Assembly: GCF_001277175.1 (NCBI RefSeq)
Contig: NZ_CP012257.1
Location: 248,001-312,000 of the forward strand
Source of the DNA: Cronobacter universalis NCTC 9529
GTDB lineage: Bacteria; Pseudomonadota; Gammaproteobacteria; Enterobacterales; Enterobacteriaceae
DNA length: 64,000 nucleotides
Reading direction: 5' to 3'
Made by a program: the position numbers and the translations under genes. Under the pieces are notes generated by a model. That model searched no databases and had not been told where the DNA came from. It was given only the letters and a program-made list of their open reading frames with translations. Below, piece by piece: positions 1 through 64,000 of the stretch; position 1 is the first letter of the stretch; each line of letters starts with the position of its first letter.

Positions 1-1344
1 GGCGGTCGGCAGGAAGACGACCACCAAGCTCATGGTGGTCGCCATGACGGCCAGGGCGATCTCGGTCACGGCATCCTCTGCTGCCTTCCGGATCGATTTG
101 CCCATGTGCCGGTGGCGCTCGATGTTCTCGATCTCGACGATGGCGTCATCGACCAGGATGCCCACGACCACCGCAAGCGCCAGCAGCGTGACGGTATTGA
201 GCGTGAAGCCCAGCCAGGCCATGGCCGCGAACGCGGGCAGGATGGACAGCGGTAGCGCGGTCGAGGCGATCAGTGTCGCGCGCCAGTCGCGCAGGAAGAG
301 CCAGACGACGATCATCGCCAGGATGGCGCCTTCGTACAGCATCGCCATCGAACCTTCGTACTGCTCCAGCGTCTGGCCGACCGACCCAGAAATCTCCGTC
401 AGGCTGAGCGCCGGATCGGCCTGCTGGAGGCCGGCCAGGGCCTCGCGAACGCCATCGGCCAGCCGCACTTCGTCAAAGCCCCTGGCGCGATACACGCTGA
501 AGCCGACCACGTGCTTGCCATCGAGCAAGGCCGCGTGCGTGGGATCAGCCTGACCATCGATTATGGTCGCGATCTGGTCCAGCCTGAAGCTCGTGCCGTT
601 CGACAGCGAGATCCGCAGGCCCGCAAGCTCCGATGCTTGGCGAACCGTGGCGATCGTGCGAACCGACTGCTCCTCGCCGCCGAGCTGTCCGCGGCCACCC
701 GAGGACTGCTGCTGTACCTGGCGCAACGCTCGGGAGACATCCGCCGCGGTGATGCCAAGGGCAGACATGCGCAGCGGATCGACCTCGATCCGAACCTCGC
801 GTTCGATGCCGCCAAGCCGCTCGAACCGGCCAACACCGGACACGCCGAGCACGGTCTTGGCGACTGTATCGTCCACGAACCAGGAAAGCTGCTCCTCGCT
901 GAGACGGGAGGAAGCGATGGCATAGGTGAGCACCGGAGCACCGACGCTGTTGGACGCGCTGACCGTCGGTTGCAGCAGATCAGGCGGGAGGTCGGAGCGA
1001 ATGCCGTCCACCGCGTTCTTGGTCTCGATCAGCGCGTCCGACAGATTCTTTTCCAGTACGAATTGCACCTGGATCGACACCAAGCCATCCGTGACTGATG
1101 TGGTCAGATGGTTCAGCCCGCTCAAGGTCGCGAGCGCGTCCTCGACCTTGCGTGCGACCTCCGTTTCGAGTTGAGCGGGGGCCGCCCCCGGCTGCGACAA
1201 CGCTACCGTAACCATCGGCAGATCGAGGTCGGGCAAGTCCTGCGTGGGCAGCTTCTGGAATCCCCACAATCCGGCGAGCGCCAGCAGCGCGAACAGCAGG
1301 ATCGAGGGTATGGGATTGCGAATGGACCAGGTGGCGAAGTTCAT
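1..1344 (-). CDS. RND efflux pump inner-membrane permease (5' part, cut by window edge)
   Basis: Reading leftward from the ATG at 1344 gives 448 codons with no stop, so the gene runs off the window; RND permeases are about 1,030 residues. The first residues (MNFATWSIRNP) and the following hydrophobic segment are TM1 of an AcrB/MexB-type pump. The TM4 motif GILVDDAIVEIEN holds the paired aspartates (D399, D400) that carry protons in this family. It should form a tripartite drug/proton antiporter with the two genes upstream. Its ATG overlaps the stop of the fusion-protein gene by 4 bp (ATGA), indicating translational coupling. Substrates cannot be read from the sequence. Confidence 0.92.
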   Translation of the reverse strand, partial: MNFATWSIRNPIPSILLFALLALAGLWGFQKLPTQDLPDLDLPMVTVALSQPGAAPAQLETEVARKVEDALATLSGLNHLTTSVTDGLVSIQVQFVLEKNLSDALIETKNAVDGIRSDLPPDLLQPTVSASNSVGAPVLTYAIASSRLSEEQLSWFVDDTVAKTVLGVSGVGRFERLGGIEREVRIEVDPLRMSALGITAADVSRALRQVQQQSSGGRGQLGGEEQSVRTIATVRQASELAGLRISLSNGTSFRLDQIATIIDGQADPTHAALLDGKHVVGFSVYRARGFDEVRLADGVREALAGLQQADPALSLTEISGSVGQTLEQYEGSMAMLYEGAILAMIVVWLFLRDWRATLIASTALPLSILPAFAAMAWLGFTLNTVTLLALAVVVGILVDDAIVEIENIERHRHMGKSIRKAAEDAVTEIALAVMATTMSLVVVFLPTA

Positions 1345-2474
1345 GGCTTGGCCGCTCCTGCCGGACGGCCTTGGGAGATGCGCACCAGATCACGGTCCTT
1401 GAGGAACCCTGCGCCCTGGACGACGACGTGTTCATCTTTGCCAAGCCCGTCGGTGATCTCGACCTCCCGGCCATTGCGCCGGCCGACAGTGACGCTTCGC
1501 AGCGACACCCGGGGCGTTGCGCTGGCGTCGGCCAACGCGAGCACATGGCTGCGCCCATCGCGAATGACGACGCTCTCGGCGGGCACGACCAGCGCCGCGC
1601 CGCTCCCCAGCCCAAGGCTGCCGCTGGCGTACATGCCAGCCCGGGCCGAGCTACCTGGTCGGAGGTCGGCATAGACGATGGCCAGGCGCGAGGCGCTGTC
1701 CAGCACGGGCGAAGTCTGTCGAACGGTCGCCGTCGCGGTGTTGCCGTCGGGAAGTTCAAGCGTGACTTCCTGGCCGATCTTGACTTGGGCCAGTTGTCCC
1801 GCCGTCAGCTCGCCACGCCATTCCAGGCGCCCCTGGCGAATCATCCGGAACAATTCCTGGCCCACCGGGACGACGGTGCCAAGGGTCGCCGTTCTGGCGC
1901 TGATGACACCATCATCGGGCGCCCTGACGTCGGTGTAGCGCAGCCGTAGCGCATTGGCCGCGAGCAAGGCATCGGCGGTCTTGGATTGGGTCACGAGCTG
2001 CAGCACGTCCTGATCGCTCATGGCGCTGCTACGCTGCAACGCCAGACCGCGCTGGCGGTTGGCGGCCGCTTGATCGGCATTCGCCTTCAGTTGCGCGTGT
2101 TCCGCCTCCAACAGCGCGCGATCGAAACGGGCGATCACCTGGCCCTTTTTCACAACGTCCCCGACGTTGACGCGAACGTCGATGAGTTGGTAGCCGCCGA
2201 TCTGCGAGCCGATGCTGGCTTCTTCCCATGCGGCAATCGCGCCGGTGGCTTTGATTTGCAGCGGCCAAGACACCTCGCGTGGCGCGGCGCTTGTCACGGT
2301 GAGCGCTGGCGTGGCGGCGGGAGTAACTTCGGCCGGGCTCCGATCGCGCTGCACGAAGACGAGCGCCAGCGCCGCCGCAACGACGGCGATGGCCCCGATG
2401 GCATACGCGACCCGGTTCCTGCGCAGGTGACCAGGAGTGGGCGAATTGCGGGGGTGCTCTTGTTCTGGGCTCAT
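1341..2474 (-). CDS. RND efflux periplasmic adaptor (membrane fusion protein)
   Basis: This 377-residue protein is an AcrA/HlyD-type adaptor that links the permease to the outer-membrane channel. It has a basic N-terminus, one membrane anchor (about residues 24-41), a split lipoyl domain (GGYQLIDVRVNVGDVVKKGQ and, later, VRAPDDGVISAR), a coiled-coil hairpin rich in Ala and Gln (AANRQRGLALQRS) and beta-barrel/membrane-proximal domains at the C-terminus. There is no obvious lipobox. Its stop overlaps the permease start by 4 bp and its start overlaps the outer-membrane factor stop, so the three are one operon. Confidence 0.93.
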   Translation of the reverse strand: MSPEQEHPRNSPTPGHLRRNRVAYAIGAIAVVAAALALVFVQRDRSPAEVTPAATPALTVTSAAPREVSWPLQIKATGAIAAWEEASIGSQIGGYQLIDVRVNVGDVVKKGQVIARFDRALLEAEHAQLKANADQAAANRQRGLALQRSSAMSDQDVLQLVTQSKTADALLAANALRLRYTDVRAPDDGVISARTATLGTVVPVGQELFRMIRQGRLEWRGELTAGQLAQVKIGQEVTLELPDGNTATATVRQTSPVLDSASRLAIVYADLRPGSSARAGMYASGSLGLGSGAALVVPAESVVIRDGRSHVLALADASATPRVSLRSVTVGRRNGREVEITDGLGKDEHVVVQGAGFLKDRDLVRISQGRPAGAAKP

Positions 2475-4204
2475 CTGCGAATACTTTCGTTGCGGGCGAT
2501 AGGGGTATCGGTCGTCTTTCGGGTCACCGGCGGCTCCGGTGCCGCCGCCGACAGCGGCGGATTCCCTGCGGCGCGCACGAGGGAAACCCAGGATCGAGCG
2601 CGATCGGAAGCAGCCGAAATGGCGCTCTCTTGCGCGCTGTTGAACTGCCGTCGCGAGCCTTCCAGCTCGAACAGGCTGATGGCGCCGGCGCGATATCGGG
2701 CTTCGTTGGCTTGCAAAGCAATGCGAGCTGCATCGGTAGCCTGTCGGGACGTGCCCACGCGCTGCTGCGCCGACGACAGCGCAGCCAGAGCGTCCTCGAC
2801 ATCACGGGTCGCTGTACGCAGGGTGTCTGCCAAGGTCGCCAGGGCCGCGCGATACCGCGCTTCGGCGACATCGACGTTGGCCGCCCCCAGCCCCGCATCG
2901 AAGATGGGCACGGACACCGCAGCGCCGGCGGACCAGGTATCGAAATTGACCGTGGACCCCAGTGCGCGAATCCACTGGCCCGTCAGGAGCGCAGACAGAT
3001 CAACACGCGGCAGACGCTCGGCACGGGCAACACCGATCTCGGCATATGTGGCGGCGAGTTCCCGCTCGGCTGACCGGACCGCAGGATGCTGGAGAAGAAC
3101 GGTTGCCGGCAGATCCAGTCGGGATGACGGCGCGATGGGTACGATGGCCGCGGGATCATCGAGATGTTCGACTGCAACGGATGCCGACGAATCACTACTG
3201 GGCGGCACGGAGGGAGATGACATCGCGAGGCGCCGAGCCTCGCCGTGCTGGAGGTGGACAATGGCCTGAAGGTCCAGGCGCGACGAGGGCGCGAGGGAGG
3301 CGGTGGCCGCGGGACCAGCCGGGCGGCTGATGGCTGCGGCTTGCGACGAGTCACCGCTGGGCGATACAAGCGGCGGCTGCATCGCAAGCTGCCGTACCGT
3401 CGCGGCCTCCCGGCCGCTAAGCGCGACAAGCGCGTCCACCAGGGTCGTGCAGGCCTCTTCCTGGCTGAAGCGATTGGTTCTCGCGGCGGCAAGATTGCTC
3501 AGTGCGCTGGCTTCTTCCACGGGCGCGACATTGCCAACCGCGAGGCGCTGACGGATCAGCGAAAGCTCGGTTTCACGCGAGGCGATGTCCTGGCCGCGAA
3601 TCGCGAGGGAATAGTTGCAGGCGCGCAGGGCCACGACGCCGTCGGCGATCTGCGCGGCCAGGGACAGCCGGGCGTCATCGGCGTCCGCGTTGCGCGCGTC
3701 GAGCCGGCTGCGGGCCGCGTCTTCCGTCGCACGGGCACGGCCCCAAAGATCAAGCTCCCAAGCAAGGCTGCCGCCCAAAGAACCCGTAGTGGCGTTGATT
3801 GTCTCGGCGCCGCCCGTCTGGCCCTGCGACTTGCCGCGCGACAGCGATCCGTTGCCACCAAGCTGGGGAGCGCGCCGGGCACGGCTCGCTCCCAGCCCCG
3901 CACGCGCTTCATCGACACGTGCGGCTGCTTGTGCAAGCGTGGGGTTGTCGATCAACGCCGAGGCGACGAGGGTGTCGATGGCGGGATCGCCCAGATGCGT
4001 CCACCAGTCCTCGCGCAACTCGGCGCCACCGACTGGCGTACCTGCCTTGGCGTTCGCCCAAGCCGTCGGCACATCGACGTGTGGCGTCGCATAAGGCGGC
4101 TGCGTCGCGCAACCACCGACGCAAAGCGCTGCGGCCATCACGCACGCCCCAAGCCGCGGTCCAGGGTGACCTTGGCGATGCGTCAGATCGTGCAGCGTCG
4201 CCAT
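2471..4204 (-). CDS. NodT/OprM-family outer-membrane efflux lipoprotein with an internal duplication
   Basis: A 577-residue outer-membrane factor. I chose the ATG at 4204 because it overlaps the tetR stop (TGATG) and places a lipoprotein signal with the lipobox GGCATQ near residue 32. The channel core shows the family's hallmarks (AWELDLWGRARA, APSSRLDLPATVLLQHPAV, VPIFDAG). Residues are duplicated in the middle: a 53-residue unit beginning RQLAM (3394-3236) is followed directly by a diverged copy beginning RRLAM (3235-3077). Only the second copy continues into the normal sequence (HPAVRSAE). This makes the protein longer than typical OprM homologues. Confidence 0.92.
   Translation of the reverse strand: MATLHDLTHRQGHPGPRLGACVMAAALCVGGCATQPPYATPHVDVPTAWANAKAGTPVGGAELREDWWTHLGDPAIDTLVASALIDNPTLAQAAARVDEARAGLGASRARRAPQLGGNGSLSRGKSQGQTGGAETINATTGSLGGSLAWELDLWGRARATEDAARSRLDARNADADDARLSLAAQIADGVVALRACNYSLAIRGQDIASRETELSLIRQRLAVGNVAPVEEASALSNLAAARTNRFSQEEACTTLVDALVALSGREAATVRQLAMQPPLVSPSGDSSQAAAISRPAGPAATASLAPSSRLDLQAIVHLQHGEARRLAMSSPSVPPSSDSSASVAVEHLDDPAAIVPIAPSSRLDLPATVLLQHPAVRSAERELAATYAEIGVARAERLPRVDLSALLTGQWIRALGSTVNFDTWSAGAAVSVPIFDAGLGAANVDVAEARYRAALATLADTLRTATRDVEDALAALSSAQQRVGTSRQATDAARIALQANEARYRAGAISLFELEGSRRQFNSAQESAISAASDRARSWVSLVRAAGNPPLSAAAPEPPVTRKTTDTPIARNESIRR
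3077..3394 (-). repeat. Diverged tandem duplication, 2 x 159 bp, inside the OMF gene
   Basis: Two in-frame units of 53 codons follow each other without a gap. Shared stretches include DSS, APSSRLDL and LQH near the ends. Many positions differ, so the duplication is not recent. It inserts in a loop before the HPAVRSAE segment of the channel repeat. Confidence 0.85.
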
Positions 4205-4794
4205 CACAGCTCGCGCACCAGTGAGAACGCTCTTGCCATGATCGGCCGCAGATTTGCCTGCCCACCGTCGGCGTACCATTCATCCAGGGCGGCCGTCCAT
4301 GCTGACGTCGCCGCGCCCACGATGATGCGCGCCTCCAGCAGGCTCAGGCCCCGTTCGCCGTATCGCTCCACCAGCACGGCGGCAAGCACCACTTCTCGCT
4401 CCATCCGCTTCTCGCACTCCTTCGCGAGCAAGGGCGGTGCTTCCTTCAGGAGGCGCACCAGAGCAAAAGCCATGTCGGGATTGGCGTCATAGAGTTTGAG
4501 CACCGTCCCCAGCGTTTCGCAGACCGCATCCAAGGGGCGCTCCTCGGCGGGCCTGCCCCTCAACTCGTCGGCCAACTGAACGGTCTTTTCTTCATGCCAG
4601 GCAAAGACCAGATCCTCTTTGGTCTTGAAGTAGCGAAAGAAGGTGCGCCGCGCGATGCCCAGAGGGTCGACGATCTGCTCGATGGTGGTGTGGGTGAAGC
4701 CTTGCTTCAGAAACAGCGCGAGCCCGAGGTTGGACAACTCCCTGCGGGTGCTCTCCTTGTGTCTTTCGCGAAGGCCAGGGTTTTTCTGTGTCAT
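4204..4794 (-). CDS. TetR-family regulator of the efflux operon (copy 1)
   Basis: A 196-residue TetR/AcrR repressor. The N-terminal helix-turn-helix is clear (TTIEQIVDPLGIARRTFFRYFKTKEDLVF, residues about 37-65), and the C-terminal domain, with ALDEWYADGG near its end, should bind an unknown ligand. It is the first gene of the tetR-OMF-MFP-permease operon and overlaps the next start by 1 bp (TGATG), so it probably autoregulates with the pump. Two palindromes (4814-4828, 4849-4863) lie upstream between it and the divergent genes. It is 77% identical (151 of 196, ungapped) to the regulator at 7112-7702. Confidence 0.93.
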   Translation of the reverse strand: MTQKNPGLRERHKESTRRELSNLGLALFLKQGFTHTTIEQIVDPLGIARRTFFRYFKTKEDLVFAWHEEKTVQLADELRGRPAEERPLDAVCETLGTVLKLYDANPDMAFALVRLLKEAPPLLAKECEKRMEREVVLAAVLVERYGERGLSLLEARIIVGAATSAWTAALDEWYADGGQANLRPIMARAFSLVREL

Positions 4795-4813
4795 GGGTGC
4801 ATTCTGCCTTAAC

Positions 4814-4863
4814 TGGCACTTGGTGCCAATACTGCATTATGCGCCAATTGGCACTTTGTGTCA
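4814..4863. promoter_or_regulatory. Paired operator palindromes for TetR copy 1
   Basis: TGGCACTTGGTGCCA (4814-4828) is a perfect 6-bp-arm palindrome and TGGCACTTTGTGTCA (4849-4863) differs by one base in one arm. Their centres are 35 bp apart. They sit in the divergent promoter region between tetR copy 1 and the 4931 ORF. The same pair recurs upstream of tetR copy 2. Confidence 0.8.
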
Positions 4864-4930
4864 CAATGACTGAAGTTTTGGCTGAACCGCCCCTGTCGGC
4901 GTTTCATTGGCTTCAGGGGAGAGAAGCGCT

Positions 4931-5059
4931 ATGGAAGACGTATCCCGAGCCACGGTTGAGCCGTGCGAACCCGGTCGCGCGCAGGCCACCAACGCCGACC
5001 CTCTCGGCTGCCGAGCCGCGCGCTCCGACCTTTCCGATATGCAGGAGGCGGCTTCATGA
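4931..5059 (+). CDS. Short 42-codon ORF, apparent 5' remnant of a ferredoxin gene
   Basis: The ORF starts MEDVSRATVEPC after a purine-rich GGGGAGAGAAG. The ferredoxin at 7845 starts MEKTPKAAAEPC at the same place relative to its own tetR and operators. After about 15 codons the similarity ends, and no cluster-binding cysteines follow. The ORF stops at TGA overlapping the ATG of the hydrolase gene (5056), so it may now act as a leader coupling translation to that gene. I consider it a relic of a duplicated tetR-ferredoxin module rather than a functional ferredoxin. Confidence 0.55.
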   Translation: MEDVSRATVEPCEPGRAQATNADPLGCRAARSDLSDMQEAAS

Positions 5060-6981
5060 GTCGCCTTCGGCCCCCGTTTCACATACTGCTGTGGGTACTG
5101 CTCGTCGCGCTGCTGCCAGGCTGCGCGGTGGTGTCCGTTTCATCCATCTCACCCAAGGAGTACCTGGCTGAGCGACGTGGCGACGTGCTCACCACGGGCC
5201 GGCTGAGCACGGCCGCGCAGGAGGTGCTGCGCGTGGTCGGCATCGACGACTGCCGTGAACGCCAGGAGGCCTGCCGACAGACCCTGGCGCAGGCGAGCGG
5301 CATCACCGAGGAGCAGCGCCAGTCCGCGCTGTCCGAACTGTGGCTGGAAGCGGCACTCGCGGCCGACCAGGCGCCTGCCAGCTCGACCCGGCAAGCCCCG
5401 GCGCTGGACGCGTGGCTTGAAGCAGCGCGGCACGCCTGGGCCTACCTGTTTTTCACCGAGCGGCGCCCCGGAGAACGCGCGTTCGAGGACCGCCAGACCC
5501 AAGTGCGCGACTACTACAACTACGCCGTCGAGCAGACCGTGACACGCCTGTTCAACGCCCGCTGGCGCGAGCGGGTTGCCGCCACCCGCAACACCGGGGC
5601 TTCTGTCCTCCATCTTGGACAGTGGCGTCTAAGCAGCCACGTCGAGGGGTTTGCACGCACGCAGGGTGCGGCGCTGCCAGAGGCGCTGGTGACCGCTTCC
5701 TCGCTGCGCTTCTCCGGCCTGCGCAACACCTATCGGCGCGACGGCTTCGGCGCCCCGCTGGTGGCGGTCCTCCCGCCGCTACCAACCAGTCCCCCGGTGC
5801 CTTATACCGAGATGCGGTATCCCGCGATCACTGCGCTGATCACCTTCGAGGGCCGGAACCTGCAAGAGGTGCTGGGCACCCGCCGCGTGGATATTCGCCT
5901 CTACGATCCTTACCGCGCGAAGCAGATCGACACGGCCGGGGTACAGGCTCCGCTCGCGGCCAACTTCACTGCCGGTTATGGCCTTTGGCTCGCGCGCTCC
6001 GGCTTCGCCACACAAGCGCTGCGTACCCTGTTCGGCATGAGCGACGGCATCGTGCGGCCGCAAATCCAGTTGATGCAGCCCTATGACCCGGAACGGGGGA
6101 TCGTCGTCATGCTGCACGGACTGGCGAGCAGCCCGGAAGCATGGGTCAATGTGGCCAACGAGGTGCTGGGCGACGAGACGCTGCGCCAGCACTATCAGAT
6201 CTGGCAGGTCTATTACCCAACGAATGCCCCCCTGGCCCTGAACCGGCACGCCATCGAGCAGGCGCTGACACAGACACTGGCCCACTTCGACCCCCAGGGC
6301 ACGGCCCGCGCCTCACGCGACATGGTGCTGGTCGGCCATAGCATGGGTGGCGTGTTGTCGCGGCTGTTGGTGTCCGATGCAGGCCAGGCAATGTGGCCGT
6401 TGTTACCGTCGGGAGCGAAAACGCGCATGGCATCGGACCCGGAACTCCAGCGCGATCTGACCGCATATGTGGAGTTTCAGCCGATGCCGCAGGTCACACG
6501 CGCCGTTTTTATTGCCGCACCGCACCGCGGCACGCCCTTCGCCGAGAACCGGCTGGCACGCCACGCCGCCAATCTCGTCACCTTGCCTCTGGCCATGTTG
6601 GAGCAGGCGGGCGATCTGACGAGACGGCTGGCCCGGCTTTCTCCCCAGGGTCAGGGCAGCGAACCGCTGCATATCCCGAACAGCATCGACAACCTGAGCG
6701 ACCGCGATCCATTCGTGCGTGCGGCTGCGCAATTGCAGATCAGCCCGAGGGTGCGCTACCACTCGATCATTGGCCGCGAACGTCCCGAGGACATACTGGC
6801 GCAGTCCAGCGACGGCGTGGTGCCCTATGCCAGTGCGCACCTGGAGGGCGCGTTATCCGAGAGGGTCATCACGTCATGGCACAGCGTGCAGGAAACGGCA
6901 GAGGCGATATTGGAGATACGCCGCATCCTGCTGGAGCATCTCCTGTCGGCCGCAGCCGATCTCCGCTGCGAGGGCTGTTGA
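5056..6981 (+). CDS. Lipoprotein alpha/beta hydrolase (lipase/esterase-like)
   Basis: A 641-residue protein. The ATG at 5056 is preceded by AGGAGG and gives a lipoprotein signal (LLVALLPGCAVV, Cys near residue 23), arguing against an earlier start. An uncharacterised N-terminal region of about 350 residues precedes an alpha/beta-hydrolase fold with the oxyanion segment MLHGLASSPEAW and the nucleophile elbow LVGHSMGGVLSR. A probable catalytic Asp/His pair lies in the last 100 residues (SSDGVVPYASAH, SWHSVQ). It is divergent from the efflux operon and should share the operator region, so it is probably co-regulated. Its substrate is unknown. Confidence 0.85.
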   Translation: MSRLRPPFHILLWVLLVALLPGCAVVSVSSISPKEYLAERRGDVLTTGRLSTAAQEVLRVVGIDDCRERQEACRQTLAQASGITEEQRQSALSELWLEAALAADQAPASSTRQAPALDAWLEAARHAWAYLFFTERRPGERAFEDRQTQVRDYYNYAVEQTVTRLFNARWRERVAATRNTGASVLHLGQWRLSSHVEGFARTQGAALPEALVTASSLRFSGLRNTYRRDGFGAPLVAVLPPLPTSPPVPYTEMRYPAITALITFEGRNLQEVLGTRRVDIRLYDPYRAKQIDTAGVQAPLAANFTAGYGLWLARSGFATQALRTLFGMSDGIVRPQIQLMQPYDPERGIVVMLHGLASSPEAWVNVANEVLGDETLRQHYQIWQVYYPTNAPLALNRHAIEQALTQTLAHFDPQGTARASRDMVLVGHSMGGVLSRLLVSDAGQAMWPLLPSGAKTRMASDPELQRDLTAYVEFQPMPQVTRAVFIAAPHRGTPFAENRLARHAANLVTLPLAMLEQAGDLTRRLARLSPQGQGSEPLHIPNSIDNLSDRDPFVRAAAQLQISPRVRYHSIIGRERPEDILAQSSDGVVPYASAHLEGALSERVITSWHSVQETAEAILEIRRILLEHLLSAAADLRCEGC

Positions 6982-7111
6982 CAGGAAATGCAAAGGCCTT
7001 CGGCACGACACGAAACAGCCGGCGTGGAAAGCGCCGCCTTCGGAGCACATGCATGCTCCAAGGCAGTGCTCCACGGTCAATGACAATACGGCGCGTCGCC
7101 CAGGATGATGA

Positions 7112-7702
7112 TCACAGCTCGTGAACCAATGCGAACGCGCTTGCCATGATGGGCCGCAGGTCTGCCTGCCCGCCGTCGGCATACCACTCATCCAGCGCTG
7201 CCATCCACGCTGACGTGACCGCACCAACGATGATGCGCGCTTTGAGGGGGATCAGACCCTGCTTGCCTTCTCGCTCCACCAATGCAGCAGCAAGCGCCAG
7301 TTCCCGGTCCATCCGCTTTTCGCATTCCTTGGCGAGCAAGGCCGGTGTCTCTTTCAGAAGGCGTACCAGAGCGAAGGCAAGCTCTGGATTCGCGTCGTAG
7401 CGCTTGAGGGTCGTCGCCATGGTTGCGCAAACCGCGTCCAAGGGGCGCTCCTTGGCGGGCCTGCTCTTCAACACCTCGACCAACTCCACAGTCTTCTCTG
7501 CGTGCCACGCGAAGACCAGTTCCTCCTTGGTCTTGAAGTACCGAAAGAAGGTACGCCGCGCGATGCCCAGGGGTTCGACGATCTGCTCGATGGTGGTATT
7601 GGCGAAGCCTTGTTTCAAGAACAGTTCCAGTCCGAAGTTGGACAAGTCCGTTCGAGTGCTTTGTTTGTGCCTTTCACGAAGGCTGGGGTGCTTCTCTGTC
7701 AT
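7112..7702 (-). CDS. TetR-family regulator (copy 2)
   Basis: A 196-residue paralogue of the regulator at 4204-4794, the same length without gaps, with an almost identical recognition helix (GIARRTFFRYFKTKEELVF). It stands alone on its strand: its 3' side meets the convergent hydrolase gene with 130 bp between them and no visible gene. It is divergent from the ferredoxin gene at 7845 and has two operator palindromes in the shared promoter region, so ferredoxin control and autoregulation are the likely roles. The near-identical recognition helices suggest that the two regulators can bind each other's operators. Confidence 0.92.
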   Translation of the reverse strand: MTEKHPSLRERHKQSTRTDLSNFGLELFLKQGFANTTIEQIVEPLGIARRTFFRYFKTKEELVFAWHAEKTVELVEVLKSRPAKERPLDAVCATMATTLKRYDANPELAFALVRLLKETPALLAKECEKRMDRELALAAALVEREGKQGLIPLKARIIVGAVTSAWMAALDEWYADGGQADLRPIMASAFALVHEL

Positions 7703-7720
7703 TCAAATCGCTCTGATTTA

Positions 7721-7770
7721 TGGCATTTAGTGCCATTAGAGCACAATGCACCAACTGGCACTCGGTGCCA
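7721..7770. promoter_or_regulatory. Paired operator palindromes for TetR copy 2
   Basis: TGGCATTTAGTGCCA (7721-7735, one arm base mismatched) and TGGCACTCGGTGCCA (7756-7770, perfect arms) have centres 35 bp apart, the same spacing as the pair at 4814-4863. They lie between tetR copy 2 and the ferredoxin gene. Confidence 0.8.
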
Positions 7771-7844
7771 CAATGAAGTAAAATTGGTCTTAGCACCGCT
7801 CTTCAAAGCACCGCTGGGTAAACCATAACCCAGAGAAAGGACCT

Positions 7845-8147
7845 ATGGAAAAAACACCGAAAGCCGCGGCTGAGCCGTGTAAGCATCCGCCTGGCAAGTT
7901 TGTGCCGGTCATCGATCGCAACCGCTGCGAGGGAAAAGGCGACTGCATCAGCGCCTGTCCGAAAGACGTGTTCGTGCTCGGTGTCCTTCCCAAGTCCGAT
8001 CGAGACGGCCTCTCCTGGATTGGCAAGGTGAAGGGCTTTGCCCACGGTTGGAAGCAGGCCTTCATGCCGAATGCCAGTGCATGTGAGGCATGTGGCCTAT
8101 GCGTCACTGCCTGCCCAGAGCGTGCAATCAAACTTGAGCGAGCTTGA
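7845..8147 (+). CDS. Ferredoxin-type protein with two iron-sulfur motifs
   Basis: A 100-residue protein with an N-terminal motif CEGKGDCISACP (CX5CX3CP) and a C-terminal classical 4Fe-4S motif CEACGLCVTACP (CX2CX2CX3CP), separated by a 45-residue insert that is longer than in bacterial 2[4Fe-4S] ferredoxins. There is no signal peptide, so it is a cytoplasmic electron carrier. AAAGGA lies before the ATG. It is alone on its strand and divergent from tetR copy 2, which probably controls it. No partner oxidoreductase is visible in the window. Confidence 0.85.
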   Translation: MEKTPKAAAEPCKHPPGKFVPVIDRNRCEGKGDCISACPKDVFVLGVLPKSDRDGLSWIGKVKGFAHGWKQAFMPNASACEACGLCVTACPERAIKLERA

Positions 8148-8246
8148 ACTGCTGTAACGTGCTTTGCTCCTATATTTCTTATCGCAAGCGCCTTAGCAAA
8201 AAGGTCCGCTAATTTTTCCCTTGCTGATCTAGATGTAGATATGGGC

Positions 8247-8263
8247 GCCGCTCGAAGAGCGGC
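8247..8263. terminator. Hairpin between convergent genes, weak terminator candidate
   Basis: GCCGCTC and GAGCGGC form a 7-bp stem around a GAA loop, 100 bp after the ferredoxin stop and 85 bp before the convergent hydrolase stop. There is no U tract, so the termination role is uncertain. The rest of 8148-8348 shows no gene. Confidence 0.35.
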
Positions 8264-8348
8264 AGATGTGCCGCTTAGAGCAGGGCATTGCTGCCGAAAG
8301 TGGCGCGAAGTAGTCAGCGAAGCGAGGAGCGTCAGTGTGGCGCTGTGT

Positions 8349-9221
8349 TCATCTCCGTTCGGCCCTGTGGGACAGACCCGCAAACCATTCCAGCGCGTCT
8401 TCCCAGTGCGATGTCGCTGATTGGCGGAAATAGCCCATATGTCCGAGCGCGCCGCCGGATTGGGAAGGATTTAGGTCCTTGCACGTTAATGGTGCATTCC
8501 GATAAGCCTCCATGAAGGCATCCCGCGAGGCTGGCATCGCCCACCGGTCGTCAAGCGCATTGGCAGCCACGATCGGCGTGCGCACCTCGGCGTAATTACG
8601 TTCGATGCCAGACATGGCAGGGTCGTCAAAAAAATAACGGGGAAAGCGGCACCAGTGCCGCCACTGGCGGTAGACATCAACGGGAAGATCCTCACCCATG
8701 CCCAGCATCTTCCAAGGGCAGTACCCCTTCCACCACGTCAGGACTGGAAGAACGAGGTTCCACATCGCCAGTACCCGCAGGCGTTCACCCATCGGCATGT
8801 AGCCATGCCAGCCCGCCCCCGTACCAAACACATAAAAGCCTGCCACTTTCTGGTGGTTGGGGAGCAACCCGAAGGCATGGCCGCCAAATGAGTGCCCGAC
8901 GATGAATAGCGGCACCTGCGGATGGGCCATAGCATCGACCGCTGCTGCCAGATCGAGTCGCCCCCAGTCCAACAAGTCCATGCGGAAGTTCTTCAATGAT
9001 CCGGGATGCGAGCGGCCGATCCCCCGATAGTCGAAGGTCAGGACTTCAAAGCCCCGGGAGGTGGCGAACTCGGCGAAGCGCTTGTAGAAGCCTTGGGGTA
9101 CGGCGGTGGCGCCGGCAACGACCAGACATGCATGGGGTGGGATGTCTGGCACATACCGAGTGGCGCCGAGTACGTAGCCATCGGCGGCGGTCAGTTCAAT
9201 CAGGTTCGAAGTCACGGCCAT
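8349..9221 (-). CDS. Alpha/beta hydrolase (serine-hydrolase fold)
   Basis: A 290-residue cytoplasmic protein. It has the strand/oxyanion region LVVAGATAVPQGFYKRFAEF, the segment FDYRGIGRSHPG typical of lipase-like alpha/beta hydrolases, and the nucleophile elbow IVGHSFGGHAFG (Ser near residue 108). A likely acidic residue and His lie in ALDDRWAMPAS and GALGHMGYFR. It has no signal peptide. It is divergent from the tetR gene at 9300 with two palindromic operators between them, so that regulator probably represses it. The substrate is unknown. Confidence 0.88.
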   Translation of the reverse strand: MAVTSNLIELTAADGYVLGATRYVPDIPPHACLVVAGATAVPQGFYKRFAEFATSRGFEVLTFDYRGIGRSHPGSLKNFRMDLLDWGRLDLAAAVDAMAHPQVPLFIVGHSFGGHAFGLLPNHQKVAGFYVFGTGAGWHGYMPMGERLRVLAMWNLVLPVLTWWKGYCPWKMLGMGEDLPVDVYRQWRHWCRFPRYFFDDPAMSGIERNYAEVRTPIVAANALDDRWAMPASRDAFMEAYRNAPLTCKDLNPSQSGGALGHMGYFRQSATSHWEDALEWFAGLSHRAERR

Positions 9222-9232
9222 TTCACGCTATC

Positions 9233-9285
9233 TATGACGACTGTCATACTTGAATTCGCGAGGCTAGACTATGACGACTGTCTTA
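9233..9285. promoter_or_regulatory. Paired operators between the hydrolase gene and tetR
   Basis: TATGACGACTGTCATA (9233-9248) is a palindrome with perfect 6-bp arms. TATGACGACTGTCTTA (9270-9285) repeats it with one arm base changed. Their centres are 37 bp apart in the divergent promoter region, the expected place for a TetR-type autoregulatory operator. Confidence 0.78.
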
Positions 9286-9299
9286 GCAAGGTTTTTGCC

Positions 9300-9884
9300 A
9301 TGAGTCCTCGTCAAACTGACGGCCGCCAGCGTGTCGTGGCCGTGGCCGCCGAGATGCTGGCCCGGCACGGCTTGAACGCAACCAGCATCCGGGAGATGGC
9401 CAAGCGTGCCCAGGCGCCCTTCGGCTCGACCTACCACTACTTTCCGGGCGGCAAGCAGCAGGTGATTTCTGAGGCGGTGTTGCAGGCGGGTGCCCGAGTG
9501 CAGCGGCAGTTGGAAGGTCATTTACGCGACGGGCTCCGGCCGGGGTTGCGTGCGTTTTTGGGTTTGTGGCGCGAAATCCTGCTGCGCTCTGATTTTCGCC
9601 AGGGTTGCCCGGTCATGGCCGCAGCGGTCGAACAACCGATTGAGGGTGAAGCGGTAGAAGCACTGGAGGCCGCTGCGCTGACGTTTGGCCAGTGGAAGGC
9701 GATACTGTCTGCATCACTGCAATCTCACGGACACACGTACGTCGATGCATCCCAACTGGCCACTCTCATCGTCGCCAGTATTGAAGGTGCGATCGTGCTA
9801 TGCCGCGCGGAGCGCAGCGTCGCGCCTTTCGATCATGTGGCACGACAGTTGGAAATCTTGGTGCACACCAAAGGTTCAGGTTGA
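9300..9884 (+). CDS. TetR-family regulator (third, unrelated to copies 1 and 2)
   Basis: A 194-residue TetR/AcrR protein. I chose the ATG at 9300 (MSPRQTDGRQRVV) because a helix-turn-helix at residues about 25-50 (LNATSIREMAKRAQAPFGSTYHYFPGGKQQV) is then at the usual distance from the N-terminus; an upstream in-frame ATG at 9270 would place the operator inside the gene. The C-terminal half (FRQGCPVMAAAVE, IEGAIVLCRAER) resembles LmrA/YxaF-type regulators. It probably represses itself and the divergent hydrolase. The 63 bp to the relaxase gene end hold nothing recognisable. Confidence 0.88.
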   Translation: MSPRQTDGRQRVVAVAAEMLARHGLNATSIREMAKRAQAPFGSTYHYFPGGKQQVISEAVLQAGARVQRQLEGHLRDGLRPGLRAFLGLWREILLRSDFRQGCPVMAAAVEQPIEGEAVEALEAAALTFGQWKAILSASLQSHGHTYVDASQLATLIVASIEGAIVLCRAERSVAPFDHVARQLEILVHTKGSG

Positions 9885-9947
9885 TATCGTGAAGTATTCG
9901 CACCTAGCCCCGACGATCTTGCAACATGCAGAAGATGATGTGCGCTA

Positions 9948-11927
9948 TCAGAGTTCAGGCCCGCGCTGCCGGCTAATCTCCCACAACGCGCCACCGCCGC
10001 GCACTGTCGCGGCGATCTGCTGCCCCAGCCGCTGTTCGATCACCGGCCGCCACGGCACCAGGCTGAATTCCTTGCCGTCATCAAGCATCGCGTAGCGCCC
10101 GCTGGCGAGCATGACGGAGCGCCGGTAGATGCCGGCCACGCGCTCCCCGTCCGTGACGGAGCGATGCTCCAGGCCGGTGTCGGCGGCAATGTCCTTCGCT
10201 GCCTGCGCCAGCTCCCGATTGCGCAACGTTTCCAGCAGATTCTGGGCAAGAATCACCCGCTGCCCGCGCCGCTGGGCCAGCCCCTCTTCTTCGAGGAAGT
10301 TGGCGCGCTGCTGCAAGGCTTGCTTGGCATCGCCACCAAAGCCCAGGTCGCCCAGCCCCTTGCCGCCGCCGATCAATTGCTGATCCAGCCAGGTCGCGCC
10401 GATTACCCGCGCCTGCCGCTCGATCGACAGATGCGATTTCAGCTCCACAGCCACGCCGCCCAGCCGTTGCGCGTCGTACTGGCGGCCACGCTCCGCCAGA
10501 TCGTCCGGCACCTTCCATAGTCCGTCCGCCACACGTTCCACAATGCAGGCCCGGCGCAGGGATTCCAGCCGGCGAACGTGGGCCGCGACGACCTCCTGCG
10601 GGTCGCGGCCGGGCTTGGCTCGGCCTCGCTCGATCGCCAGGTGATGATCGGGGCGATACAGGCCATCGCTCGCCAGCGCGGCGATGTTCTTGTCGGCCGA
10701 CCGCATCTCGGCGGCACCGCGTACCTCCACCACGGCTCCGGTCGCGTAGTTCGCCAGCTCGTCGCGGGCATTCAACGCGACGTAGTGGGCCTTGCCATCC
10801 ACGCCGTCGATGACCAGATAACCGCGGTCGTGCAGCTCGTCGGCCAAGCCCTTGCCGGCCACGCGGCCGATGATGGTGCGGCCATCGTCGCCCGGCTCGA
10901 ACACCGCCAGATCGCGCGGCTGGCCGCTCATCGCCCGCTGCATGGTGCGGATGATGTCGCCGCGCTCGCCCAGGGCGCGCAAGGTCTTCTCCGCATCCGC
11001 ATGGATGGCCCAGGTGCCAGGCTGCACTTCGTCGGCCAGGCCCAGGCGCTGCAAGCGTTGCAGGCGGCCGATCAGCAGCAGGCGCTGGCGTTGCAGCCGG
11101 GGTTCGTTCAAGCGCTCGATCCGCACTCGGCCATCGTCGCCGACCTCGCGCTGCAATGTGCGGTCGATGCTCGTCCACCGCTCTTGCTCCACTTCGCGCT
11201 GCAAAGTCTGCTGGATCTCCAGTTCGGTGCGCGGCCCCAGCCATTCCGTCGCTAGCTCGGCGGCCCGATGGCGGAAGCCGTGGGCGATGTAGTCGCCCGC
11301 GATGATGAGGTCTTTGCCCGTGTCGTCGCGCCCGCGCACGATCAGGTGGGTGTGCGGGTTGTCGGTGTTCCAGTGATCGACCGCCACCCAATCCAGCCGC
11401 GTGCCCAGGTCGGCTTCCATGCGATCCACCAGATGCCGGGTGTAGGTGCGCAGGTCGTCCAGTTCAGCCCCGTCCTCCGGCGAAACGATGAAGCGGAAAT
11501 GGTGGCGGTCATTGGAGCAGCGTTCCTTGAAGGCATCGAGGCCGGCGGTGTCGGTCTGCGGCCCGTAGGCTTGGCCCAGTTCGCCGTCGCGGCCCACGCC
11601 ATCGCGTTCGACGTAGCGCAGGTGCTTGGCGAGCGATTGCGGACTGGCCCGTTGGTGATTGACCAGCAAGGTCTTGATGGTCACGCGCCGCGACATGGGC
11701 GTTAGCTTCGCCCCGGCAAAGCGCGCCGCCGTATGGCCGCGCCCCAGGCGCGAGCCAGGCCGCTGGCCGGTGCCGGCCGCCCCAGGACGGCGCACCGCCG
11801 ACTTGCCGCTGCTGGCTCTGCCGGCCTGCTTGAGCACCTTGGAAACGAAGCTCTGCCCCTGGCCCTTGCCCCGGTTCTTCGGGGCGCTGGGGCGCACCCG
11901 GAAATCGTCGTCGCGGCGGTCGGTCAT
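9948..11927 (-). CDS. Conjugative relaxase (VirD2/TraI-like, DUF3363)
   Basis: This 659-residue protein should nick the transfer origin and pilot the strand. The ATG at 11927 follows AGGGAGA; an open frame continues upstream but is low-complexity Arg/Ala. After a basic, disordered N-terminus, the relaxase domain shows a candidate catalytic Tyr region (SLAKHLRYVERDG), HHFRFIVSPEDG and the metal-binding motif HWNTDNPHTHLIVRG. The C-terminal 450 residues are the long DUF3363-type tail of Tn4371-like relaxases. It is the last ICE core gene before the cargo block at 1-9884. Confidence 0.9.
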   Translation of the reverse strand: MTDRRDDDFRVRPSAPKNRGKGQGQSFVSKVLKQAGRASSGKSAVRRPGAAGTGQRPGSRLGRGHTAARFAGAKLTPMSRRVTIKTLLVNHQRASPQSLAKHLRYVERDGVGRDGELGQAYGPQTDTAGLDAFKERCSNDRHHFRFIVSPEDGAELDDLRTYTRHLVDRMEADLGTRLDWVAVDHWNTDNPHTHLIVRGRDDTGKDLIIAGDYIAHGFRHRAAELATEWLGPRTELEIQQTLQREVEQERWTSIDRTLQREVGDDGRVRIERLNEPRLQRQRLLLIGRLQRLQRLGLADEVQPGTWAIHADAEKTLRALGERGDIIRTMQRAMSGQPRDLAVFEPGDDGRTIIGRVAGKGLADELHDRGYLVIDGVDGKAHYVALNARDELANYATGAVVEVRGAAEMRSADKNIAALASDGLYRPDHHLAIERGRAKPGRDPQEVVAAHVRRLESLRRACIVERVADGLWKVPDDLAERGRQYDAQRLGGVAVELKSHLSIERQARVIGATWLDQQLIGGGKGLGDLGFGGDAKQALQQRANFLEEEGLAQRRGQRVILAQNLLETLRNRELAQAAKDIAADTGLEHRSVTDGERVAGIYRRSVMLASGRYAMLDDGKEFSLVPWRPVIEQRLGQQIAATVRGGGALWEISRQRGPEL

Positions 11928-12375
11928 TGCCGTTCTCCCTGCAAGCCCTGGCGAGTCCTGTCGTGCGAAGCACGCGGACATGCCTGCATTGGCGCGACCC
12001 TCGCGCCCCACGCGGCACGGCGGCGAAGCCGCTCCGTGCCGCGCCACCCCCATGTGCAGACAAGCTTTCGACGCGGCCCGGTGCCGCGTCCTTTTGTCTT
12101 GCCTTCCGCCGTTGCCCCTCGCTGTCGCTCCGGGCGTCGGCGGCCCGGCGGCGCTGCGCTGCTTGCAGCCAGCCCGCCGGCGAACGCGCCAATGGCCGCA
12201 GGCCGGGCGCGTTCGAGGCAAGACGCCTGCACGCTGGACGGCTGCGCCGGATGTTGGGCGAGGCGCGGCGCGAATGCGCCCGCGCTGCACGCGCGACGAC
12301 ACGGCGGCAGCCACTGGAACGACATGCCCGATGGCACGATGAGAGGCACGGCAACGTGCAGCGAATCGGCGGCCA
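11928..12375. other. 448-bp structured intergenic region between traF and relaxase genes
   Basis: No credible gene is present. A strong hairpin lies at 12013-12041: CGGCACGG pairs with CCGTGCCG, and within it CGGC pairs with GCCG around a GAA loop. Further GC-rich inverted repeats occur at 12180-12310. Because oriT of many mobile elements lies beside the relaxase gene, this is the best oriT candidate in the window. I did not find an IncP-like nic sequence (YATCCTGY), so the assignment is speculative. Confidence 0.35.
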
Positions 12376-12963
12376 TCATGGGCGTGTCTCCAGCCAGACC
12401 GGGTGCGCGACGCCGATCACGGCGGATGCGCTGACCGGGCCGAAATAGCGGCTGTCGAACGACGCCGGATTGGTCACGCTCAACAGGAACAGTTCGCCCG
12501 GTTCGAGGCGGCGGCAAAACGGCAAGGATGGCAGCGGCCGGCCCAGCCGGTCGGCAGGGAGCGCGGCGGCCGCAGGCACGCCGTCGATGCGTGCCTGCCC
12601 GGCGACGATGCAAACGTGTTGCGGCGCGACCGCGCCCACACGTTTGAGCAGCGGAACGCGGGTCGGCAGGTAGCCGCGCTGCGCAGCCAGCATGGCGGCC
12701 CTGTCGGGCAGCGGCACCAGCACGATGCTGTCCACGGACAGCGGACGTGGCCGCGAGGCGGTGCGCGGGTCGAGCGGTTCGATGCGATACCAACCGACCG
12801 CCACGCTGTCGGACGGGTTGTAGGCCATTCGCGGCAGGGGCTGCACGAACGCCGCCCAGGCCAGCCCAGCGAGGCCGACGGTGGCGAAGCCTGCCAGCAC
12901 GAGGCGAGCGCGCAGGCGCGAGCGAGGATGCGGCACGGGGCCGGTCGTGGAAATCGTGGTCAT
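12376..12963 (-). CDS. traF: TraF-type conjugative transfer signal peptidase
   Basis: A 195-residue S26 serine protease related to TraF of IncP plasmids, which processes and cyclises the pilin. One N-terminal membrane segment (LVLAGFATVGLAGLAWAAF) is followed by the catalytic Ser region NPSDSVAVGWYRI and the catalytic Lys region LLKRVGAVAPQ. The final ICE-type segment SFDSRYFGPV matches the family. Its ATG (12963) overlaps the preceding stop by 4 bp, making it the distal gene of a parA-to-traF operon. Confidence 0.9.
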   Translation of the reverse strand: MTTISTTGPVPHPRSRLRARLVLAGFATVGLAGLAWAAFVQPLPRMAYNPSDSVAVGWYRIEPLDPRTASRPRPLSVDSIVLVPLPDRAAMLAAQRGYLPTRVPLLKRVGAVAPQHVCIVAGQARIDGVPAAAALPADRLGRPLPSLPFCRRLEPGELFLLSVTNPASFDSRYFGPVSASAVIGVAHPVWLETRP

Positions 12964-13517
12964 GGCAATGCCCTCCCGGCCAGCCAGGCGGCGTGCCGTT
13001 CTGCGGTGTATGTGGGTAGCGGCGAGCGCGCTGCGAGCCGGTTCGCGAGCGTGCGCCAGTACGCGGGCGATGTGTCTGCGGCTGCGATGCCCAGCGCCTC
13101 GATGCCGTCGATGCGTTCCAGCACGGCGCGCACGTTGGCATCGCCTTCGGCGTGCAGCAGCAGACGCGCGCCCGGCTGCACGCCGGGGATGCGCTGCACG
13201 GCGTCCAGCGGCGTGGCGGTCTGCATCACCATGAGCTGCCAGCGGATCGTGCCGTAGTCGTTGGCCTGCCAACGGATGCGGCACAGAACCGCGTTCGGCA
13301 GGAACACGGCGCAGCGCCGCCAGCGGTCGAGCTGGAGCGTGCGCGCCGGTTCGCCGAAGCGCAGGTAGAGCTTGAAGCGCGGTTCGATGTAGGCCAGCGC
13401 CACGCGCGTCAGCGGCACGTTGCCGGCTTGGCCGGCGAGTGTCGAAGGCGCCGGCGGCGGTGCAGCCGTGGGCGCACTTGCTTTGGGGGTGTGGGCGGTC
13501 GAAGCGGATGCGTTCAC
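12960..13517 (-). CDS. DUF2840 protein of the ICE core
   Basis: A 185-residue protein starting at a GTG (13517) that overlaps the stop of the preceding small gene (GTGA). An Ala/Pro-rich N-terminal tail of about 30 residues leads into the conserved region (TRVALAYIEPRFKLYLRFGEP, RWQANDYGTIRWQL, ARLLLHAEGDANVRAVL). The family is found next to traF in Tn4371-like and related ICEs, and its function is not known to me. There is no signal peptide or membrane segment. Confidence 0.8.
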   Translation of the reverse strand: MNASASTAHTPKASAPTAAPPPAPSTLAGQAGNVPLTRVALAYIEPRFKLYLRFGEPARTLQLDRWRRCAVFLPNAVLCRIRWQANDYGTIRWQLMVMQTATPLDAVQRIPGVQPGARLLLHAEGDANVRAVLERIDGIEALGIAAADTSPAYWRTLANRLAARSPLPTYTAERHAAWLAGRALP

Positions 13518-13777
13518 GGCGTGCCCTCCGGGGGAAACTCCCGCTCCAGCAGGCCGCGCAGCAGTTCGGCTACGGTCACGCCTCGCGTGAAGGCCGACAC
13601 CTTGATGCGCGCCCGCATGGCGGGCGTGATGTCGAGCGTCAGTCGAGCGGTGTAGAGGTCGCCTTTCTGCAAGGCATCTGCGTCGCCCTGGCGAATCCAC
13701 GCTTCGGCGTGCGGATTCGCTGGGGGACGCGCACCGATGCCGACGCGCTTGCTGCGTGGTGATGGCTTTCCAGTCAT
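13514..13777 (-). CDS. Small partition-type DNA-binding protein
   Basis: An 87-residue protein coupled by 4-bp overlaps to parA upstream and the DUF2840 gene downstream. The C-terminal half (YTARLTLDITPAMRARIKVSAFTRGVTVAELLRGLLE) has the pattern of a ribbon-helix-helix domain: a short beta strand, then two helices. It is therefore likely to be the DNA-binding partner or regulator of ParA. In related ICEs this gene is often annotated as a plasmid partition protein. No centromere-like repeat is obvious nearby apart from the iterons at 14565-14629. Confidence 0.72.
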   Translation of the reverse strand: MTGKPSPRSKRVGIGARPPANPHAEAWIRQGDADALQKGDLYTARLTLDITPAMRARIKVSAFTRGVTVAELLRGLLEREFPPEGTP

Positions 13778-14412
13778 GTCGGCCACCGCAGCAGTTCGTC
13801 GGTGAGCGCGGCGATCTCGCGGGCAGCGGCGCTGTCGGGCGCGGTTTCGCGGGCGAGCCGGCCAGCGGCTACGCTGTCGGCAAAGACGATGCGCTGGTGG
13901 ATCTCCGAGCGCAGCGCGGGCAGCGGCTGTTCGGCCAGCGATTGCCGTGCCTCCCTGCCGATGATGGTGGTGCTGACGCGCCGGTTGATGACGAAGGCCG
14001 CGCGCAGCGCTGGCCGGAACACCTGTGCTTCGCGGATCAGTGCGACCATCTCGGCAGAAGCCCATACGTCGTAGGGGCTGGGCTGCACGGGGATCAGCAC
14101 GCGCTCGGCCGCCAGCAGCGCGGAGCGCGCGAGGGCGGCGATGCGCGGCGGGCCGTCGATGATGATGTGATCGGCCCGCCTAGCGAGTTCTGGCGCTTCC
14201 TGATGCAGCGTTTCGCGGGCAAGTCCCACGGCGCTGAACAGACGGGGCAGGCCCTGCTGGCTACGCCGCTGCGTCCAGTCGAGCGATGACCCCTGCGGGT
14301 CGGCATCCAGCAGGATGACATGCAGGCCGCGCATCGCCAGTTCGCCGGCGATGTGCGTGGCGAGCGTGGTCTTGCCGACGCCGCCTTTCTGGTTGAGAAA
14401 CGCGAAGATCAT
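13774..14412 (-). CDS. parA: ParA-family partition ATPase
   Basis: A 212-residue ParA/MinD ATPase. It has the deviant Walker A motif LNQKGGVGKTTLATH at residues about 6-20, the switch region LLDADPQGSSLDW and Walker B-like HIIIDGPPR. It is short because it lacks the N-terminal DNA-binding domain of plasmid P1-type ParA. It leads the overlapping parA/small partition gene/DUF2840/traF operon. It should stabilise the excised circular form of the ICE together with RepA-driven replication. Confidence 0.92.
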   Translation of the reverse strand: MIFAFLNQKGGVGKTTLATHIAGELAMRGLHVILLDADPQGSSLDWTQRRSQQGLPRLFSAVGLARETLHQEAPELARRADHIIIDGPPRIAALARSALLAAERVLIPVQPSPYDVWASAEMVALIREAQVFRPALRAAFVINRRVSTTIIGREARQSLAEQPLPALRSEIHQRIVFADSVAAGRLARETAPDSAAAREIAALTDELLRWPT

Positions 14413-14564
14413 GGCGCGGCCCTCCGAGCTGGAAAGCCGGCCTGGCCGTGCCGTTTCGTGGTTGTCCACCGAAACGGCGCGCTTCTACTAAAAGTTATGT
14501 ATTTCTTGTTAGGTAAGTTAGAGGGAACGCAAACCCGCGCCGTTGTTGGCTTGCCGGCGTTTTC

Positions 14565-14629
14565 GTACTCCTGATAGCACGAGAGTCGTACTCCTGATAG
14601 CACGATACCCGGTACTCCTGATAGCACGA
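14565..14629. repeat. Three iterons between parA and repA (putative replication origin)
   Basis: The 18-bp sequence GTACTCCTGATAGCACGA occurs exactly three times, at 14565-14582, 14588-14605 and 14612-14629, with 23- and 24-bp periods (about two helical turns). An AT-rich stretch lies beside them at 14486-14525. Iterons directly downstream of a repA gene are the usual arrangement of an oriV bound by its initiator. Confidence 0.82.
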
Positions 14630-14653
14630 GGCCGTCCACAGGTTCTCCCGCAG

Positions 14654-15499
14654 TTATCCCCGTGCCGTATGCGGCACGGGCCGGAAGGTCAGCAACTCGG
14701 TGTTGTCGTCCGGCATCCGCTCGATGCCGAGGACGTAGCCGGGCAGCGACTGCCGCGCTACCAGGGCGCGCACGTCGTAGGCGAAGTCCGAGAAGCGGGC
14801 CGCGCTGCCGGATTTGCGGTACAGGTGTCGGAAGTCGAATTGCCAGCCGTGCTCCTGCCGCCCCCCATGCTTGCGCACCAGGCGGTACAGCCAGCGTTCG
14901 ATACCGCCCTTCAAGCGGAAATAGGCCGGGTCGATGGTAAGCACCAGGGCGGCGTCGAGCACGCCGGCGTAGAACCAGTCCGGCAAGATCAGCTCGATGC
15001 CCAGCGGCGTGCCGCTGGCGTCGGCCAGTTCCTTCCACTCGTTGATCCACGAGAAGCGATGCAAGCGCCTTCCCGTGGTTTCGCGGATGGACGTGGCCAC
15101 CGTGGTCGATTGCAGCCGGTCGAGGGCGGCCTTCAGGCGCTGGTAGTCGTTGAGGGACGTGCCGCGCCCGATGAAGCGCAGAATCTCGTAAGGCGTGGCG
15201 CGTATCCAGCGCGACGGGCGCAGGCCCGCGTCGCGCGCCTCTACGATCTGCGAGGCGGCCCATATCAGCACGTCGGCATCCCATATCGTTGCGATGCCGT
15301 GCTCCTGCGTGCCTTCCACGCGGATGGTGACGTTCCCGCTGCGGAAGTCGATCGGCGCCGTGCGCCGCGACTTGGCAAGCGAGAAGAACGGAAAGGCCAT
15401 CAAGTCCTGGGAATCGCGTGGCGCCATGTCGCCCGGCAGCGCTCGGAACAGATCGAGCTGTTCGCGCTGCGGCAAGGCTTGCCCTGGCGGGCTGGACAT
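14654..15499 (-). CDS. repA: Replication initiator protein RepA
   Basis: A 281-residue protein of the replication initiator A type (RPA family) found on broad-host-range plasmids and Tn4371-like ICEs. Conserved stretches include DLMAYPFFSLAKS-like LMAFPFFSLAKS, IATIWDADVLIWAASQI, RFIGRGTSLNDYQRLKAALDRL and WLYRLVRKHGG. I prefer the ATG at 15499 (MSSPPG) over the GTG at 15511. It probably binds the three iterons just beyond its 3' end, allowing the excised element to replicate. It follows the small HTH gene by 26 bp. Confidence 0.85.
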   Translation of the reverse strand: MSSPPGQALPQREQLDLFRALPGDMAPRDSQDLMAFPFFSLAKSRRTAPIDFRSGNVTIRVEGTQEHGIATIWDADVLIWAASQIVEARDAGLRPSRWIRATPYEILRFIGRGTSLNDYQRLKAALDRLQSTTVATSIRETTGRRLHRFSWINEWKELADASGTPLGIELILPDWFYAGVLDAALVLTIDPAYFRLKGGIERWLYRLVRKHGGRQEHGWQFDFRHLYRKSGSAARFSDFAYDVRALVARQSLPGYVLGIERMPDDNTELLTFRPVPHTARG

Positions 15500-15525
15500 G
15501 GCGAAGGCCACCCACGCGCCGACGG

Positions 15526-15810
15526 TCAGCGGCCATCACGGTAGTCGCCCGCGTGGCGCTCGGCGTATTCGGGATCGGACGTGGCCTCGTAGCTGCGCTG
15601 GTCGGCCCAGGCATCGAGGTCGGACACCGCGTACATGACGCGTCGGCCGAACTTGCGGAACTTGGGGCCGCCGCCGATCACCCGCTGCTTCTCCAGCGTG
15701 CGCGGCGACAGCCGCAGGTAGTCGGCGGCTTCGTCGTTTGTCAGGTAGCGTTGAGGCTGCGAGGTCGCAGTGACGGCAGCGGCGGCAGGCCGCGAGGGAG
15801 CAGGTCGCAT
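15526..15810 (-). CDS. AlpA/excisionase-like helix-turn-helix protein
   Basis: A 94-residue protein with a MerR-type winged helix (YLTNDEAADYLRLSPRTLEKQRVIGGGPKFRKFGRRVMYAVSDLDAWA), the fold of AlpA regulators and excisionases. The ATG at 15810 has GGAGG 8 bp upstream. It lies just ahead of repA, so it may control repA or act as an excision directionality factor; sequence alone does not decide. Confidence 0.8.
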   Translation of the reverse strand: MRPAPSRPAAAAVTATSQPQRYLTNDEAADYLRLSPRTLEKQRVIGGGPKFRKFGRRVMYAVSDLDAWADQRSYEATSDPEYAERHAGDYRDGR

Positions 15811-15923
15811 GGGATGTGCCTCCATCAAACCCGGCCACACCACGCGGCCGGATAGAGGCACTCTCAAGAAAGCAAGGCTTCTTGCTAAGGGACGATTCGC
15901 ACGGGTCGAGAAACGTCCCCCCC

Positions 15924-16694
15924 CTAATGCGACGGGAACATTGGAAGCTGCGCTAGTCGGCGGTAGCCGCCGTGCATCAGCTCATCGCCGCGGCGTACCA
16001 GCCGCCGCACGCGGGCACGCAATGCACTGTCTTTCTGCCAGTCGGCCGCGACGGCATCCGCGCCGAACAGACCTTCGGCCACCTCGCGCAAGGAGGCTCC
16101 CGCGAGGGTCGCGTCGAGCGCTTGCAAGGTATGCAGTTCCAGCAGCGCGGCGGGCGTGGGGCGAGAGCGGGCTGTTGCCACAGGCGCGGCCACGGTTGCG
16201 GCAGATAGCGCATCCAGCTTGGCAGCGAGCGTGCGGTAGCGCGCACAGGGCGTAGCGCAGGCACGTGCGGCGTAGAGGTAGGCCGAGCCTTCTTCCAAAT
16301 CGGGCGCGAGTGCCAGCCGAACGCAGCAGCCTGGCCAATGCGATACGAGCACCAGGCGCTTGCCGTCGTGGGTCAGTTGCTTGCGCCCAGGAATGCGCCA
16401 GAACTCGAAGGTGTGCGCATTGGGCGGTGGGTCGGCGTCGGGGTATAGCTGCACCACGGCATCGTGATCGGGGAACCAAGCAGGATGTGCATCGCGCGCA
16501 TCCAGGCCGGGATCTTCCAGCAGACGCAGGCCCCAGGCCTGCGCCGCGTCTGGCTTGCGACGCCGGCGTAGCCAGTCGCGCCGGTAATTTGGATTCCTGC
16601 GCAAATACTCCCAAGCCAGCGCCGGGCCATCTAGGTGCAGCGTGTAGAGATACGCCGCCGTGGGATACCAGTGTTGGCTGCTGCGGTCAGTCAT
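15924..16694 (-). CDS. DUF2285-domain protein of the ICE core
   Basis: A 256-residue protein; the ATG at 16694 follows GGGAGG. The N-terminal half (WYPTAAYLYTLHLDGPALAWEYLRRNPNYRRDW) is the conserved domain that precedes DUF2285 in mobile-element proteins. The C-terminal part (LHTLQALDATLAGASLREVAEGLFG...RRLVRRGDELMHGGYRRL) has a helix-turn-helix-like arrangement and is the DUF2285 domain. Such proteins are encoded beside repA/alpA genes in ICEs. A regulatory role is likely but unproven. Confidence 0.78.
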   Translation of the reverse strand: MTDRSSQHWYPTAAYLYTLHLDGPALAWEYLRRNPNYRRDWLRRRRKPDAAQAWGLRLLEDPGLDARDAHPAWFPDHDAVVQLYPDADPPPNAHTFEFWRIPGRKQLTHDGKRLVLVSHWPGCCVRLALAPDLEEGSAYLYAARACATPCARYRTLAAKLDALSAATVAAPVATARSRPTPAALLELHTLQALDATLAGASLREVAEGLFGADAVAADWQKDSALRARVRRLVRRGDELMHGGYRRLAQLPMFPSH

Positions 16695-17036
16695 GGCGAA
16701 ACCTCCCTGTTTCTGGGAACGTCGCCACAATTCCGCTGTGCGGGAGCTATCGAATCGCCATCAAGTGGTCATCAAACTCGGGTTACGCTTTAGCTGCTGG
16801 TGTCAAGACAGATTCGCTCCAGTGCATTGCTGAAATCGTCTAAGTGCGACGACTGCACCGCCCGGAAATGGGGTGCAGCATTGAACACCGTGCCGGATCG
16901 CGCGCCTGGGATCATGACTGTTTTGGTCAGGGGTGCACCACCCTGGTGCAAGCATGCGGATCAAGACTTGCCAGGTCTTGGCTAAGACCGAAATAGTCAC
17001 AATGCGATACTTTTGGCCTGGTCGCGCTGGAATGTG
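16695..17036. other. Intergenic region with two inverted repeats
   Basis: No gene is supported in these 342 bp. TGCACCA and TGGTGCA form an inverted repeat around CCC at 16934-16950, and CAAGAC pairs with GTCTTG at 16962-16980. They lie downstream of the DUF2958 gene and upstream of the DUF2285 gene, so they could be a terminator, an operator, or both. Confidence 0.4.
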
Positions 17037-17384
17037 TCAATCGGTGATTGAACCGTTCTCCTGAGCCAGTCGAACGTATTCCGACAGCGGCCGCGTCGGC
17101 TGGAAATACCGATCTCGCATCACCGGCTGCTTGTGCGGCCCGATGATGGACGCCAGATCAGACAGCTTTACCGTCCCCAGCACCGGCATTCCGATCCCGA
17201 GGTCGATCAGGCCGTAGGCCGTATCGCCATCGGTCGGATCGAGCGCGGCCAGTAGCCACGTCGCATGTGCATCCGGTGTGAACAGGCGCACCACTGGCAG
17301 CGGGTCGCATTCCTGCCCTGTGGTGCGTGTGAGGCCGTGGGCCAGCAGCTGCACCCGGTCTTCCTCGGTGACAAGCGTGGTCAA
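17037..17384 (-). CDS. DUF2958 protein of the ICE core
   Basis: A 115-residue protein. I chose the TTG at 17384 (LTTLVTEEDR) because GGAAGGGG lies before it and conserved sequence begins there; upstream codons are rich in Arg/Cys/Ala and look non-coding. Conserved stretches VVRLFTPDAHATWLLAALDP, YGLIDLGIG and RYFQPTRPLSEY identify DUF2958, common on plasmids and ICEs. The function is unknown to me. It is divergent from the HTH gene at 17672. Confidence 0.75.
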   Translation of the reverse strand: MTTLVTEEDRVQLLAHGLTRTTGQECDPLPVVRLFTPDAHATWLLAALDPTDGDTAYGLIDLGIGMPVLGTVKLSDLASIIGPHKQPVMRDRYFQPTRPLSEYVRLAQENGSITD

Positions 17385-17421
17385 GGTCGCGCCCCTTCCA
17401 CGAATACACGCAATCGCCGAG

Positions 17422-17636
17422 GCGCATCTGTGCGTGCGGACGGACGCACAGATGCGCAAGTGCACCAATCCGCAAAAGCGGAGAGGCACGAAGGCGTATG
17501 GGTGGAAGTCAGGAAAGACACGGATGCGGTTCCCTGGGTCTGAGGAAATCCGCAGATGCGGATCTCTGTAAAAGCACGGAAAAGGAAAACAACATCACCA
17601 AATGAACACTATAGATTGTAGCCCTATAGGGCGCAA
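17422..17636. promoter_or_regulatory. Structured divergent promoter region with HTH operator candidate
   Basis: A 14-bp perfect inverted repeat (GCGCATCTGTGCGT and its complement, 8-nt loop) lies at 17422-17457, and a 7-bp one (ATCCGCA/TGCGGAT) at 17548-17563. At 17621-17632 the perfect palindrome GCCCTATAGGGC, flanked by TTG and CAA, lies about 40 bp before the xre gene, overlapping its AT-rich promoter. The last is a good autoregulatory operator candidate. Confidence 0.55.
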
Positions 17637-17671
17637 TGGGCTGTCATCTTGGTTTTTGGGGGAAACCATAG

Positions 17672-17965
17672 GTGGCAGCGAAGAACTCATTGGCAGCGGC
17701 GATTCGGACGGTAAGGAAGGCGCGTGGTTTGAGCCAGGAAGCGTTCTCCAACGTGTCCAGTCGCACCTACATGAGTACGCTGGAGCGCGACCTGAAAAGC
17801 CCAACTATCCAGAAGCTGGCCGATCTGTGCGAGGTCATGGAAGTGCATCCGCTCACGCTGCTGACATTGGCTTATGCCGGCGACAGCACCCGCGAAGCCG
17901 ACCTTTTGCTGGCACAGGTGCGCCAGGAACTTGGGGCGCTATGGGAAGAGCCCGACACGCCGTAG
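17672..17965 (+). CDS. XRE-family helix-turn-helix regulator
   Basis: A 97-residue Cro/CI-type protein with the helix-turn-helix at residues about 8-60 (IRTVRKARGLSQEAFSNVSSRTYMSTLERDLKSPTIQKLADLCEVM). It starts at GTG 17672, after GGGGGAAACC. It is one of the few plus-strand genes in the ICE core and is divergent from the DUF2958 gene. The palindrome at 17621-17632 just upstream suggests autorepression; it may control ICE genes. Confidence 0.88.
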   Translation: MAAKNSLAAAIRTVRKARGLSQEAFSNVSSRTYMSTLERDLKSPTIQKLADLCEVMEVHPLTLLTLAYAGDSTREADLLLAQVRQELGALWEEPDTP

Positions 17966-17992
17966 CGCGTTGGCGTGTGGCGCTGAATTGCA

Positions 17993-18042
17993 GCAAGCGG
18001 AGCGCGCAGCGCCACAGGCGCGGAGGCGTGAGGGATTGAAGC
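17993..18042. ncRNA. Dispersed structured element, copy A
   Basis: The conserved flanks GCAAGCGGAGCGCGCAG and GGAGGCGTGAGGGAT surround a short hairpin (CGCC-aca-GGCG). The same flanks recur at 22572 and 25856 with different but still pairing hairpin sequences. The remaining bases of 17966-18277 hold no gene. The transcribed strand is not certain for this copy. Confidence 0.5.
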
Positions 18043-18277
18043 CGTATGGCGGTGACGGCTTGCCGGCACGGGGCGAAGCCCGAAAGCCCGGCGGCGCTTA
18101 CAGCGCCGACACGCCATAGATCGCTCGTTGACACGGATTGCGAGCCACAAGGCACCCATGCAGGCCCGCCCTGATGGGCGTGTCCAGCACGCGGCAGCGG
18201 CAGAAATCCTGCGCGAGCGGTGCTGCAATCAGCAGCATCGCGCCCCGCCGCAGTGGGCGGGGCGCGCTAAGCGGCTG

Positions 18278-18541
18278 TCAGGCCGCCTTGGGCTTGTTGC
18301 GCGACCAGATCAGGTCGTGCGTGCCATCCTCGTTCTCGATCAGGCGGGCATAAACGGTTGCCGGGAACGAAGGATCGTCGAGGCTCACTGACAGGTAATC
18401 CCGCCCAGCCTCGCTGGTCTTCTTCCACGCCGCGCCGATGTCGTGGCCGACCGCCTGGAGGCGGAAGTCCGGGGCGCTCTCGGCGTCGCCCTTGTCGTTG
18501 GGAACCGGCTTGCGCCCTGACGCGGCCAGGTCAATGCCCAT
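18278..18541 (-). CDS. DUF736 protein, N-terminally short
   Basis: An 87-residue ORF from the ATG at 18541. From residue about 12 on it is a clear DUF736 protein (VPNDKGDAESAPDFRLQAVG, IGAAWKKTSEAGRDYLSVSLDDPSFPATVYARLIE, DGTHDLIWSR). Family members are usually about 105 residues and begin with a beta-strand segment (IGSF..GFTGTI.TLTLNVK) that is absent here, replaced by MGIDLAASGRK. Either the gene is truncated at its 5' end or translation begins in a changed context. Function unknown. Confidence 0.65.
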   Translation of the reverse strand: MGIDLAASGRKPVPNDKGDAESAPDFRLQAVGHDIGAAWKKTSEAGRDYLSVSLDDPSFPATVYARLIENEDGTHDLIWSRNKPKAA

Positions 18542-18838
18542 GACAAGGCAAGAGCGCCCCTGCCGCAGCTCGCGGCCACATGCTTGAGGCGTGGTGTGGA
18601 AGCTCCATAGAAGCGAGGCCGGGCGGCGTGTCGGTGAACCGTCCTTCGTGACGTACAGACAACGAACCGCCAGCGTCGGGGACGGCACGCTTTCGTGCAA
18701 CCTGCCGCGGCAAGCCGGGGCGTAGCCGCGCAAGCCCCGCCCATTGCGGCGGGGCGCGGTCGAATCGTCGGCGGCGCGATGCGCCGCCAGCACTTGCTGG
18801 CTTCGTGGGTTCTTCGCGCACAAGCGCCGTTGTGCGCG

Positions 18839-18966
18839 GCCCCTTCGCCGCCTGACCGAAGGCGGCGAAGGGGCGTTTTGACTTTGAGCAGTGAAACCGG
18901 GCGCGGCCACCGCCGCGCCCGGAGTTTTGACCACCGGCCCCAAGGCGGAACGGCTTGGGGCCGGTG
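18839..18966. repeat. Three strong hairpins in tandem
   Basis: Stem 1 (18839-18874) has 13 or more bp (CCCCTTCGCCGCC and complement). Stem 2 (18897-18922) has 11 bp (CCGGGCGCGGC). Stem 3 (18932-18966) has 13 bp (CACCGGCCCCAAG). Stems 1 and 2 are each followed on the plus strand by GTTTTGAC within 4 bases. They lie after the stop of the gene at 18974 (minus strand) and before the DUF736 gene. The rest of 18542-18838 shows no gene. Confidence 0.75.
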
Positions 18967-18973
18967 CGGCTCG

Positions 18974-19183
18974 TTATTCCTTGGTTTCGATGATCCACCA
19001 CACGGCGCGCGGCAAGGCGCGGCCCGTGATCGGATGCAGGTCGGTCAGGTCGGCGCGGGCCGTCCAGCTACGCGACGGACGGTAGCCGCGCACGTCGCCA
19101 TCGCCATGCCAGCGGCGGGCACGCACCGTGCCGGAGGCGTAGGTCGCCGCCATGCGGGGGCGGTTTGCGGGTTGGTGGGTCAT
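18974..19183 (-). CDS. Small basic hypothetical protein of the ICE core
   Basis: A 69-residue ORF from the ATG at 19183, preceded by GAGGATG. It is Arg/Trp rich (VRARRWHGDGDVRGYRPSRSW) and ends WWIIETKE. It has no domain I recognise. Its position directly after the parB gene with a 61-bp gap, a good ribosome site and typical codon use support a real gene. Confidence 0.6.
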   Translation of the reverse strand: MTHQPANRPRMAATYASGTVRARRWHGDGDVRGYRPSRSWTARADLTDLHPITGRALPRAVWWIIETKE

Positions 19184-19244
19184 GGCAGGCATCCTCGACA
19201 TGAAGCGCCCCAGCCGGAACCGGGGCGCTATCTACGGTGCGAAG

Positions 19245-21320
19245 TCACGCGGCCAAAGCCTCGGCCTGCGGCTGGTCATCCGCCACGGCGGCCGCTTGTT
19301 CCAGCGCTTCGGCTTCGCCATCCGCAGGCACGTCCTGCCCGGCCTGCTGCGGGCCTTCGGTGCGGAAGATGGCGGGCATCCAGCCGGTGCCAGCGGCCAG
19401 CCGTTCGGCTTCGCTGGCAATGTCGCCCTTCTTCAACTTCGCCAGTCGGGTGACGTGCGAGGGCGCTAACTCGCCAACGGCTTCCAGAATCGCTGCCTTC
19501 GGCACATGCCGGAAATAACCCTCATTGGTGGGCTGCCACCACGCGGCCATATCCAGCCCCACGGCCTGCGCTAGTTCCGCGCCGGGCTGGTGCGGCGTGG
19601 CGCGAGGCGTCACCACGTCCACCGTGGAAGCTGCGCACACTGCCAGCAGCCGCACCAGTTCATCCTGTGATTTCGCCAGCAGCGCAGCGAACAGTTCGGC
19701 GCTGTCCTCCGGCAAGGTTTCGCCTGCCACCTGTTGCAGTTCGCGCAGCGCCACGGCGGCGGGTGATTCCGGCCAGTCCGGGGCCATGCGTTCCAGCCGG
19801 TCTTGCACCGTGAGGCGCACGCCCAGCGGCAGCTCGTGGCCGTAGTGGCTTTCCTGCAAGACGGTCTGCACCATGCCATGCACCACGGCGGCCAGCGCGG
19901 CTTGCGGATGCCGGGCCACTTCGATTTGCAGCGCGGCGGTACGGTGCGCGCTCAACCGCTGCGCCAGTCGGTCGGACATTGTGGCGGTCTTGGGCTGCTC
20001 GTCGTCCTCGCCTTCGCCTTCGTCCTCGTTCGCGGCTTCGCCTTCGCTGCCGAAACCCTGCCGCAGCCGTTCCAGCGTGCGCAGTGCCTTGGCCTCCGCT
20101 TCGCGCAGCAGCCCGCGATGAATCGCGGCCTGCCCGTCGCGGTCGATGGTGACGATGGCACCGGCTGCGGCTTTCACATTGGCCGCATAGTCCAGCAAGC
20201 TATCGTCCAGCGCCTGCAACTGCTCGCCCAGGCGTTCGCCTTCTTCCTGCAAGGCATCGGCCTTTTCCTCGTCCTCGTCATCCAGCGCGGCATCCACCGC
20301 CTCGGCCAGTTCGTGCAGCTTGGTTTGCAGCTTCTCGATGCGCTGCGCGTCGCGCTTGTTCGGGCTGCGGCGTTCCCTTGGAGCACGCTGGAAGGCTTGC
20401 AAATCCGCATGGGTCATGCCCGGCGTGGCATCCACCCACGCCCAGCCCTCGGCCTTCACCATGGCGGCGATACCTGCCAGCTTGTCTTGCGCCAGCCGTT
20501 CCAGCAGTGCGGCATCGGTCAGATACACGCCTTTGTCGCCCTCCGCGAACAGGTCGCGGCGGATGCCACCGCCTTCCTGCTCGTAGCCGTCCAGCCCGAC
20601 AAAGCGCACCAGCGGATGCCGGTAGGCGTCGATTTCGCGTTCGGTCAGACGGTCGCGCAGGTTGTGCGGGCTGCGCTGCCATGTCGGCGCACCGTAGAAC
20701 GCGGCTTCCTGCGCGGCGTGGTCGTCGGTGATGGCAAGGGCCATCAACTGGTCAAGGCTCACGACCTCGGCGCGATAGTCGGCCAGCAGGCGCGGCGAGA
20801 CGTTGGCAAGTTTCAAGCGGCGCTGCACCACCAGCGGCGTGACGGAAAAATCCGCTGCAATATCCTCGATGCTGCGGCCTTCGCCCACCAGCGCGGCGAA
20901 CGCCTCGAACTGGTCGGCGGGGTGCATGGCTTCTCGCTGCACGTTCTCGGTCAGGCTGGCCGTGCGTGCGGTGCCATCGGCCACCAGCAGGCAAGGCACC
21001 TCCCATTCCTTGCTGATGCGGTGCTTCTTCGCCAGCAGCTTCAACGCTGCGAGGCGACGGCCACCGGCCACGACTTCGTAATGCTTGCCATCGGCGGCGG
21101 CAATCACGATGAGGTTTTGCAGCAGGCCGACACGCTGGATGCTGGCGGCGAGTTCGGGAATGGACATGCGCGGGGTCTTGCGCACGTTGCGGCCAGTGGG
21201 GCGCGACACCAGCCGCGACAGCGGAACCAGAATCAGGTTCTTGGTCGGATCAGCGGCTTCCAGCGGGATAGCGGCGGCGGTGTTGATGGCGCGGGCTTCG
21301 GTTTGGGTAACGGCGTTCAT
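19245..21320 (-). CDS. parB: Large ParB/Spo0J-like nuclease-domain protein
   Basis: A 691-residue protein starting at ATG 21320 after AGGAG. The N-terminal ParB/Srx domain shows VVAGGRRLAALKLL and TENVQREAMHPADQFEAF, followed by a helix-turn-helix (SIEDIAADFSVTPLVVQRRLKLANVSPRLL). The middle is a long acidic coiled coil (about residues 380-480, with DEDEEKADALQEEGERL and ANEDEGEGEDDEQ). Such long ParB-like proteins are core genes of Tn4371-type ICEs and many broad-host-range plasmids. A role in segregation, regulation or nuclease activity is possible. Confidence 0.88.
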   Translation of the reverse strand: MNAVTQTEARAINTAAAIPLEAADPTKNLILVPLSRLVSRPTGRNVRKTPRMSIPELAASIQRVGLLQNLIVIAAADGKHYEVVAGGRRLAALKLLAKKHRISKEWEVPCLLVADGTARTASLTENVQREAMHPADQFEAFAALVGEGRSIEDIAADFSVTPLVVQRRLKLANVSPRLLADYRAEVVSLDQLMALAITDDHAAQEAAFYGAPTWQRSPHNLRDRLTEREIDAYRHPLVRFVGLDGYEQEGGGIRRDLFAEGDKGVYLTDAALLERLAQDKLAGIAAMVKAEGWAWVDATPGMTHADLQAFQRAPRERRSPNKRDAQRIEKLQTKLHELAEAVDAALDDEDEEKADALQEEGERLGEQLQALDDSLLDYAANVKAAAGAIVTIDRDGQAAIHRGLLREAEAKALRTLERLRQGFGSEGEAANEDEGEGEDDEQPKTATMSDRLAQRLSAHRTAALQIEVARHPQAALAAVVHGMVQTVLQESHYGHELPLGVRLTVQDRLERMAPDWPESPAAVALRELQQVAGETLPEDSAELFAALLAKSQDELVRLLAVCAASTVDVVTPRATPHQPGAELAQAVGLDMAAWWQPTNEGYFRHVPKAAILEAVGELAPSHVTRLAKLKKGDIASEAERLAAGTGWMPAIFRTEGPQQAGQDVPADGEAEALEQAAAVADDQPQAEALAA

Positions 21321-21400
21321 GGTGATAACTCCTATCTGTTCAGGGATGCAGCAGCGAAGAAAGCGACAAGGGCTGCTGCCTGCCCTTGCCGCGTAGGGAT

Positions 21401-22228
21401 TCAGGCTTTCAACTGGCGCATGCCATCGGCCAGCAGCCAGAGGGCACGATTCAGTCGGATGTTTTGGTCGATGCCCTGCACCGGGCGGGTTTGCTGGCGG
21501 CGCCCGTTGGCGCTGCGGCCACGCAGTCCGCCTTGGGTCAGGTTTTCTTGGGTGCGGTTGAACACGCTCCACAGGTCGGGGCGGCGGTCGTCGAAGCGGC
21601 GCGGCATCAGGATTTGCGATTCCGTGATGGGCGCGGGCTTGTCCGGGTCGTCGTACTTGAGGGCGAGCGCGGCGCGGGCGAACACTTCGGATTCGCCATC
21701 GTCCAAGGTGATGCCGCGCATGGCATCGCGCGATTCCTTCACCCGGTCGAAACCGCTCAAGACTTCGTAAGCGCCCTCAATGACCAGACCGGCCACGTCG
21801 CCTTTATGGGGCACTCGCACATCGGCCACGGCGTTGCCGCAGACAAGGCCATTGCTGCACACGAACCGGAACATTCCGGCCAGCATCTGATAGCTGCTGG
21901 TGCCGTCGTGCGAGTTCAGCAGCACGATTTCGTTGGCCTCCGCGCCGTTGATCTGGCTGGCGTGGCGCAAGCGAATCATGTGTTTGGTGTGCTCGCGCTT
22001 GCCTTCATCGCGCACGCGGGTTTGCGTCACCATGAAAGGCTGGAAGCCTTCTTTGCGAAGCTCGGTCAGCACGGCGGCGGTGGGGATGTAGGCATACCGC
22101 TGCGAACGGCTCTCGTGCGGCGCGTCCGCGAAGATGGACGGGGCCACGCGGTGAATCTGGTCGTCGGACAGCGGGTAATCGCTGCGCAGCGAGGGGGAGC
22201 GGGAAGCGAAACGGGATGCGAGTTGCAT
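21401..22228 (-). CDS. DUF932 protein (phage/plasmid-like)
   Basis: A 275-residue protein; the ATG at 22228 has AGGAGAAAG just before it. Conserved DUF932 stretches are SRSQRYAYIPT, GEANEIVLLNSHDGTSSYQML-like AEANEIVLLNSHDGTSSYQM, FRFVCSNGLVCG and VLSGFDRVKESRDAM. The family is widespread on plasmids, phages and ICEs; its biochemical role is unknown to me. It lies 80 bp ahead of parB. A long structured leader (22398-22635) lies upstream. Confidence 0.85.
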   Translation of the reverse strand: MQLASRFASRSPSLRSDYPLSDDQIHRVAPSIFADAPHESRSQRYAYIPTAAVLTELRKEGFQPFMVTQTRVRDEGKREHTKHMIRLRHASQINGAEANEIVLLNSHDGTSSYQMLAGMFRFVCSNGLVCGNAVADVRVPHKGDVAGLVIEGAYEVLSGFDRVKESRDAMRGITLDDGESEVFARAALALKYDDPDKPAPITESQILMPRRFDDRRPDLWSVFNRTQENLTQGGLRGRSANGRRQQTRPVQGIDQNIRLNRALWLLADGMRQLKA

Positions 22229-22397
22229 GGTCTTTCTCCTGACAAAAGAGGTTTGCTGTTCACACCGCACACCGGATTCCTAGATTCGGAGCCCAGCCTT
22301 TCGGCTGTTCGGTGCGGTCGGCACGAGGAACCCGGTTGGCCCTGTTGCCACCGTCTTTCCTGAGTTCATCGCCCGCGACGGTCAGGAGCGCGCGGAC

Positions 22398-22482
22398 GGG
22401 GGCTGTCAAGGAAACAAGCGCAGGGTTGGTGCGGCCCGCAGGCGCAGCCGAGGACACGGCCCTGCGCGCCTTGACGGCCCCC
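22398..22482. ncRNA. Long hairpin upstream of the DUF932 gene
   Basis: GGGGGCTGTCAAGG (22398-22411) pairs with CCTTGACGGCCCCC (22469-22482) as a 14-bp stem with one G-U pair. Inside it GCGCAGGG (22418-22425) pairs with CCCTGCGC (22460-22467). A related CCTTGACGGC occurs at 25774-25783 in the leader of radC. The remaining 22229-22397 has no gene. A structured RNA is likely; strand and function are unknown. Confidence 0.5.
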
Positions 22483-22571
22483 GGCCGCGGGCTACAGTCG
22501 CGGACAAGGTGATGAAGTCAGGGAAGACGGCTGGACATGGCAACGGCCTCCCCTGTGTGCCGAACCGCACG

Positions 22572-22635
22572 GCAAGCGCAAGCGCGCAGGCCCGAAGCTG
22601 GAAGCCGGGCCGTAGGCGTCAGCGATACGGAAGGC
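22572..22635 (-). ncRNA. Dispersed structured element, copy B (leader of the DUF932 gene)
   Basis: It has flanks related to copies A and C (GCAAGCGCAAGCGCGCAG and TAGGCGTCAGCGAT) around a hairpin GGCCCG...CGGGCC whose sequence differs from the other copies. It lies 344 bp upstream of the DUF932 start. I assign the minus strand because that is the direction of the adjacent gene. Confidence 0.5.
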
Positions 22636-22777
22636 TGGCAAAGCCAGTCCCGCCAGGGATGAGCGACTAGCGAACCTGGAGCAGCGCGATCCGCGAAGCG
22701 GAGACGCAAGAGGACTCTTCGTTTACCATTTGTTTCGCAAGCAAATGATGGGAAAGCAAGAACACGGAGATCTAGAA

Positions 22778-25081
22778 ATGATTGTCTGCATCAACCGCCT
22801 CAAACAGTTCGGAATCTTCAGCGACTTCAATGGAACGAAGATCCAAAAGTTTGGCCGGTACAACCTGGTCTATGGTTGGAATGGAACAGGCAAGTCAACG
22901 CTATCGAATCTATTCTCTTGCTTTGAGCTTCGCTCGATGGTTCCCCGCTTCAGCACGGGCCAATTTTCAGTAGTTCTGGAGGATGGCTCAACGATCACGG
23001 AATCCACACTCCACTCATCCCAATTGAATATTCATGTTTTCAATCAACGCTTCGTGCATGAGAACATTGATTGGGACAAATCCGTAAAAAGCATCCTTCT
23101 TATTGCGAAAGAGAAGATTGATGACTTGCAGAAGCTGGAGAAGCTGAAGAGCGAGCTTCAGTCGAAAAAGAAGGCTCACGACGACAAGCAAAGCGATATC
23201 AAGAAGCAACGTGAGTCATTGGAGAAATTCCTGACCAATGCTGCCAAGAAAATGAAGCTTGGACTTCAGGCGATTGATACGAGCGACAGTTATTACTTGA
23301 ATTACGACCGCCGCAAGCTCTCCAACTTCATACAGAATAATGGCGAGACAATTATCAAGGCGGAGTCGGTTCTTCCAGATGAGAGGGTTATCGACCTTAC
23401 GAATGCCGCCAAGCCAGATCAGCTTCCAAGCATTGCTTTCGCCTCAACGGCCATTGAGCCGGACTATTTTAAGAAAGCGGCGGGCCGCATCAGAGATTTG
23501 ATTGGGACTACGGCGGTCAATCAAGCAATCCAGCGGCTGACCGATAACCCGGACATCCGCGAATGGGTTCAAGCAGGCTTGGAAATCCATAAAAACCACG
23601 ACTCGCAATCCTGCGAGTTCTGCGGCGCTACGTTTACCCAGCTTCGTGCCGAGGCGCTTGCTGCCCACTTCAGCAAGGAGTTCACGGAGTTTCAGAGCCG
23701 ACTTCAGAACGCGGCGACATGGATTGAATCTCAAGGCGCTCCAGCTAATCAGCTTCCCGCATCGACCGAGTTTTATAAAGAACTATCGGCCGAGGCAGAG
23801 AAGCTTCAAAACGACTACGCAACTGCTGCTGAAAAGATCGACCAGCAAATGGACGGATGGCGGGAAGCCCTGAAGGCCAAGATCACAGACCCTGGGAAGA
23901 CAGACATTCAGATCTCGGATGTGGTTGAAGACGATGTCACCAATTTCAATGACATCCTGAAGTCGATTGTTTCTCTCGTCGGAAAGCACAACAATAAGAC
24001 TTCAAATTTCAAATCTGAGACCTCAAAAAGCAAGGTGGCACTGGAGCTTCACTTTGCTGCGGCTGAGGTGCAAGAATTTGACTATGCTGGAAGTGAGAAG
24101 AAGTGCAATGACCTTGAGTTAGAAGCAAAGAACGACCATAAGGAAATTGAAAAAATTAGTCAAGAGGTCGGAGCCATAGAAGCGATGCTCTCGAATGAAA
24201 CGGTCGGGGCAAAGGAGTTCAATGACATCCTACATCGCTTCATTGGCCGCTCTGAGCTTTGCCTGAACTTCAATCAGAAGAAGAAAGGCTATGAGATCAT
24301 CAGAAACGGGGTTGGTGAGCACGATGGGAATTTGAGCGAAGGTGAGAAGACTGCGATTGCATTTGTCTATTTCATCACGAAGCTCAAAGAAAATGGAAAT
24401 AACATCAAGGATACGATCGTCGTCGTTGATGATCCGGTCTCAAGCTTTGATTCTAATCACTTGTTTCACGCCTACTCGTTCCTGAGAACGCAATGCACTG
24501 AAGCCAAGCAGCTTTTTGTGCTGACTCACAACTTCACGTACTTTAAGCTAGTGAGAGATTGGTTCACTGGCACCAATAGGAATCGAGTCAAAAAAGGCAA
24601 CACCGAGAATTGCTTCTTTTATCGCCTGGATGCGCCACCTGGCTCCCCTCGTCATTCCCAACTTGTGGATGCCGACGACTCACTGAAGAACTACGGTTCC
24701 GAATATCACTATATCTTCAAGAAGCTCTACGAATACAGGGCGCACACGACACTCAATCGAGATGAGGCGTTCTTGACCGCCAACCTCGCCCGAAAGCTTG
24801 TTGAATCGTTCTTCACCTTCAAATATCCAAGGCGGCGAAGCGACATTAGTCAATTGATGGAGGCTGGCCTAAAAGATTGCACCATCACGACACCAGAGCT
24901 TAAAGAAAAAATATACCGCTTTATCAATAAGTATTCACATAGCGACGTTATTGAGATAACAGAGGAATCCGCAGAAAACTTGGCAGGCGAAAGCCACAGC
25001 GTCATCGGGCACATCTTCCAGTGGCTGGAAGAGGTGGACAAGAGACATTACGACGAGATGATTCAGGTTGCGACGGCCTGA
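22778..25081 (+). CDS. rloC: RloC-like ABC ATPase with zinc hook, putative anticodon nuclease
   Basis: A 767-residue protein; the ATG at 22778 has CGGAG 8 bp upstream. Walker A GWNGTGKST (33-41), ABC signature LSEGEK (519-524), Walker B IVVVDDP (aspartates 551-552) and LTHN form a PrrC/RloC-type (AAA_13) ATPase. A coiled coil (about 115-165) precedes CEFC (279-282), the zinc-hook CxxC that separates RloC from PrrC. In the C-terminal domain R672, E676 and H721 (ARKLVE...NKYSHSD) match the R-x3-E...H set of PrrC nucleases, though the E-H spacing (45) exceeds that of PrrC. RloC cleaves tRNA anticodons after DNA damage or phage attack. It is visibly less GC-rich than its neighbours, is on the opposite strand and has no restriction genes nearby, so it looks like recently gained cargo. 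Confidence 0.72.
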   Translation: MIVCINRLKQFGIFSDFNGTKIQKFGRYNLVYGWNGTGKSTLSNLFSCFELRSMVPRFSTGQFSVVLEDGSTITESTLHSSQLNIHVFNQRFVHENIDWDKSVKSILLIAKEKIDDLQKLEKLKSELQSKKKAHDDKQSDIKKQRESLEKFLTNAAKKMKLGLQAIDTSDSYYLNYDRRKLSNFIQNNGETIIKAESVLPDERVIDLTNAAKPDQLPSIAFASTAIEPDYFKKAAGRIRDLIGTTAVNQAIQRLTDNPDIREWVQAGLEIHKNHDSQSCEFCGATFTQLRAEALAAHFSKEFTEFQSRLQNAATWIESQGAPANQLPASTEFYKELSAEAEKLQNDYATAAEKIDQQMDGWREALKAKITDPGKTDIQISDVVEDDVTNFNDILKSIVSLVGKHNNKTSNFKSETSKSKVALELHFAAAEVQEFDYAGSEKKCNDLELEAKNDHKEIEKISQEVGAIEAMLSNETVGAKEFNDILHRFIGRSELCLNFNQKKKGYEIIRNGVGEHDGNLSEGEKTAIAFVYFITKLKENGNNIKDTIVVVDDPVSSFDSNHLFHAYSFLRTQCTEAKQLFVLTHNFTYFKLVRDWFTGTNRNRVKKGNTENCFFYRLDAPPGSPRHSQLVDADDSLKNYGSEYHYIFKKLYEYRAHTTLNRDEAFLTANLARKLVESFFTFKYPRRRSDISQLMEAGLKDCTITTPELKEKIYRFINKYSHSDVIEITEESAENLAGESHSVIGHIFQWLEEVDKRHYDEMIQVATA

Positions 25082-25146
25082 GCATCAGGCCGAGGGCCAT
25101 AGCTATGCCACCAGGCGCAGCAAAAAGGGGCCGAAGCCCCCTTGGG

Positions 25147-25656
25147 CTAGATCAGCCCATGCTCGGCGAACGATGCCGTTTCGTTGCCCGCAACGATGAT
25201 GTGATCGAGCACGCGCACGTCCACCAGACCCAACGCTTCCTTGAGCCGCTGGGTCAGCGCCCGGTCAGCCGCGCTCGGCTCGGGGTTTCCGCTCGGATGG
25301 TTGTGCGAAACGACGACCGCCGCCGCATTGAGTCGCAGCGCCTCCTTGACCACTTCGCGCGGATACACCGATGCACCGTCAATGGTGCCGTGGAACATCT
25401 CCCTGTATTCGATCAGACGATGGCGCGTATCCATGAACAGCACTGCGAACACCTCATGCTCGAAGCTGGCCAACTTTGTACGCAAATATTCCTTGACCGC
25501 CGCCGGCGAAGTGAACTCTGCTCTGCGCTGCATTTTCCGGTCAATGACCTGGCGCGCAGCTTCCAGGATGTCGTCGGCCGATGCCGGTAGATAGCGCCCA
25601 TGCGCGTCGCGCACCAGCAGAGTGGAATCGAACGAGGGAAAGGACAGTTGCGACAT
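25147..25656 (-). CDS. radC: RadC-family JAB-domain protein
   Basis: A 169-residue protein of the short plasmid/ICE RadC type with the JAB/MPN metal-binding motif VVSHNHPSGNPEPSAAD near residue 115. It lacks the helix-hairpin-helix half of chromosomal RadC. Despite the name, a DNA-repair role is not established for this family. It is a conserved marker gene of Tn4371-like ICEs. Its leader holds structured element C (25856). Confidence 0.92.
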   Translation of the reverse strand: MSQLSFPSFDSTLLVRDAHGRYLPASADDILEAARQVIDRKMQRRAEFTSPAAVKEYLRTKLASFEHEVFAVLFMDTRHRLIEYREMFHGTIDGASVYPREVVKEALRLNAAAVVVSHNHPSGNPEPSAADRALTQRLKEALGLVDVRVLDHIIVAGNETASFAEHGLI

Positions 25657-25855
25657 GATCGTGCTCCGGTTGCTCGGGCGGAATTGCCCGGAACCGGCGA
25701 CAGCACGGCGCAGCGCAAGCAGTCAGGGGTCGCAGACGGCCGCCAGGACGCAAGCGCGCATGGCGCGCGCCGCCCTTGACGGCGAGAACGCCGTGATACG
25801 GTGAAGGGAACAGCAAGACCGCCCACACCCGCCCACTGCACAGAGTCGATTTTTG

Positions 25856-25917
25856 GCAAGCGGAGCGCGCAGGCCCGGATCAACGAGCCGGGACGGAGGC
25901 GTCAGTGATGGAAGCCC
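25856..25917 (-). ncRNA. Dispersed structured element, copy C (leader of radC)
   Basis: The flanks GCAAGCGGAGCGCGCAG and CGGAGGCGTCAGTGAT surround a CCCGG...CCGGG hairpin. The element lies 200 bp upstream of radC and 98 bp after the stop of the nuclease gene. It may be an example of the radC RNA motif, a conserved structure known from leaders of radC and other mobile-element genes; I propose this from position and structure only. The rest of 25657-26015 holds no gene. Confidence 0.55.
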
Positions 25918-26015
25918 GACAGGGGCGAGACTCGCGCAGCGAAGCTCGATGCGCAGCACGACAGCACGACAGCGCGACGGCGGCACGCCGGGACGCCCGA
26001 CTGCTTGGGACAGGA

Positions 26016-27080
26016 CTACTCGTTGTCGGTCTTGCGCTGCTCGATCTGCAACTGCGCCCGTTGCGTTGCCTGTTGCAGCCGCTCCACCAGCACGCCCCTC
26101 GGCGGCAAGGCGGTCAGATACTCGGCAACGTGGATGCCGGACTTGTCCAGCTCCAGCAATTCGATCTGCTCGCGCTTCTTGCCGGTGCAAAGGATGATCC
26201 CGAGCGGCGAGGCTTCCTCCGGCTCCCGTTCGTGCTTGTCTAGCCACCGAAGGTAGAGCTCCATCTGCCCTTTGTAGGCCGCCTTGAAGTCACCTACCTT
26301 CAACTCCACCGCCACCAGCCGCCGCAGCTTGCGGTTGTAGAACAGCAGGTCAAGGTGGAAATCCTCGTCGTCGATCGGAATGCGCTTCTGCCGGGCGACG
26401 AATGAGAAGCCCGCGCCCAGCTCCAGCAGGAAGGACTCCATTTCACGGATGATCGCCGCTTCCAAGTCGCCTTCCTGCCAAGTGTCCCGCAGGCCCAGGA
26501 AGTCGAGGATGTACGGGTCGCGCATGACCAGGGCCGGCGACATGCGCTGCGCATCGCGCAGGGTCGCCAACTCCTGCGCTATGGTTTCTTCGGGCTTTTG
26601 GGAAAGCGCCGTGCGCTCGTACAGCATCGAGTCGATACGCTCGCGCAGCGTCCGCACGCTCCAGCGTTGGGTGCTGGCCATCTGTGCGTAGTAGTCCCGC
26701 TGGAGCGGGTCTTTCAGCGGCATCAGGGCGATGAAGTGCGTCCAGCTTAATTCTCGTATCAGTGATACGAGAATTCGCTCGTCGGGGAAGGTGGCGGCGA
26801 ACTGCACCATGCGGCGCAAGTTCTGCTCTGCAAAGCTGCTGCCGTACTCCTCCACCAACTGCGCAGCCAAGGTGGGCAGAACTTCCTTACCGTAGGCGCC
26901 CCGGCGCCCGTCCAAGACCTGCGTGTGGATGCGCTGGCCGATGCGCCAGTAGAGCATCGTAAGCTCGCTATTCACCGTCGAGGCGGCGCGCTTGCGCGCC
27001 GCCTCGATCAGTGCCCGAATGTCGCCCAGCAGCGCCGCAGGAGCTGCGAGCGATGCTGCTGATGACCGGCGCCCGTTCAT
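26016..27080 (-). CDS. YhcG/DUF1016-type PDDEXK nuclease
   Basis: A 354-residue protein. The N-terminal DUF1016 domain (TMLYWRIGQRIHTQVLDG, AQLVEEYGSSFAEQNLRRM, ELSWTHF) precedes a C-terminal PD-(D/E)XK nuclease core (FHLDLLFYNRKLRRLVAVELKVGDF, then GQMELYLRWLDKHE). Homologues occur near restriction-modification systems and on ICEs, where they are often accessory. The ATG at 27080 overlaps the integrase stop (ATGA), so it is co-transcribed with int. A 27-bp perfect palindrome (26749-26775) lies within its coding sequence. Confidence 0.88.
   Translation of the reverse strand: MNGRRSSAASLAAPAALLGDIRALIEAARKRAASTVNSELTMLYWRIGQRIHTQVLDGRRGAYGKEVLPTLAAQLVEEYGSSFAEQNLRRMVQFAATFPDERILVSLIRELSWTHFIALMPLKDPLQRDYYAQMASTQRWSVRTLRERIDSMLYERTALSQKPEETIAQELATLRDAQRMSPALVMRDPYILDFLGLRDTWQEGDLEAAIIREMESFLLELGAGFSFVARQKRIPIDDEDFHLDLLFYNRKLRRLVAVELKVGDFKAAYKGQMELYLRWLDKHEREPEEASPLGIILCTGKKREQIELLELDKSGIHVAEYLTALPPRGVLVERLQQATQRAQLQIEQRKTDNE
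26749..26775. repeat. 27-bp perfect palindrome inside the nuclease gene
   Basis: Arms of 13 bp (AATTCTCGTATCA and its exact complement) flank one central base. The stretch is AT-rich and uses codons rare in this GC-rich gene (ATA, TTA) in the segment LVSLIREL. It looks like a protein-binding site kept within a coding sequence. Confidence 0.7.
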
Positions 27081-28276
27081 GCCACCGCCTCCGCAAGCTG
27101 CCGCGCGCCCGTGATGGCTTGGCGGCGGCTGGCCACCAACTCGGCCGCCTCGCGCACCGGCTTGTCCTCGGTGTGGACGTAGTGCATGAACATCGCCACG
27201 GTCTTGTGGCCCGTCAGCTTCATGCCCACTTTGGTCGGCACACCGGAATTGGCAATGTCGGTGGTCGAGCGATGACGGATGCCGTGCGTGCCAACGTGCG
27301 GCACGCTGGCGGCCTTGAGCGTCCGGCACCAGCCGCCATAGTGCTCGCCAAAGGTTAGGTGCTTCGCCGGGTCGTTCGGCGACGGCAGGACGTAAGGGCA
27401 GCCTTCCAGCCGCGGCGCCGTCGAAAGCAGCCGATAGGCTTCCTCGCTCATGGGCTTGGAAATGCCGCCAACCTTGCTGTCGGGCCACACCACGCGCCGG
27501 TTCTCGAAGTCCAGCCAGCTCCATTCGAGCGGGCAGATTTCGGAGCGCCGTGCCGCAAACTCGAATTGCAGCCGGATCGCCAACGGGATGACGTAGTTCT
27601 CCAGCCCCTCCGCCTCCAGTTTCTCCAACTGGCGGAAGATCCGCACCATTTCCTCGTCCACGATGAGCCGGGTTTCCTTGCCAGGCGGGTACATCGGGAC
27701 GTGACGGCACGGGTTCGTGCCGTCCGGGCGGAAGCCCCACACTTCGGCCAGGTTGAACATCTTGCGTAGCACGCCGAAGGTCTTGTTGGCCTCGGTCGGC
27801 TTGTAGGCCAGCTTTTCCATCAGCCCCGCAATGTCGGGCCGCTTCACGTCATGTGCCTTCTTGCGGCCCAGCAGTGGGATGATGTTGCGGTCGATGACGC
27901 CCTGGTAGCCGTCCTGCGTGCTGACCTTGTTGCGCTTCTTGGAGTAGTCCTCCATGAACTTCTTGCACAACTCGGCCATTGTGGGCGCCTTGCGCGCCTC
28001 GGCCTTGGCGCCGCCGGGGTCGCCACCCCGGCGAACCTCGGCCAGCCAGTCCTGCGCTTTGACCCGCGCCTGTTCGACGGTTAGTTCCCCGTAGAGTCCC
28101 AGCGAGGGCTTGCGGGGCTGGCCAGAGTTCGTGCGGTACTGGAGCATGAACACCCGGCGCCCCGTCGGGGTAATCTTGCAAAGGAAGCCGGGCACGACGG
28201 TATCCCGTAGTTCGATGTCCTTCGCCTGGGGTTGCGCCGACTCTACGGCGGTCTTGGTGAGCTTGATCTTTGCCAT
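27077..28276 (-). CDS. int: Tyrosine recombinase integrase of the ICE
   Basis: A 399-residue site-specific recombinase of the Tn4371 type. An N-terminal DUF4102-like arm-binding region (LTKTAVESAQPQAKDIELRDTVVPGFLCKI) and a SAM-like core-binding domain precede the catalytic domain. Visible catalytic residues are Arg in ARRSEICPLEW, Lys in DSKVGGISKPM, His-x-x-Arg in THGIRHRSTT, His in LTGHKTVAMF and the Tyr in MHYVHTED. It is the last ICE gene before the chromosome, pointing inward, as in Tn4371. It should catalyse excision and integration downstream of hemY. Confidence 0.93.
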   Translation of the reverse strand: MAKIKLTKTAVESAQPQAKDIELRDTVVPGFLCKITPTGRRVFMLQYRTNSGQPRKPSLGLYGELTVEQARVKAQDWLAEVRRGGDPGGAKAEARKAPTMAELCKKFMEDYSKKRNKVSTQDGYQGVIDRNIIPLLGRKKAHDVKRPDIAGLMEKLAYKPTEANKTFGVLRKMFNLAEVWGFRPDGTNPCRHVPMYPPGKETRLIVDEEMVRIFRQLEKLEAEGLENYVIPLAIRLQFEFAARRSEICPLEWSWLDFENRRVVWPDSKVGGISKPMSEEAYRLLSTAPRLEGCPYVLPSPNDPAKHLTFGEHYGGWCRTLKAASVPHVGTHGIRHRSTTDIANSGVPTKVGMKLTGHKTVAMFMHYVHTEDKPVREAAELVASRRQAITGARQLAEAVA

Positions 28277-28453
28277 GATGACTCCTTGGAACGACCCGGA
28301 TTCCAGGAGCCAGATAGGAGCGGCGCGAGGGAGAACCGGGTCAAGTTTCAGAAAGCACCGGCATATGATGAACGCGCGTAAGCTATTGATAAACCTGCTG
28401 TATAGGGCTACGCCGCAGTCCAGCGAACTACCGGGCTGGAGTCATCGTGAAAC

Positions 28454-28476
28454 AAAAAACCCCTCCGAAGAGGGGT
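28454..28476 (-). terminator. hemY operon terminator
   Basis: On the minus strand ACCCCTC pairs with GAGGGGT around a 4-nt UUCG-type loop and is followed by six T. It lies directly after the hemY stop. It marks where chromosomal sequence is intact; the ICE end lies just beyond. Confidence 0.9.
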
Positions 28477-28481
28477 GGGGA

Positions 28482-29678
28482 TTATTGCGGGGTGTTTTGC
28501 TGTAGCGTCAGCAGCAGGCCGTCGCGGCGCATCGTGGCGGCCTCTTCGGGCTGATGCAGACGATCGAGGACATCTGCAAGCCAGGCGTAATCGAAGGCGT
28601 CCGGTCGCTGTTTGAGCGCCGCGCGGAACGCGAGGCTCGCCTCTTTCCATTCGCCGTGGGACATCAGCAACTGGCCTAACGTGCTCCAGAGCAGCGGGCG
28701 ATCGCCGTAGGTTTTGATCTGCTGGCGCAGCGCTTTTTCGAGCTGTTCCGGGTTACCGGCTTTCAGGCGCGGCATCAGCAGCACCAGACGATCGTCATAC
28801 TGACGTTTCAGGCCGTCGAGAATAATCTCCTGCGCGGTCTGATGGTCGTCACACTCGATCAGATGCTCCGCCATCGCCACCTGCAACGCCGGTTGATGGC
28901 GCGTTTTGCGGCTCTGGTTACGCCACCATGCCTTCAGGCCATCGCTGCCCTGATCGGCACGGGCCTGATCCATCAGCCCGATCCACGCCTGACGCGTCAG
29001 CGCGTCGCGGTGTTCGTCGTCGCCCACGCCCGCCTTCTGCATCGAAGGAATAATATCCAGCAGCGAGCTCCAGGCGCCGGTGCGGATATACGCCTGCTCC
29101 GCCAGTCGCAACACTTCCGGGTGGCGCGGCGTAATTTCCAGCAGACGGTCAACGCCGTGACGGGCCGCGTGATTTTCATTGCGCGCCAGTTGCAGACGCA
29201 CGCGGGTGATCTCAACCGGGATCTGATCGTTATCCGCCAGCTCCGCCGCACGCTCAAGGTGCTGATTGGCGCGCGCTTCGTCGCCGCGCTGCTGGGCGGC
29301 TTCCGCGGCCAGCAGATAGTTAACCACCGGCTGTTCGGCGTGATCGGCGTTTTTCGACATCAGCTTTTCAACCTGCTGATAATCGCCCTCGGCAAGCTTC
29401 AGCAGCGCCAGTTTGGTTTGCTTGCGCGCGCGGCTGCGTTTGCGGCCTGCGAACCAGCCGCGGGTGCGCGCGCCGGTGCGGAACAGACGACGCAGCAGCC
29501 ATTCGATGGCAAACAGCACCACCAGCGAGAGGATCAGGATGATCGCAAGGCCGGTAACGCTGGTCTCGATATTCCAGGTATCGGTCTGGATCAGCACATA
29601 ACCCTGGTGACCGGCAACCATCGGGCCGACCACGATCCCGGCGATCAACAGCAGAAACAGCAATAAGACTTTCAGCAT
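28482..29678 (-). CDS. hemY: HemY, tetratricopeptide inner-membrane protein of the hem operon
   Basis: A 398-residue protein like E. coli HemY (not the Bacillus oxidase of that name). Two N-terminal membrane segments ([19 protein letters not shown] and VTGLAIILILSLVVLFAIEWLL) are followed by a HemY_N/TPR domain in the periplasm or at the membrane (NYLLAAEAAQQRGDEARANQHLERAAEL). It is the last gene of hemCDXY and overlaps the hemX stop by 1 bp. It is thought to support late haem synthesis; the exact role is unresolved. The ICE sits just after its terminator without damaging it. Confidence 0.96.
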   Translation of the reverse strand: MLKVLLLFLLLIAGIVVGPMVAGHQGYVLIQTDTWNIETSVTGLAIILILSLVVLFAIEWLLRRLFRTGARTRGWFAGRKRSRARKQTKLALLKLAEGDYQQVEKLMSKNADHAEQPVVNYLLAAEAAQQRGDEARANQHLERAAELADNDQIPVEITRVRLQLARNENHAARHGVDRLLEITPRHPEVLRLAEQAYIRTGAWSSLLDIIPSMQKAGVGDDEHRDALTRQAWIGLMDQARADQGSDGLKAWWRNQSRKTRHQPALQVAMAEHLIECDDHQTAQEIILDGLKRQYDDRLVLLMPRLKAGNPEQLEKALRQQIKTYGDRPLLWSTLGQLLMSHGEWKEASLAFRAALKQRPDAFDYAWLADVLDRLHQPEEAATMRRDGLLLTLQQNTPQ

Positions 29679-30874
29679 TACTGTTCTCCCTGCGTCGGCG
29701 CCGCGTCGGCCGGAGCTTGCGTGCGTGGGTCGTCAACCTGCGGGGCGGCAGCCTCGCCCGGCACTGACGGCTGCGCCATCAGATTACGTACCCGCGTCTG
29801 CATGAGTTTTTCCAGAATCGCCTGGCTTTGCAGGGTTTCCGGGACATCCATGCTGATATTTTGCTGGGCCAGAGCGTCGATAGATTCCAGAAACGCTTTG
29901 GTGCCCGCGTCACTGGTGTCGTAGTACGCGCGTACCCACGTCGAGACGTTATCGAGCGACTGCTTGTAGATCTCATCCTGATGACGCGGCACGGCCTGGG
30001 CGGCGACCAGCAGACGCGAGCGGATATTCTCGCGCAGATAGATATCCTGATTCGGGGCCAGCAGCGGCACGGCGGTTTCGTCGCGGCGGCGGATAGTAAT
30101 AAAGCTGTCCATAAAGTTATGCCAGCTTTTCACCAGGTTCTGACGCCATTCGCCAAGCGAGCTGGAGAGTTCGCTGCCGTCGCTGTCCATCGGCGCGTCG
30201 TCGCTGTCGTTATCCGCAAGGCGCAGATTATCGACCTGGTTGGAAAGCTGGTTCAGCTTAAGGATGATGCCGTCGTAATCGACCTGCGTCACGCTCGCCA
30301 GCGCGGCGATATCATCCGTCAGCGCGCGGCGCGCGGTGATAAGGCTCGGATCGTTCATGTCGGCGAGGCTCGCATCGGCGCTTTTTAACAGCGCGGCGGC
30401 GGTGGTGGCGTCCTGATCGCTCCAGAGCTTACGCCCGGCGAGTTTCACCAGGAAATCCGCCTGGGCGAGCTGCCAGGTTTTGGCGTCGCTGCCGGAAATG
30501 GTCGCGACTTTTTTCTGGACTTCATCCAGTTCGCGCGCCATCGCTTCCTGCTGGCGGGTCGCGGCCGCGAGCGCGTCAGCCTGCGTTTTGAGGGTTTTCT
30601 CAAACTCAGCTTTCTGCGCCTGCTGCTGATTTTGCAACGAGGTTAACTGGGTGGCGAGCGTATCGCTGCTGGCGTTTTGCGTGTCGGCCTGCTTTTTGCT
30701 CCAGGTCCACAGACCCGCGCCCGTCGCCAGCGCAATGGCGATGGCCACAGCGCTCAGCGCCAGCGCGGTTTTGCCAAAGCGGTCTTTTTTCGCGGTCGGT
30801 TCCGGCTGTGGCGTTGTCTCCACAACCTGCGGGGTTTCTTCAACCGTAGCAGGGGTGTGTTGTTGTTCCGTCAT
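29678..30874 (-). CDS. hemX: HemX, membrane protein of the hem operon
   Basis: A 398-residue protein with a Pro/Thr/Gln-rich cytoplasmic start, one membrane segment at about residues 35-55 ([23 protein letters not shown]), a coiled-coil stretch ([30 protein letters not shown]) and a long periplasmic domain. E. coli HemX was once called uroporphyrinogen III methylase, but it has none of the methylase motifs. It is the third gene of hemCDXY. Its C-terminal tail is Pro/Ala rich. Confidence 0.96.
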
Positions 30875-30894
30875 TGTGGCTTCCCGTTTAAAAG

Positions 30895-31635
30895 TTATTG
30901 CAACGCGCGCAGCAGCGCGTCGTTATCGGCGTTATCAGCGACCAGAATGTTCTGCCAGCCCAGTTCACGGGCAAGCGTCGCCAGACGCTCGCTGACGACC
31001 ACCAGCCGACAGCGCAGCAACCAGTTTTCGCGATACCACGGCGGCATCAGGTCATGCAGCTGGCGCAGCATTTCTCCGCTGGTCACCACCAGCGTGGTAA
31101 TGCCGCGCGTGTGCCAGCGGTGCGCTTCCTCGGTGCCGTCGTAAATTTTCGCGCTACGTTGATAGCATTCACAAAACGTCACGGCCGCGCCGCGCTCCGT
31201 TAAGGTTTCCCCTAACAGCTCGCGACCGCCGTTGCCGCGCAGGATGAGCGCACGCTTACCGGCAACGTTTTGTAATTCAGGTAATTGTAGCAAGACTTCG
31301 CTGATTTCCCGATCGCGCGGGTAATGGATGTGCAAACCGCTAACCTGATGCAGCGCCAGCGCGGTGGTGCGCCCGATGGCGAAAGCCTCGATGGCGCGAG
31401 GCCAGCGCAGCCCCAGACGCTGTAAATGCGCGTTCGCGAAACTCACCGCGTGTTGCGAGAGCGCAAAAAGAAGATCGTGCGGCGCGAGCGCGTCGAGCAG
31501 CGCGGGCAACTGCGGCAGTTCCCGGCCGGGGCAAAATTCGATCAGCGGAAAACTCCAGGCCTCCTGCCCCAGTGCGCGCAGGCGGCTCACTAATTCCTCC
31601 CCGGCGGGAGAGGGGCGGGTGACCAGAATCGTCAT
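30895..31635 (-). CDS. hemD: Uroporphyrinogen-III synthase
   Basis: A 246-residue enzyme, the same length as E. coli HemD, which cyclises hydroxymethylbilane with inversion of ring D to give uroporphyrinogen III in tetrapyrrole synthesis. Recognisable parts are [44 protein letters not shown] and [11 protein letters not shown]. Its ATG (31635) overlaps the hemC stop by 4 bp, giving tight coupling to the enzyme that supplies its unstable substrate. Confidence 0.97.
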
Positions 31636-32573
31636 GCGGGGCCATCCCCCTGGTAGACGTCGGCGAGGATCTCCCGCGCGCCGTGGTTTAACAGCTCTTC
31701 GGCAAGCGAGACGCCAAGCTGGCTTGCGTCCTCTGGCGCGCCGCGGCGTTCGCCGCGCACGATGCGCGAGCCGTCCGGCGCGCCGACCAGCGCGCGCAGC
31801 CACAACTCGCCGTCTTTCAGTTCCGCATAGCTGCCGATAGGCACCTGGCAGCCGCCTTCCAGACGCATGTTCATGGCGCGTTCCGCGCGCACGCGCACGG
31901 CGGTCTCTTCATGGTTGAGCGGCGCGAGCAGTTCGCGAGTACGCGTATCGTCAAGGCGGCACTCAATGCCGACCGCGCCCTGGCCTACGGCGGGCAGCGA
32001 AATTTCCGGCGCGAGCGGGCTTGTGATGCGCGCGTCGAGTTGCAGACGTTTAAGGCCCGCGACCGCCAGAATAATGGCGTCATAGTCGCCGTTGTCGAGT
32101 TTGCTCAGGCGCGTCCCGACGTTCCCGCGCAGCGAGCGGATGATGAGATCCGGGCGGCGCGCGGCAATCTGGCACTGACGGCGCAGGCTCGATGTCCCGA
32201 CGATGCTGCCCGCAGGCATTTCATCCAGGCTTTTATACTGGCTGGAGACAAAGGCGTCGCGCGGATCTTCGCGCTCGCAAATCGTGACCAGGCCAAGCCC
32301 TTCCGGGAATTCGACCGGCACATCTTTCATGGAGTGCACCGCGATATCGGCGCGGCCATCCAGCATGGCGAGTTCCAGTTCTTTCACGAACAGCCCCTTG
32401 CCGCCCACTTTCGCCAGCGGCGTATCGAGGATCACATCGCCGCGCGTCACCATAGGCACCAGTTCGACGGTCAGCCCGGGATGACAGGCTTCCAGCCGCT
32501 GCTTCACATATTGTGCCTGCCAGAGCGCCAGCGGACTTTGGCGGGTGGCAATTCTTAATACATTGTCTAACAT
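31632..32573 (-). CDS. hemC: Porphobilinogen deaminase (hydroxymethylbilane synthase)
   Basis: A 313-residue enzyme that polymerises four porphobilinogens into hydroxymethylbilane. Family signatures are [32 protein letters not shown] and, near residue 242, [10 protein letters not shown] with the cysteine that carries the dipyrromethane cofactor. It is the first gene of hemCDXY, divergent from cyaA, with 282 bp between them carrying both promoters. Confidence 0.98.
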
Positions 32574-32701
32574 GCTTGATACCGTAAATGTCGTCTGCCG
32601 ATCATCCTACCACTGTTAGCGGAAGGCTGTCAGGTCAAACGGCGGCGAGACGCGGCGTGCAGACGCCACACAGAAAGGCGCTAAGGGCAGGGGAACGGTG
32701 C

Positions 32702-32762
32702 TATAATTATCTGTAGCGCATCTTTCTTTACGGTCAATCTACAAGGTGTTAGATTGATCACG
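32702..32762 (+). promoter_or_regulatory. cyaA promoter region: extended -10 and CRP site
   Basis: TGCTATAAT (TATAAT at 32702-32707) is an extended -10 element. Downstream, TGTTAGATTGATCACG (32747-32762) fits the CRP consensus TGTGA-N6-TCACA and lies where E. coli cyaA P2 has its repressing CRP site. The rest of 32574-32855 has no gene. Confidence 0.75.
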
Positions 32763-32855
32763 TTTTGAGCCATTTGTCCGCCCGTCACACCATAATCACA
32801 AGGGCGACATAACGGTGAATACTGTTTACATTCTGTAACCATCAGGCGATACGTC

Positions 32856-35396
32856 TTGTACCTCTATATTGAGACACTGAAGCAGAGACTGGATGCCATC
32901 AATCAATTGCGTGTGGATCGCGCGCTTGCTGCCATGGGGCCTGCTTTCCAACAGGTCTACAGTCTGCTGCCGACATTACTGCATTATCACCATCCGCTGA
33001 TGCCGGGTTACCTTGAAGGTAACGTTCCCTACGGCATTTGCCTTTACACGCCTGATGAAACCCAACGCCACTACCTGAATGAGCTGGAAACCCAGCGCGG
33101 TATGCCTGCACAGCTGACGGTGAAGGGCGAACTGCCGATTACCGGCATCTATTCGATGGGCAGCACTTCCTCCGTGGGGCAGAGCTGTTCGTCCGATCTC
33201 GACATCTGGGTCTGTCATCAGGCATGGCTTGATAACGACGAGCGCCAGTTGCTGCAACGTAAATGCAGCCTGCTGGAAAGCTGGGCGGCGTCGCTGGGCG
33301 TCGAGGTCAGTTTCTTCCTGATTGATGAAAACCGCTTCCGCCATAACGAAAGCGGCAGCCTCGGCGGCGAAGATTGCGGCTCGACGCAGCACATTTTGCT
33401 GCTGGATGAGTTCTACCGCACCGCCGTGCGCATGGCCGGCAAACGTATTCTCTGGAACATGGTGCCGTGCGACGAAGAAGAGCATTACGATGATTACGTG
33501 ATGACGCTCTACGCGCAGGGCGTGCTGACGCCGAACGAGTGGATGGATCTGGGCGGCCTGAGCTCACTTTCCGCCGAAGAGTATTTCGGCGCGAGCCTCT
33601 GGCAGCTCTATAAAAGCATCGATTCCCCGTACAAAGCCGTGCTGAAAACGCTGCTGCTGGAAGCCTATTCCTGGGAATACCCGAATACCCGCCTGCTCGC
33701 GAAAGATATCAAACAGCGTCTGCACGACGGCGAAATCGTCTCGTTCGGGCTCGATCCTTACTGCATGATGCTGGAGCGCGTGACGCACTACCTGACGGCT
33801 ATCGACGATAGCGCGCGTCTCGATCTCGTGCGCCGTTGCTTCTACCTGAAAGTGTGCGAAAAACTCTCCCGCGAGCGCGCCTGCGTGGGCTGGCGCCGCG
33901 AGGTGTTAAGCCAGCTGGTGAAAGAGTGGGGCTGGGACGACGCGCGCCTGACGATGCTCGATAACCGCGCCAACTGGAAAATCGATCAGGTGCGCGAGGC
34001 GCATAACGAACTGCTCGATGCCATGATGCAGAGCTACCGTAACCTGATCCGCTTCGCGCGCCGCAATAACCTGAGCGTCTCCGCGAGCCCGCAGGATATC
34101 GGCGTGCTGACGCGCAAACTCTATGCCGCGTTTGAAGCGCTGCCGGGTAAAGTGACGCTGGTAAACCCGCAGATTTCGCCGGATCTCTCCGAGCCGACGC
34201 TGACCTTTATCCATGTGCCGCCAGGCCGCGCCAACCGCACCGGCTGGTATCTCTACAACCGCGCGCCGAGCATGGATTCCATCATCAGCCATCAGCCGCT
34301 GGAATATAACCGTTATCTTAATAAGCTGGTGGCCTGGGCCTGGTTTAACGGCCTGCTGACGTCGCGCACCCGCCTGTTTATTAAGGGCAACGGCATTTGC
34401 GATCTGCCGAAACTGCAGGAACTGGTAGCCGACGTGTCGCACCACTTCCCGCTGCGCTTACCGGCGCCGACGCCAAAAGCGCTCTACAGCCCGTGTGAAA
34501 TCCGCCATCTGGCGATTATCGTCAACCTGGAATATGACCCGACGACGGCGTTCCGCAACCAGGTGGTGCATTTCGATTTCCGTAAGCTTGACGTCTTCAG
34601 CTTCGGCGAGCAGCAGCAGTGCCTGGTCGGCAGTATCGATCTGCTGTATCGCAACTCGTGGAACGAAGTGCGTACGCTGCATTTCAATGGCGAGCAGGCG
34701 ATGATCGAGGCGCTGAAAACGATTCTTGGCAAAATGCATCAGGACGCCGCGCCGCCGGACAGCGTCGAAGTGTTCTGCTACAGCCAGCATCTGCGCGGCC
34801 TTATCCGCACGCGCGTGCAGCAACTGGTGTCCGAGTGTATTGAGTTTCGTCTCTCCAGCACCCGTCTTGAGCCAGGCCGCTTCAAAGCGCTGCGCGTGGC
34901 GGGCCAGACCTGGGGCCTGTTCTTTGAGCGCCTTAACGTCTCGGTACAGAAACTGGAAAACGCCATCGAGTTTTACGGCGCGATTTCGCACAACAAGCTG
35001 CACGGCCTGTCTGTTCAGGTCGAAACCGATCATGTCGAACTGCCGTCGGTAGTGGACGGTTTTGCGAGTGAAGGGATTATTCAGTTCTTCTTTGAAGGAA
35101 CCAACGACGACGGCTTTAACATCTATATTCTCGATGAAAGCAACCGCGCCGAGGTCTATCACCACTGCGAAGGCAGCAAAGAGGATCTGGTGCGCGACGT
35201 CAGCCGGTTCTACTCGTCATCGCATGACCGCTTTACGTATGGCTCGAGCTTCGTCAACTTCAACCTGCCGCAGTTCTACCAGATTGTGAAGGTCGATGGC
35301 CGCCAGCAGGTGATCCCCTTCCGCACGCAGACCATCAAAGCCGTGACGCCGCTCAACGATGACGACAGCGCCACGCCGCTGTTACAGCAATATTAG
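32856..35396 (+). CDS. cyaA: Class I adenylate cyclase
   Basis: An 846-residue cytoplasmic enzyme that makes cAMP from ATP. The N-terminal catalytic domain shows the nucleotidyltransferase motif [17 protein letters not shown] near residues 103-119, and the C-terminal half is the regulatory domain that responds to the PTS glucose enzyme. The start is TTG, as in E. coli, where the weak start limits production. Together with the CRP site just upstream it indicates feedback control by cAMP-CRP. Confidence 0.98.
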
Positions 35397-35402
35397 TCCT
35401 GA

Positions 35403-35723
35403 TTAACGAAAGCTGACCGCCTCGCCCGCCTGTTGCGTGGCGGCGGTTTCCAGCAGATCCCAGAAGCGTTCGCCGCTGCGATCGCAAATCCATTCGTCGT
35501 TTTTATAATCGAAGTGATAACCGCCCTGTTTGGTCGCCAGCCACACCTGATGCAGCGGCTCCTGACGGTTGATAATGATTTTGCTGCCGTTTTCAAACGA
35601 GAGCGTCAGCACGCCGCCGTTGATTTCGCAGTCGATATCGCTGTCGCCATCCCACGCGTCGAGACGCTCTTCAATGGTCATCCACAGGCCGTCGGCCAGG
35701 CGGTGAAATTCACTGTCGTTCAT
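35403..35723 (-). CDS. cyaY: Bacterial frataxin CyaY
   Basis: A 106-residue iron-binding protein that modulates IscS in iron-sulfur cluster assembly. The acidic first helix ([31 protein letters not shown]) and the beta-sheet segment ([35 protein letters not shown]) are typical. The ATG at 35723 was chosen over upstream in-frame starts because the frataxin fold begins there. It is convergent with cyaA, 6 bp between the stops. Confidence 0.97.
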
Positions 35724-35889
35724 GTTGGTTTCCTGTTGTACGCGATGGCGGCAGTATAAAAGCAATAGCCGGGAATAGAAACCGGCGGGCGGAACGGCTT
35801 TTGTGTCATCCGGCGTTACGCAAACTCTTGCTTTTGCATGTTCACCTGCGATGATAGAAAACAGATGAATGAACAACAGGCACCGATAA

Positions 35890-36093
35890 ATGAAAACGAT
35901 TTTTCGCTCTCTGGCAGTGATGCTGACGCTGTTTAGCCTCACCGGATGCGGTCTGAAAGGCCCGCTTTACTTCCCGCCAGCAGACAGCAAGGCCCAGCCG
36001 CAAAAAGCGCCGGAACAGCAAACCGAGACGACCATCCCGGACACCAACAACCGTGGCGATACCGATGGCCCGACGCAGGTCAGCAGGCAGTAA
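35890..36093 (+). CDS. lptM: Small lipoprotein LptM (YifL)
   Basis: A 67-residue lipoprotein with signal [21 protein letters not shown] (Cys at 20) and the conserved mature start [10 protein letters not shown]. LptM assists assembly and disulfide formation of the LptDE lipopolysaccharide translocon at the outer membrane. The tail is Pro/Gln/Thr rich and poorly conserved. It lies 32 bp ahead of dapF, in the same direction. Confidence 0.95.
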
Positions 36094-36125
36094 CCGACTC
36101 GTAACCGCGCAAACGGAGTACAACA

Positions 36126-36950
36126 ATGCAGTTCTCTAAAATGCATGGCCTGGGTAACGACTTTATGGTCGTGGACGCGGTGACGCAAAACGTCTTCTTT
36201 TCGCCTGAGATGATCCGCCGCCTGGCGGACAGGCATCAGGGCGTGGGGTTCGATCAGCTGCTGGTGGTCGAACCGCCTTACGATCCCGATCTCGATTTTC
36301 ACTACCGCATTTTTAACGCCGACGGCAGCGAAGTGGCGCAATGCGGCAACGGCGCGCGCTGTTTCGCCCGTTTCGTGCGCCTCAAAGGGCTGACCAACAA
36401 ACGGGAAATCCGCGTCAGCACCGCGAACGGCCGCATGGTGTTAACGGTTAATGAAGATGAACTGGTGCGCGTGAACATGGGCGAGCCGGTTTTCGAACCC
36501 TCGCTGGTGCCGTTTCGCGCCAATAAAGCCGAGAAGACCTACATCATGCGCGCCGCCGAGCAAACGGTGCTGTGCGGCGTGGTGTCGATGGGCAACCCGC
36601 ACTGCGTGATTCAGGTCGATGACGTCGCCACCGCGCCGGTGGAGACGCTCGGGCCGCTGATGGAAAGCCATGAGCGCTTCCCGGAGCGCGCCAACATCGG
36701 TTTTATGCAGGTGATGAATACCGAACACATCCGGCTGCGCGTGTTTGAGCGCGGCGCCGGCGAAACGCAGGCCTGCGGCAGCGGCGCGTGCGGCGCGGTC
36801 GCGGTCGGCATTCAGCAGGGGCTGCTGGCCGCCCAGGTGCGTGTCGACTTGCCTGGCGGTCGGCTCGATATCGCCTGGAAGGGGCCTGGCAACCCGCTCT
36901 TTATGACCGGCCCCGCCACCCACGTTTATGATGGATTTATTCACTTATGA
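36126..36950 (+). CDS. dapF: Diaminopimelate epimerase
   Basis: A 274-residue PLP-independent enzyme that converts LL- to meso-diaminopimelate for lysine and peptidoglycan. The two catalytic cysteines lie in [10 protein letters not shown] (near 73) and [12 protein letters not shown] (near 217), in the pseudo-symmetric halves. It overlaps the next gene's start by 4 bp. Confidence 0.98.
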
Positions 36951-37651
36951 GTAAGGCTGGAGAACAGCAGGAGACGCTGGCGACGCTTGATGACGACGCG
37001 GTGCTCGACTATCTGCTGCGCCATCCCGATTTTTTTATCCGCAACGCCGCGATGGTGGAGCAGATCCGCGTGCCGCACCCGGTGCGCGGAACCGTTTCGC
37101 TGGTGGAGTGGCACATGGCGCGCGCGCGTAACCACATCAACGAACTGGAGGAAAACATGACGTTGTTGATGGAGCAGGCGAGCGCCAACGAAGGGTTATT
37201 TTATCGCCTGTTGAAATTGCAGGGGCGGCTCGCCTGCGCCGGCAGTCTTCAGGAGATGCTGGAGCGGCTCAACCGCTGGGCGCGCGATATGGGGCTTGCG
37301 GGCGCGAATATTCGCCTGTTCCCGGAGCGTTGGCGGCTTGGCGCGCCCTCCGGCTTCACGCATCTGGCGCTGTCGCGTCAGGCGTTCGAACCGGTGCGTA
37401 TTCAGCGTCTCGGCCAGCAGACGCACTACCTGGGAACGCTGAACGGCCCGGAACTGCTGGTGGTATTGCCGGAGGCGAAAGCCGTCGGGTCGGTGGCGAT
37501 GTCGCTGCTCGGCGAACATGGCGAGCTCGGCGTGCTGATTTTCAGCAGCCGCGACCCGCAGCATTATCAGCAAGGTCAGGGCACGCAACTGCTGCATGAG
37601 CTGTCGCTGATGCTGCCCGATCTGCTTGCACGCTGGATAGAGCGCGTATGA
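36947..37651 (+). CDS. yigA: DUF484 protein YigA
   Basis: A 234-residue cytoplasmic protein of the DUF484 (GAF-like) family. The conserved start is [25 protein letters not shown], followed by a short coiled coil ([17 protein letters not shown]). It lies between dapF and xerC, overlapping both by 4 bp, as in other enterobacteria. The function is unknown. Confidence 0.95.
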
Positions 37652-38553
37652 CCGACTCGCCGCTGCACCCGCCCATTGCGCGCTTTCTGCGTTATCTGAA
37701 AGTGGAGCGCCAGTTAAGCCCCGTGACGCTGCTTAATTATGAGCGGCAGCTGGCCGCGATGGTGGCGCTGGCGGGCGAGGCGGGGCTTAAAAGCTGGGCG
37801 CAGTGCGACGCCGCGATGGTTCGATCGCTTGCGGTACGCAGTCGTCGCGCCGGGCTGGGGCCGTCCAGCCTGGCGCTGCGTCTCTCGGCGCTGCGCAGCT
37901 TTTTCGACTGGCAGGTGAGCCAGGGCGAGCTGAAAGCGAACCCGGCGAAAGGCGTCAGCACGCCGAAAACGCCGCGCCATCTGCCGAAAAATATTGATGT
38001 TGATGACGTTAACCGACTGCTGGATATCGATCTTAACGATCCGCTGGCGGTCCGCGATCGCGCGATGCTGGAAATCATGTACGGCGCCGGGCTGCGTCTT
38101 TCCGAGCTGGTCAATATCGACTGTCGTTATCTCGATCTCGCCAGCGGCGAAGTCTGGGTGATGGGGAAAGGCAGCAAAGAGCGGCGCCTGCCGATAGGCC
38201 GCAGCGCCGTTGCCTGGATTGAACACTGGCTTAACCTGCGTGAGCTGTTTGGCCCTGACGACGACGCGCTGTTTTTATCAAAACAAGGCAAGCGCATCTC
38301 GGCGCGTAACGTGCAAAAACGCTTTGCGGAGTGGGGCATCAAACAGGGGCTGAACAGCCATGTTCACCCCCATAAGCTGCGGCACTCTTTCGCGACACAT
38401 ATGCTGGAATCCAGCGGCGATCTGCGCGCGGTCCAGGAGCTGCTGGGCCACGCTAATCTCTCGACCACCCAGATCTATACGCATCTTGATTTCCAGCATC
38501 TGGCTTCGGTCTACGACGCGGCGCACCCACGCGCCAGACGAGGAAAACCGTAA
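37648..38553 (+). CDS. xerC: Tyrosine recombinase XerC
   Basis: A 301-residue recombinase that with XerD resolves chromosome dimers at dif. Catalytic residues are visible: Arg in [10 protein letters not shown], Lys in [11 protein letters not shown], His/Arg in [10 protein letters not shown], His in [10 protein letters not shown] and the nucleophile Tyr in QIYTHLDF. The N-terminal SAM-like domain ([23 protein letters not shown]) binds the core site. It is in the dapF-yigA-xerC-yigB operon. Confidence 0.98.
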
Positions 38554-39269
38554 TGTACTTTTACCGTCCGCTGGGCGCGATTGCCGCCCTGACGTTCGAT
38601 CTCGACGATACGCTCTACGATAACCGCCCGGTTATCGCCCGTACCGAACAAGAGACGCTGGCGTTTATGCAGTGTTACCATCCGCGGCTCAGCGCGTTCA
38701 CCGCCGCGGATTTGCACCGCGCCCGCGCGGCGCTGCGCCAGCAGGAGCCGGAGATCTATCACGACGTGACCGAATGGCGGCGGCGCGCCATTGAACAGGT
38801 GATGCTGGAAGCCGGGCTTTCCGCCCATGAGGCGTCTGAAGGCGCGAACGAGGCGATGCTGAACTTCGCCCGCTGGCGCAGCCGCATCGAGGTGCCTGAG
38901 GAAAATCTCGAGGCGTTGCAGCAGCTCGCGAAAAAGTGGCCGCTGGTGGCCATCACCAACGGCAACGCCGAGCCGGAACAGTTCGGCCTGGGCGGCCTGT
39001 TTCAGTTTGTGCTGCGCGCCGGGCCGCACGGCCGCGCCAAGCCGTACAGCGATATGTATCATCTGGCCGCGCAGAAGCTTGGCGTGGCGCCCGGGACTCT
39101 CCTGCACGTAGGCGACGACCTGACCACCGACGTGGCGGGCGCCATCCGCTCCGGCGTGCAGGCGTGCTGGATAAACCTGCTTGACGGCGACCTGATGCAG
39201 ATAGATGACAGCCGCCTGTTGCCGCATCTGGAGATTTCGCGGTTGGCATCCCTGACCTCGCTGATATAA
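38553..39269 (+). CDS. yigB: HAD phosphatase YigB (FMN phosphatase)
   Basis: A 238-residue HAD-superfamily hydrolase, motif [10 protein letters not shown], motif II ITNGN, motif III/IV around [10 protein letters not shown] and [10 protein letters not shown]. coli YigB dephosphorylates FMN and other phosphates. Its ATG overlaps the xerC stop by 1 bp (TAATG). Confidence 0.96.
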
Positions 39270-39280
39270 TCATCACCACT

Positions 39281-39296
39281 CTGTATATAATTCCAG
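39281..39296 (+). promoter_or_regulatory. LexA (SOS) box upstream of uvrD
   Basis: CTGTATATAATTCCAG fits the LexA consensus CTG-N10-CAG with an AT-rich core and lies 113 bp before the uvrD start, as in E. coli, where uvrD is SOS-induced. Confidence 0.85.
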
Positions 39297-39353
39297 GCTT
39301 TTCGGCAGGCAGCATACGTATTGCTGCCTGATATCCCGTAAGCCTGGTCTGCG

Positions 39354-39386
39354 AGACGCCTGCGGGCGTTTTGTGTTTTTTCTGTT
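39354..39386 (+). terminator. Attenuator-like terminator in the uvrD leader
   Basis: ACGCC...GGCGT forms a short GC stem followed by TTTTGTGTTTTTTC, between the LexA-controlled promoter and the uvrD ATG. A second hairpin (CAGGCAGCA/TGCTGCCTG) lies just upstream at 39306-39330. An attenuator in this place has been reported for E. coli uvrD. Confidence 0.6.
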
Positions 39387-39408
39387 TTTAACGCGGCGGT
39401 GCCAATCA

Positions 39409-41571
39409 ATGGACGTTTCTTACCTGCTCGACAGCCTTAACGATAAACAGCGCGAAGCCGTAGCCGCGCCGCGCAGCAATATGCTGGTGCTGGCGGGCGC
39501 GGGCAGCGGAAAGACGCGCGTGCTGGTGCATCGTATCGCCTGGCTGATGATGGTAGAAAACTGTTCGCCGTACTCCATCATGGCGGTGACCTTTACCAAC
39601 AAAGCGGCGGCGGAGATGCGCCACCGTATCGGCCAGCTGATGGGCACCAGCCAGGGCGGCATGTGGGTCGGCACGTTCCACGGTCTCGCGCATCGCCTGC
39701 TGCGCGCGCACCATATGGACGCCAACCTGCCGCAGGATTTCCAGATCCTCGATAGCGAAGATCAGCTGCGTCTGCTCAAGCGTCTTATCAAGGCGATGAA
39801 CCTCGACGAGAAGCAGTGGCCGCCGCGCCAGGCGATGTGGTACATCAACGGCAAAAAAGATGACGGCCTGCGCCCGCACCATATTCAGAGCTACGGCAAC
39901 CCGGTAGAGCAGACCTGGCAGAAGGTGTATCAGGCGTATCAGGAAGCGTGCGACCGCGCGGGGCTGGTGGATTTCGCCGAGCTGCTGCTGCGCGCCCACG
40001 AGCTGTGGCTCAACAAACCGCATATCCTCAACCACTACCGCGAGCGCTTCACCAATATTCTGGTGGATGAGTTCCAGGACACCAACGGCATTCAGTACGC
40101 CTGGATCCGCCTGCTGGCGGGCGATACCGGCAAAGTGATGATCGTGGGCGACGATGACCAGTCGATCTACGGCTGGCGCGGCGCGCAGGTGGAAAATATC
40201 CAGCGCTTCCTGAACGATTTTCCGGGCGCGCAGACTATTCGTCTGGAGCAGAACTACCGCTCCACTAACAACATTCTTAACGCCGCGAACGCCCTGATCG
40301 CCAACAACGCGGGGCGTCTTGGCAAAGAGCTGTGGACCGACGGCAGCGACGGCGAGCCTATCTCGCTGTATTGCGCGTTCAACGAACTGGATGAAGCGCG
40401 CTTTGTGGTCAACCGCATCAAGGTCTGGCAGGAGAACGGCGGCGCGTTGCAGGATTGCGCCATTCTCTATCGCAGCAACGCCCAGTCGCGCGTGCTGGAA
40501 GAGGCGCTGTTACAGGCCAGCATGCCGTATCGTATCTACGGCGGCATGCGATTCTTCGAACGCCAGGAGATCAAAGACGCGCTCTCTTACCTGCGTCTTA
40601 TCGCCAACCGTAACGACGACGCGGCCTTTGAGCGCGTGGTGAATACGCCGACGCGCGGCATCGGCGACCGCACGCTGGATGTCGTGCGCCAGACCGCGCG
40701 AGACCGCCAGCTGACGCTCTGGCAGGCGTGCCGCCAGCTGTTGCAGGAAAAAGCCCTGGCCGGCCGCGCCGCCAGCGCTTTGCAGCGTTTCCTTGAACTT
40801 ATCGAGGCGCTGGCGCATGAAACCATCGATATGCCGCTGCATGTGCAGACCGACCGGGTGATTAAGGATTCCGGCCTGTGGCTGATGTATGAGCAGGAAA
40901 AAGGCGAGAAGGGCCAGGCGCGTATCGAAAACTTAGAGGAACTGGTGACGGCGACGCGCCAGTTCAGCTACAACGAAGAAGACGAAGATCTGATGCCGTT
41001 GCAGGCGTTTTTATCCCACGCGGCGCTGGAAGCGGGAGAAGGGCAGGCCGACGCCTGGCAGGACGCGGTGCAGCTGATGACGCTGCACTCCGCCAAAGGG
41101 CTGGAGTTCCCGCAGGTGTTTATCGTCGGTATGGAAGAGGGGATGTTCCCAAGCCAGATGTCGCTCGATGAAGGCGGCCGTCTGGAAGAGGAGCGACGCC
41201 TGGCCTATGTGGGCGTCACCCGCGCCATGCAGAAGCTGACGCTCACCTATGCGGAAACCCGTCGCCTGTACGGCAAAGAGGCGTATCACCGTCCGTCGCG
41301 CTTTATCGCCGAACTGCCGGAAGGCTGTGTGGAAGAGGTGCGCCTGCGCGCGAGCGTCAGCCGTCCGGTCAGCCATAAGCAGCTGGGCGCGCCGATAGCG
41401 CAGAACGATTCCGGCTATAAGCTCGGTCAGCGCGTGCGTCACCCGAAATTCGGCGAAGGCACCATCGTGAATCTCGAAGGCAGCGGCGAACACAGCCGGT
41501 TGCAGGTGGCGTTCAACGGTCAGGGCATCAAATGGCTGGTGGCCGCTTACGCGCGCCTCGAAACCGTCTGA
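39409..41571 (+). CDS. uvrD: DNA helicase II
   Basis: A 720-residue SF1A 3'-5' helicase (same length as E. coli UvrD) for nucleotide excision repair and mismatch repair. Motifs: Q/I (KQREAVAAPRSNMLVLAGAGSGKT, Walker A at 30-36), Ia (VTFTNKAAAEMRHR), II (VDEFQDTN), III (IVGDDDQSIYGWRGA), IV (RLEQNYRS), V (TLHSAKGLEF) and VI (AYVGVTRA). The C-terminal RNA polymerase-interacting Tudor domain is present (GQRVRHPKFGEGTIVNLEG). I start at ATG 39409, not the upstream frame. Confidence 0.99.
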   Translation: MDVSYLLDSLNDKQREAVAAPRSNMLVLAGAGSGKTRVLVHRIAWLMMVENCSPYSIMAVTFTNKAAAEMRHRIGQLMGTSQGGMWVGTFHGLAHRLLRAHHMDANLPQDFQILDSEDQLRLLKRLIKAMNLDEKQWPPRQAMWYINGKKDDGLRPHHIQSYGNPVEQTWQKVYQAYQEACDRAGLVDFAELLLRAHELWLNKPHILNHYRERFTNILVDEFQDTNGIQYAWIRLLAGDTGKVMIVGDDDQSIYGWRGAQVENIQRFLNDFPGAQTIRLEQNYRSTNNILNAANALIANNAGRLGKELWTDGSDGEPISLYCAFNELDEARFVVNRIKVWQENGGALQDCAILYRSNAQSRVLEEALLQASMPYRIYGGMRFFERQEIKDALSYLRLIANRNDDAAFERVVNTPTRGIGDRTLDVVRQTARDRQLTLWQACRQLLQEKALAGRAASALQRFLELIEALAHETIDMPLHVQTDRVIKDSGLWLMYEQEKGEKGQARIENLEELVTATRQFSYNEEDEDLMPLQAFLSHAALEAGEGQADAWQDAVQLMTLHSAKGLEFPQVFIVGMEEGMFPSQMSLDEGGRLEEERRLAYVGVTRAMQKLTLTYAETRRLYGKEAYHRPSRFIAELPEGCVEEVRLRASVSRPVSHKQLGAPIAQNDSGYKLGQRVRHPKFGEGTIVNLEGSGEHSRLQVAFNGQGIKWLVAAYARLETV

Positions 41572-41593
41572 CCTGTTTCTGAGAAAGCTTACC

Positions 41594-41628
41594 AGGCCGC
41601 TGGCGCGTCGCGTCGGCGGCCTTTTTTA
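41594..41628 (+). terminator. uvrD terminator
   Basis: AGGCCGC pairs with GCGGCCT, followed by a run of six T, 22 bp after the uvrD stop. Confidence 0.88.
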
Positions 41629-41827
41629 TTTCTTCACGCCGCGCTGGATTTTCTGTCATCTGGCGCGGCGATAATCCCCCGGGAATGGCAGGAAGCGGAG
41701 CGTGAAAACGGTCCGGCAAAACGCGCCCGCAGGCACTATAATTCCTGTCAATCATTGAGGTGTTTTATCTTAAGTGTACGTGTTGACGCCTAATTTTTGG
41801 TGGCGTAACATGCGCCCACGATTACGC

Positions 41828-41928
41828 TAAGAGGACATTCGCCTTGGACACACCCAGTAGATGCTGGCTCAAAAACCTGTCAAACAGGAACAACTCCTAA
41901 GGCTATCCTCTTACGCTGATGGCCTTAG
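41828..41928 (+). promoter_or_regulatory. corA leader with alternative RNA stems
   Basis: TAAGAGGA (41828-41835, containing the corL ribosome site) pairs with TCCTCTTA (41906-41913). CTAAGGC (41897-41903, over the corL stop) pairs with GCCTTAG (41922-41928). The two stems interlock and so exclude each other. A ribosome at the corL stop would block the second, a layout expected for attenuation. Confidence 0.6.
41844..41900 (+). CDS. corL: Leader peptide of corA (CorL-like), 18 codons
   Basis: A TTG-started ORF (MDTPSRCWLKNLSNRNNS, then TAA) with AAGAGGA 8-9 bases before it lies in the long corA leader. In Salmonella a short leader ORF, corL, couples ribosome movement to Rho-dependent termination before corA. 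The peptide and its place fit that system; I identify it by position and structure. Two mutually exclusive stems (41828-41928) involve its ribosome site and its 3' end. Confidence 0.6.
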   Translation: MDTPSRCWLKNLSNRNNS

Positions 41929-42052
41929 TGGTTGTCAGCGACCGTTTTCTCTCCCGTCGCGCTGAGTCAGGCTGTTTAATGGTCTGAAACCCCATCTGTT
42001 TCTGTGTGCCCAACCGAACTGTCCAGAATTTGTTTTTTTGGGAGTCCCGGTC

Positions 42053-43003
42053 ATGCTGAGCGCATTTCAACTGGAAAACAACAAACTGTCCCGCCTCGAA
42101 GTTGACGAGGCCGTTTCGCTGAAAGAGTCCATCTGGGTTGACCTGGTGGAGCCGGAAGAGAGCGAACGACAGCGCGTGCAAACGGAACTTGGCCAAAGCC
42201 TGGCGACACGCCCGGAACTGGAGGATATCGAAGCCTCCGCCCGCTTCTTTGAAGACGAAGACGGGCTGCATATTCACTCGTTTTTCTTTTATGAAGACGC
42301 GGAAGATCACGGCGGCAACTCCACCGTGGCGTTCACCATTCGTAACGGGCGGCTGTTTACGCTGCGCGAGCGCGAGCTGCCGGCGTTCCGGTTGTACCGC
42401 ATGCGCGCGCGCAGCCAGTCGATGATGGACGGCAACGCCTATGAACTGCTGCTCGATCTCTTTGAAACCAAGATCGAACAGCTGGCGGACGAGATAGAAA
42501 ACATCTACAGCGATCTCGAAAACCTGAGCCGCGTCATTATGGAAGGGCATCAGGGCGATGAATATGACGAGGCGCTGTCGACGCTGGCGGAGCTGGAAGA
42601 TACCGGCTGGAAAGTGCGCCTGTGCCTGATGGATACCCAGCGCGCGCTGAACTTCCTGGTGCGCAAGGCGCGTCTGCCGGGCGGTCAGCTGGAGCAGGCG
42701 CGTGAGATCCTGCGCGATATCGAATCCCTGCTGCCGCATAACGAATCGCTGTTCCAGAAGGTGAACTTCCTGATGCAGGCGGCGATGGGTTTTATCAACA
42801 TCGAGCAGAACCGCATCATCAAAATCTTCTCGGTGGTGTCCGTGGTCTTCCTGCCGCCGACGCTGGTGGCCTCCAGCTACGGAATGAACTTCGAATTTAT
42901 GCCCGAGCTGCACTGGAGCTACGGCTACCCCGGCGCGATTGTCGCGATGCTGCTGGCGGGGCTGGCGCCTTACCTCTACTTCAAGCGTAAGAACTGGTTA
43001 TAA
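42053..43003 (+). CDS. corA: Magnesium/cobalt transporter CorA
   Basis: A 316-residue homopentameric Mg2+ channel. The large N-terminal cytoplasmic domain is acidic; the two C-terminal membrane segments include [15 protein letters not shown] followed by the signature [11 protein letters not shown], then [16 protein letters not shown]. The ATG at 42053 follows GGGAG. A 480-bp leader region separates it from uvrD and holds the corL ORF; I see no yigE-like gene in the gap. Confidence 0.98.
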
Positions 43004-43010
43004 AAGCAAA

Positions 43011-43041
43011 AAAGCCTCTTCCATGAAGAGGCTTTTTTCAT
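43011..43041. terminator. Bidirectional terminator between corA and yigF
   Basis: AGCCTCTTC and GAAGAGGCT form a 9-bp stem around CAT, with A-runs before and T-runs after, so it serves both convergent genes. Confidence 0.92.
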
Positions 43042-43059
43042 AGTGCGAGACGCAGACCC

Positions 43060-43464
43060 TTACAGGCTCCAGTCCTGCTTGCCTTTGACTTTCAGATCGT
43101 AATACCAGGTATTGGTACGTACGGCAAAATAGATAGGTACGATATAGATCAGTCCTTTTATCCCCAGCAGCACGGTAATAAAACCGACGATGAAAAAGGC
43201 TATCACGCAAATAATACTTTTCTTCCAAAGGCCGAGGATAGCCAGATAAATGAAGGAGAAAAAGTAAGTGAAGAAATTGATCATCACCTTAAGGCGTGAC
43301 ATAAAGCCCATCTTTTTCAGCGCGCCGCTCCACTCCGGCGTCGGGAAAAGGATGCCGGGATAACCATGCTCCTCAATGAACGCAAAGCGCGTTTTCCATT
43401 TATCGCTTAGCTTCTCGTCTGCCATAAAGTCGTAGTGGTTTTTATTGTTTTCCATGCTGGACAT
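43060..43464 (-). CDS. yigF: DUF2628 membrane protein YigF
   Basis: A 134-residue protein. After a 50-residue soluble start (WKTRFAFIEEHGYPG) there are two or three membrane segments (VMINFFTYFFSFIYLAILGLW, IICVIAFFIVGFITVLLGI, and GLIYIVPIYFAVRT). DUF2628 and its position after corA identify E. coli YigF. Its ATG (43464) has AAGGAG upstream. Lower GC than its neighbours is visible. Function unknown. Confidence 0.88.
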   Translation of the reverse strand: MSSMENNKNHYDFMADEKLSDKWKTRFAFIEEHGYPGILFPTPEWSGALKKMGFMSRLKVMINFFTYFFSFIYLAILGLWKKSIICVIAFFIVGFITVLLGIKGLIYIVPIYFAVRTNTWYYDLKVKGKQDWSL

Positions 43465-43522
43465 CCTGAAGGCTCCTTAACGCCTGAAATTTTGCTGGGG
43501 TTAGCGACATTACCGCCCGATT

Positions 43523-43909
43523 TTATTGCGCTTTTTTTGCGGTGCCAGGCGCCGGGGCGGCCAGCAGCAGTAGCGTCATCACAACCTGAAAACTGCCGCC
43601 GAACGAAAGGTATTCTGTGCTGCCTGGCTCGAAACCGCGCAGGTAAGCGATGACTATCCCGGCAATCCACATTGCCAGTGAATAGAACAGGTAATTCCGG
43701 GCTTTCAGACCGGCGTCACGGGCACGCAGCGCGCCGGCGCGGTAATAGAGCCAGAGAGCAATTAAAAAGAGAACAAGCGCCACATCGTCAGGCGCGATCG
43801 CAAGTATGAGGCCCAGACCGAACAGCAAACCGAACAGCCATCCCAGATAAGGCAGGCGGCGCAGGGTGGCCGTGCGCGGCGGGAAAAAGAAAGCAAACAG
43901 GGCTGACAT
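43523..43909 (-). CDS. yigG: Inner-membrane protein YigG
   Basis: A 128-residue protein with four membrane segments (YLGWLFGLLFGLGLILAI, DVALVLFLIALWLYYRA, YLFYSLAMWIAGIVIAYL, FQVVMTLLLLAAPAPG). Size, topology and place between yigF and rarD identify YigG. Function unknown. It lies 58 bp ahead of yigF in the same direction. Confidence 0.85.
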   Translation of the reverse strand: MSALFAFFFPPRTATLRRLPYLGWLFGLLFGLGLILAIAPDDVALVLFLIALWLYYRAGALRARDAGLKARNYLFYSLAMWIAGIVIAYLRGFEPGSTEYLSFGGSFQVVMTLLLLAAPAPGTAKKAQ

Positions 43910-44059
43910 GAAAATACCTTTTGCGCCTCTGTTATCGCGAAACAGCAGATGGCGTAATGCATAAAGAGCGGATTATAGGTAAGGGGCCCCGGGTTGCAAG
44001 GCGCGCACCCCGGCTAAAATCAGTAGGTGAGAATCGTGATTATTTGGTGTAAGCGGCAG

Positions 44060-44086
44060 TAACAGGGCGTCAGTAACGCCCTGTTA
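44060..44086. repeat. 11-bp perfect inverted repeat after rarD
   Basis: TAACAGGGCGT and its complement flank a 5-nt loop, 13 bp after the rarD stop. There is no T-run on the rarD strand, so it may be a weak terminator or mRNA 3' stabiliser. Confidence 0.5.
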
Positions 44087-44098
44087 TACGACGGTTTA

Positions 44099-44992
44099 TT
44101 AACGCTGGCGCAAACGCCGTTGGGTATAAAGCGCGTCCATAATAAATATCGCCAGCGCCAGCCAGATAAACCCGAAGGTCACCATTTTATCCGGCCCCGG
44201 CACTTCGCCGTAAAAGATAACCGCCAGCAGGAACATCAGCGTCGGGCCAATGTACTGGAAAAAACCAAGCGTGGAGAGGCGCAGGCGCGTCGCGGCGGCG
44301 GTAAAGCAGAGCAGCGGAATGGTCGTCACCACGCCCGCCGCCATCAGCAGGAGATTCAGCGACCATGGATTGCTGCCCATATGGCTGGTCGGACTGTCGG
44401 CGATGCCGAACAGGTAAACCGCCGCAACCGGCAGCAGCCACAGCGTTTCCATCAGCATGCCGGTCTGCGCGTCGACCATGATCTTTTTACGCACCAGGCC
44501 ATAGAACGCGAAGCTAAAGGCGAGGCCGAGTGCGATAACCGGCAGCGAGCCGAACGTCCAGAGCTGCACCAGAACGCCGCAGGCCGCCAGCAACACCGCC
44601 AGCCACTGCATCCGGCGAAAGCGCTCGCCGAGAAAAATCATCCCCAGCAGCACATTCACCAGCGGGTTGATGAAATAGCCGAGGCTCGCCTCCAGCAGGT
44701 GATGGTTATTCACCGCCCAGATAAACAGCAGCCAGTTGCCGCCCACCAGCACGGCGCTGAGCGCCAGGCTGAAGACCTTTTTCGGCGTCGAAAACAGCCG
44801 CTTCACCGATCCCCACTGGCGGCTCAGGCTGATGAGCGCCAGCATAAAAAAGAAAGACCAGATTACGCGGTGCGTCAGGATTTCATCGGCGGGCACCGCC
44901 TGAATCAGTTTGAAATACGCGGGGGCAATGCCCCAGATAAAATAAGCGGCAAGCGCAAAGAACACGCCCTGACGCGTCTGTTTAGCATCCAT
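44099..44992 (-). CDS. rarD: EamA-family transporter RarD
   Basis: A 297-residue inner-membrane protein with ten predicted segments in two EamA repeats. Characteristic stretches are GVFFALAAYFIWGIAPAYFKL, RVIWSFFFMLAL and NHHLLEASLGYFINPLVNVLLG. The ATG at 44992 follows the upstream AAGAGTTTTAC; an apparent upstream frame overlaps yigI and is not coding. The substrate is not known (chloramphenicol-sensitivity naming). Confidence 0.95.
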   Translation of the reverse strand: MDAKQTRQGVFFALAAYFIWGIAPAYFKLIQAVPADEILTHRVIWSFFFMLALISLSRQWGSVKRLFSTPKKVFSLALSAVLVGGNWLLFIWAVNNHHLLEASLGYFINPLVNVLLGMIFLGERFRRMQWLAVLLAACGVLVQLWTFGSLPVIALGLAFSFAFYGLVRKKIMVDAQTGMLMETLWLLPVAAVYLFGIADSPTSHMGSNPWSLNLLLMAAGVVTTIPLLCFTAAATRLRLSTLGFFQYIGPTLMFLLAVIFYGEVPGPDKMVTFGFIWLALAIFIMDALYTQRRLRQR

Positions 44993-45044
44993 GTAAAACT
45001 CTTGGCATGAGAAAAGTGTGAGCAGTTTATCAGTATTGCGCGGC

Positions 45045-45515
45045 TTACCCCACCATATAGGTGGCCGTGGCGCTGGCGATATACACCTGCTCTTCGTTGT
45101 GTAATTCGACGCGCGCCACCGCCACTTTATTACCCGCGCGCAGCAGCGTGCTGGAGGCGGTAAAGCGCTGGCCGCGGCCGGGCCGCAGGTAATCGACGCG
45201 CATATCAATCGTGCCCATCCGGGAGAGCCGCTGGCGCAGCTCCTCTTCGCTGATGCTGTCGTGGCGCGTGAGCGTACTGCCGACGCACACCAGGCCCGCC
45301 GCCACATCCAGCGCCGAGGCGATTGCCCCGCCGTGCAGAATGCTTTGTGCCCAGTTGCCCACCAGCATCGGCTGATTATTAAACGCGAGCTGGGCATATT
45401 CTTTTTCGTAACGTTCCAGCTCCAGCCCCAGGGCACGGTTAAAAGGCATGTGATAAACAAAGATTTCGCCGACCAGTTGCAGAGCCGCTTCCGGGGTCAG
45501 CAGTGTTGCGGACAT
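45045..45515 (-). CDS. yigI: Hot-dog fold thioesterase YigI
   Basis: A 156-residue PaaI-like thioesterase. The active-site region is [22 protein letters not shown], followed by [34 protein letters not shown] start at ATG 45515 after GAGGAAATC, which matches the length of E. coli YigI (a medium/long-chain acyl-CoA thioesterase). It is co-directional with rarD, 52 bp apart. Confidence 0.93.
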
Positions 45516-45694
45516 GATGATTTCCTCGTCCAGAGAGAACAGGCACATAAGGTTAAATGAATGTTTATTTTATGCTTCCCATTTGTTGCTTTCCAGTTTA
45601 AGAAAGCAGGACTAAGCAGACACGAAATAAATATGTAGAATGTCTGCCGGATAATAATTCATCATCGAAATATTCGTTCAGGAGAACACTGCCG

Positions 45695-46564
45695 ATGCGC
45701 ACGTTTCTGGGTTGGTTTATGGCCGCAAGTTTGCTGCCATGCACAGCATTAGCACAGGAAGCGACTATGAAAGAGGTGCATGATGCGCCTGCCGTTCGCG
45801 GCAGCATCATCGCCAACCTGCTTCAGGATCACGATAACCCGTTTACGCTCTATCCATACGAGAGCAACTATCTGCTCTACACCGTGACCGATGACCTGAA
45901 TAAAGAGGCGATTAAGTCTTACGACTGGACCGATAACGCCCGTAAAGATGAAGTGAAATTTCAGCTGAGCCTGGCGTTCCCGTTCTGGCGCGGCATTATG
46001 GGCCCGAATTCGGTGCTGGGCGCGTCCTATACCCAGAAATCCTGGTGGCAGCTTTCCAACAGCGGGCAGTCGTCGCCGTTTCGCGAAACCAACTATGAAC
46101 CGCAGCTGTTCCTGGGCTTTGCGACCGATTACGAGCTGGCGGGCTGGACGCTGCGCGATGTGGAATTTGGTTATAACCACCAGTCGAATGGCCGCTCTGA
46201 CCCAACTTCCCGTAGCTGGAACCGCCTCTATACGCGTCTGATGGCGCAGAACGGCGACTGGCTGGTGGAAGTGAAGCCGTGGTATGTGCTGGGCAACACC
46301 GACGACAACCCGGATATCACCAAATACATGGGTTATTACCAGCTCAAGGTGGGTTATCAGTGGGGCGAGGCTATCTGGAGCGTGAAGGGCCAGTATAACT
46401 GGAACACCGGCTACGGCGGCGCGGAGCTTGGCCTGAGCTACCCGATCACGAAACACGTGCGCCTCTACACCCAGTTGTACAGCGGTTATGGCGAATCGTT
46501 AATTGATTACAACTTTAACCAGACTCGCTTTGGCTTTGGGGTTATGCTTAACGATCTCTTCTGA
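45695..46564 (+). CDS. pldA: Outer-membrane phospholipase A
   Basis: A 289-residue beta-barrel enzyme with signal peptide MRTFLGWFMAASLLPCTALAQ. It hydrolyses phospholipids that reach the outer leaflet. The catalytic His-Ser-Asn set lies in GYNHQSNGRSDPTSRSWNR. The last residues (GFGVMLNDLF) end in the aromatic Phe that signals barrel assembly. A 67-bp gap separates it from recQ. Confidence 0.98.
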   Translation: MRTFLGWFMAASLLPCTALAQEATMKEVHDAPAVRGSIIANLLQDHDNPFTLYPYESNYLLYTVTDDLNKEAIKSYDWTDNARKDEVKFQLSLAFPFWRGIMGPNSVLGASYTQKSWWQLSNSGQSSPFRETNYEPQLFLGFATDYELAGWTLRDVEFGYNHQSNGRSDPTSRSWNRLYTRLMAQNGDWLVEVKPWYVLGNTDDNPDITKYMGYYQLKVGYQWGEAIWSVKGQYNWNTGYGGAELGLSYPITKHVRLYTQLYSGYGESLIDYNFNQTRFGFGVMLNDLF

Positions 46565-46631
46565 GGCATTGCAGTTTCCGACGCAGGCGCTGAAAATAGC
46601 GCCTGTTTTATTTTCAGTATCTGGAGTGAGT

Positions 46632-48461
46632 GTGGCGCAGGCGGAAGTTTACAGTCAGGAAACGCTGGCTAAGCAGGTTTTACAGGAAACCTTTGGCTAT
46701 CAGCAGTTCCGTCCAGGCCAGGCCACCATTATCGACGCGGTGCTTGAAGGGCGCGACTGCCTGGTGGTGATGCCCACCGGCGGCGGCAAATCGCTGTGTT
46801 ATCAAATTCCGGCGCTGGTGAAAACCGGCCTGACCATCGTGGTTTCTCCGCTGATTTCTCTGATGAAAGACCAGGTCGATCAGCTTCTGGCGAACGGCGT
46901 GGCCGCGGCGTGTCTGAATTCGACGCAGAGCCGCGACGAGCAGCAGGCGGTGCTGGCGGGCTGTCGTACCGGAGAGGTGCGCCTGCTCTACATCGCGCCG
47001 GAAAGACTGATGATGGATAACTTCATCGACACCCTGGGCTACTGGGATCTGGCGATGGTGGCGGTAGATGAAGCGCACTGTATCTCCCAGTGGGGCCACG
47101 ATTTCCGCCCGGAATACGCGGCGCTCGGGCAGCTGCGCGCGCGTTTCCCGGCGGTGCCGTTTATCGCGCTCACCGCTACGGCGGATGACACCACGCGGCG
47201 CGATATTGTTCGCCTGCTGGGCCTTGACGATCCGCTGATTGAAATCAGCAGTTTTGACCGCCCGAACATCCGCTACATGCTGATGGAAAAATTCAAACCG
47301 CTCGATCAGCTCATGCGCTATGTGCAGGAGCAGCGCGGTAAATCCGGCATCATCTACTGCAACAGCCGCGCGAAAGTGGAAGACACCGCCGCGCGCCTGC
47401 AAAGCCGCGGCATCAGCGCCGCCGCCTACCACGCGGGTCTCGAGCATGAGGTGCGCGCCTCGGTGCAGGAGAAATTCCAGCGCGATGATTTACAGATTGT
47501 CGTGGCGACCGTGGCCTTCGGCATGGGTATCAACAAGCCCAACGTGCGCTTTGTCGTGCACTTCGATATTCCCCGCAATATTGAATCCTACTACCAGGAG
47601 ACGGGCCGCGCCGGGCGCGATGGCCTGCCTGCCGAGGCGATGCTGTTTTACGATCCGGCGGATATGGCGTGGCTGCGCCGCTGTCTGGAAGAAAAAGCGC
47701 CAGGCCCGCTCCAGGATATCGAGCGTCACAAGCTAAACGCGATGGGCGCGTTCGCCGAGGCGCAAACCTGCCGCCGTCTGGTGCTGCTGAACTATTTCGG
47801 CGAAGGACGCCAGGCGCCGTGCGGCAACTGCGATATCTGTCTCGATCCGCCGCGCCGTTACGATGGCCTGGTGGACGCGCAAAAGGCGCTGTCGGCTATC
47901 GCGCGCGTGGAGCAGCGCTTCGGGATGGGGTATGTGGTGGAGGTGCTGCGCGGCGCGAATAACCAGCGCATCCGCGAGCTCGGCCATGACAAGCTCAAGG
48001 TGTACGGCATCGGGCGCGATCAGAGCCAGGAGCACTGGGTCAGCGTTATCCGCCAGCTTATCCATCTGGGCGTGGTGACGCAGAACATTGCGCAGCACTC
48101 GGCCTTGCAGCTCACCGAAGCCGCGCGTCCGTTCCTGCGTGGCGAAGCGCCGCTGATGCTGGCGGTGCCGCGCGTCGCGGCGCTCAAACCGCGCGTGGCG
48201 CAGAAATCGTACGGCGGCAATTATGACCGCAAGCTGTTCGCGAAACTGCGCAAACTACGCAAAGCCATCGCCGATGAAGAAAACATTCCGCCGTATGTCG
48301 TCTTTAACGACGCGACGCTGATTGAAATGGCCGAGCAGATGCCGCTCAGCCCCGGCGAAATGCTCGGGATTAACGGCGTCGGCACCCGCAAACTGGAGCG
48401 CTTCGGCAGACCGTTTATGACGCTTATCCGCGAGCACGTCGACGGCGACGACGAAGAGTAG
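46632..48461 (+). CDS. recQ: ATP-dependent DNA helicase RecQ
   Basis: A 609-residue SF2 3'-5' helicase, the E. coli length when started at GTG 46632 (VAQAEVYSQETLAKQVLQETFGYQQFRPGQ), which has GGAGTGAG before it; the upstream frame is pldA-overlapping and not coding. Motifs: GGGKSLCYQIP, AVDEAHCISQWGHD, QETGRAGRDG; zinc cysteines in PCGNCDICLDPP and upstream CRRLV; winged helix; HRDC domain at the C-terminus (RKLFAKLRKLRKAIADEENIPPYVVF). Confidence 0.98.
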   Translation: MAQAEVYSQETLAKQVLQETFGYQQFRPGQATIIDAVLEGRDCLVVMPTGGGKSLCYQIPALVKTGLTIVVSPLISLMKDQVDQLLANGVAAACLNSTQSRDEQQAVLAGCRTGEVRLLYIAPERLMMDNFIDTLGYWDLAMVAVDEAHCISQWGHDFRPEYAALGQLRARFPAVPFIALTATADDTTRRDIVRLLGLDDPLIEISSFDRPNIRYMLMEKFKPLDQLMRYVQEQRGKSGIIYCNSRAKVEDTAARLQSRGISAAAYHAGLEHEVRASVQEKFQRDDLQIVVATVAFGMGINKPNVRFVVHFDIPRNIESYYQETGRAGRDGLPAEAMLFYDPADMAWLRRCLEEKAPGPLQDIERHKLNAMGAFAEAQTCRRLVLLNYFGEGRQAPCGNCDICLDPPRRYDGLVDAQKALSAIARVEQRFGMGYVVEVLRGANNQRIRELGHDKLKVYGIGRDQSQEHWVSVIRQLIHLGVVTQNIAQHSALQLTEAARPFLRGEAPLMLAVPRVAALKPRVAQKSYGGNYDRKLFAKLRKLRKAIADEENIPPYVVFNDATLIEMAEQMPLSPGEMLGINGVGTRKLERFGRPFMTLIREHVDGDDEE

Positions 48462-48520
48462 TCAGCCCCGCCCAAACATGCCAGGATGAATGTTCTCTGA
48501 TTCTGACCTGGCAAACCTCT

Positions 48521-49141
48521 ATGTTAACGCTGTTCTTTACCGTCGCGATGGTGCATCTGGTGGCGCTGGCAAGCCCCGGCCCCGACTTCTTTTTTGTCTC
48601 GCAAACGGCGGCCAGCCGCTCCCGCAAAGAGGCGCTGATGGGCGTGCTGGGCATTACCGCCGGCGTCATGGTGTGGTCCGGCGTGGCGCTGCTCGGCCTG
48701 CATCTGATCCTCGAAAAAATGGCCTGGCTGCATAACATCATTGTGGTGGGCGGCGGGCTTTATCTGTGCTGGATGGGTTATCAGATGCTGCGCGGGGCGC
48801 TGAAGAAAAGCGCGCCGACGGGCGAGGCGCCGCAAATTGAACTGGCGGCGCGCGGGCGCAGTTTCCTGAAAGGAATGCTGACCAACCTGGCGAACCCGAA
48901 AGCGGTTATCTACTTCGGCAGCGTTTTTTCACTGTTTGTTGGCGACAGCGTCGGCACCAGCGCCCGCTGGGGCATTTTCGTGCTGATAGCGCTGGAGACT
49001 TTCGCGTGGTTTGCGCTGGTGGCGAGCGTCTTTGCGCTGCCGAAAATGCGCAGTGGCTATCAGCGCCTCGCGAAGTGGATCGACGGCACCGCCGGCGCGC
49101 TGTTCACCGGCTTCGGCATTCATCTTATTATCTCTCGCTAA
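48521..49141 (+). CDS. rhtC: Threonine exporter RhtC
   Basis: A 206-residue LysE/RhtB-family permease with about six membrane segments. N-terminal signature VALASPGPDFFFVSQTAASRSRKEALMGVLGI. It exports threonine in E. coli. Its stop abuts the rhtB stop on the other strand with no bases between (49141/49142). Confidence 0.96.
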   Translation: MLTLFFTVAMVHLVALASPGPDFFFVSQTAASRSRKEALMGVLGITAGVMVWSGVALLGLHLILEKMAWLHNIIVVGGGLYLCWMGYQMLRGALKKSAPTGEAPQIELAARGRSFLKGMLTNLANPKAVIYFGSVFSLFVGDSVGTSARWGIFVLIALETFAWFALVASVFALPKMRSGYQRLAKWIDGTAGALFTGFGIHLIISR

Positions 49142-49762
49142 TCAGGCGCGGCGCGCGGTGGCAAGCAGCGCGCCAATCAGCATAAACAGCGAACCAAAAA
49201 CTTTATTTAAGGCCTTCATCTGATGCGGGCCTTTGATCCAGCCGCGAATCCGCGTGGCAAGCGTCGCGTAACCAATCATCACGATGATATCCACCACGAT
49301 AGTCGTTACCCCGAGCACCACATACTGCATCGCCTGCGGCTGATGCGGCACGATAAACTGCGGGAACAGCGCGGCGAGAAACACGATGCTTTTCGGGTTA
49401 GTGAGATTCACAAACACCGCGCGTTTAAACAGCCTGCTGCGCGGCTGGCTCTGCGCGAGCGCATTGAGATCGATGGCGCCCGCGGCGCGCCACTGCTGAA
49501 TGCCAAGCCAGATAAGATACGCGGCGCCCGCCCATTTCAGGATTTCAAAGGCCATCAGGGAGCGGGAGAACAGCGCGCCCAACCCAATGCCGACCAGCAC
49601 GATATGCAGCGCAAGACCGGTCTGTAACCCGGCGATAGACGCCGCCGCGCCGCGATACCCGTGGCTGATGGCGGTGCTCATGGTATTAATGGCGCCGGAA
49701 CCCGGCGAGAGGCTAAGAATAAGGGTTGTCAGAAGGTAGGTACACCACCACTCGAAGGTCAT
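49142..49762 (-). CDS. rhtB: Homoserine/homoserine lactone exporter RhtB
   Basis: A 206-residue LysE/RhtB-family permease with the signature [31 protein letters not shown] and the segment [18 protein letters not shown]. It is convergent with rhtC and divergent from pldB. E. coli RhtB exports homoserine and homoserine lactone. Confidence 0.96.
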
Positions 49763-49871
49763 GCGAAGCTCCCTGATTGCGCACTTTTATGCCACAATAC
49801 GCTATTGTTGAGGTATGTGCTACGAATCACAAAAAAGCCCGGACAGGCGTGGATGCGGAGCAATAAGGACC

Positions 49872-50864
49872 ATGACCAGACACAGGAACAGTTGGTTTTC
49901 ACGGGAAGCCGGATTCGCGGCGTTCACGATGGGCGCGCTGACGGATTTCTGGCAACAGCGCGAAGAAGATGAGTTTTTGGGTGTTGATAACATTCCGGTG
50001 CGCTTTGTGCGTTTTCGTGCGGAAAACCACGATCGCGTCATCGTCGTCTGCCCCGGCCGCATCGAAACCTACGTAAAGTATGCGGAACTGGCATACGATC
50101 TGTTCCACTGCGGGTTTGATGTACTGATTATCGACCACCGCGGTCAGGGGCGTTCCGGGCGGTTGCTGGAAGACACCCATCGCGGTCACGTCGTAAACTT
50201 CAGCGATTATGTCGATGATTTCGAGCGTTTCTGGCAGCAGGAAGTCGCGCCGGGCCCGTGGCGGAAACGCTATCTGCTCGCGCATTCGATGGGCGGTGCC
50301 ATTGGGACGTTATTCTTACTGCGCAACCCGAACGCGTTTGATGCCGTGGCGCTCTGCGCCCCCATGTTCGGCATCATTATTCGCCTGCCGGACTGGATGC
50401 TGCGCTCGATCCTCGACTGGGCGGAAGAGTACCCGTCGCTGCGCGATGGCTATGCCATCGGCACCGGACGCTGGCGACCGCTGCCTTTTAGTCTCAACAT
50501 GCTGACGCACAGCCACGAGCGCTACCGGCGCAATCTGCGTTTTTATGCCGACGAACCGCAGCTGCGCGTCGGCGGACCGACATATCACTGGGTGCGGGAA
50601 GGCATCCAGGCAGGAGAACAGGTGCTGGCGGGGGCCACCGACAGCACCACGCCGCTATTGTTACTCCAGGCAGAGCTGGAACGTGTGGTGGATAACCGCT
50701 CGCACGACCGCTTCTGTGAACTTCGCGCCGCGGCGGGCCACCCATGTTGGGGGGGTAAACCTTACGTCATCAAAGGGGCGTACCATGAGATCCTGTTTGA
50801 GCAGGACGCTATGCGCGCCGAAGCGCTGAATGCCATTGTCGATTTCTTCGACGAGCATAACTGA
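49872..50864 (+). CDS. pldB: Lysophospholipase L2
   Basis: A 330-residue alpha/beta hydrolase. I use the ATG at 49872 (MTRHRNSWFSREAGFAAFTMG), preceded by AAGGACC, which aligns with the E. coli start; an earlier in-frame codon gives an unlikely Cys/Arg-rich extension. Motifs: DVLIIDHRGQGRSGR, nucleophile elbow LLAHSMGGAIGTLF, and KGAYHEILFE near the end with the probable catalytic His. It degrades lysophospholipids at the inner membrane. Confidence 0.95.
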   Translation: MTRHRNSWFSREAGFAAFTMGALTDFWQQREEDEFLGVDNIPVRFVRFRAENHDRVIVVCPGRIETYVKYAELAYDLFHCGFDVLIIDHRGQGRSGRLLEDTHRGHVVNFSDYVDDFERFWQQEVAPGPWRKRYLLAHSMGGAIGTLFLLRNPNAFDAVALCAPMFGIIIRLPDWMLRSILDWAEEYPSLRDGYAIGTGRWRPLPFSLNMLTHSHERYRRNLRFYADEPQLRVGGPTYHWVREGIQAGEQVLAGATDSTTPLLLLQAELERVVDNRSHDRFCELRAAAGHPCWGGKPYVIKGAYHEILFEQDAMRAEALNAIVDFFDEHN

Positions 50865-50913
50865 TTACCCGCGACCGGAGCGTTCGGTCGCTCCACCAGA
50901 GGTTGTTTTTATT

Positions 50914-51714
50914 ATGTATCAGGTCGTTGCGTCTGATTTAGACGGCACACTCTTAGCCCCTGACCATGCACTGACGCCGTTTGCCAAACAAACGCTCAAA
51001 TTACTGACCGCCCGCGGCGTGAACTTTGTCTTCGCCACCGGCCGCCACCATATCGACGTCGGCCAGATCCGCGACGGCCTTGAGATCAAGGCCTATATGA
51101 TCACCTCCAACGGCGCGCGGGTGCACGACACCGACGGCAATCTTGTCTTTACCCATAACCTTGATACCGACATCGCCGCCGATCTGTTCGGCGTGGTGCG
51201 CGATAACCCCGATATCATCACCAACGTCTATCGCGACGACGAATGGTTTATGAGCCGCGAGCGCCCGGACGAGCTGAAATATTTTAAAGAAGCGGTCTTT
51301 AAATATTCGTTGTTCGAACCTGCGCTGCTGGAGCCGCAGGGCGTCAGCAAAGTCTTCTTCACCTGCGACGTTCACGAAAAGCTGTTACCGCTGGAGCAGG
51401 CCATTAACGCCCGCTGGGGCGATCGCGTTAACGTGAGCTTTTCCACGCTTACCTGCCTTGAAGTGATGGCGGGCGGCGTGTCCAAAGGCCACGCGCTGGA
51501 GGCGGTCGCTAAAGCGATCGGCTTCGGGCTGGAGTCCTGCATCGCGTTCGGCGACGGGATGAACGACGCGGAGATGCTTTCAATGGCGGGCAAGGGCTGC
51601 ATCATGGGCAACGCGCACCAGCGCCTGAAAGATCTGCTGCCGGAGCTGGAAGTGATCGGCACCAACGCCGAAGACGCCGTGCCGCACTACCTGCGTAAAC
51701 TGTTTCTGGATTAA
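50914..51714 (+). CDS. yigL: HAD phosphatase YigL (pyridoxal phosphate phosphatase)
   Basis: A 266-residue Cof-type HAD phosphatase: motif I ASDLDGTLLAPDH, motif II ITSNGARV, motif III with Lys in GGVSKGHAL, motif IV FGDGMNDAEML. The ATG at 50914 begins with MYQVVASDLDG as in E. coli. E. coli YigL dephosphorylates PLP and sugar phosphates and is induced in sugar-phosphate stress through SgrS. The SgrS site was not sought in detail. Confidence 0.96.
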   Translation: MYQVVASDLDGTLLAPDHALTPFAKQTLKLLTARGVNFVFATGRHHIDVGQIRDGLEIKAYMITSNGARVHDTDGNLVFTHNLDTDIAADLFGVVRDNPDIITNVYRDDEWFMSRERPDELKYFKEAVFKYSLFEPALLEPQGVSKVFFTCDVHEKLLPLEQAINARWGDRVNVSFSTLTCLEVMAGGVSKGHALEAVAKAIGFGLESCIAFGDGMNDAEMLSMAGKGCIMGNAHQRLKDLLPELEVIGTNAEDAVPHYLRKLFLD

Positions 51715-51817
51715 TCATCAGGGTGACAAGTGGTTTATCGCTAACCACTTGTCAACCAAATAGTGCGACTTTTCACCAGCAGCTTCGCTACAATGCCCGT
51801 CTTTGTTTTCTGTTGAG

Positions 51818-52726
51818 ATGATCATTGTGGCGTTACTCATCATCACCACGATCCTGTGGGCATTCTCTTTCAGCCTGATTGGCGAATACCTGGCGGGCCA
51901 GGTGGACAGCACCTTCTCGGTGCTGATGCGCGTCGGGCTGGCGGCGCTGGTCTTCCTGCCGTTTTTACGCACCCGCGGGCAGAGCCTGAAAACGCTGGCG
52001 CTCTATATGCTGGTGGGCGCGTTGCAGCTGGGCGTGATGTACCTGTTCAGCTTCCGAGCGTACCTCTACCTGACCGTCCAGGAATTTCTGCTGTTCACGG
52101 TGCTTACGCCGCTCTATATCACGCTGATTTACGATCTGCTGAGCCGCCGTCGGCTGCGCTGGGGCTATGCGTTAAGCGCCGGGCTTGCGGTTATCGGCTC
52201 GGCGATTATTCGCTATGACAAAGTGAGCGATCACTTCTGGACCGGACTGCTGCTGGTACAGCTGGCGAATATCAGCTTCGCTATCGGGATGGTGGGCTAT
52301 AAACGCCTGATGGAGACGCATCCGATGCCGCAGCACAGCGCGTTTTCGTGGTTCTATCTCGGCGCGTTCGTGGTGGCGGTAATCGCCTGGTTCGCGCTCG
52401 GCAACCCGCAAAAACTGCCGACCACCGGCCTGCAATGGGGGATTCTGGTGTGGCTGGGCGTGGCGGCCTCGGGGCTTGGCTACTTTATGTGGAACTACGG
52501 CGCCACGCAGGTGGACGCCGGCACGCTTGGCATCATGAATAACATGCATGTGCCCGCCGGGCTGCTGGTTAACCTCGCCATCTGGCAGCAGCAGCCCCAC
52601 TGGCCGAGCTTTATCATTGGGGGAGCGGTGATAGTGGCTTCTCTGTGGGTCCACCGACGCTGGGTCGCGCCGCGCTCCGCACAAACGGAAGGGAATCGCA
52701 GGCGTGCTGACGCGCCTGCTGAATAA
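51818..52726 (+). CDS. yigM: EamA-family transporter YigM (biotin transporter)
   Basis: A 302-residue ten-segment EamA protein; E. coli YigM (BioP) is a biotin transporter. Hydrophobic segments begin at [21 protein letters not shown] start at ATG 51818; a TTG at 51803 would add five residues. Its last 113 bp overlap the 3' end of the convergent metR gene, and the extra C-terminal tail ([17 protein letters not shown]) lies in that overlap. Confidence 0.92.
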
Positions 52727-53567
52727 ACGCTTCCGTCACCGGCTGACGCTGCTCGCCATCGCGCACCGCAGCGTACAGCCGGCTCCATAATCCCTCGCCC
52801 AGCGGGCGCGTCACCACCAGCCCCTGACGCTCGAAATTCTCCACCACCCAGTGCGGCAGCGCGGCGATGCCCATGCGCGCCGACACCATCTGGATCAGCA
52901 ACAGCGTGTTATCGACGCTTTTCAGCGTCGGGCTGATGCCCGCCGGCTGTAAGAAGTGACGCCAGACGTCGAGACGACTGCGCTGTACCGGGTAAATCAG
53001 CAAGGTTTCGCTGGCGAAATCCTCCGGCGTCACCTGCGTTTTGGTCGCCAGCGGATGATCGGGCGCCACGACCAGACGCACTTCAAAATCAAACATCGGC
53101 GAATAGTGCAGGCCGCTGCGCGGCAGGATGTCTGACGTCAGCACCAGATCCAGTTCGTCCTGTTGCAGCGCAGGCTGCGGATCAAACGTCACGCCCGATT
53201 TGAAATCCATCTCCACCTGCGGCCAGCGGGCGCGGAACGCCTCCAGCGCCGGAGCCAGCCACTGAATACAGCTATGACACTCAATCGCGATACGCAGGCG
53301 GGTCTGCTGCGGTTCATTGCAGGCCTGCAGCGCGCGGCTTATCTGCGGCAGCACCTGGGCTGCCAGCTGCAACAGGATCTCGCCCTGCGGCGTGAAGCGC
53401 AGCGGCTGGCTCTTACGCACGAATAACCGGAAGCCGAGACGCTGCTCCAGATCGCTGAACTGGTGTGAAAGCGCGGATTGGGTCTGATGCAGCGATGCCG
53501 CCGCCGCCGCCAGTGAGCCGCAATTACGCAGCGCCTGAAGCGTTCGCAGGTGTTTTATCTCGATCAT
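52614..53567 (-). CDS. metR: LysR-type activator MetR
   Basis: A 317-residue LysR regulator (E. coli length). The helix-turn-helix is [45 protein letters not shown]; the co-inducer domain follows (homocysteine). It activates the divergent metE and other methionine genes. A MetR-like site TGAATGTCCTTCA (53567-53579) covers its own start. The 3' end overlaps yigM by 113 bp. Confidence 0.97.
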
Positions 53568-53667
53568 GAATGTCCTTCACTTCAGCATGAATAATTTGCG
53601 CTTGAGGAATATACAGTAACTGCCAATTATGGATGTGTAAACATCTGGACGTCCAAATCCGACGTCT
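53567..53667. promoter_or_regulatory. metR-metE control region: MetR-like and MetJ-like sites
   Basis: TGAATGTCCTTCA (53567-53579) fits the MetR half-site pattern TGAA-N5-TTCA. Further on, two AGACGTCT-like boxes, GGACGTCC (53647-53654) and CGACGTCT (53660-53667), resemble tandem MetJ boxes. Both fit a divergent metR/metE promoter controlled by homocysteine and by methionine. Confidence 0.6.
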
Positions 53668-53768
53668 TTCGAATTTCTGGTGCGTTGGCTGTGCTGGCTC
53701 ACCCCGGTCACTTACTTCAGTAAGCTCCCGGGGATTCACCAGCTTGCCGCCTTCCCGAAATCCGAAAT
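53666..53768. repeat. Imperfect palindromic intergenic repeat before metE
   Basis: The ends TTTCGAATTTCTGG and CCCGAAATCCGAAA are inverted relative to each other, and the centre has CCCCGG...CCGGGG with ACTTAC...GTAAGC around it, so the whole unit can fold on itself. It resembles a dispersed intergenic repeat that I remember from other enterobacteria. Confidence 0.55.
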
Positions 53769-53856
53769 ACATACGGATTAATTAATTAGACGAGCAGATA
53801 AAACGAACAGATTCATCTCCTGACACGGGATTCATTCTTAAGAGAGGCAGAACATC

Positions 53857-56118
53857 ATGACTATCCATAACCATACCCTCGGTTTTCCCCGCGTCGGCCT
53901 GCGTCGCGAGCTGAAAAAAGCGCAAGAGAGCTACTGGGCGGGCAAAAGCACCCGTGAAGAATTACTGGCGGTGGGCCGCGAGCTGCGCGCCCGCCACTGG
54001 GAACAGCAAAAAGCGGCGGGAATCGATCTGCTGCCGGTCGGCGACTTCGCCTGGTACGATCATGTGCTCACCACCAGCCTGCTGCTCGGCAACGTCCCGG
54101 CGCGCCACCAGAATGCTGACGGCACGGTGGATATCGACACGTTGTTCCGCATCGGCCGTGGCCGCGCGCCGACCGGCGAACCCGCCGCCGCCGCCGAAAT
54201 GACCAAATGGTTTAACACCAACTATCACTACATGGTGCCGGAATTCACCAAAGGCCAGCAGTTCAGCCTCGCCTGGACGCAGCTGCTGGATGAAGTGGAC
54301 GAAGCGCTGGCGCTCGGTCATCACGTTAAACCGGTACTGCTGGGCCCGGTCACTTACCTGTGGCTTGGCAAAGTGAAGGGCGAACAGTTTGACCGCCTTT
54401 CCCTGCTCAATGACATTCTGCCGGTCTACCAGCAGGTCATCGCCGAGCTTGCGAAGCGCGGCATCCAGTGGGTGCAGATTGATGAACCCGCGCTGGTGCT
54501 TGAGCTGCCGCAGGCGTGGCTGGACGCGTTCAAACCGGCCTACGACGCGCTGAAAGGCCAGACCAAACTGCTGCTCACCACCTATTTTGAAGGCGTGAGC
54601 GATAACCTTGACACCATCACCGCGCTGCCGGTGCAGGGGCTGCATGTCGATCTGGTTCACGGCCATGACGATGTCAACGAACTGCATCGCCGCCTGCCGC
54701 AGGAGTGGTTACTCTCCGCAGGCGTTATCAATGGCCGCAACGTCTGGCGCGCCGATCTCACCGAGAAATACGCGCAGCTGAAAGCCATCGCCGGCCAGCG
54801 TGAGCTGTGGGTGGGCTCGTCCTGCTCGCTGCTGCACAGCCCTATCGATCTGAGCGTCGAGACGCGTCTGGATGCGGAAGTGAAAAGCTGGTTTGCCTTC
54901 GCGCTGCAAAAATGCGAAGAGCTGGCGCTGCTGCGCGACGCGCTGAACAGCGGCGACACAACCAAAATCGAGCAGTGGAGCGCGCCGATTCAGGCTCGTA
55001 AACATTCGGCCCGCGTACACAACCCGGCCGTGGAACAGCGTCTTCAGGCCATTACCCCGCAGGACAGCCAGCGCGCCCATGCGTACCCGGTACGCGCCGA
55101 AGCGCAGCGCGCCCGCTTCAACCTGCCAGCCTGGCCGACCACTACCATCGGCTCGTTCCCGCAGACCACCGAAATCCGCGGCCTGCGCCTGGACTTCAAA
55201 AAGGGCAATCTGGATGCGGCCAACTACCGCACCGGCATCGCCGAACATATTAAGCAGGCGATCGCCGAGCAGGAGCGTCTGGGTCTCGATGTGCTGGTGC
55301 ACGGCGAAGCCGAGCGTAACGACATGGTGGAGTATTTCGGCGAGCATCTTGATGGCTTCGTCTTCACCCAGAACGGCTGGGTGCAGAGCTACGGCTCCCG
55401 CTGCGTGAAGCCGCCGGTGGTGATCGGCGACATCAGCCGTCCGGCGCCGATCACCGTCGAGTGGGCGAAGTATGCGCAGTCGCTGACCGACAAACCGGTG
55501 AAAGGGATGCTGACTGGGCCGGTGACGATCCTCTGCTGGTCGTTCCCGCGTGAAGATGTCTCGCGCGAAACCATCGCCAAACAGATTGCGCTGGCGCTGC
55601 GTGACGAAGTGGCGGATCTCGAAGCCGCAGGCATCGGCATCATCCAGATTGACGAACCGGCGCTGCGTGAAGGGCTGCCGCTTAAACGCAGCGACTGGGA
55701 CGCGTACCTCGCCTGGGGCGTGGAGGCGTTCCGCCTGAACGCGGCGGTCGCGAAGGACGACACCCAGATCCACACCCACATGTGTTATTGCGAGTTCAAC
55801 GACATCATGGATTCTATCGCCGCGCTGGATGCGGACGTGATCACTATCGAAACGTCACGTTCAGATATGGAGCTGCTGGAGTCGTTCGAAGAGTTTGAAT
55901 ACCCGAATGAAATCGGGCCGGGCGTGTACGACATCCACTCGCCGAACGTGCCGGACGTGGCGTGGATCGAGGCGCTGCTGAAAAAAGCCGCGCAGCGTAT
56001 TCCGCAGGAGCGTCTGTGGGTGAACCCGGATTGCGGCCTGAAAACCCGCGGCTGGCCGGAGACCCGCGCGGCGCTCGCCAACATGGTGAAAGCGGCGCAG
56101 AATCTGCGCCAGGCGTAA
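53857..56118 (+). CDS. metE: Cobalamin-independent methionine synthase
   Basis: A 753-residue zinc enzyme (E. coli length) that methylates homocysteine from methyl-tetrahydropteroyltriglutamate. Two barrels are visible: N-terminal ([17 protein letters not shown]) and C-terminal ([14 protein letters not shown]). Zinc ligands lie in [11 protein letters not shown], in the following acidic segment and in [18 protein letters not shown] lies before the ATG. It is divergent from metR, which activates it. Confidence 0.99.
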
Positions 56119-56125
56119 CGGTTAT

Positions 56126-56244
56126 GCGATGCGGTTTGTGATTTTGTAGGGTGGGTAAGCGCAGCGCACCCACCGCCGCCCGCAATAAACAGTGCGATGT
56201 AGTTTGTGGTTTTGTAGGGTGGGTAAGCGTAGCGCACCCACCGC
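56126..56244. repeat. Tandem pair of a GGGTGGGTAAGCG-type intergenic repeat
   Basis: Two copies (56126-56176 and 56194-56244, 68 bp apart) share TTTTGTAGGGTGGGTAAGCG and AGCGCACCCACCGC, which form an imperfect hairpin (GGTGGGT/ACCCACC). They lie between metE and its terminator. I remember similar repeats as frequent in Cronobacter-like genomes. Confidence 0.75.
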
Positions 56245-56284
56245 GCCCCAAATCCTCCGGCTCCCGCCACCAATACGCCGCAAT

Positions 56285-56317
56285 AAAAAAACGCCCGGTT
56301 TCCCGGGCGTTTTTTAT
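56285..56317. terminator. Bidirectional terminator between metE and ysgA
   Basis: ACGCCCGG and CCGGGCGT form a stem of 8 bp around TTTC, flanked by an A-run and a T-run. It serves both convergent genes. Confidence 0.92.
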
Positions 56318-57132
56318 GCTTTCTTACTCCCGTAGGCTTTGAACCATTCCAGCATACGTTCCCACCCGTCTTTCGCCGACGCCTCGTGATAACTCGGGCG
56401 ATAATCGGCGTTAAACGCATGGCCCGCGTCCGGGTATACGATGATTTCCGCCTTCGCGTTGGCGGCGCGCAGCGCCTGACGCATGGTTTCCACGCTCTCA
56501 AGCGAAATACCCGTATCCTGCGCGCCATACAGCCCCAGCACCGGCGCGGTGAGATCGGTGGCGACATCCACCGGATGCTTCGGCGAATTCAGCGTTTTAT
56601 CGCCCATGAGCTTGCCATACCAGGCGACCGCGGCTTTCAATTGCGGATTATGCGCGGCGTACAGCCAGGCGATACGCCCGCCCCAGCAAAAGCCAGTCAG
56701 CATCAGACGATGCGCGTCGCCGCCGTTGCGCGACGCCCAGCTTGCCACATGATCCAGATCCGCCAGCACCTGCGCGTCCGGCACTTTCGACACCAGGTTG
56801 CTCAACAGCGAGGAAATATCGTCATACTCATTCGGGTCGCCCTGGCGGAAATAGAGCTCCGGCGCCACCGCCAGATACCCTTCCAGGGCCAGGCGACGGC
56901 AAATATCGCGAATATGTTCATGCACGCCAAAAATCTCCTGCACCACAATCACCACCGGTAGCGGGCCATCGGCGGCGCGCGGGCGGGCGTGGTAAGCAGG
57001 CATATTTTCACCCTGCGTGGGAATCGAGGTTTCGCCCGCGATAATGGCATCCTGCGGCGTATGAACTACCGTTGAAGCGACAGGTGAGACCGCAGCGGCA
57101 AAGCCCGCCTTATTGTCAGTGCTGTTGGTCAT
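56314..57132 (-). CDS. ysgA: Dienelactone hydrolase-family protein YsgA
   Basis: A 272-residue alpha/beta hydrolase with the Cys nucleophile elbow [15 protein letters not shown], an Asp in [15 protein letters not shown] and the His in [12 protein letters not shown], the Cys-Asp-His triad of dienelactone hydrolases. Oxyanion region [18 protein letters not shown]. No signal peptide. Its physiological substrate is unknown. It lies in the conserved place between metE and udp. Confidence 0.93.
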
Positions 57133-57251
57133 GGCATTCTCCGTACCCGTTATTGTTTTAGCGCATCCCTAACTATAGCCTGCGTGTGGCGGGAGTGGGG
57201 GTGGCAAAAGCAGGCATGCGCGGCGCGGAATTTCACTTATCGGGTTGCTTG

Positions 57252-57347
57252 TGTGATCATCATCACGAAATAATGGAAATTTAATGCAACTCCTTTCTTT
57301 TGAAGTGAATCCGGTCACGAAAAACGCCGGAAAGGTTCTGTAAAGTA
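57252..57347 (+). promoter_or_regulatory. udp promoter with two CRP sites
   Basis: TGTGATCATCATCACG (57252-57267) and AGTGAATCCGGTCACG (57304-57319) both fit TGTGA-N6-TCACA, with centres 52 bp apart. A -10-like TAAAGT lies at 57342-57347. In E. coli udp the two CRP sites at -41.5 and -93.5 have the same spacing and CytR binds between them. Confidence 0.82.
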
Positions 57348-57391
57348 CCGTTTTGCTTCTCCTGACAAACCGACCCACAGAGGAGTCACCT

Positions 57392-58147
57392 ATGTCTGAT
57401 GTTTTTCACCTCGGCCTTAAAAAAAGCGATCTTCAGGGCGCGGAATTAGCGATTGTCCCGGGCGACCCGGAGCGAGTGGAAAAGATCGCCGCGCTGATGG
57501 ATAAGCCGGTCAAACTGGCCTCCCACCGTGAATTCACCTCCTGGCGCGCCGAGCTTGATGGCAAAGTGGTCATCATCTGCTCCACCGGTATCGGCGGCCC
57601 GTCCACCTCTATCGCGGTTGAAGAGCTGGCGCAGCTGGGCATTCGTACATTCCTGCGCGTGGGCACCACTGGCGCTATCCAGCCGCATATCAACGTCGGC
57701 GACGTGCTGGTGACGACCGCTTCCGTACGCCTTGACGGCGCCAGCCTGCACTTCGCGCCGATGGAATACCCGGCCGTTGCCGATTTCGCCTGCACCACCG
57801 CGCTGGTGGAAGCCGCCAAAGCGGTCGGCGCGACAACGCACATCGGCGTGACCGCCTCTTCCGACACCTTCTATCCGGGCCAGGAGCGCTACGACACCTT
57901 CTCCGGCCGCGTGGTCAGCCGCTTTAACGGCTCCATGAAAGAGTGGCAGGCGATGGGCGTGATGAACTATGAAATGGAATCCGCGACGCTGCTGACCATG
58001 TGCTCAAGCCAGGGCCTGCGCGCGGGCATGGTGGCGGGCGTTATCGTCAACCGCACCCAGCAAGAGATCCCGAACGCGGAAACCATGAAACAAACCGAAA
58101 GCCACGCGGTGAAAATCGTGGTGGAGGCGGCGCGCCGTCTTCTCTGA
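57392..58147 (+). CDS. udp: Uridine phosphorylase
   Basis: A 251-residue enzyme that splits uridine to uracil and ribose-1-phosphate. Family stretches: [17 protein letters not shown] (phosphate binding), [11 protein letters not shown], and [12 protein letters not shown] (ribose binding). The ATG at 57392 follows GAGGAG. An upstream in-frame codon lies in the promoter and is excluded. Confidence 0.98.
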
Positions 58148-58290
58148 TAGCTCCCTTTCTGGCCGGCGTTCCGCCGGCCTTTTTGCGTAATGTCTCGCAG
58201 GAATGACGATCCTTACAGAAAAACGCTTTTCGTCTGGAATTATGTACAGCACAATCCTCTCTGGCGTAATGAGCGGTTCAGGCAGGAGGC

Positions 58291-59727
58291 GTGGTGGAAA
58301 TCTCATATCTGGTGTTAGCCGTGGTCGCACTGGCGGGCGTGGCGGTGGGCTGGCTGATGTCAGGCCTGCGAACCGCCCAGCAAAAAGCGGATCTGCTGGC
58401 GGAACAGCGCGATATCTACGGCGAACTCAGCGCGGCCCGCGAGGCGCTGGCGCATAACCAGCACTGGCGTGACGAGTGCGATCTGCTTAATAACGAACTG
58501 CGCAACCTGCGGGAGATCAACAGCTCGCTGGAGTCCGATCTGCGCGAAGTCACCACGCGGCTGGAGGCCACCCGGGTCCACGCCGAAGAAAAACTGCGCC
58601 AGATGATGAGCAGCGAACAGCGCCTGAGCGAACAGTTTGAAAACCTCGCCAACCGTATCTTTGAGCAGAGCCGCCGCCAGGTCGATGAGCAAAACCGCCA
58701 GAGCCTGAATGGCCTGCTTTCCCCGCTGCGCGAACAGCTCGACGGCTTCCGCCGCCAGGTGCAGGAGAGCTTCGGCCAGGAGGCGCGCGAGCGTCACACG
58801 CTGGCCCATGAAATCCGCAACCTCCAGCAACTGAACGCGCAAATGGCGCAGGAAGCCGTCAATCTGACGCGCGCGTTAAAAGGCGACAACAAAGCCCAGG
58901 GGAATTGGGGCGAAGTGGTGCTCGCGCGCGTGCTGGAAGCCTCTGGCCTGCGCGAAGGGCATGAGTATGAAACCCAGGTCAATATCCAGCTCGCCGACCG
59001 CAGCCGTATGCAGCCGGATGTCATCGTGCGTCTGCCGCAGGGTAAAGATGTAGTGATTGACGCCAAAATGACGCTGGTGGCCTATGAACGTTACTTTAAC
59101 GCTGAAGATGACTACAACCGCGAGATGGCGCTCAACGAGCATATCGCTTCGCTTCGTAACCATATCCGCCTGCTGGGGCGCAAAGATTATCAGCAGTTGC
59201 CGGGGCTGCGCACGCTGGATTACGTGCTGATGTTTATCCCGGTCGAACCCGCCTTTTTGCTGGCTATCGATAAACAGCCGGAGCTGATCACCGAGGCGTT
59301 AAAAAACAATATCATGCTGGTGAGCCCGACCACGCTGCTGGTGGCGCTGCGCACCATTTCCAACCTCTGGCGCTATGAGCACCAAAGCCGTAACGCCCAG
59401 CAAATAGCCGATCGCGCCAGCCGCCTGTACGACAAAATGCGGCTGTTCGTTGACGACATGAGCGCCATCGGCCAGAACCTCGACAAAGCCAGCGACAGCT
59501 ACCGCCAGGCGATGAAAAAACTCGCCAGCGGGCGCGGCAACCTGCTCGCCCAGGCGGAGGCGTTTCGCGGTATGGGCGTTGAGGTAAAGCGCGAGATTAA
59601 TCCGGATTTGGCCGAACAGGCGATGCAGGACGACGACGCATTCGCGCTCTCCGATGCCGAAGCGCTTGCCAGCGCCCCTGATGAAAACAGCCACTTAGCG
59701 GCGTTTCGCGTCGCGGGCGAGCGCTGA
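58291..59727 (+). CDS. rmuC: DNA recombination protein RmuC
   Basis: A 478-residue protein. It has an N-terminal membrane segment (ISYLVLAVVALAGVAVGWLMSG), a long coiled coil to about residue 190, then the RmuC nuclease-like domain (KGDNKAQGNWGEVVLARVLEASGLREG, QPDVIVRLPQGKDVVIDAKM, PVEPAFLLAI). It limits recombination at short inverted repeats. The start is GTG 58291 or the adjacent GTG 58294, after GGAGGC. Confidence 0.95.
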   Translation: MVEISYLVLAVVALAGVAVGWLMSGLRTAQQKADLLAEQRDIYGELSAAREALAHNQHWRDECDLLNNELRNLREINSSLESDLREVTTRLEATRVHAEEKLRQMMSSEQRLSEQFENLANRIFEQSRRQVDEQNRQSLNGLLSPLREQLDGFRRQVQESFGQEARERHTLAHEIRNLQQLNAQMAQEAVNLTRALKGDNKAQGNWGEVVLARVLEASGLREGHEYETQVNIQLADRSRMQPDVIVRLPQGKDVVIDAKMTLVAYERYFNAEDDYNREMALNEHIASLRNHIRLLGRKDYQQLPGLRTLDYVLMFIPVEPAFLLAIDKQPELITEALKNNIMLVSPTTLLVALRTISNLWRYEHQSRNAQQIADRASRLYDKMRLFVDDMSAIGQNLDKASDSYRQAMKKLASGRGNLLAQAEAFRGMGVEVKREINPDLAEQAMQDDDAFALSDAEALASAPDENSHLAAFRVAGER

Positions 59728-59816
59728 TCGGCGCGCTAATGCCGCCTTGAATCGTAGGGCAATTGCGGCCAATCTGTTACACTTCACAAACATTTCCTTG
59801 ATAAGCAGGCACTGAG

Positions 59817-60572
59817 ATGGTTGAAGATTCACAAGATACAACGCACTTTGGCTTCCAGACCGTAGCGAAAGAGCAAAAAGCGGATATGGTGGCGCAGGTC
59901 TTCCACTCCGTGGCGGCGAAATATGATGTCATGAACGATCTGATGTCGTTCGGCATTCATCGTCTGTGGAAGCGCTTCACTATCGATTGCAGCGGCGTGC
60001 GTCGCGGCCAGAAAGTCCTGGATCTCGCGGGCGGCACCGGCGATTTAACCGCAAAATTCTCCCGTCTGGTGGGCGAGAGCGGCAAAGTGGTGCTGGCGGA
60101 TATCAACGATTCGATGCTGAAAATGGGGCGTGAGAAGCTGCGCAATACCGGCATCGTCGGCAACGTCGAGTATGTCCAGGCCAACGCGGAAGCGCTGCCG
60201 TTCCCGGATAACACCTTTGACTGCATTACTATCTCTTTCGGTCTGCGTAACGTTACCGATAAAGAAAAAGCGCTGCGCTCTATGTTCCGCGTGCTGAAGC
60301 CGGGTGGCCGTCTGCTGGTGCTGGAGTTCTCCAAACCGGTGTTTGAGCCGCTTAATAAAGCGTATGACGCTTACTCTTTCCATATTCTGCCGCGCGTCGG
60401 CGAGCTGGTGGCGAAAGACGCCGGCAGCTACCGTTATCTCGCTGAATCCATCCGTATGCATCCGGATCAGGAAACCCTGAAAGCGATGATGAACGACGCG
60501 GGCTTCGAGAACGTCAACTACTACAACATGACCGGCGGGATCGTAGCGCTGCATCGCGGCTACAAATTCTGA
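59817..60572 (+). CDS. ubiE: Ubiquinone/menaquinone methyltransferase UbiE
   Basis: A 251-residue class I SAM methyltransferase that C-methylates the quinone ring precursors of ubiquinone and menaquinone. SAM motif [15 protein letters not shown]; family signature [35 protein letters not shown]. It starts the ubiE-ubiJ-ubiB-tatABC cluster; GATAAGCAGG lies before the ATG. Confidence 0.98.
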
Positions 60573-60583
60573 GGAGGTGCCGG

Positions 60584-61189
60584 ATGCCTTTCACACCGCT
60601 AATGATGGCTGGCATTGAAGGCGCGCTGAACACATTTCTGTACCGCGAGAGCGCGCTGAAAGCGCCGCGCCAGCGTTTGCAGGGCAAAGTGTTGCGCGTC
60701 ACGCTTGAAGAACTCTCCACACCGCTGGTGCTGGTGTTCAGCGAGCAGCAACTGGATGTGCTCAGCAAATGGGAGGGCGAGGCGGACTGCACCGTTATCA
60801 CGCGCCTCTCGGTTTTGCCGAAGCTTCAGGATCGCCAGCAGCTGACCGCGCTTATCCGCAGCGGCGAGCTGGAAGTGCAGGGCGATCTGCAGGTGGTGCA
60901 AAATTTTGTGGCGCTGATGGATATGGCCGAGTTTGACCCCGCCGGTCTGCTGGCGCCGTGGGTCGGCGATATCGCCGCGGAAGGCATCGGGCGCGTTATG
61001 CGTCGCGGCGGGCAACTGCTGCAGAAAGGCTTTACGCGCAACCAGCGCTATCTGGCGGAAGCCATTACCGAAGAGTGGCGCGTCGCGCCAGGCGCGCTGG
61101 AAATCGCCTGGTTTGCCGAAGAGATCTCGGCCGTCGGGCGTCAGCTGGAAGAATTAACCAAACGGTTGGATAAACTGGAGGGCAAATGA
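60584..61189 (+). CDS. ubiJ: Ubiquinone biosynthesis accessory factor UbiJ
   Basis: A 201-residue protein with an SCP2 lipid-binding domain ([40 protein letters not shown]) and a C-terminal coiled coil ([18 protein letters not shown]). It organises the aerobic Ubi complex. In E. coli the 3' half of this gene also carries the EsrE small RNA; I did not test that here. It overlaps ubiB by 4 bp. Confidence 0.95.
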
Positions 61190-62826
61190 CGCCAGGTGAA
61201 ATTCGGCGCCTTTATTTCATTATCAAAACGTTCCTGAGCTACGGTCTGGATGAGCTGATTCCACGCATGCGCCTCACGTTGCCGCTGCGGATCTGGCGTC
61301 GCGGGCTGTTCTGGATGCCGAACCGGCACAAAGATCTGGAGCTCGGCACACGGCTGCGGCTGGCGTTGCAGGAGCTGGGGCCGGTCTGGATCAAGTTCGG
61401 GCAGATGCTGTCGACACGTCGCGATCTGTTCCCGCCGGTTATCGCCGATCAGCTGGCGCTGTTGCAGGATCGTGTCGCGCCCTTTGACGGCAGACTCGCC
61501 AAACAGCAGATCGAAAAATCGATGGGCGATCGTCCTGTCGAGGAGTGGTTTGATGATTTCGATATTACGCCGCTCGCTTCCGCCTCTATCGCGCAGGTGC
61601 ACACCGCCCGTCTGAAAGAGAGCGGGAAAGAGGTGGTTATCAAGGTGATCCGCCCCGATATCCTGCCGGTCATCAAGGCGGATATGAAGCTCATTTATCG
61701 TCTCGCGCGCTGGGTGCCGCGTCTGCTGCCGGATGGCCGCCGCCTGCGCCCGATGGAAGTGGTGCGCGAGTATGAAAAAACGCTGCTGGATGAACTCGAT
61801 CTGCTGCGTGAAGCGGCGAACGCCATTCAGCTGCGCCGTAATTTCGAAAACAGCCCAATGCTCTACGTGCCGGAAGTCTATTCGGACTATTGCAGCCCGA
61901 CGATGATGGTCATGGAGCGTATTTATGGCATTCCGGTGAATGATGTCGCGGCGCTGGAAGCCAACGGGACCGACATGAAACTGCTGGCCGAACGCGGCGT
62001 GCAGGTGTTCTTCACCCAGGTATTCCGCGACAGCTTTTTCCACGGTGACATGCATCCGGGCAATATCTTTGTCAGTCACGATCACCCGCACGATCCGCAA
62101 TACATTGGCATCGACTGCGGTATCGTGGGCTCGCTGAATAAAGAAGATAAGCGTTATCTGGCGGAAAACTTTATCGCCTTCTTCAACCGCGACTACCGCC
62201 GCGTCGCGGAGCTGCATGTGGATTCGGGCTGGGTGCCGCCGGATACCAATGTGGAAGAGTTCGAGTCCGCCATTCGTACCGTCTGTGAGCCGATTTTTGA
62301 AAAGCCGCTCGCAGAAATCTCGTTTGGTCATGTGCTGCTCAATCTCTTTAACACCGCACGTCGGTTTAATATGGAAGTGCAGCCGCAACTGGTGCTGCTG
62401 CAAAAAACGCTGCTGTACATTGAGGGCGTCGGGCGTCAGCTCTATCCGCAGCTTGATTTATGGAAAACGGCGAAACCTTTTCTGGAAAGCTGGATCAAAG
62501 ATCAGGTGGGCTTCCCGGCGCTGGTGCGCTCCTTTAAGGAAAAAGCGCCGTTCTGGGCCGAGAAAATTCCGGAGATTCCTGAACTGGTCTACAACAGCCT
62601 GCGGCAAGGCAAACAACTGCAACAAAGTGTTGATAAGATTGCCCATGAGCTGCAGGAGCATCGCGTGAAGCAAGGGCAGTCGCGGTATCTGTTCGGCATC
62701 GGCGCCACGCTGATGCTGAGCGGCACGCTGCTCTTTATCAACCGTCCTGACTGGGGCATGTCGCCCGGATGGCTGATGGCAGGCGGCATTCTCGTCTGGC
62801 TTATCGGCTGGCGGCGTACCGACTAG
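61186..62826 (+). CDS. ubiB: Ubiquinone biosynthesis atypical kinase UbiB
   Basis: A 546-residue UbiB/ADCK ATPase. It has the KxGQ motif ([18 protein letters not shown]), the alanine-rich loop ([12 protein letters not shown]), the ATP Lys ([10 protein letters not shown]) and catalytic [11 protein letters not shown] and IDCGIVG. Two C-terminal membrane segments ([34 protein letters not shown]) anchor it to the membrane. It is required for aerobic ubiquinone synthesis. Confidence 0.98.
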
Positions 62827-62902
62827 CAGGCATTGTTATGTAACGGCCACGGGTATACTGTGGCCCGATGAATACCATTATCACTGGTAACTGAGGAAAT
62901 GT

Positions 62903-63166
62903 ATGGGTGGCATCAGTATCTGGCAGTTATTGATTATCGCGGTTCTGGTTGTTCTGCTTTTCGGCACCAAAAAACTACGCTCGCTGGGCTCTGACCTTGG
63001 TGAATCCATCAAAGGCTTTAAAAAAGCGATGGGTGACGACGACAAGCAAAAGCATCAGCAGGATGCGGATTTCACCGCGCCTTCCGCGCAGGATAAACAA
63101 ATCGGCGAAACCAAAAGCGACGTCACCGCTGACGACGCCAAAAAACGTGATAAAGAGCAGGTGTAA
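62903..63166 (+). CDS. tatA: Twin-arginine translocase subunit TatA
   Basis: An 87-residue Tat pore subunit with one N-terminal membrane segment ([22 protein letters not shown]) and an amphipathic helix ([19 protein letters not shown]), then a charged tail. It forms the oligomeric pore for folded proteins. GAGGAA lies before the ATG. Confidence 0.97.
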
Positions 63167-63169
63167 TCC

Positions 63170-63742
63170 GTGTTTGATATTGGTTTTGGCGAACTGCTGC
63201 TGGTTTTTGTTATCGGTCTTATCGTGCTGGGGCCGCAGCGTTTGCCTGTGGCTGTCCGCACTGTCGCAGGCTGGGTACGCGCGCTGCGCTCGCTTGCGAC
63301 CACCGTGCAGAATGAACTGACCCAGGAACTGAAGCTCCAGGAATTTCAGGAAAGCCTGAAGAAAGTGGAAAAAGCGAGCATCGATAACCTGACGCCGGAG
63401 CTGAAAGCGTCGATGGACGAACTGCGCGAGGCGGCGGAATCGATGAAGCGCTCTTACAGCGTTAACGATCCGGAAAAAGCGAGCGACGACGCCCACACCA
63501 TTCATAACCCGCTGGTGAAAGGCAACGAAGCTCAGCACGAAGGCGTCACGCCTGCTAAAGCCGAGCATCAGGCCCAGTCGCCCGCGCAGAAGCCGCAAGT
63601 GTCGCCAGAGGCAGAAACCGCCGCCGCGCAATCAACGGCCTCTGCAAACGCTGAGCCTGCAAAGAACGTTGAAGCGTCGCCGGACGCGCCCGCCAGCGCG
63701 CGCAAACCTGAAGCCGCATCCACCGTGAGTGATAAACCCTGA
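63170..63742 (+). CDS. tatB: Twin-arginine translocase subunit TatB
   Basis: A 190-residue receptor subunit. The N-terminal segment ([31 protein letters not shown]) contains the family's Glu at position 8. An amphipathic/coiled helix follows, then a long Ala/Pro/Glu-rich tail (from about residue 120). It starts 3 bp after tatA and lies 1 bp ahead of tatC. Confidence 0.97.
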
Positions 63743-63743
63743 C

Positions 63744-64000
63744 ATGGCTGTTGAAGATACCCAACCCCTAATCAGTCATCTGATTGAACTGCGTAAGCGG
63801 CTGCTGAACTGCATCGTCGCGGTCCTGGTGATTTTTCTGGCGCTGGTCTATTTCGCCAATGATATCTACCAGCTCGTCGCGGCGCCGCTGATAAGCCAGA
63901 TGCCGCACGGCGCCAGCATGATTGCCACCGACGTGGCGTCGCCGTTTTTCACGCCTATCAAGCTGACCATGATGGTGTCGGTGATCCTCTCCGCGCCGGT
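63744..64000 (+). CDS. tatC: Twin-arginine translocase subunit TatC (5' part, cut by window edge)
   Basis: The first 85 codons, starting [21 protein letters not shown], which is the TatC signature for recognition of the twin-arginine signal, then the first membrane segment ([19 protein letters not shown]) and [19 protein letters not shown]. Full-length TatC is about 255 residues and has six membrane segments. Confidence 0.97.

Follow-up and report, generated by a model that had tools for sequence, protein, structure and literature searches.

We find that a Tn4371-type ICE in Cronobacter universalis NCTC 9529 carries, as cargo, a gene whose product is very probably an RloC-family protein, in which an ABC/Rad50-like ATPase interrupted by a CXXC insert is joined to a predicted C-terminal ribonuclease domain of the PrrC/RloC type. 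More interesting than the gene itself is its context: it lies in a cassette bordered by a repeat, at a site where Tn4371-type ICEs are rich in candidate defence genes. The window analysed here is a stretch of 64,000 nt (NZ_CP012257.1, positions 248,001-312,000, forward strand), and all coordinates in Table 1 refer to it.

The gene opens with an ATG preceded, about 8 nt upstream, by GGAG, and the frame stays open further upstream (821 codons in all; the PGAP product in one relative has 818 aa). The reading frame and motifs described by an original prediction, made from the letters of the window, are all in place (Table 1). The ABC-ATPase motifs required of RloC (Walker A, signature, Walker B and the switch His) are present without exception, and the CXXC hook sits between the ATPase halves, in an insert of a length and position that fit RloC. 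The C-terminal motif NKYSHSD occupies residues 717-723 and is followed by 44 further residues. With a GC content of 47.8%, the gene is more AT-rich than its ICE neighbours (radC 60.8%, DUF932 63.6%, Int 64.6%, ParB 66.5%), as had been predicted, and locus comparison likewise bears out its position between the DUF932 and radC genes, both on the opposite strand.

Table 1 Coordinates of the features discussed in the text (positions in the window; A3 is the 40-sequence alignment)
Feature	Position	Strand	Remarks
rloC-like gene	22778..25081	+	767 aa plus stop; ABC-ATPase halves split by long CXXC-hook insert, predicted C-terminal nuclease domain
Walker A GWNGTGKST	22874..22900	+	Residues 33-41; G38 and K39 in 40/40 rows of A3
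Zinc-hook-like CEFC	23612..23623	+	Residues 279-282; C279 and C282 in 40/40 rows of A3
ABC signature LSEGEK	24332..24349	+	Residues 519-524
Walker B VVVDDP	24419..24436	+	Residues 548-553
R672-x3-E676 of predicted nuclease triad	24791..24805	+	A3: R in 40/40; E in 37/40, D in 2, K in 1
S720-H721 of predicted nuclease triad	24935..24940	+	A3: S and H in 40/40
DUF932 gene	21401..22270	-	ICE backbone, left flank; ORF from GTG, PGAP start later
radC	25147..25656	-	Same exchangeable segment as rloC
DUF1016/PDDEXK nuclease gene	26016..27080	-	ICE backbone; placed by comparison with L029
Tyrosine integrase of ICE	27077..28276	-	Locus comparison
Left border repeat, ~52 nt	22571..22622	+	Common ICE DNA ends at 22622/22623 in 38/47 scaffolds
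Second border-repeat copy, beyond radC	25855..25914	+	79-80% to left copy

Membership of the RloC family is well supported at the level of sequence. Profile searches, which the original prediction had proposed as a check on its reading of an RloC-like anticodon nuclease, gave matches to AAA_13, PDC-S06 and PrrC models: Pfam AAA_13 was matched over its whole length by residues 10-748 (E=1.2e-210), the last 167 aa alone matched the C-terminal part of that profile (3.2e-30), and among PADLOC models PDC-S06 was matched at full length (3e-174) and PrrC over residues 517-750 (6.5e-9). PDC-S06 is a single-gene candidate defence family, a broad bin of several models whose name implies no mechanism. 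Our placement follows published motif definitions together with PADLOC-model hits rather than direct comparison with characterised RloC or PrrC sequences. In the published account, RloC combines the ABC motifs of PrrC with a coiled-coil/CXXC insert, is 658-897 aa long, is rarely linked to restriction-modification (R-M) genes of type I or III, and has the triad Arg-X3-Glu-X36-52-His, often with Ser before the His (PMC2610378). At 767 aa (818 with the PGAP-type start) our protein falls inside this size range, and it has in common with the RloC proteins of Geobacillus kaustophilus and Acinetobacter baylyi ADP1 the ATPase motifs, the CXXC hook between the halves and the R-x3-E-x36-52-SH pattern. 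As with those proteins, no linked R-M partner was seen, within the HsdR search and the annotation described below; a difference is that the present gene is carried in an ICE cassette with radC. These family matches and RloC features, taken together, support the RloC-like assignment of the original prediction, with tRNA cleavage as a predicted activity.

PrrC also possesses an ABC-ATPase and a C-terminal Arg-Glu-His set, but it is described as a protein of 341-416 aa with linked type I R-M genes and no hook insert (PMC2610378, PMC3874168). The protein studied here differs in size and in having the hook, and searches with HSDR_N (PF04313) and HSDR_N_2 (PF13588) found no match in the host genome, whereas the same searches were positive in 9 and 4, respectively, of 14 control genomes. 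Size, hook and the lack of an HsdR match do not fit PrrC. The claim that the gene stands alone, away from type I restriction genes, thus holds for HsdR by the host-genome search, and in one annotated relative no R-M gene is annotated beside rloC. Sequence searches of solved structures, using phmmer with the protein and a profile of 17 relatives, returned matches to the ATPase domain (5da9, AriA, Rad50) and chance matches to the coiled coil; they returned no RloC or PrrC structure, and nothing convincing was found with the C-terminal profile, for which the best match was a designed protein (E=0.0035).

The three triad residues call for particular caution. The bare pattern R-x3-E-x36-52-H occurs a second time at residue 91 of the same protein, and it was present in 1850 of 5000 shuffles (37%) of the last 167 aa, so we dropped the three residues by themselves as proof of family. 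Stricter patterns were much scarcer among the 5000 shuffles (187 with SH in place of H, and 10 with N-x2-R-x3-E-x36-52-SH). Because the bare pattern is frequent by chance, the argument for a triad becomes one of conservation across the family. In a first alignment (A2; 17 sequences, 18-92% identity), there is no variation at C279, C282, N669, R672, E676 or S720, and at least 90% of rows keep H721. In a larger one (A3; 40 sequences, 17-98% identity), N669 joins the residues conserved in every row (Table 1), and the Glu-His spacing is 36-44. A3 comprises 9 closer rows (the window, seven genome loci and L096) and 31 rows from viral contigs, the latter chosen for coverage from 62 ORFs of which the unchosen ones are more variable. 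The complete motif set is present in 40 of these 62 viral-contig ORFs (some of them duplicates), with a further 2 having D at position 676, and in 13 of 23 genome relatives. One relative (L018, 10001-12289), whose frame is otherwise intact, has K where E676 would stand and is perhaps an inactivated nuclease. The original prediction had considered that the closest relatives might be AAA_13 ATPases devoid of the C-terminal triad, and had been uneasy about the distance from Glu to His; the triad proves to be conserved in A3, and the 44 residues between E676 and H721 lie inside the X36-52 given for RloC (PMC2610378).

A profile-profile comparison points in the same direction, if modestly: hhalign aligned the C-terminal profile with the C-termini of seven PrrC-model hits at a probability of 65% (E=6e-5), triad upon triad, pairing RKLVE with LRSILE and RFINKYSH with RLINVLSH. 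Against the same PrrC set, a more distant AAA_13 subgroup reached 1.3% and a control set of four distant AAA_13-like ORFs 0.09%. This alignment also bears on the nature of the RNA that such a nuclease would cut. An RloC-shaped ABC-ATPase-HEPN ribonuclease could act on something other than the tRNA anticodon loop, for example on mRNA, rRNA or another part of a tRNA, given that RNA targets vary across the HEPN superfamily (PMC3710099), that substrate specificity is not readable from sequence, and that R714-x6-H721 fits the general HEPN motif Rx4-6H. However, R714 is an arginine in only 27 of the 40 rows of A3, from which it follows that the invariant arginine within A3 is that of the PrrC/RloC triad, R672; together with the alignment to PrrC-model hits, this leads us to regard a target outside the anticodon loop as unlikely.

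The rloC-like gene, its C-terminal domain included, is under purifying selection. Whole-gene dN/dS was 0.04-0.07 in comparisons with L010, L011, L012, L014, L015, L026 and L096 (87-94% identity; 7 of 13 comparisons) and 0.14 against the nearly identical L002, while for L016-L020 it was not computable, synonymous sites being saturated. For the C-terminal domain the ratio was below that of the whole gene in all 6 computable comparisons, in 5 of which synonymous sites are near saturation. That the protein is instead a Rad50/SMC-like DNA-maintenance ATPase, its C-terminal domain structural rather than nucleolytic, we consider highly improbable: the hook and ATPase do resemble Rad50, and the bare triad pattern is as common in shuffled sequence as noted above, yet R672, S720 and H721 are invariant across A3, the C-terminal domain is both under purifying selection and alignable with PrrC, and an Mre11/SbcD-like partner is not annotated beside the gene. 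A tree of 47 rows groups the protein of the window, with good support, with L016-L020 and further proteobacterial copies; L056 is the neighbour of this clade, and the PrrC rows lie elsewhere. Several branches are long, so that the deeper branching should not be relied on.

The surrounding DNA belongs to an ICE with the gene order ParB-DUF932-[rloC, radC]-DUF1016-integrase, in which rloC is divergent from the DUF932 gene and convergent with radC. From relaxase to integrase, positions 9956-28459 are collinear with positions 7060-25950 of an annotated ICE copy (L029) at 94-97% identity, which supports the original assignment to the Tn4371 type, and the backbone order (int, radC region, DUF932, parB, repA, parA, S26 peptidase, relaxase) was encountered as in Tn4371-family elements. 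The element is confined between an Arg-His-Leu-Pro tRNA cluster at its far side, the last gene of which ends about 28.07 kb to the left of the window, and a point about 28.4 kb inside the window, giving a length of at most ~56.5 kb, which fits the 42-70 kb published for Tn4371-family ICEs (PMC2789088). An exact copy of the published attB 8-mer (TTTTTCAT) was not seen at the int end, and the ICE ends are approximate. A chromosomal stretch with rmuC, udp, ubiE and ubiB is 78% identical to E. coli; this stretch and the tRNA cluster agree with the enterobacterial host that had been predicted. To the right of the ICE stand genes that, from their ORF sizes, we take to be hemYXDC and cyaA. Upstream of the DUF932 gene, two stretches of ~100 nt in inverted orientation (22312-22411 and 22469-22570) are ~73% alike and also occur in related ICEs. 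Another genome of the host genus (G005) has the ICE segment too (L031), with an rloC that is 99.9% identical.

To place the gene within the wider diversity of these elements, we sampled related ICEs by their DUF932 gene, obtaining 47 scaffolds from 32 genomes: 7 (L191-L197), and 40 (L230-L269) taken, in order of DUF932 similarity, from the matches listed for one family, in which 62 of 399 genomes have a DUF932 match at E<=1e-100. Most of the 32 genomes belong to one family, and when compared over the initial 4 kb beyond the border the scaffolds fall into 37 groups, so that they do not represent 47 independent events. None of the 47 carries rloC (tblastn, E<=1e-8), a result that gives no frequency for Tn4371-type ICEs at large but rules out rloC as a part of every such element. 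In 38 of the 47, the DNA in common with the window stops at the left border (Table 1) and is followed by other cargo; the remaining 9 left ends fall at 22412, 22597 (2), 22631 (2), 22633 (2), 22710 and 22725. On the right, 5 of the first 7 scaffolds match the window again from 25654-25675 onwards, the exceptions being L194 and L196. From these left ends and resumption points we delimit an exchangeable unit of ~22624-25653, consisting of rloC and radC.

A repeat of ~52 nt ends at the left edge of this unit and is found next to cargo segments both here and in related ICEs; in the same 38 scaffolds the common DNA breaks off at nucleotide 51-53 of its first copy. Each of the 47 scaffolds contains the repeat at least once, and 30 contain it at least twice, as scanned with a model that was built from copies in loci afterwards scanned, L191-L197 included. 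A single fold yields a hairpin, and an Rfam search over 22200-26300 found nothing above the gathering score, the repeat included. A functional pairing of rloC with radC was also considered and dropped: the close homologues L014, L016-L020 and L022 have no match to this RadC in flanks of up to 10 kb, and a radC match is present in 16 of the 47 rloC-free scaffolds.

What replaces rloC in other elements is frequently another candidate defence gene. We scanned with PADLOC 50 hand-picked proteins, mostly the largest ORFs; 22 of the 47 scaffolds supplied 42 of them, and the rloC-bearing L011, L023 and L026 the other 8. The matches concern individual proteins and not whole systems, at E-value cut-offs of 1e-5 (first batches: L191-L197, L011, L023, L026) or 1e-20 (later scaffolds), and in six scaffolds the ORF interval was delimited with a DUF1016 query cut 10 bases out of frame. 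Of the 22 scaffolds scanned, 14 yielded defence-gene matches: PDC-S06 (L191, together with PD-Lambda-3_B, and L194), LmuA and LmuB (L195, and L196 together with GajA), GajA (L232), PDC-M68B (L235), IetS (L239 and L261), a restriction enzyme matched in part (L246), HamB (L248), type IIG (L253), Drt3a and Drt3b (L255), SspC (L258) and PDC-M48B (L266). Proteins scanned from L192, L193, L197, L236, L250, L259, L265 and L267 had no PADLOC match; by eye, the cargo of L193 is transport-like. Among rloC-bearing ICEs, additional defence-like genes encode kinases in L011 and a methyltransferase and a IIG enzyme in L026, and two proteins from L023 had no PADLOC match.

On these comparisons, the DUF932-integrase interval is a cargo site rich in predicted defence genes, with a left border that is precise to the base. 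We propose, tentatively and as a possibility to which we give somewhat less than an even chance, that Tn4371-type ICEs possess a dedicated site for the exchange of defence cassettes, at which the ~52-nt repeat would mark the left edge and act as the recombination point, and single defence systems (RloC with RadC, and Gabija-, Lamassu-, DRT3- and Hachiman-type systems, among others) would be swapped between elements and bacterial families. The family description in PMC2789088 places variable ORFs, including RadC-like ones, after int; from that account we know neither of a border repeat nor of defence cargo between the DUF932 and integrase genes. RloC has been reported on a “defense ICE” of Pseudomonas aeruginosa (PMC13231603), so that its presence on an ICE is common to both cases, although the passage concerned names no ICE family and the main text does not contain the term “Tn4371”. 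Searches of the open-licence literature turned up neither RloC nor a defence-cassette site with such borders in Tn4371-type ICEs, a negative that is weak evidence for novelty.

Beyond the window, searches with tblastn found matches in 165 of 72,556 PLSDB plasmid records (identity is 95-99% in 88 of them, 80-90% in 1 and under 60% in 76), the commonest genera being Pseudomonas (26), Enterobacter (25), Citrobacter (20), Klebsiella (16) and Salmonella (12). Typing gives IncHI1B,IncP for one carrier and IncP,rep_cluster_1115 for another, and among the matches listed the plasmid copies are annotated only as AAA family ATPase, ATP-binding protein or hypothetical protein. An rloC-like gene is present in 2 of 5,426 E. 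coli genomes, on plasmids in both cases, and 8 of 50,697 phage records contain a match, none above 25% identity. Across 27 genome loci, ICE markers adjoin the gene in 19 but not in the other 8 (L013, at a contig edge and with a DNA match that extends into radC; L014; L016-L020; L022). One intact relative, 48% identical, is found on a viral contig (L101), ~1 kb downstream of an ORF that appears integrase-like by eye, and is possibly a prophage-carried RloC.

Some copies have decayed. Of the 27 genome copies, five are broken, a single assembly accounting for two; rloC is interrupted or frame-broken in L022, L023, L024, L027, L028 and L097, and one plasmid copy (H37) is split by an insertion of ISPa33. 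Broken copies suggest a cost in some hosts, and while they fit a costly gene, they also fit a dispensable one.

Carriage by a conjugative element and by large plasmids (123 of the 165 matching plasmid records are typed conjugative), the cassette common to rloC and radC, and a zinc-hook ATPase that suggests sensing of DNA ends would all be in keeping with a protein that serves the ICE itself, by excluding or punishing plasmids, prophages or other ICEs that compete with it, or by forming an addiction or stress module, with phage defence secondary. Other ICEs, however, place unrelated defence genes at the same site, so that no single ICE function is tied to it, and we consider such a role rather unlikely, though more than negligible.

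As architecture and residues are the same, the best bet is that the mechanism is that of characterised RloC. Toxicity and in vivo tRNA cleavage by G. kaustophilus RloC depend on each of R692, E696 and H737, and zinc-hook mutations raise activity (PMC2610378), while A. baylyi RloC is switched on by an inducer of DNA breaks (PMC3874168). By analogy, the ATPase and hook would restrain the nuclease, and breaks in DNA, or damage that a phage does to the DNA of its host, would release it; the nuclease would then cut tRNA in the anticodon loop, and the resulting stop in translation may abort the infection. As no antitoxin or restriction partner would be needed, rloC could travel as a single gene; here it presumably moves together with radC, the two forming an exchangeable cassette between the DUF932 and integrase genes of a Tn4371-type ICE.

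If so, the ICE would bring a putative tRNA-cleaving defence into an enterobacterium, as the original prediction had suggested. RloC is listed among defence systems without a test against phage (PMC12322248, PMC10999674), and a natural RloC is now at hand for a direct test of its role in phage defence. The sharply bordered cassette site may also be mined for single defence systems of Tn4371-type ICEs, among them any encoded by ORFs there that have no PADLOC match. More broadly, a broad-host-range ICE seems to spread a self-contained, predicted tRNA nuclease among enterobacteria, pseudomonads and other proteobacteria.
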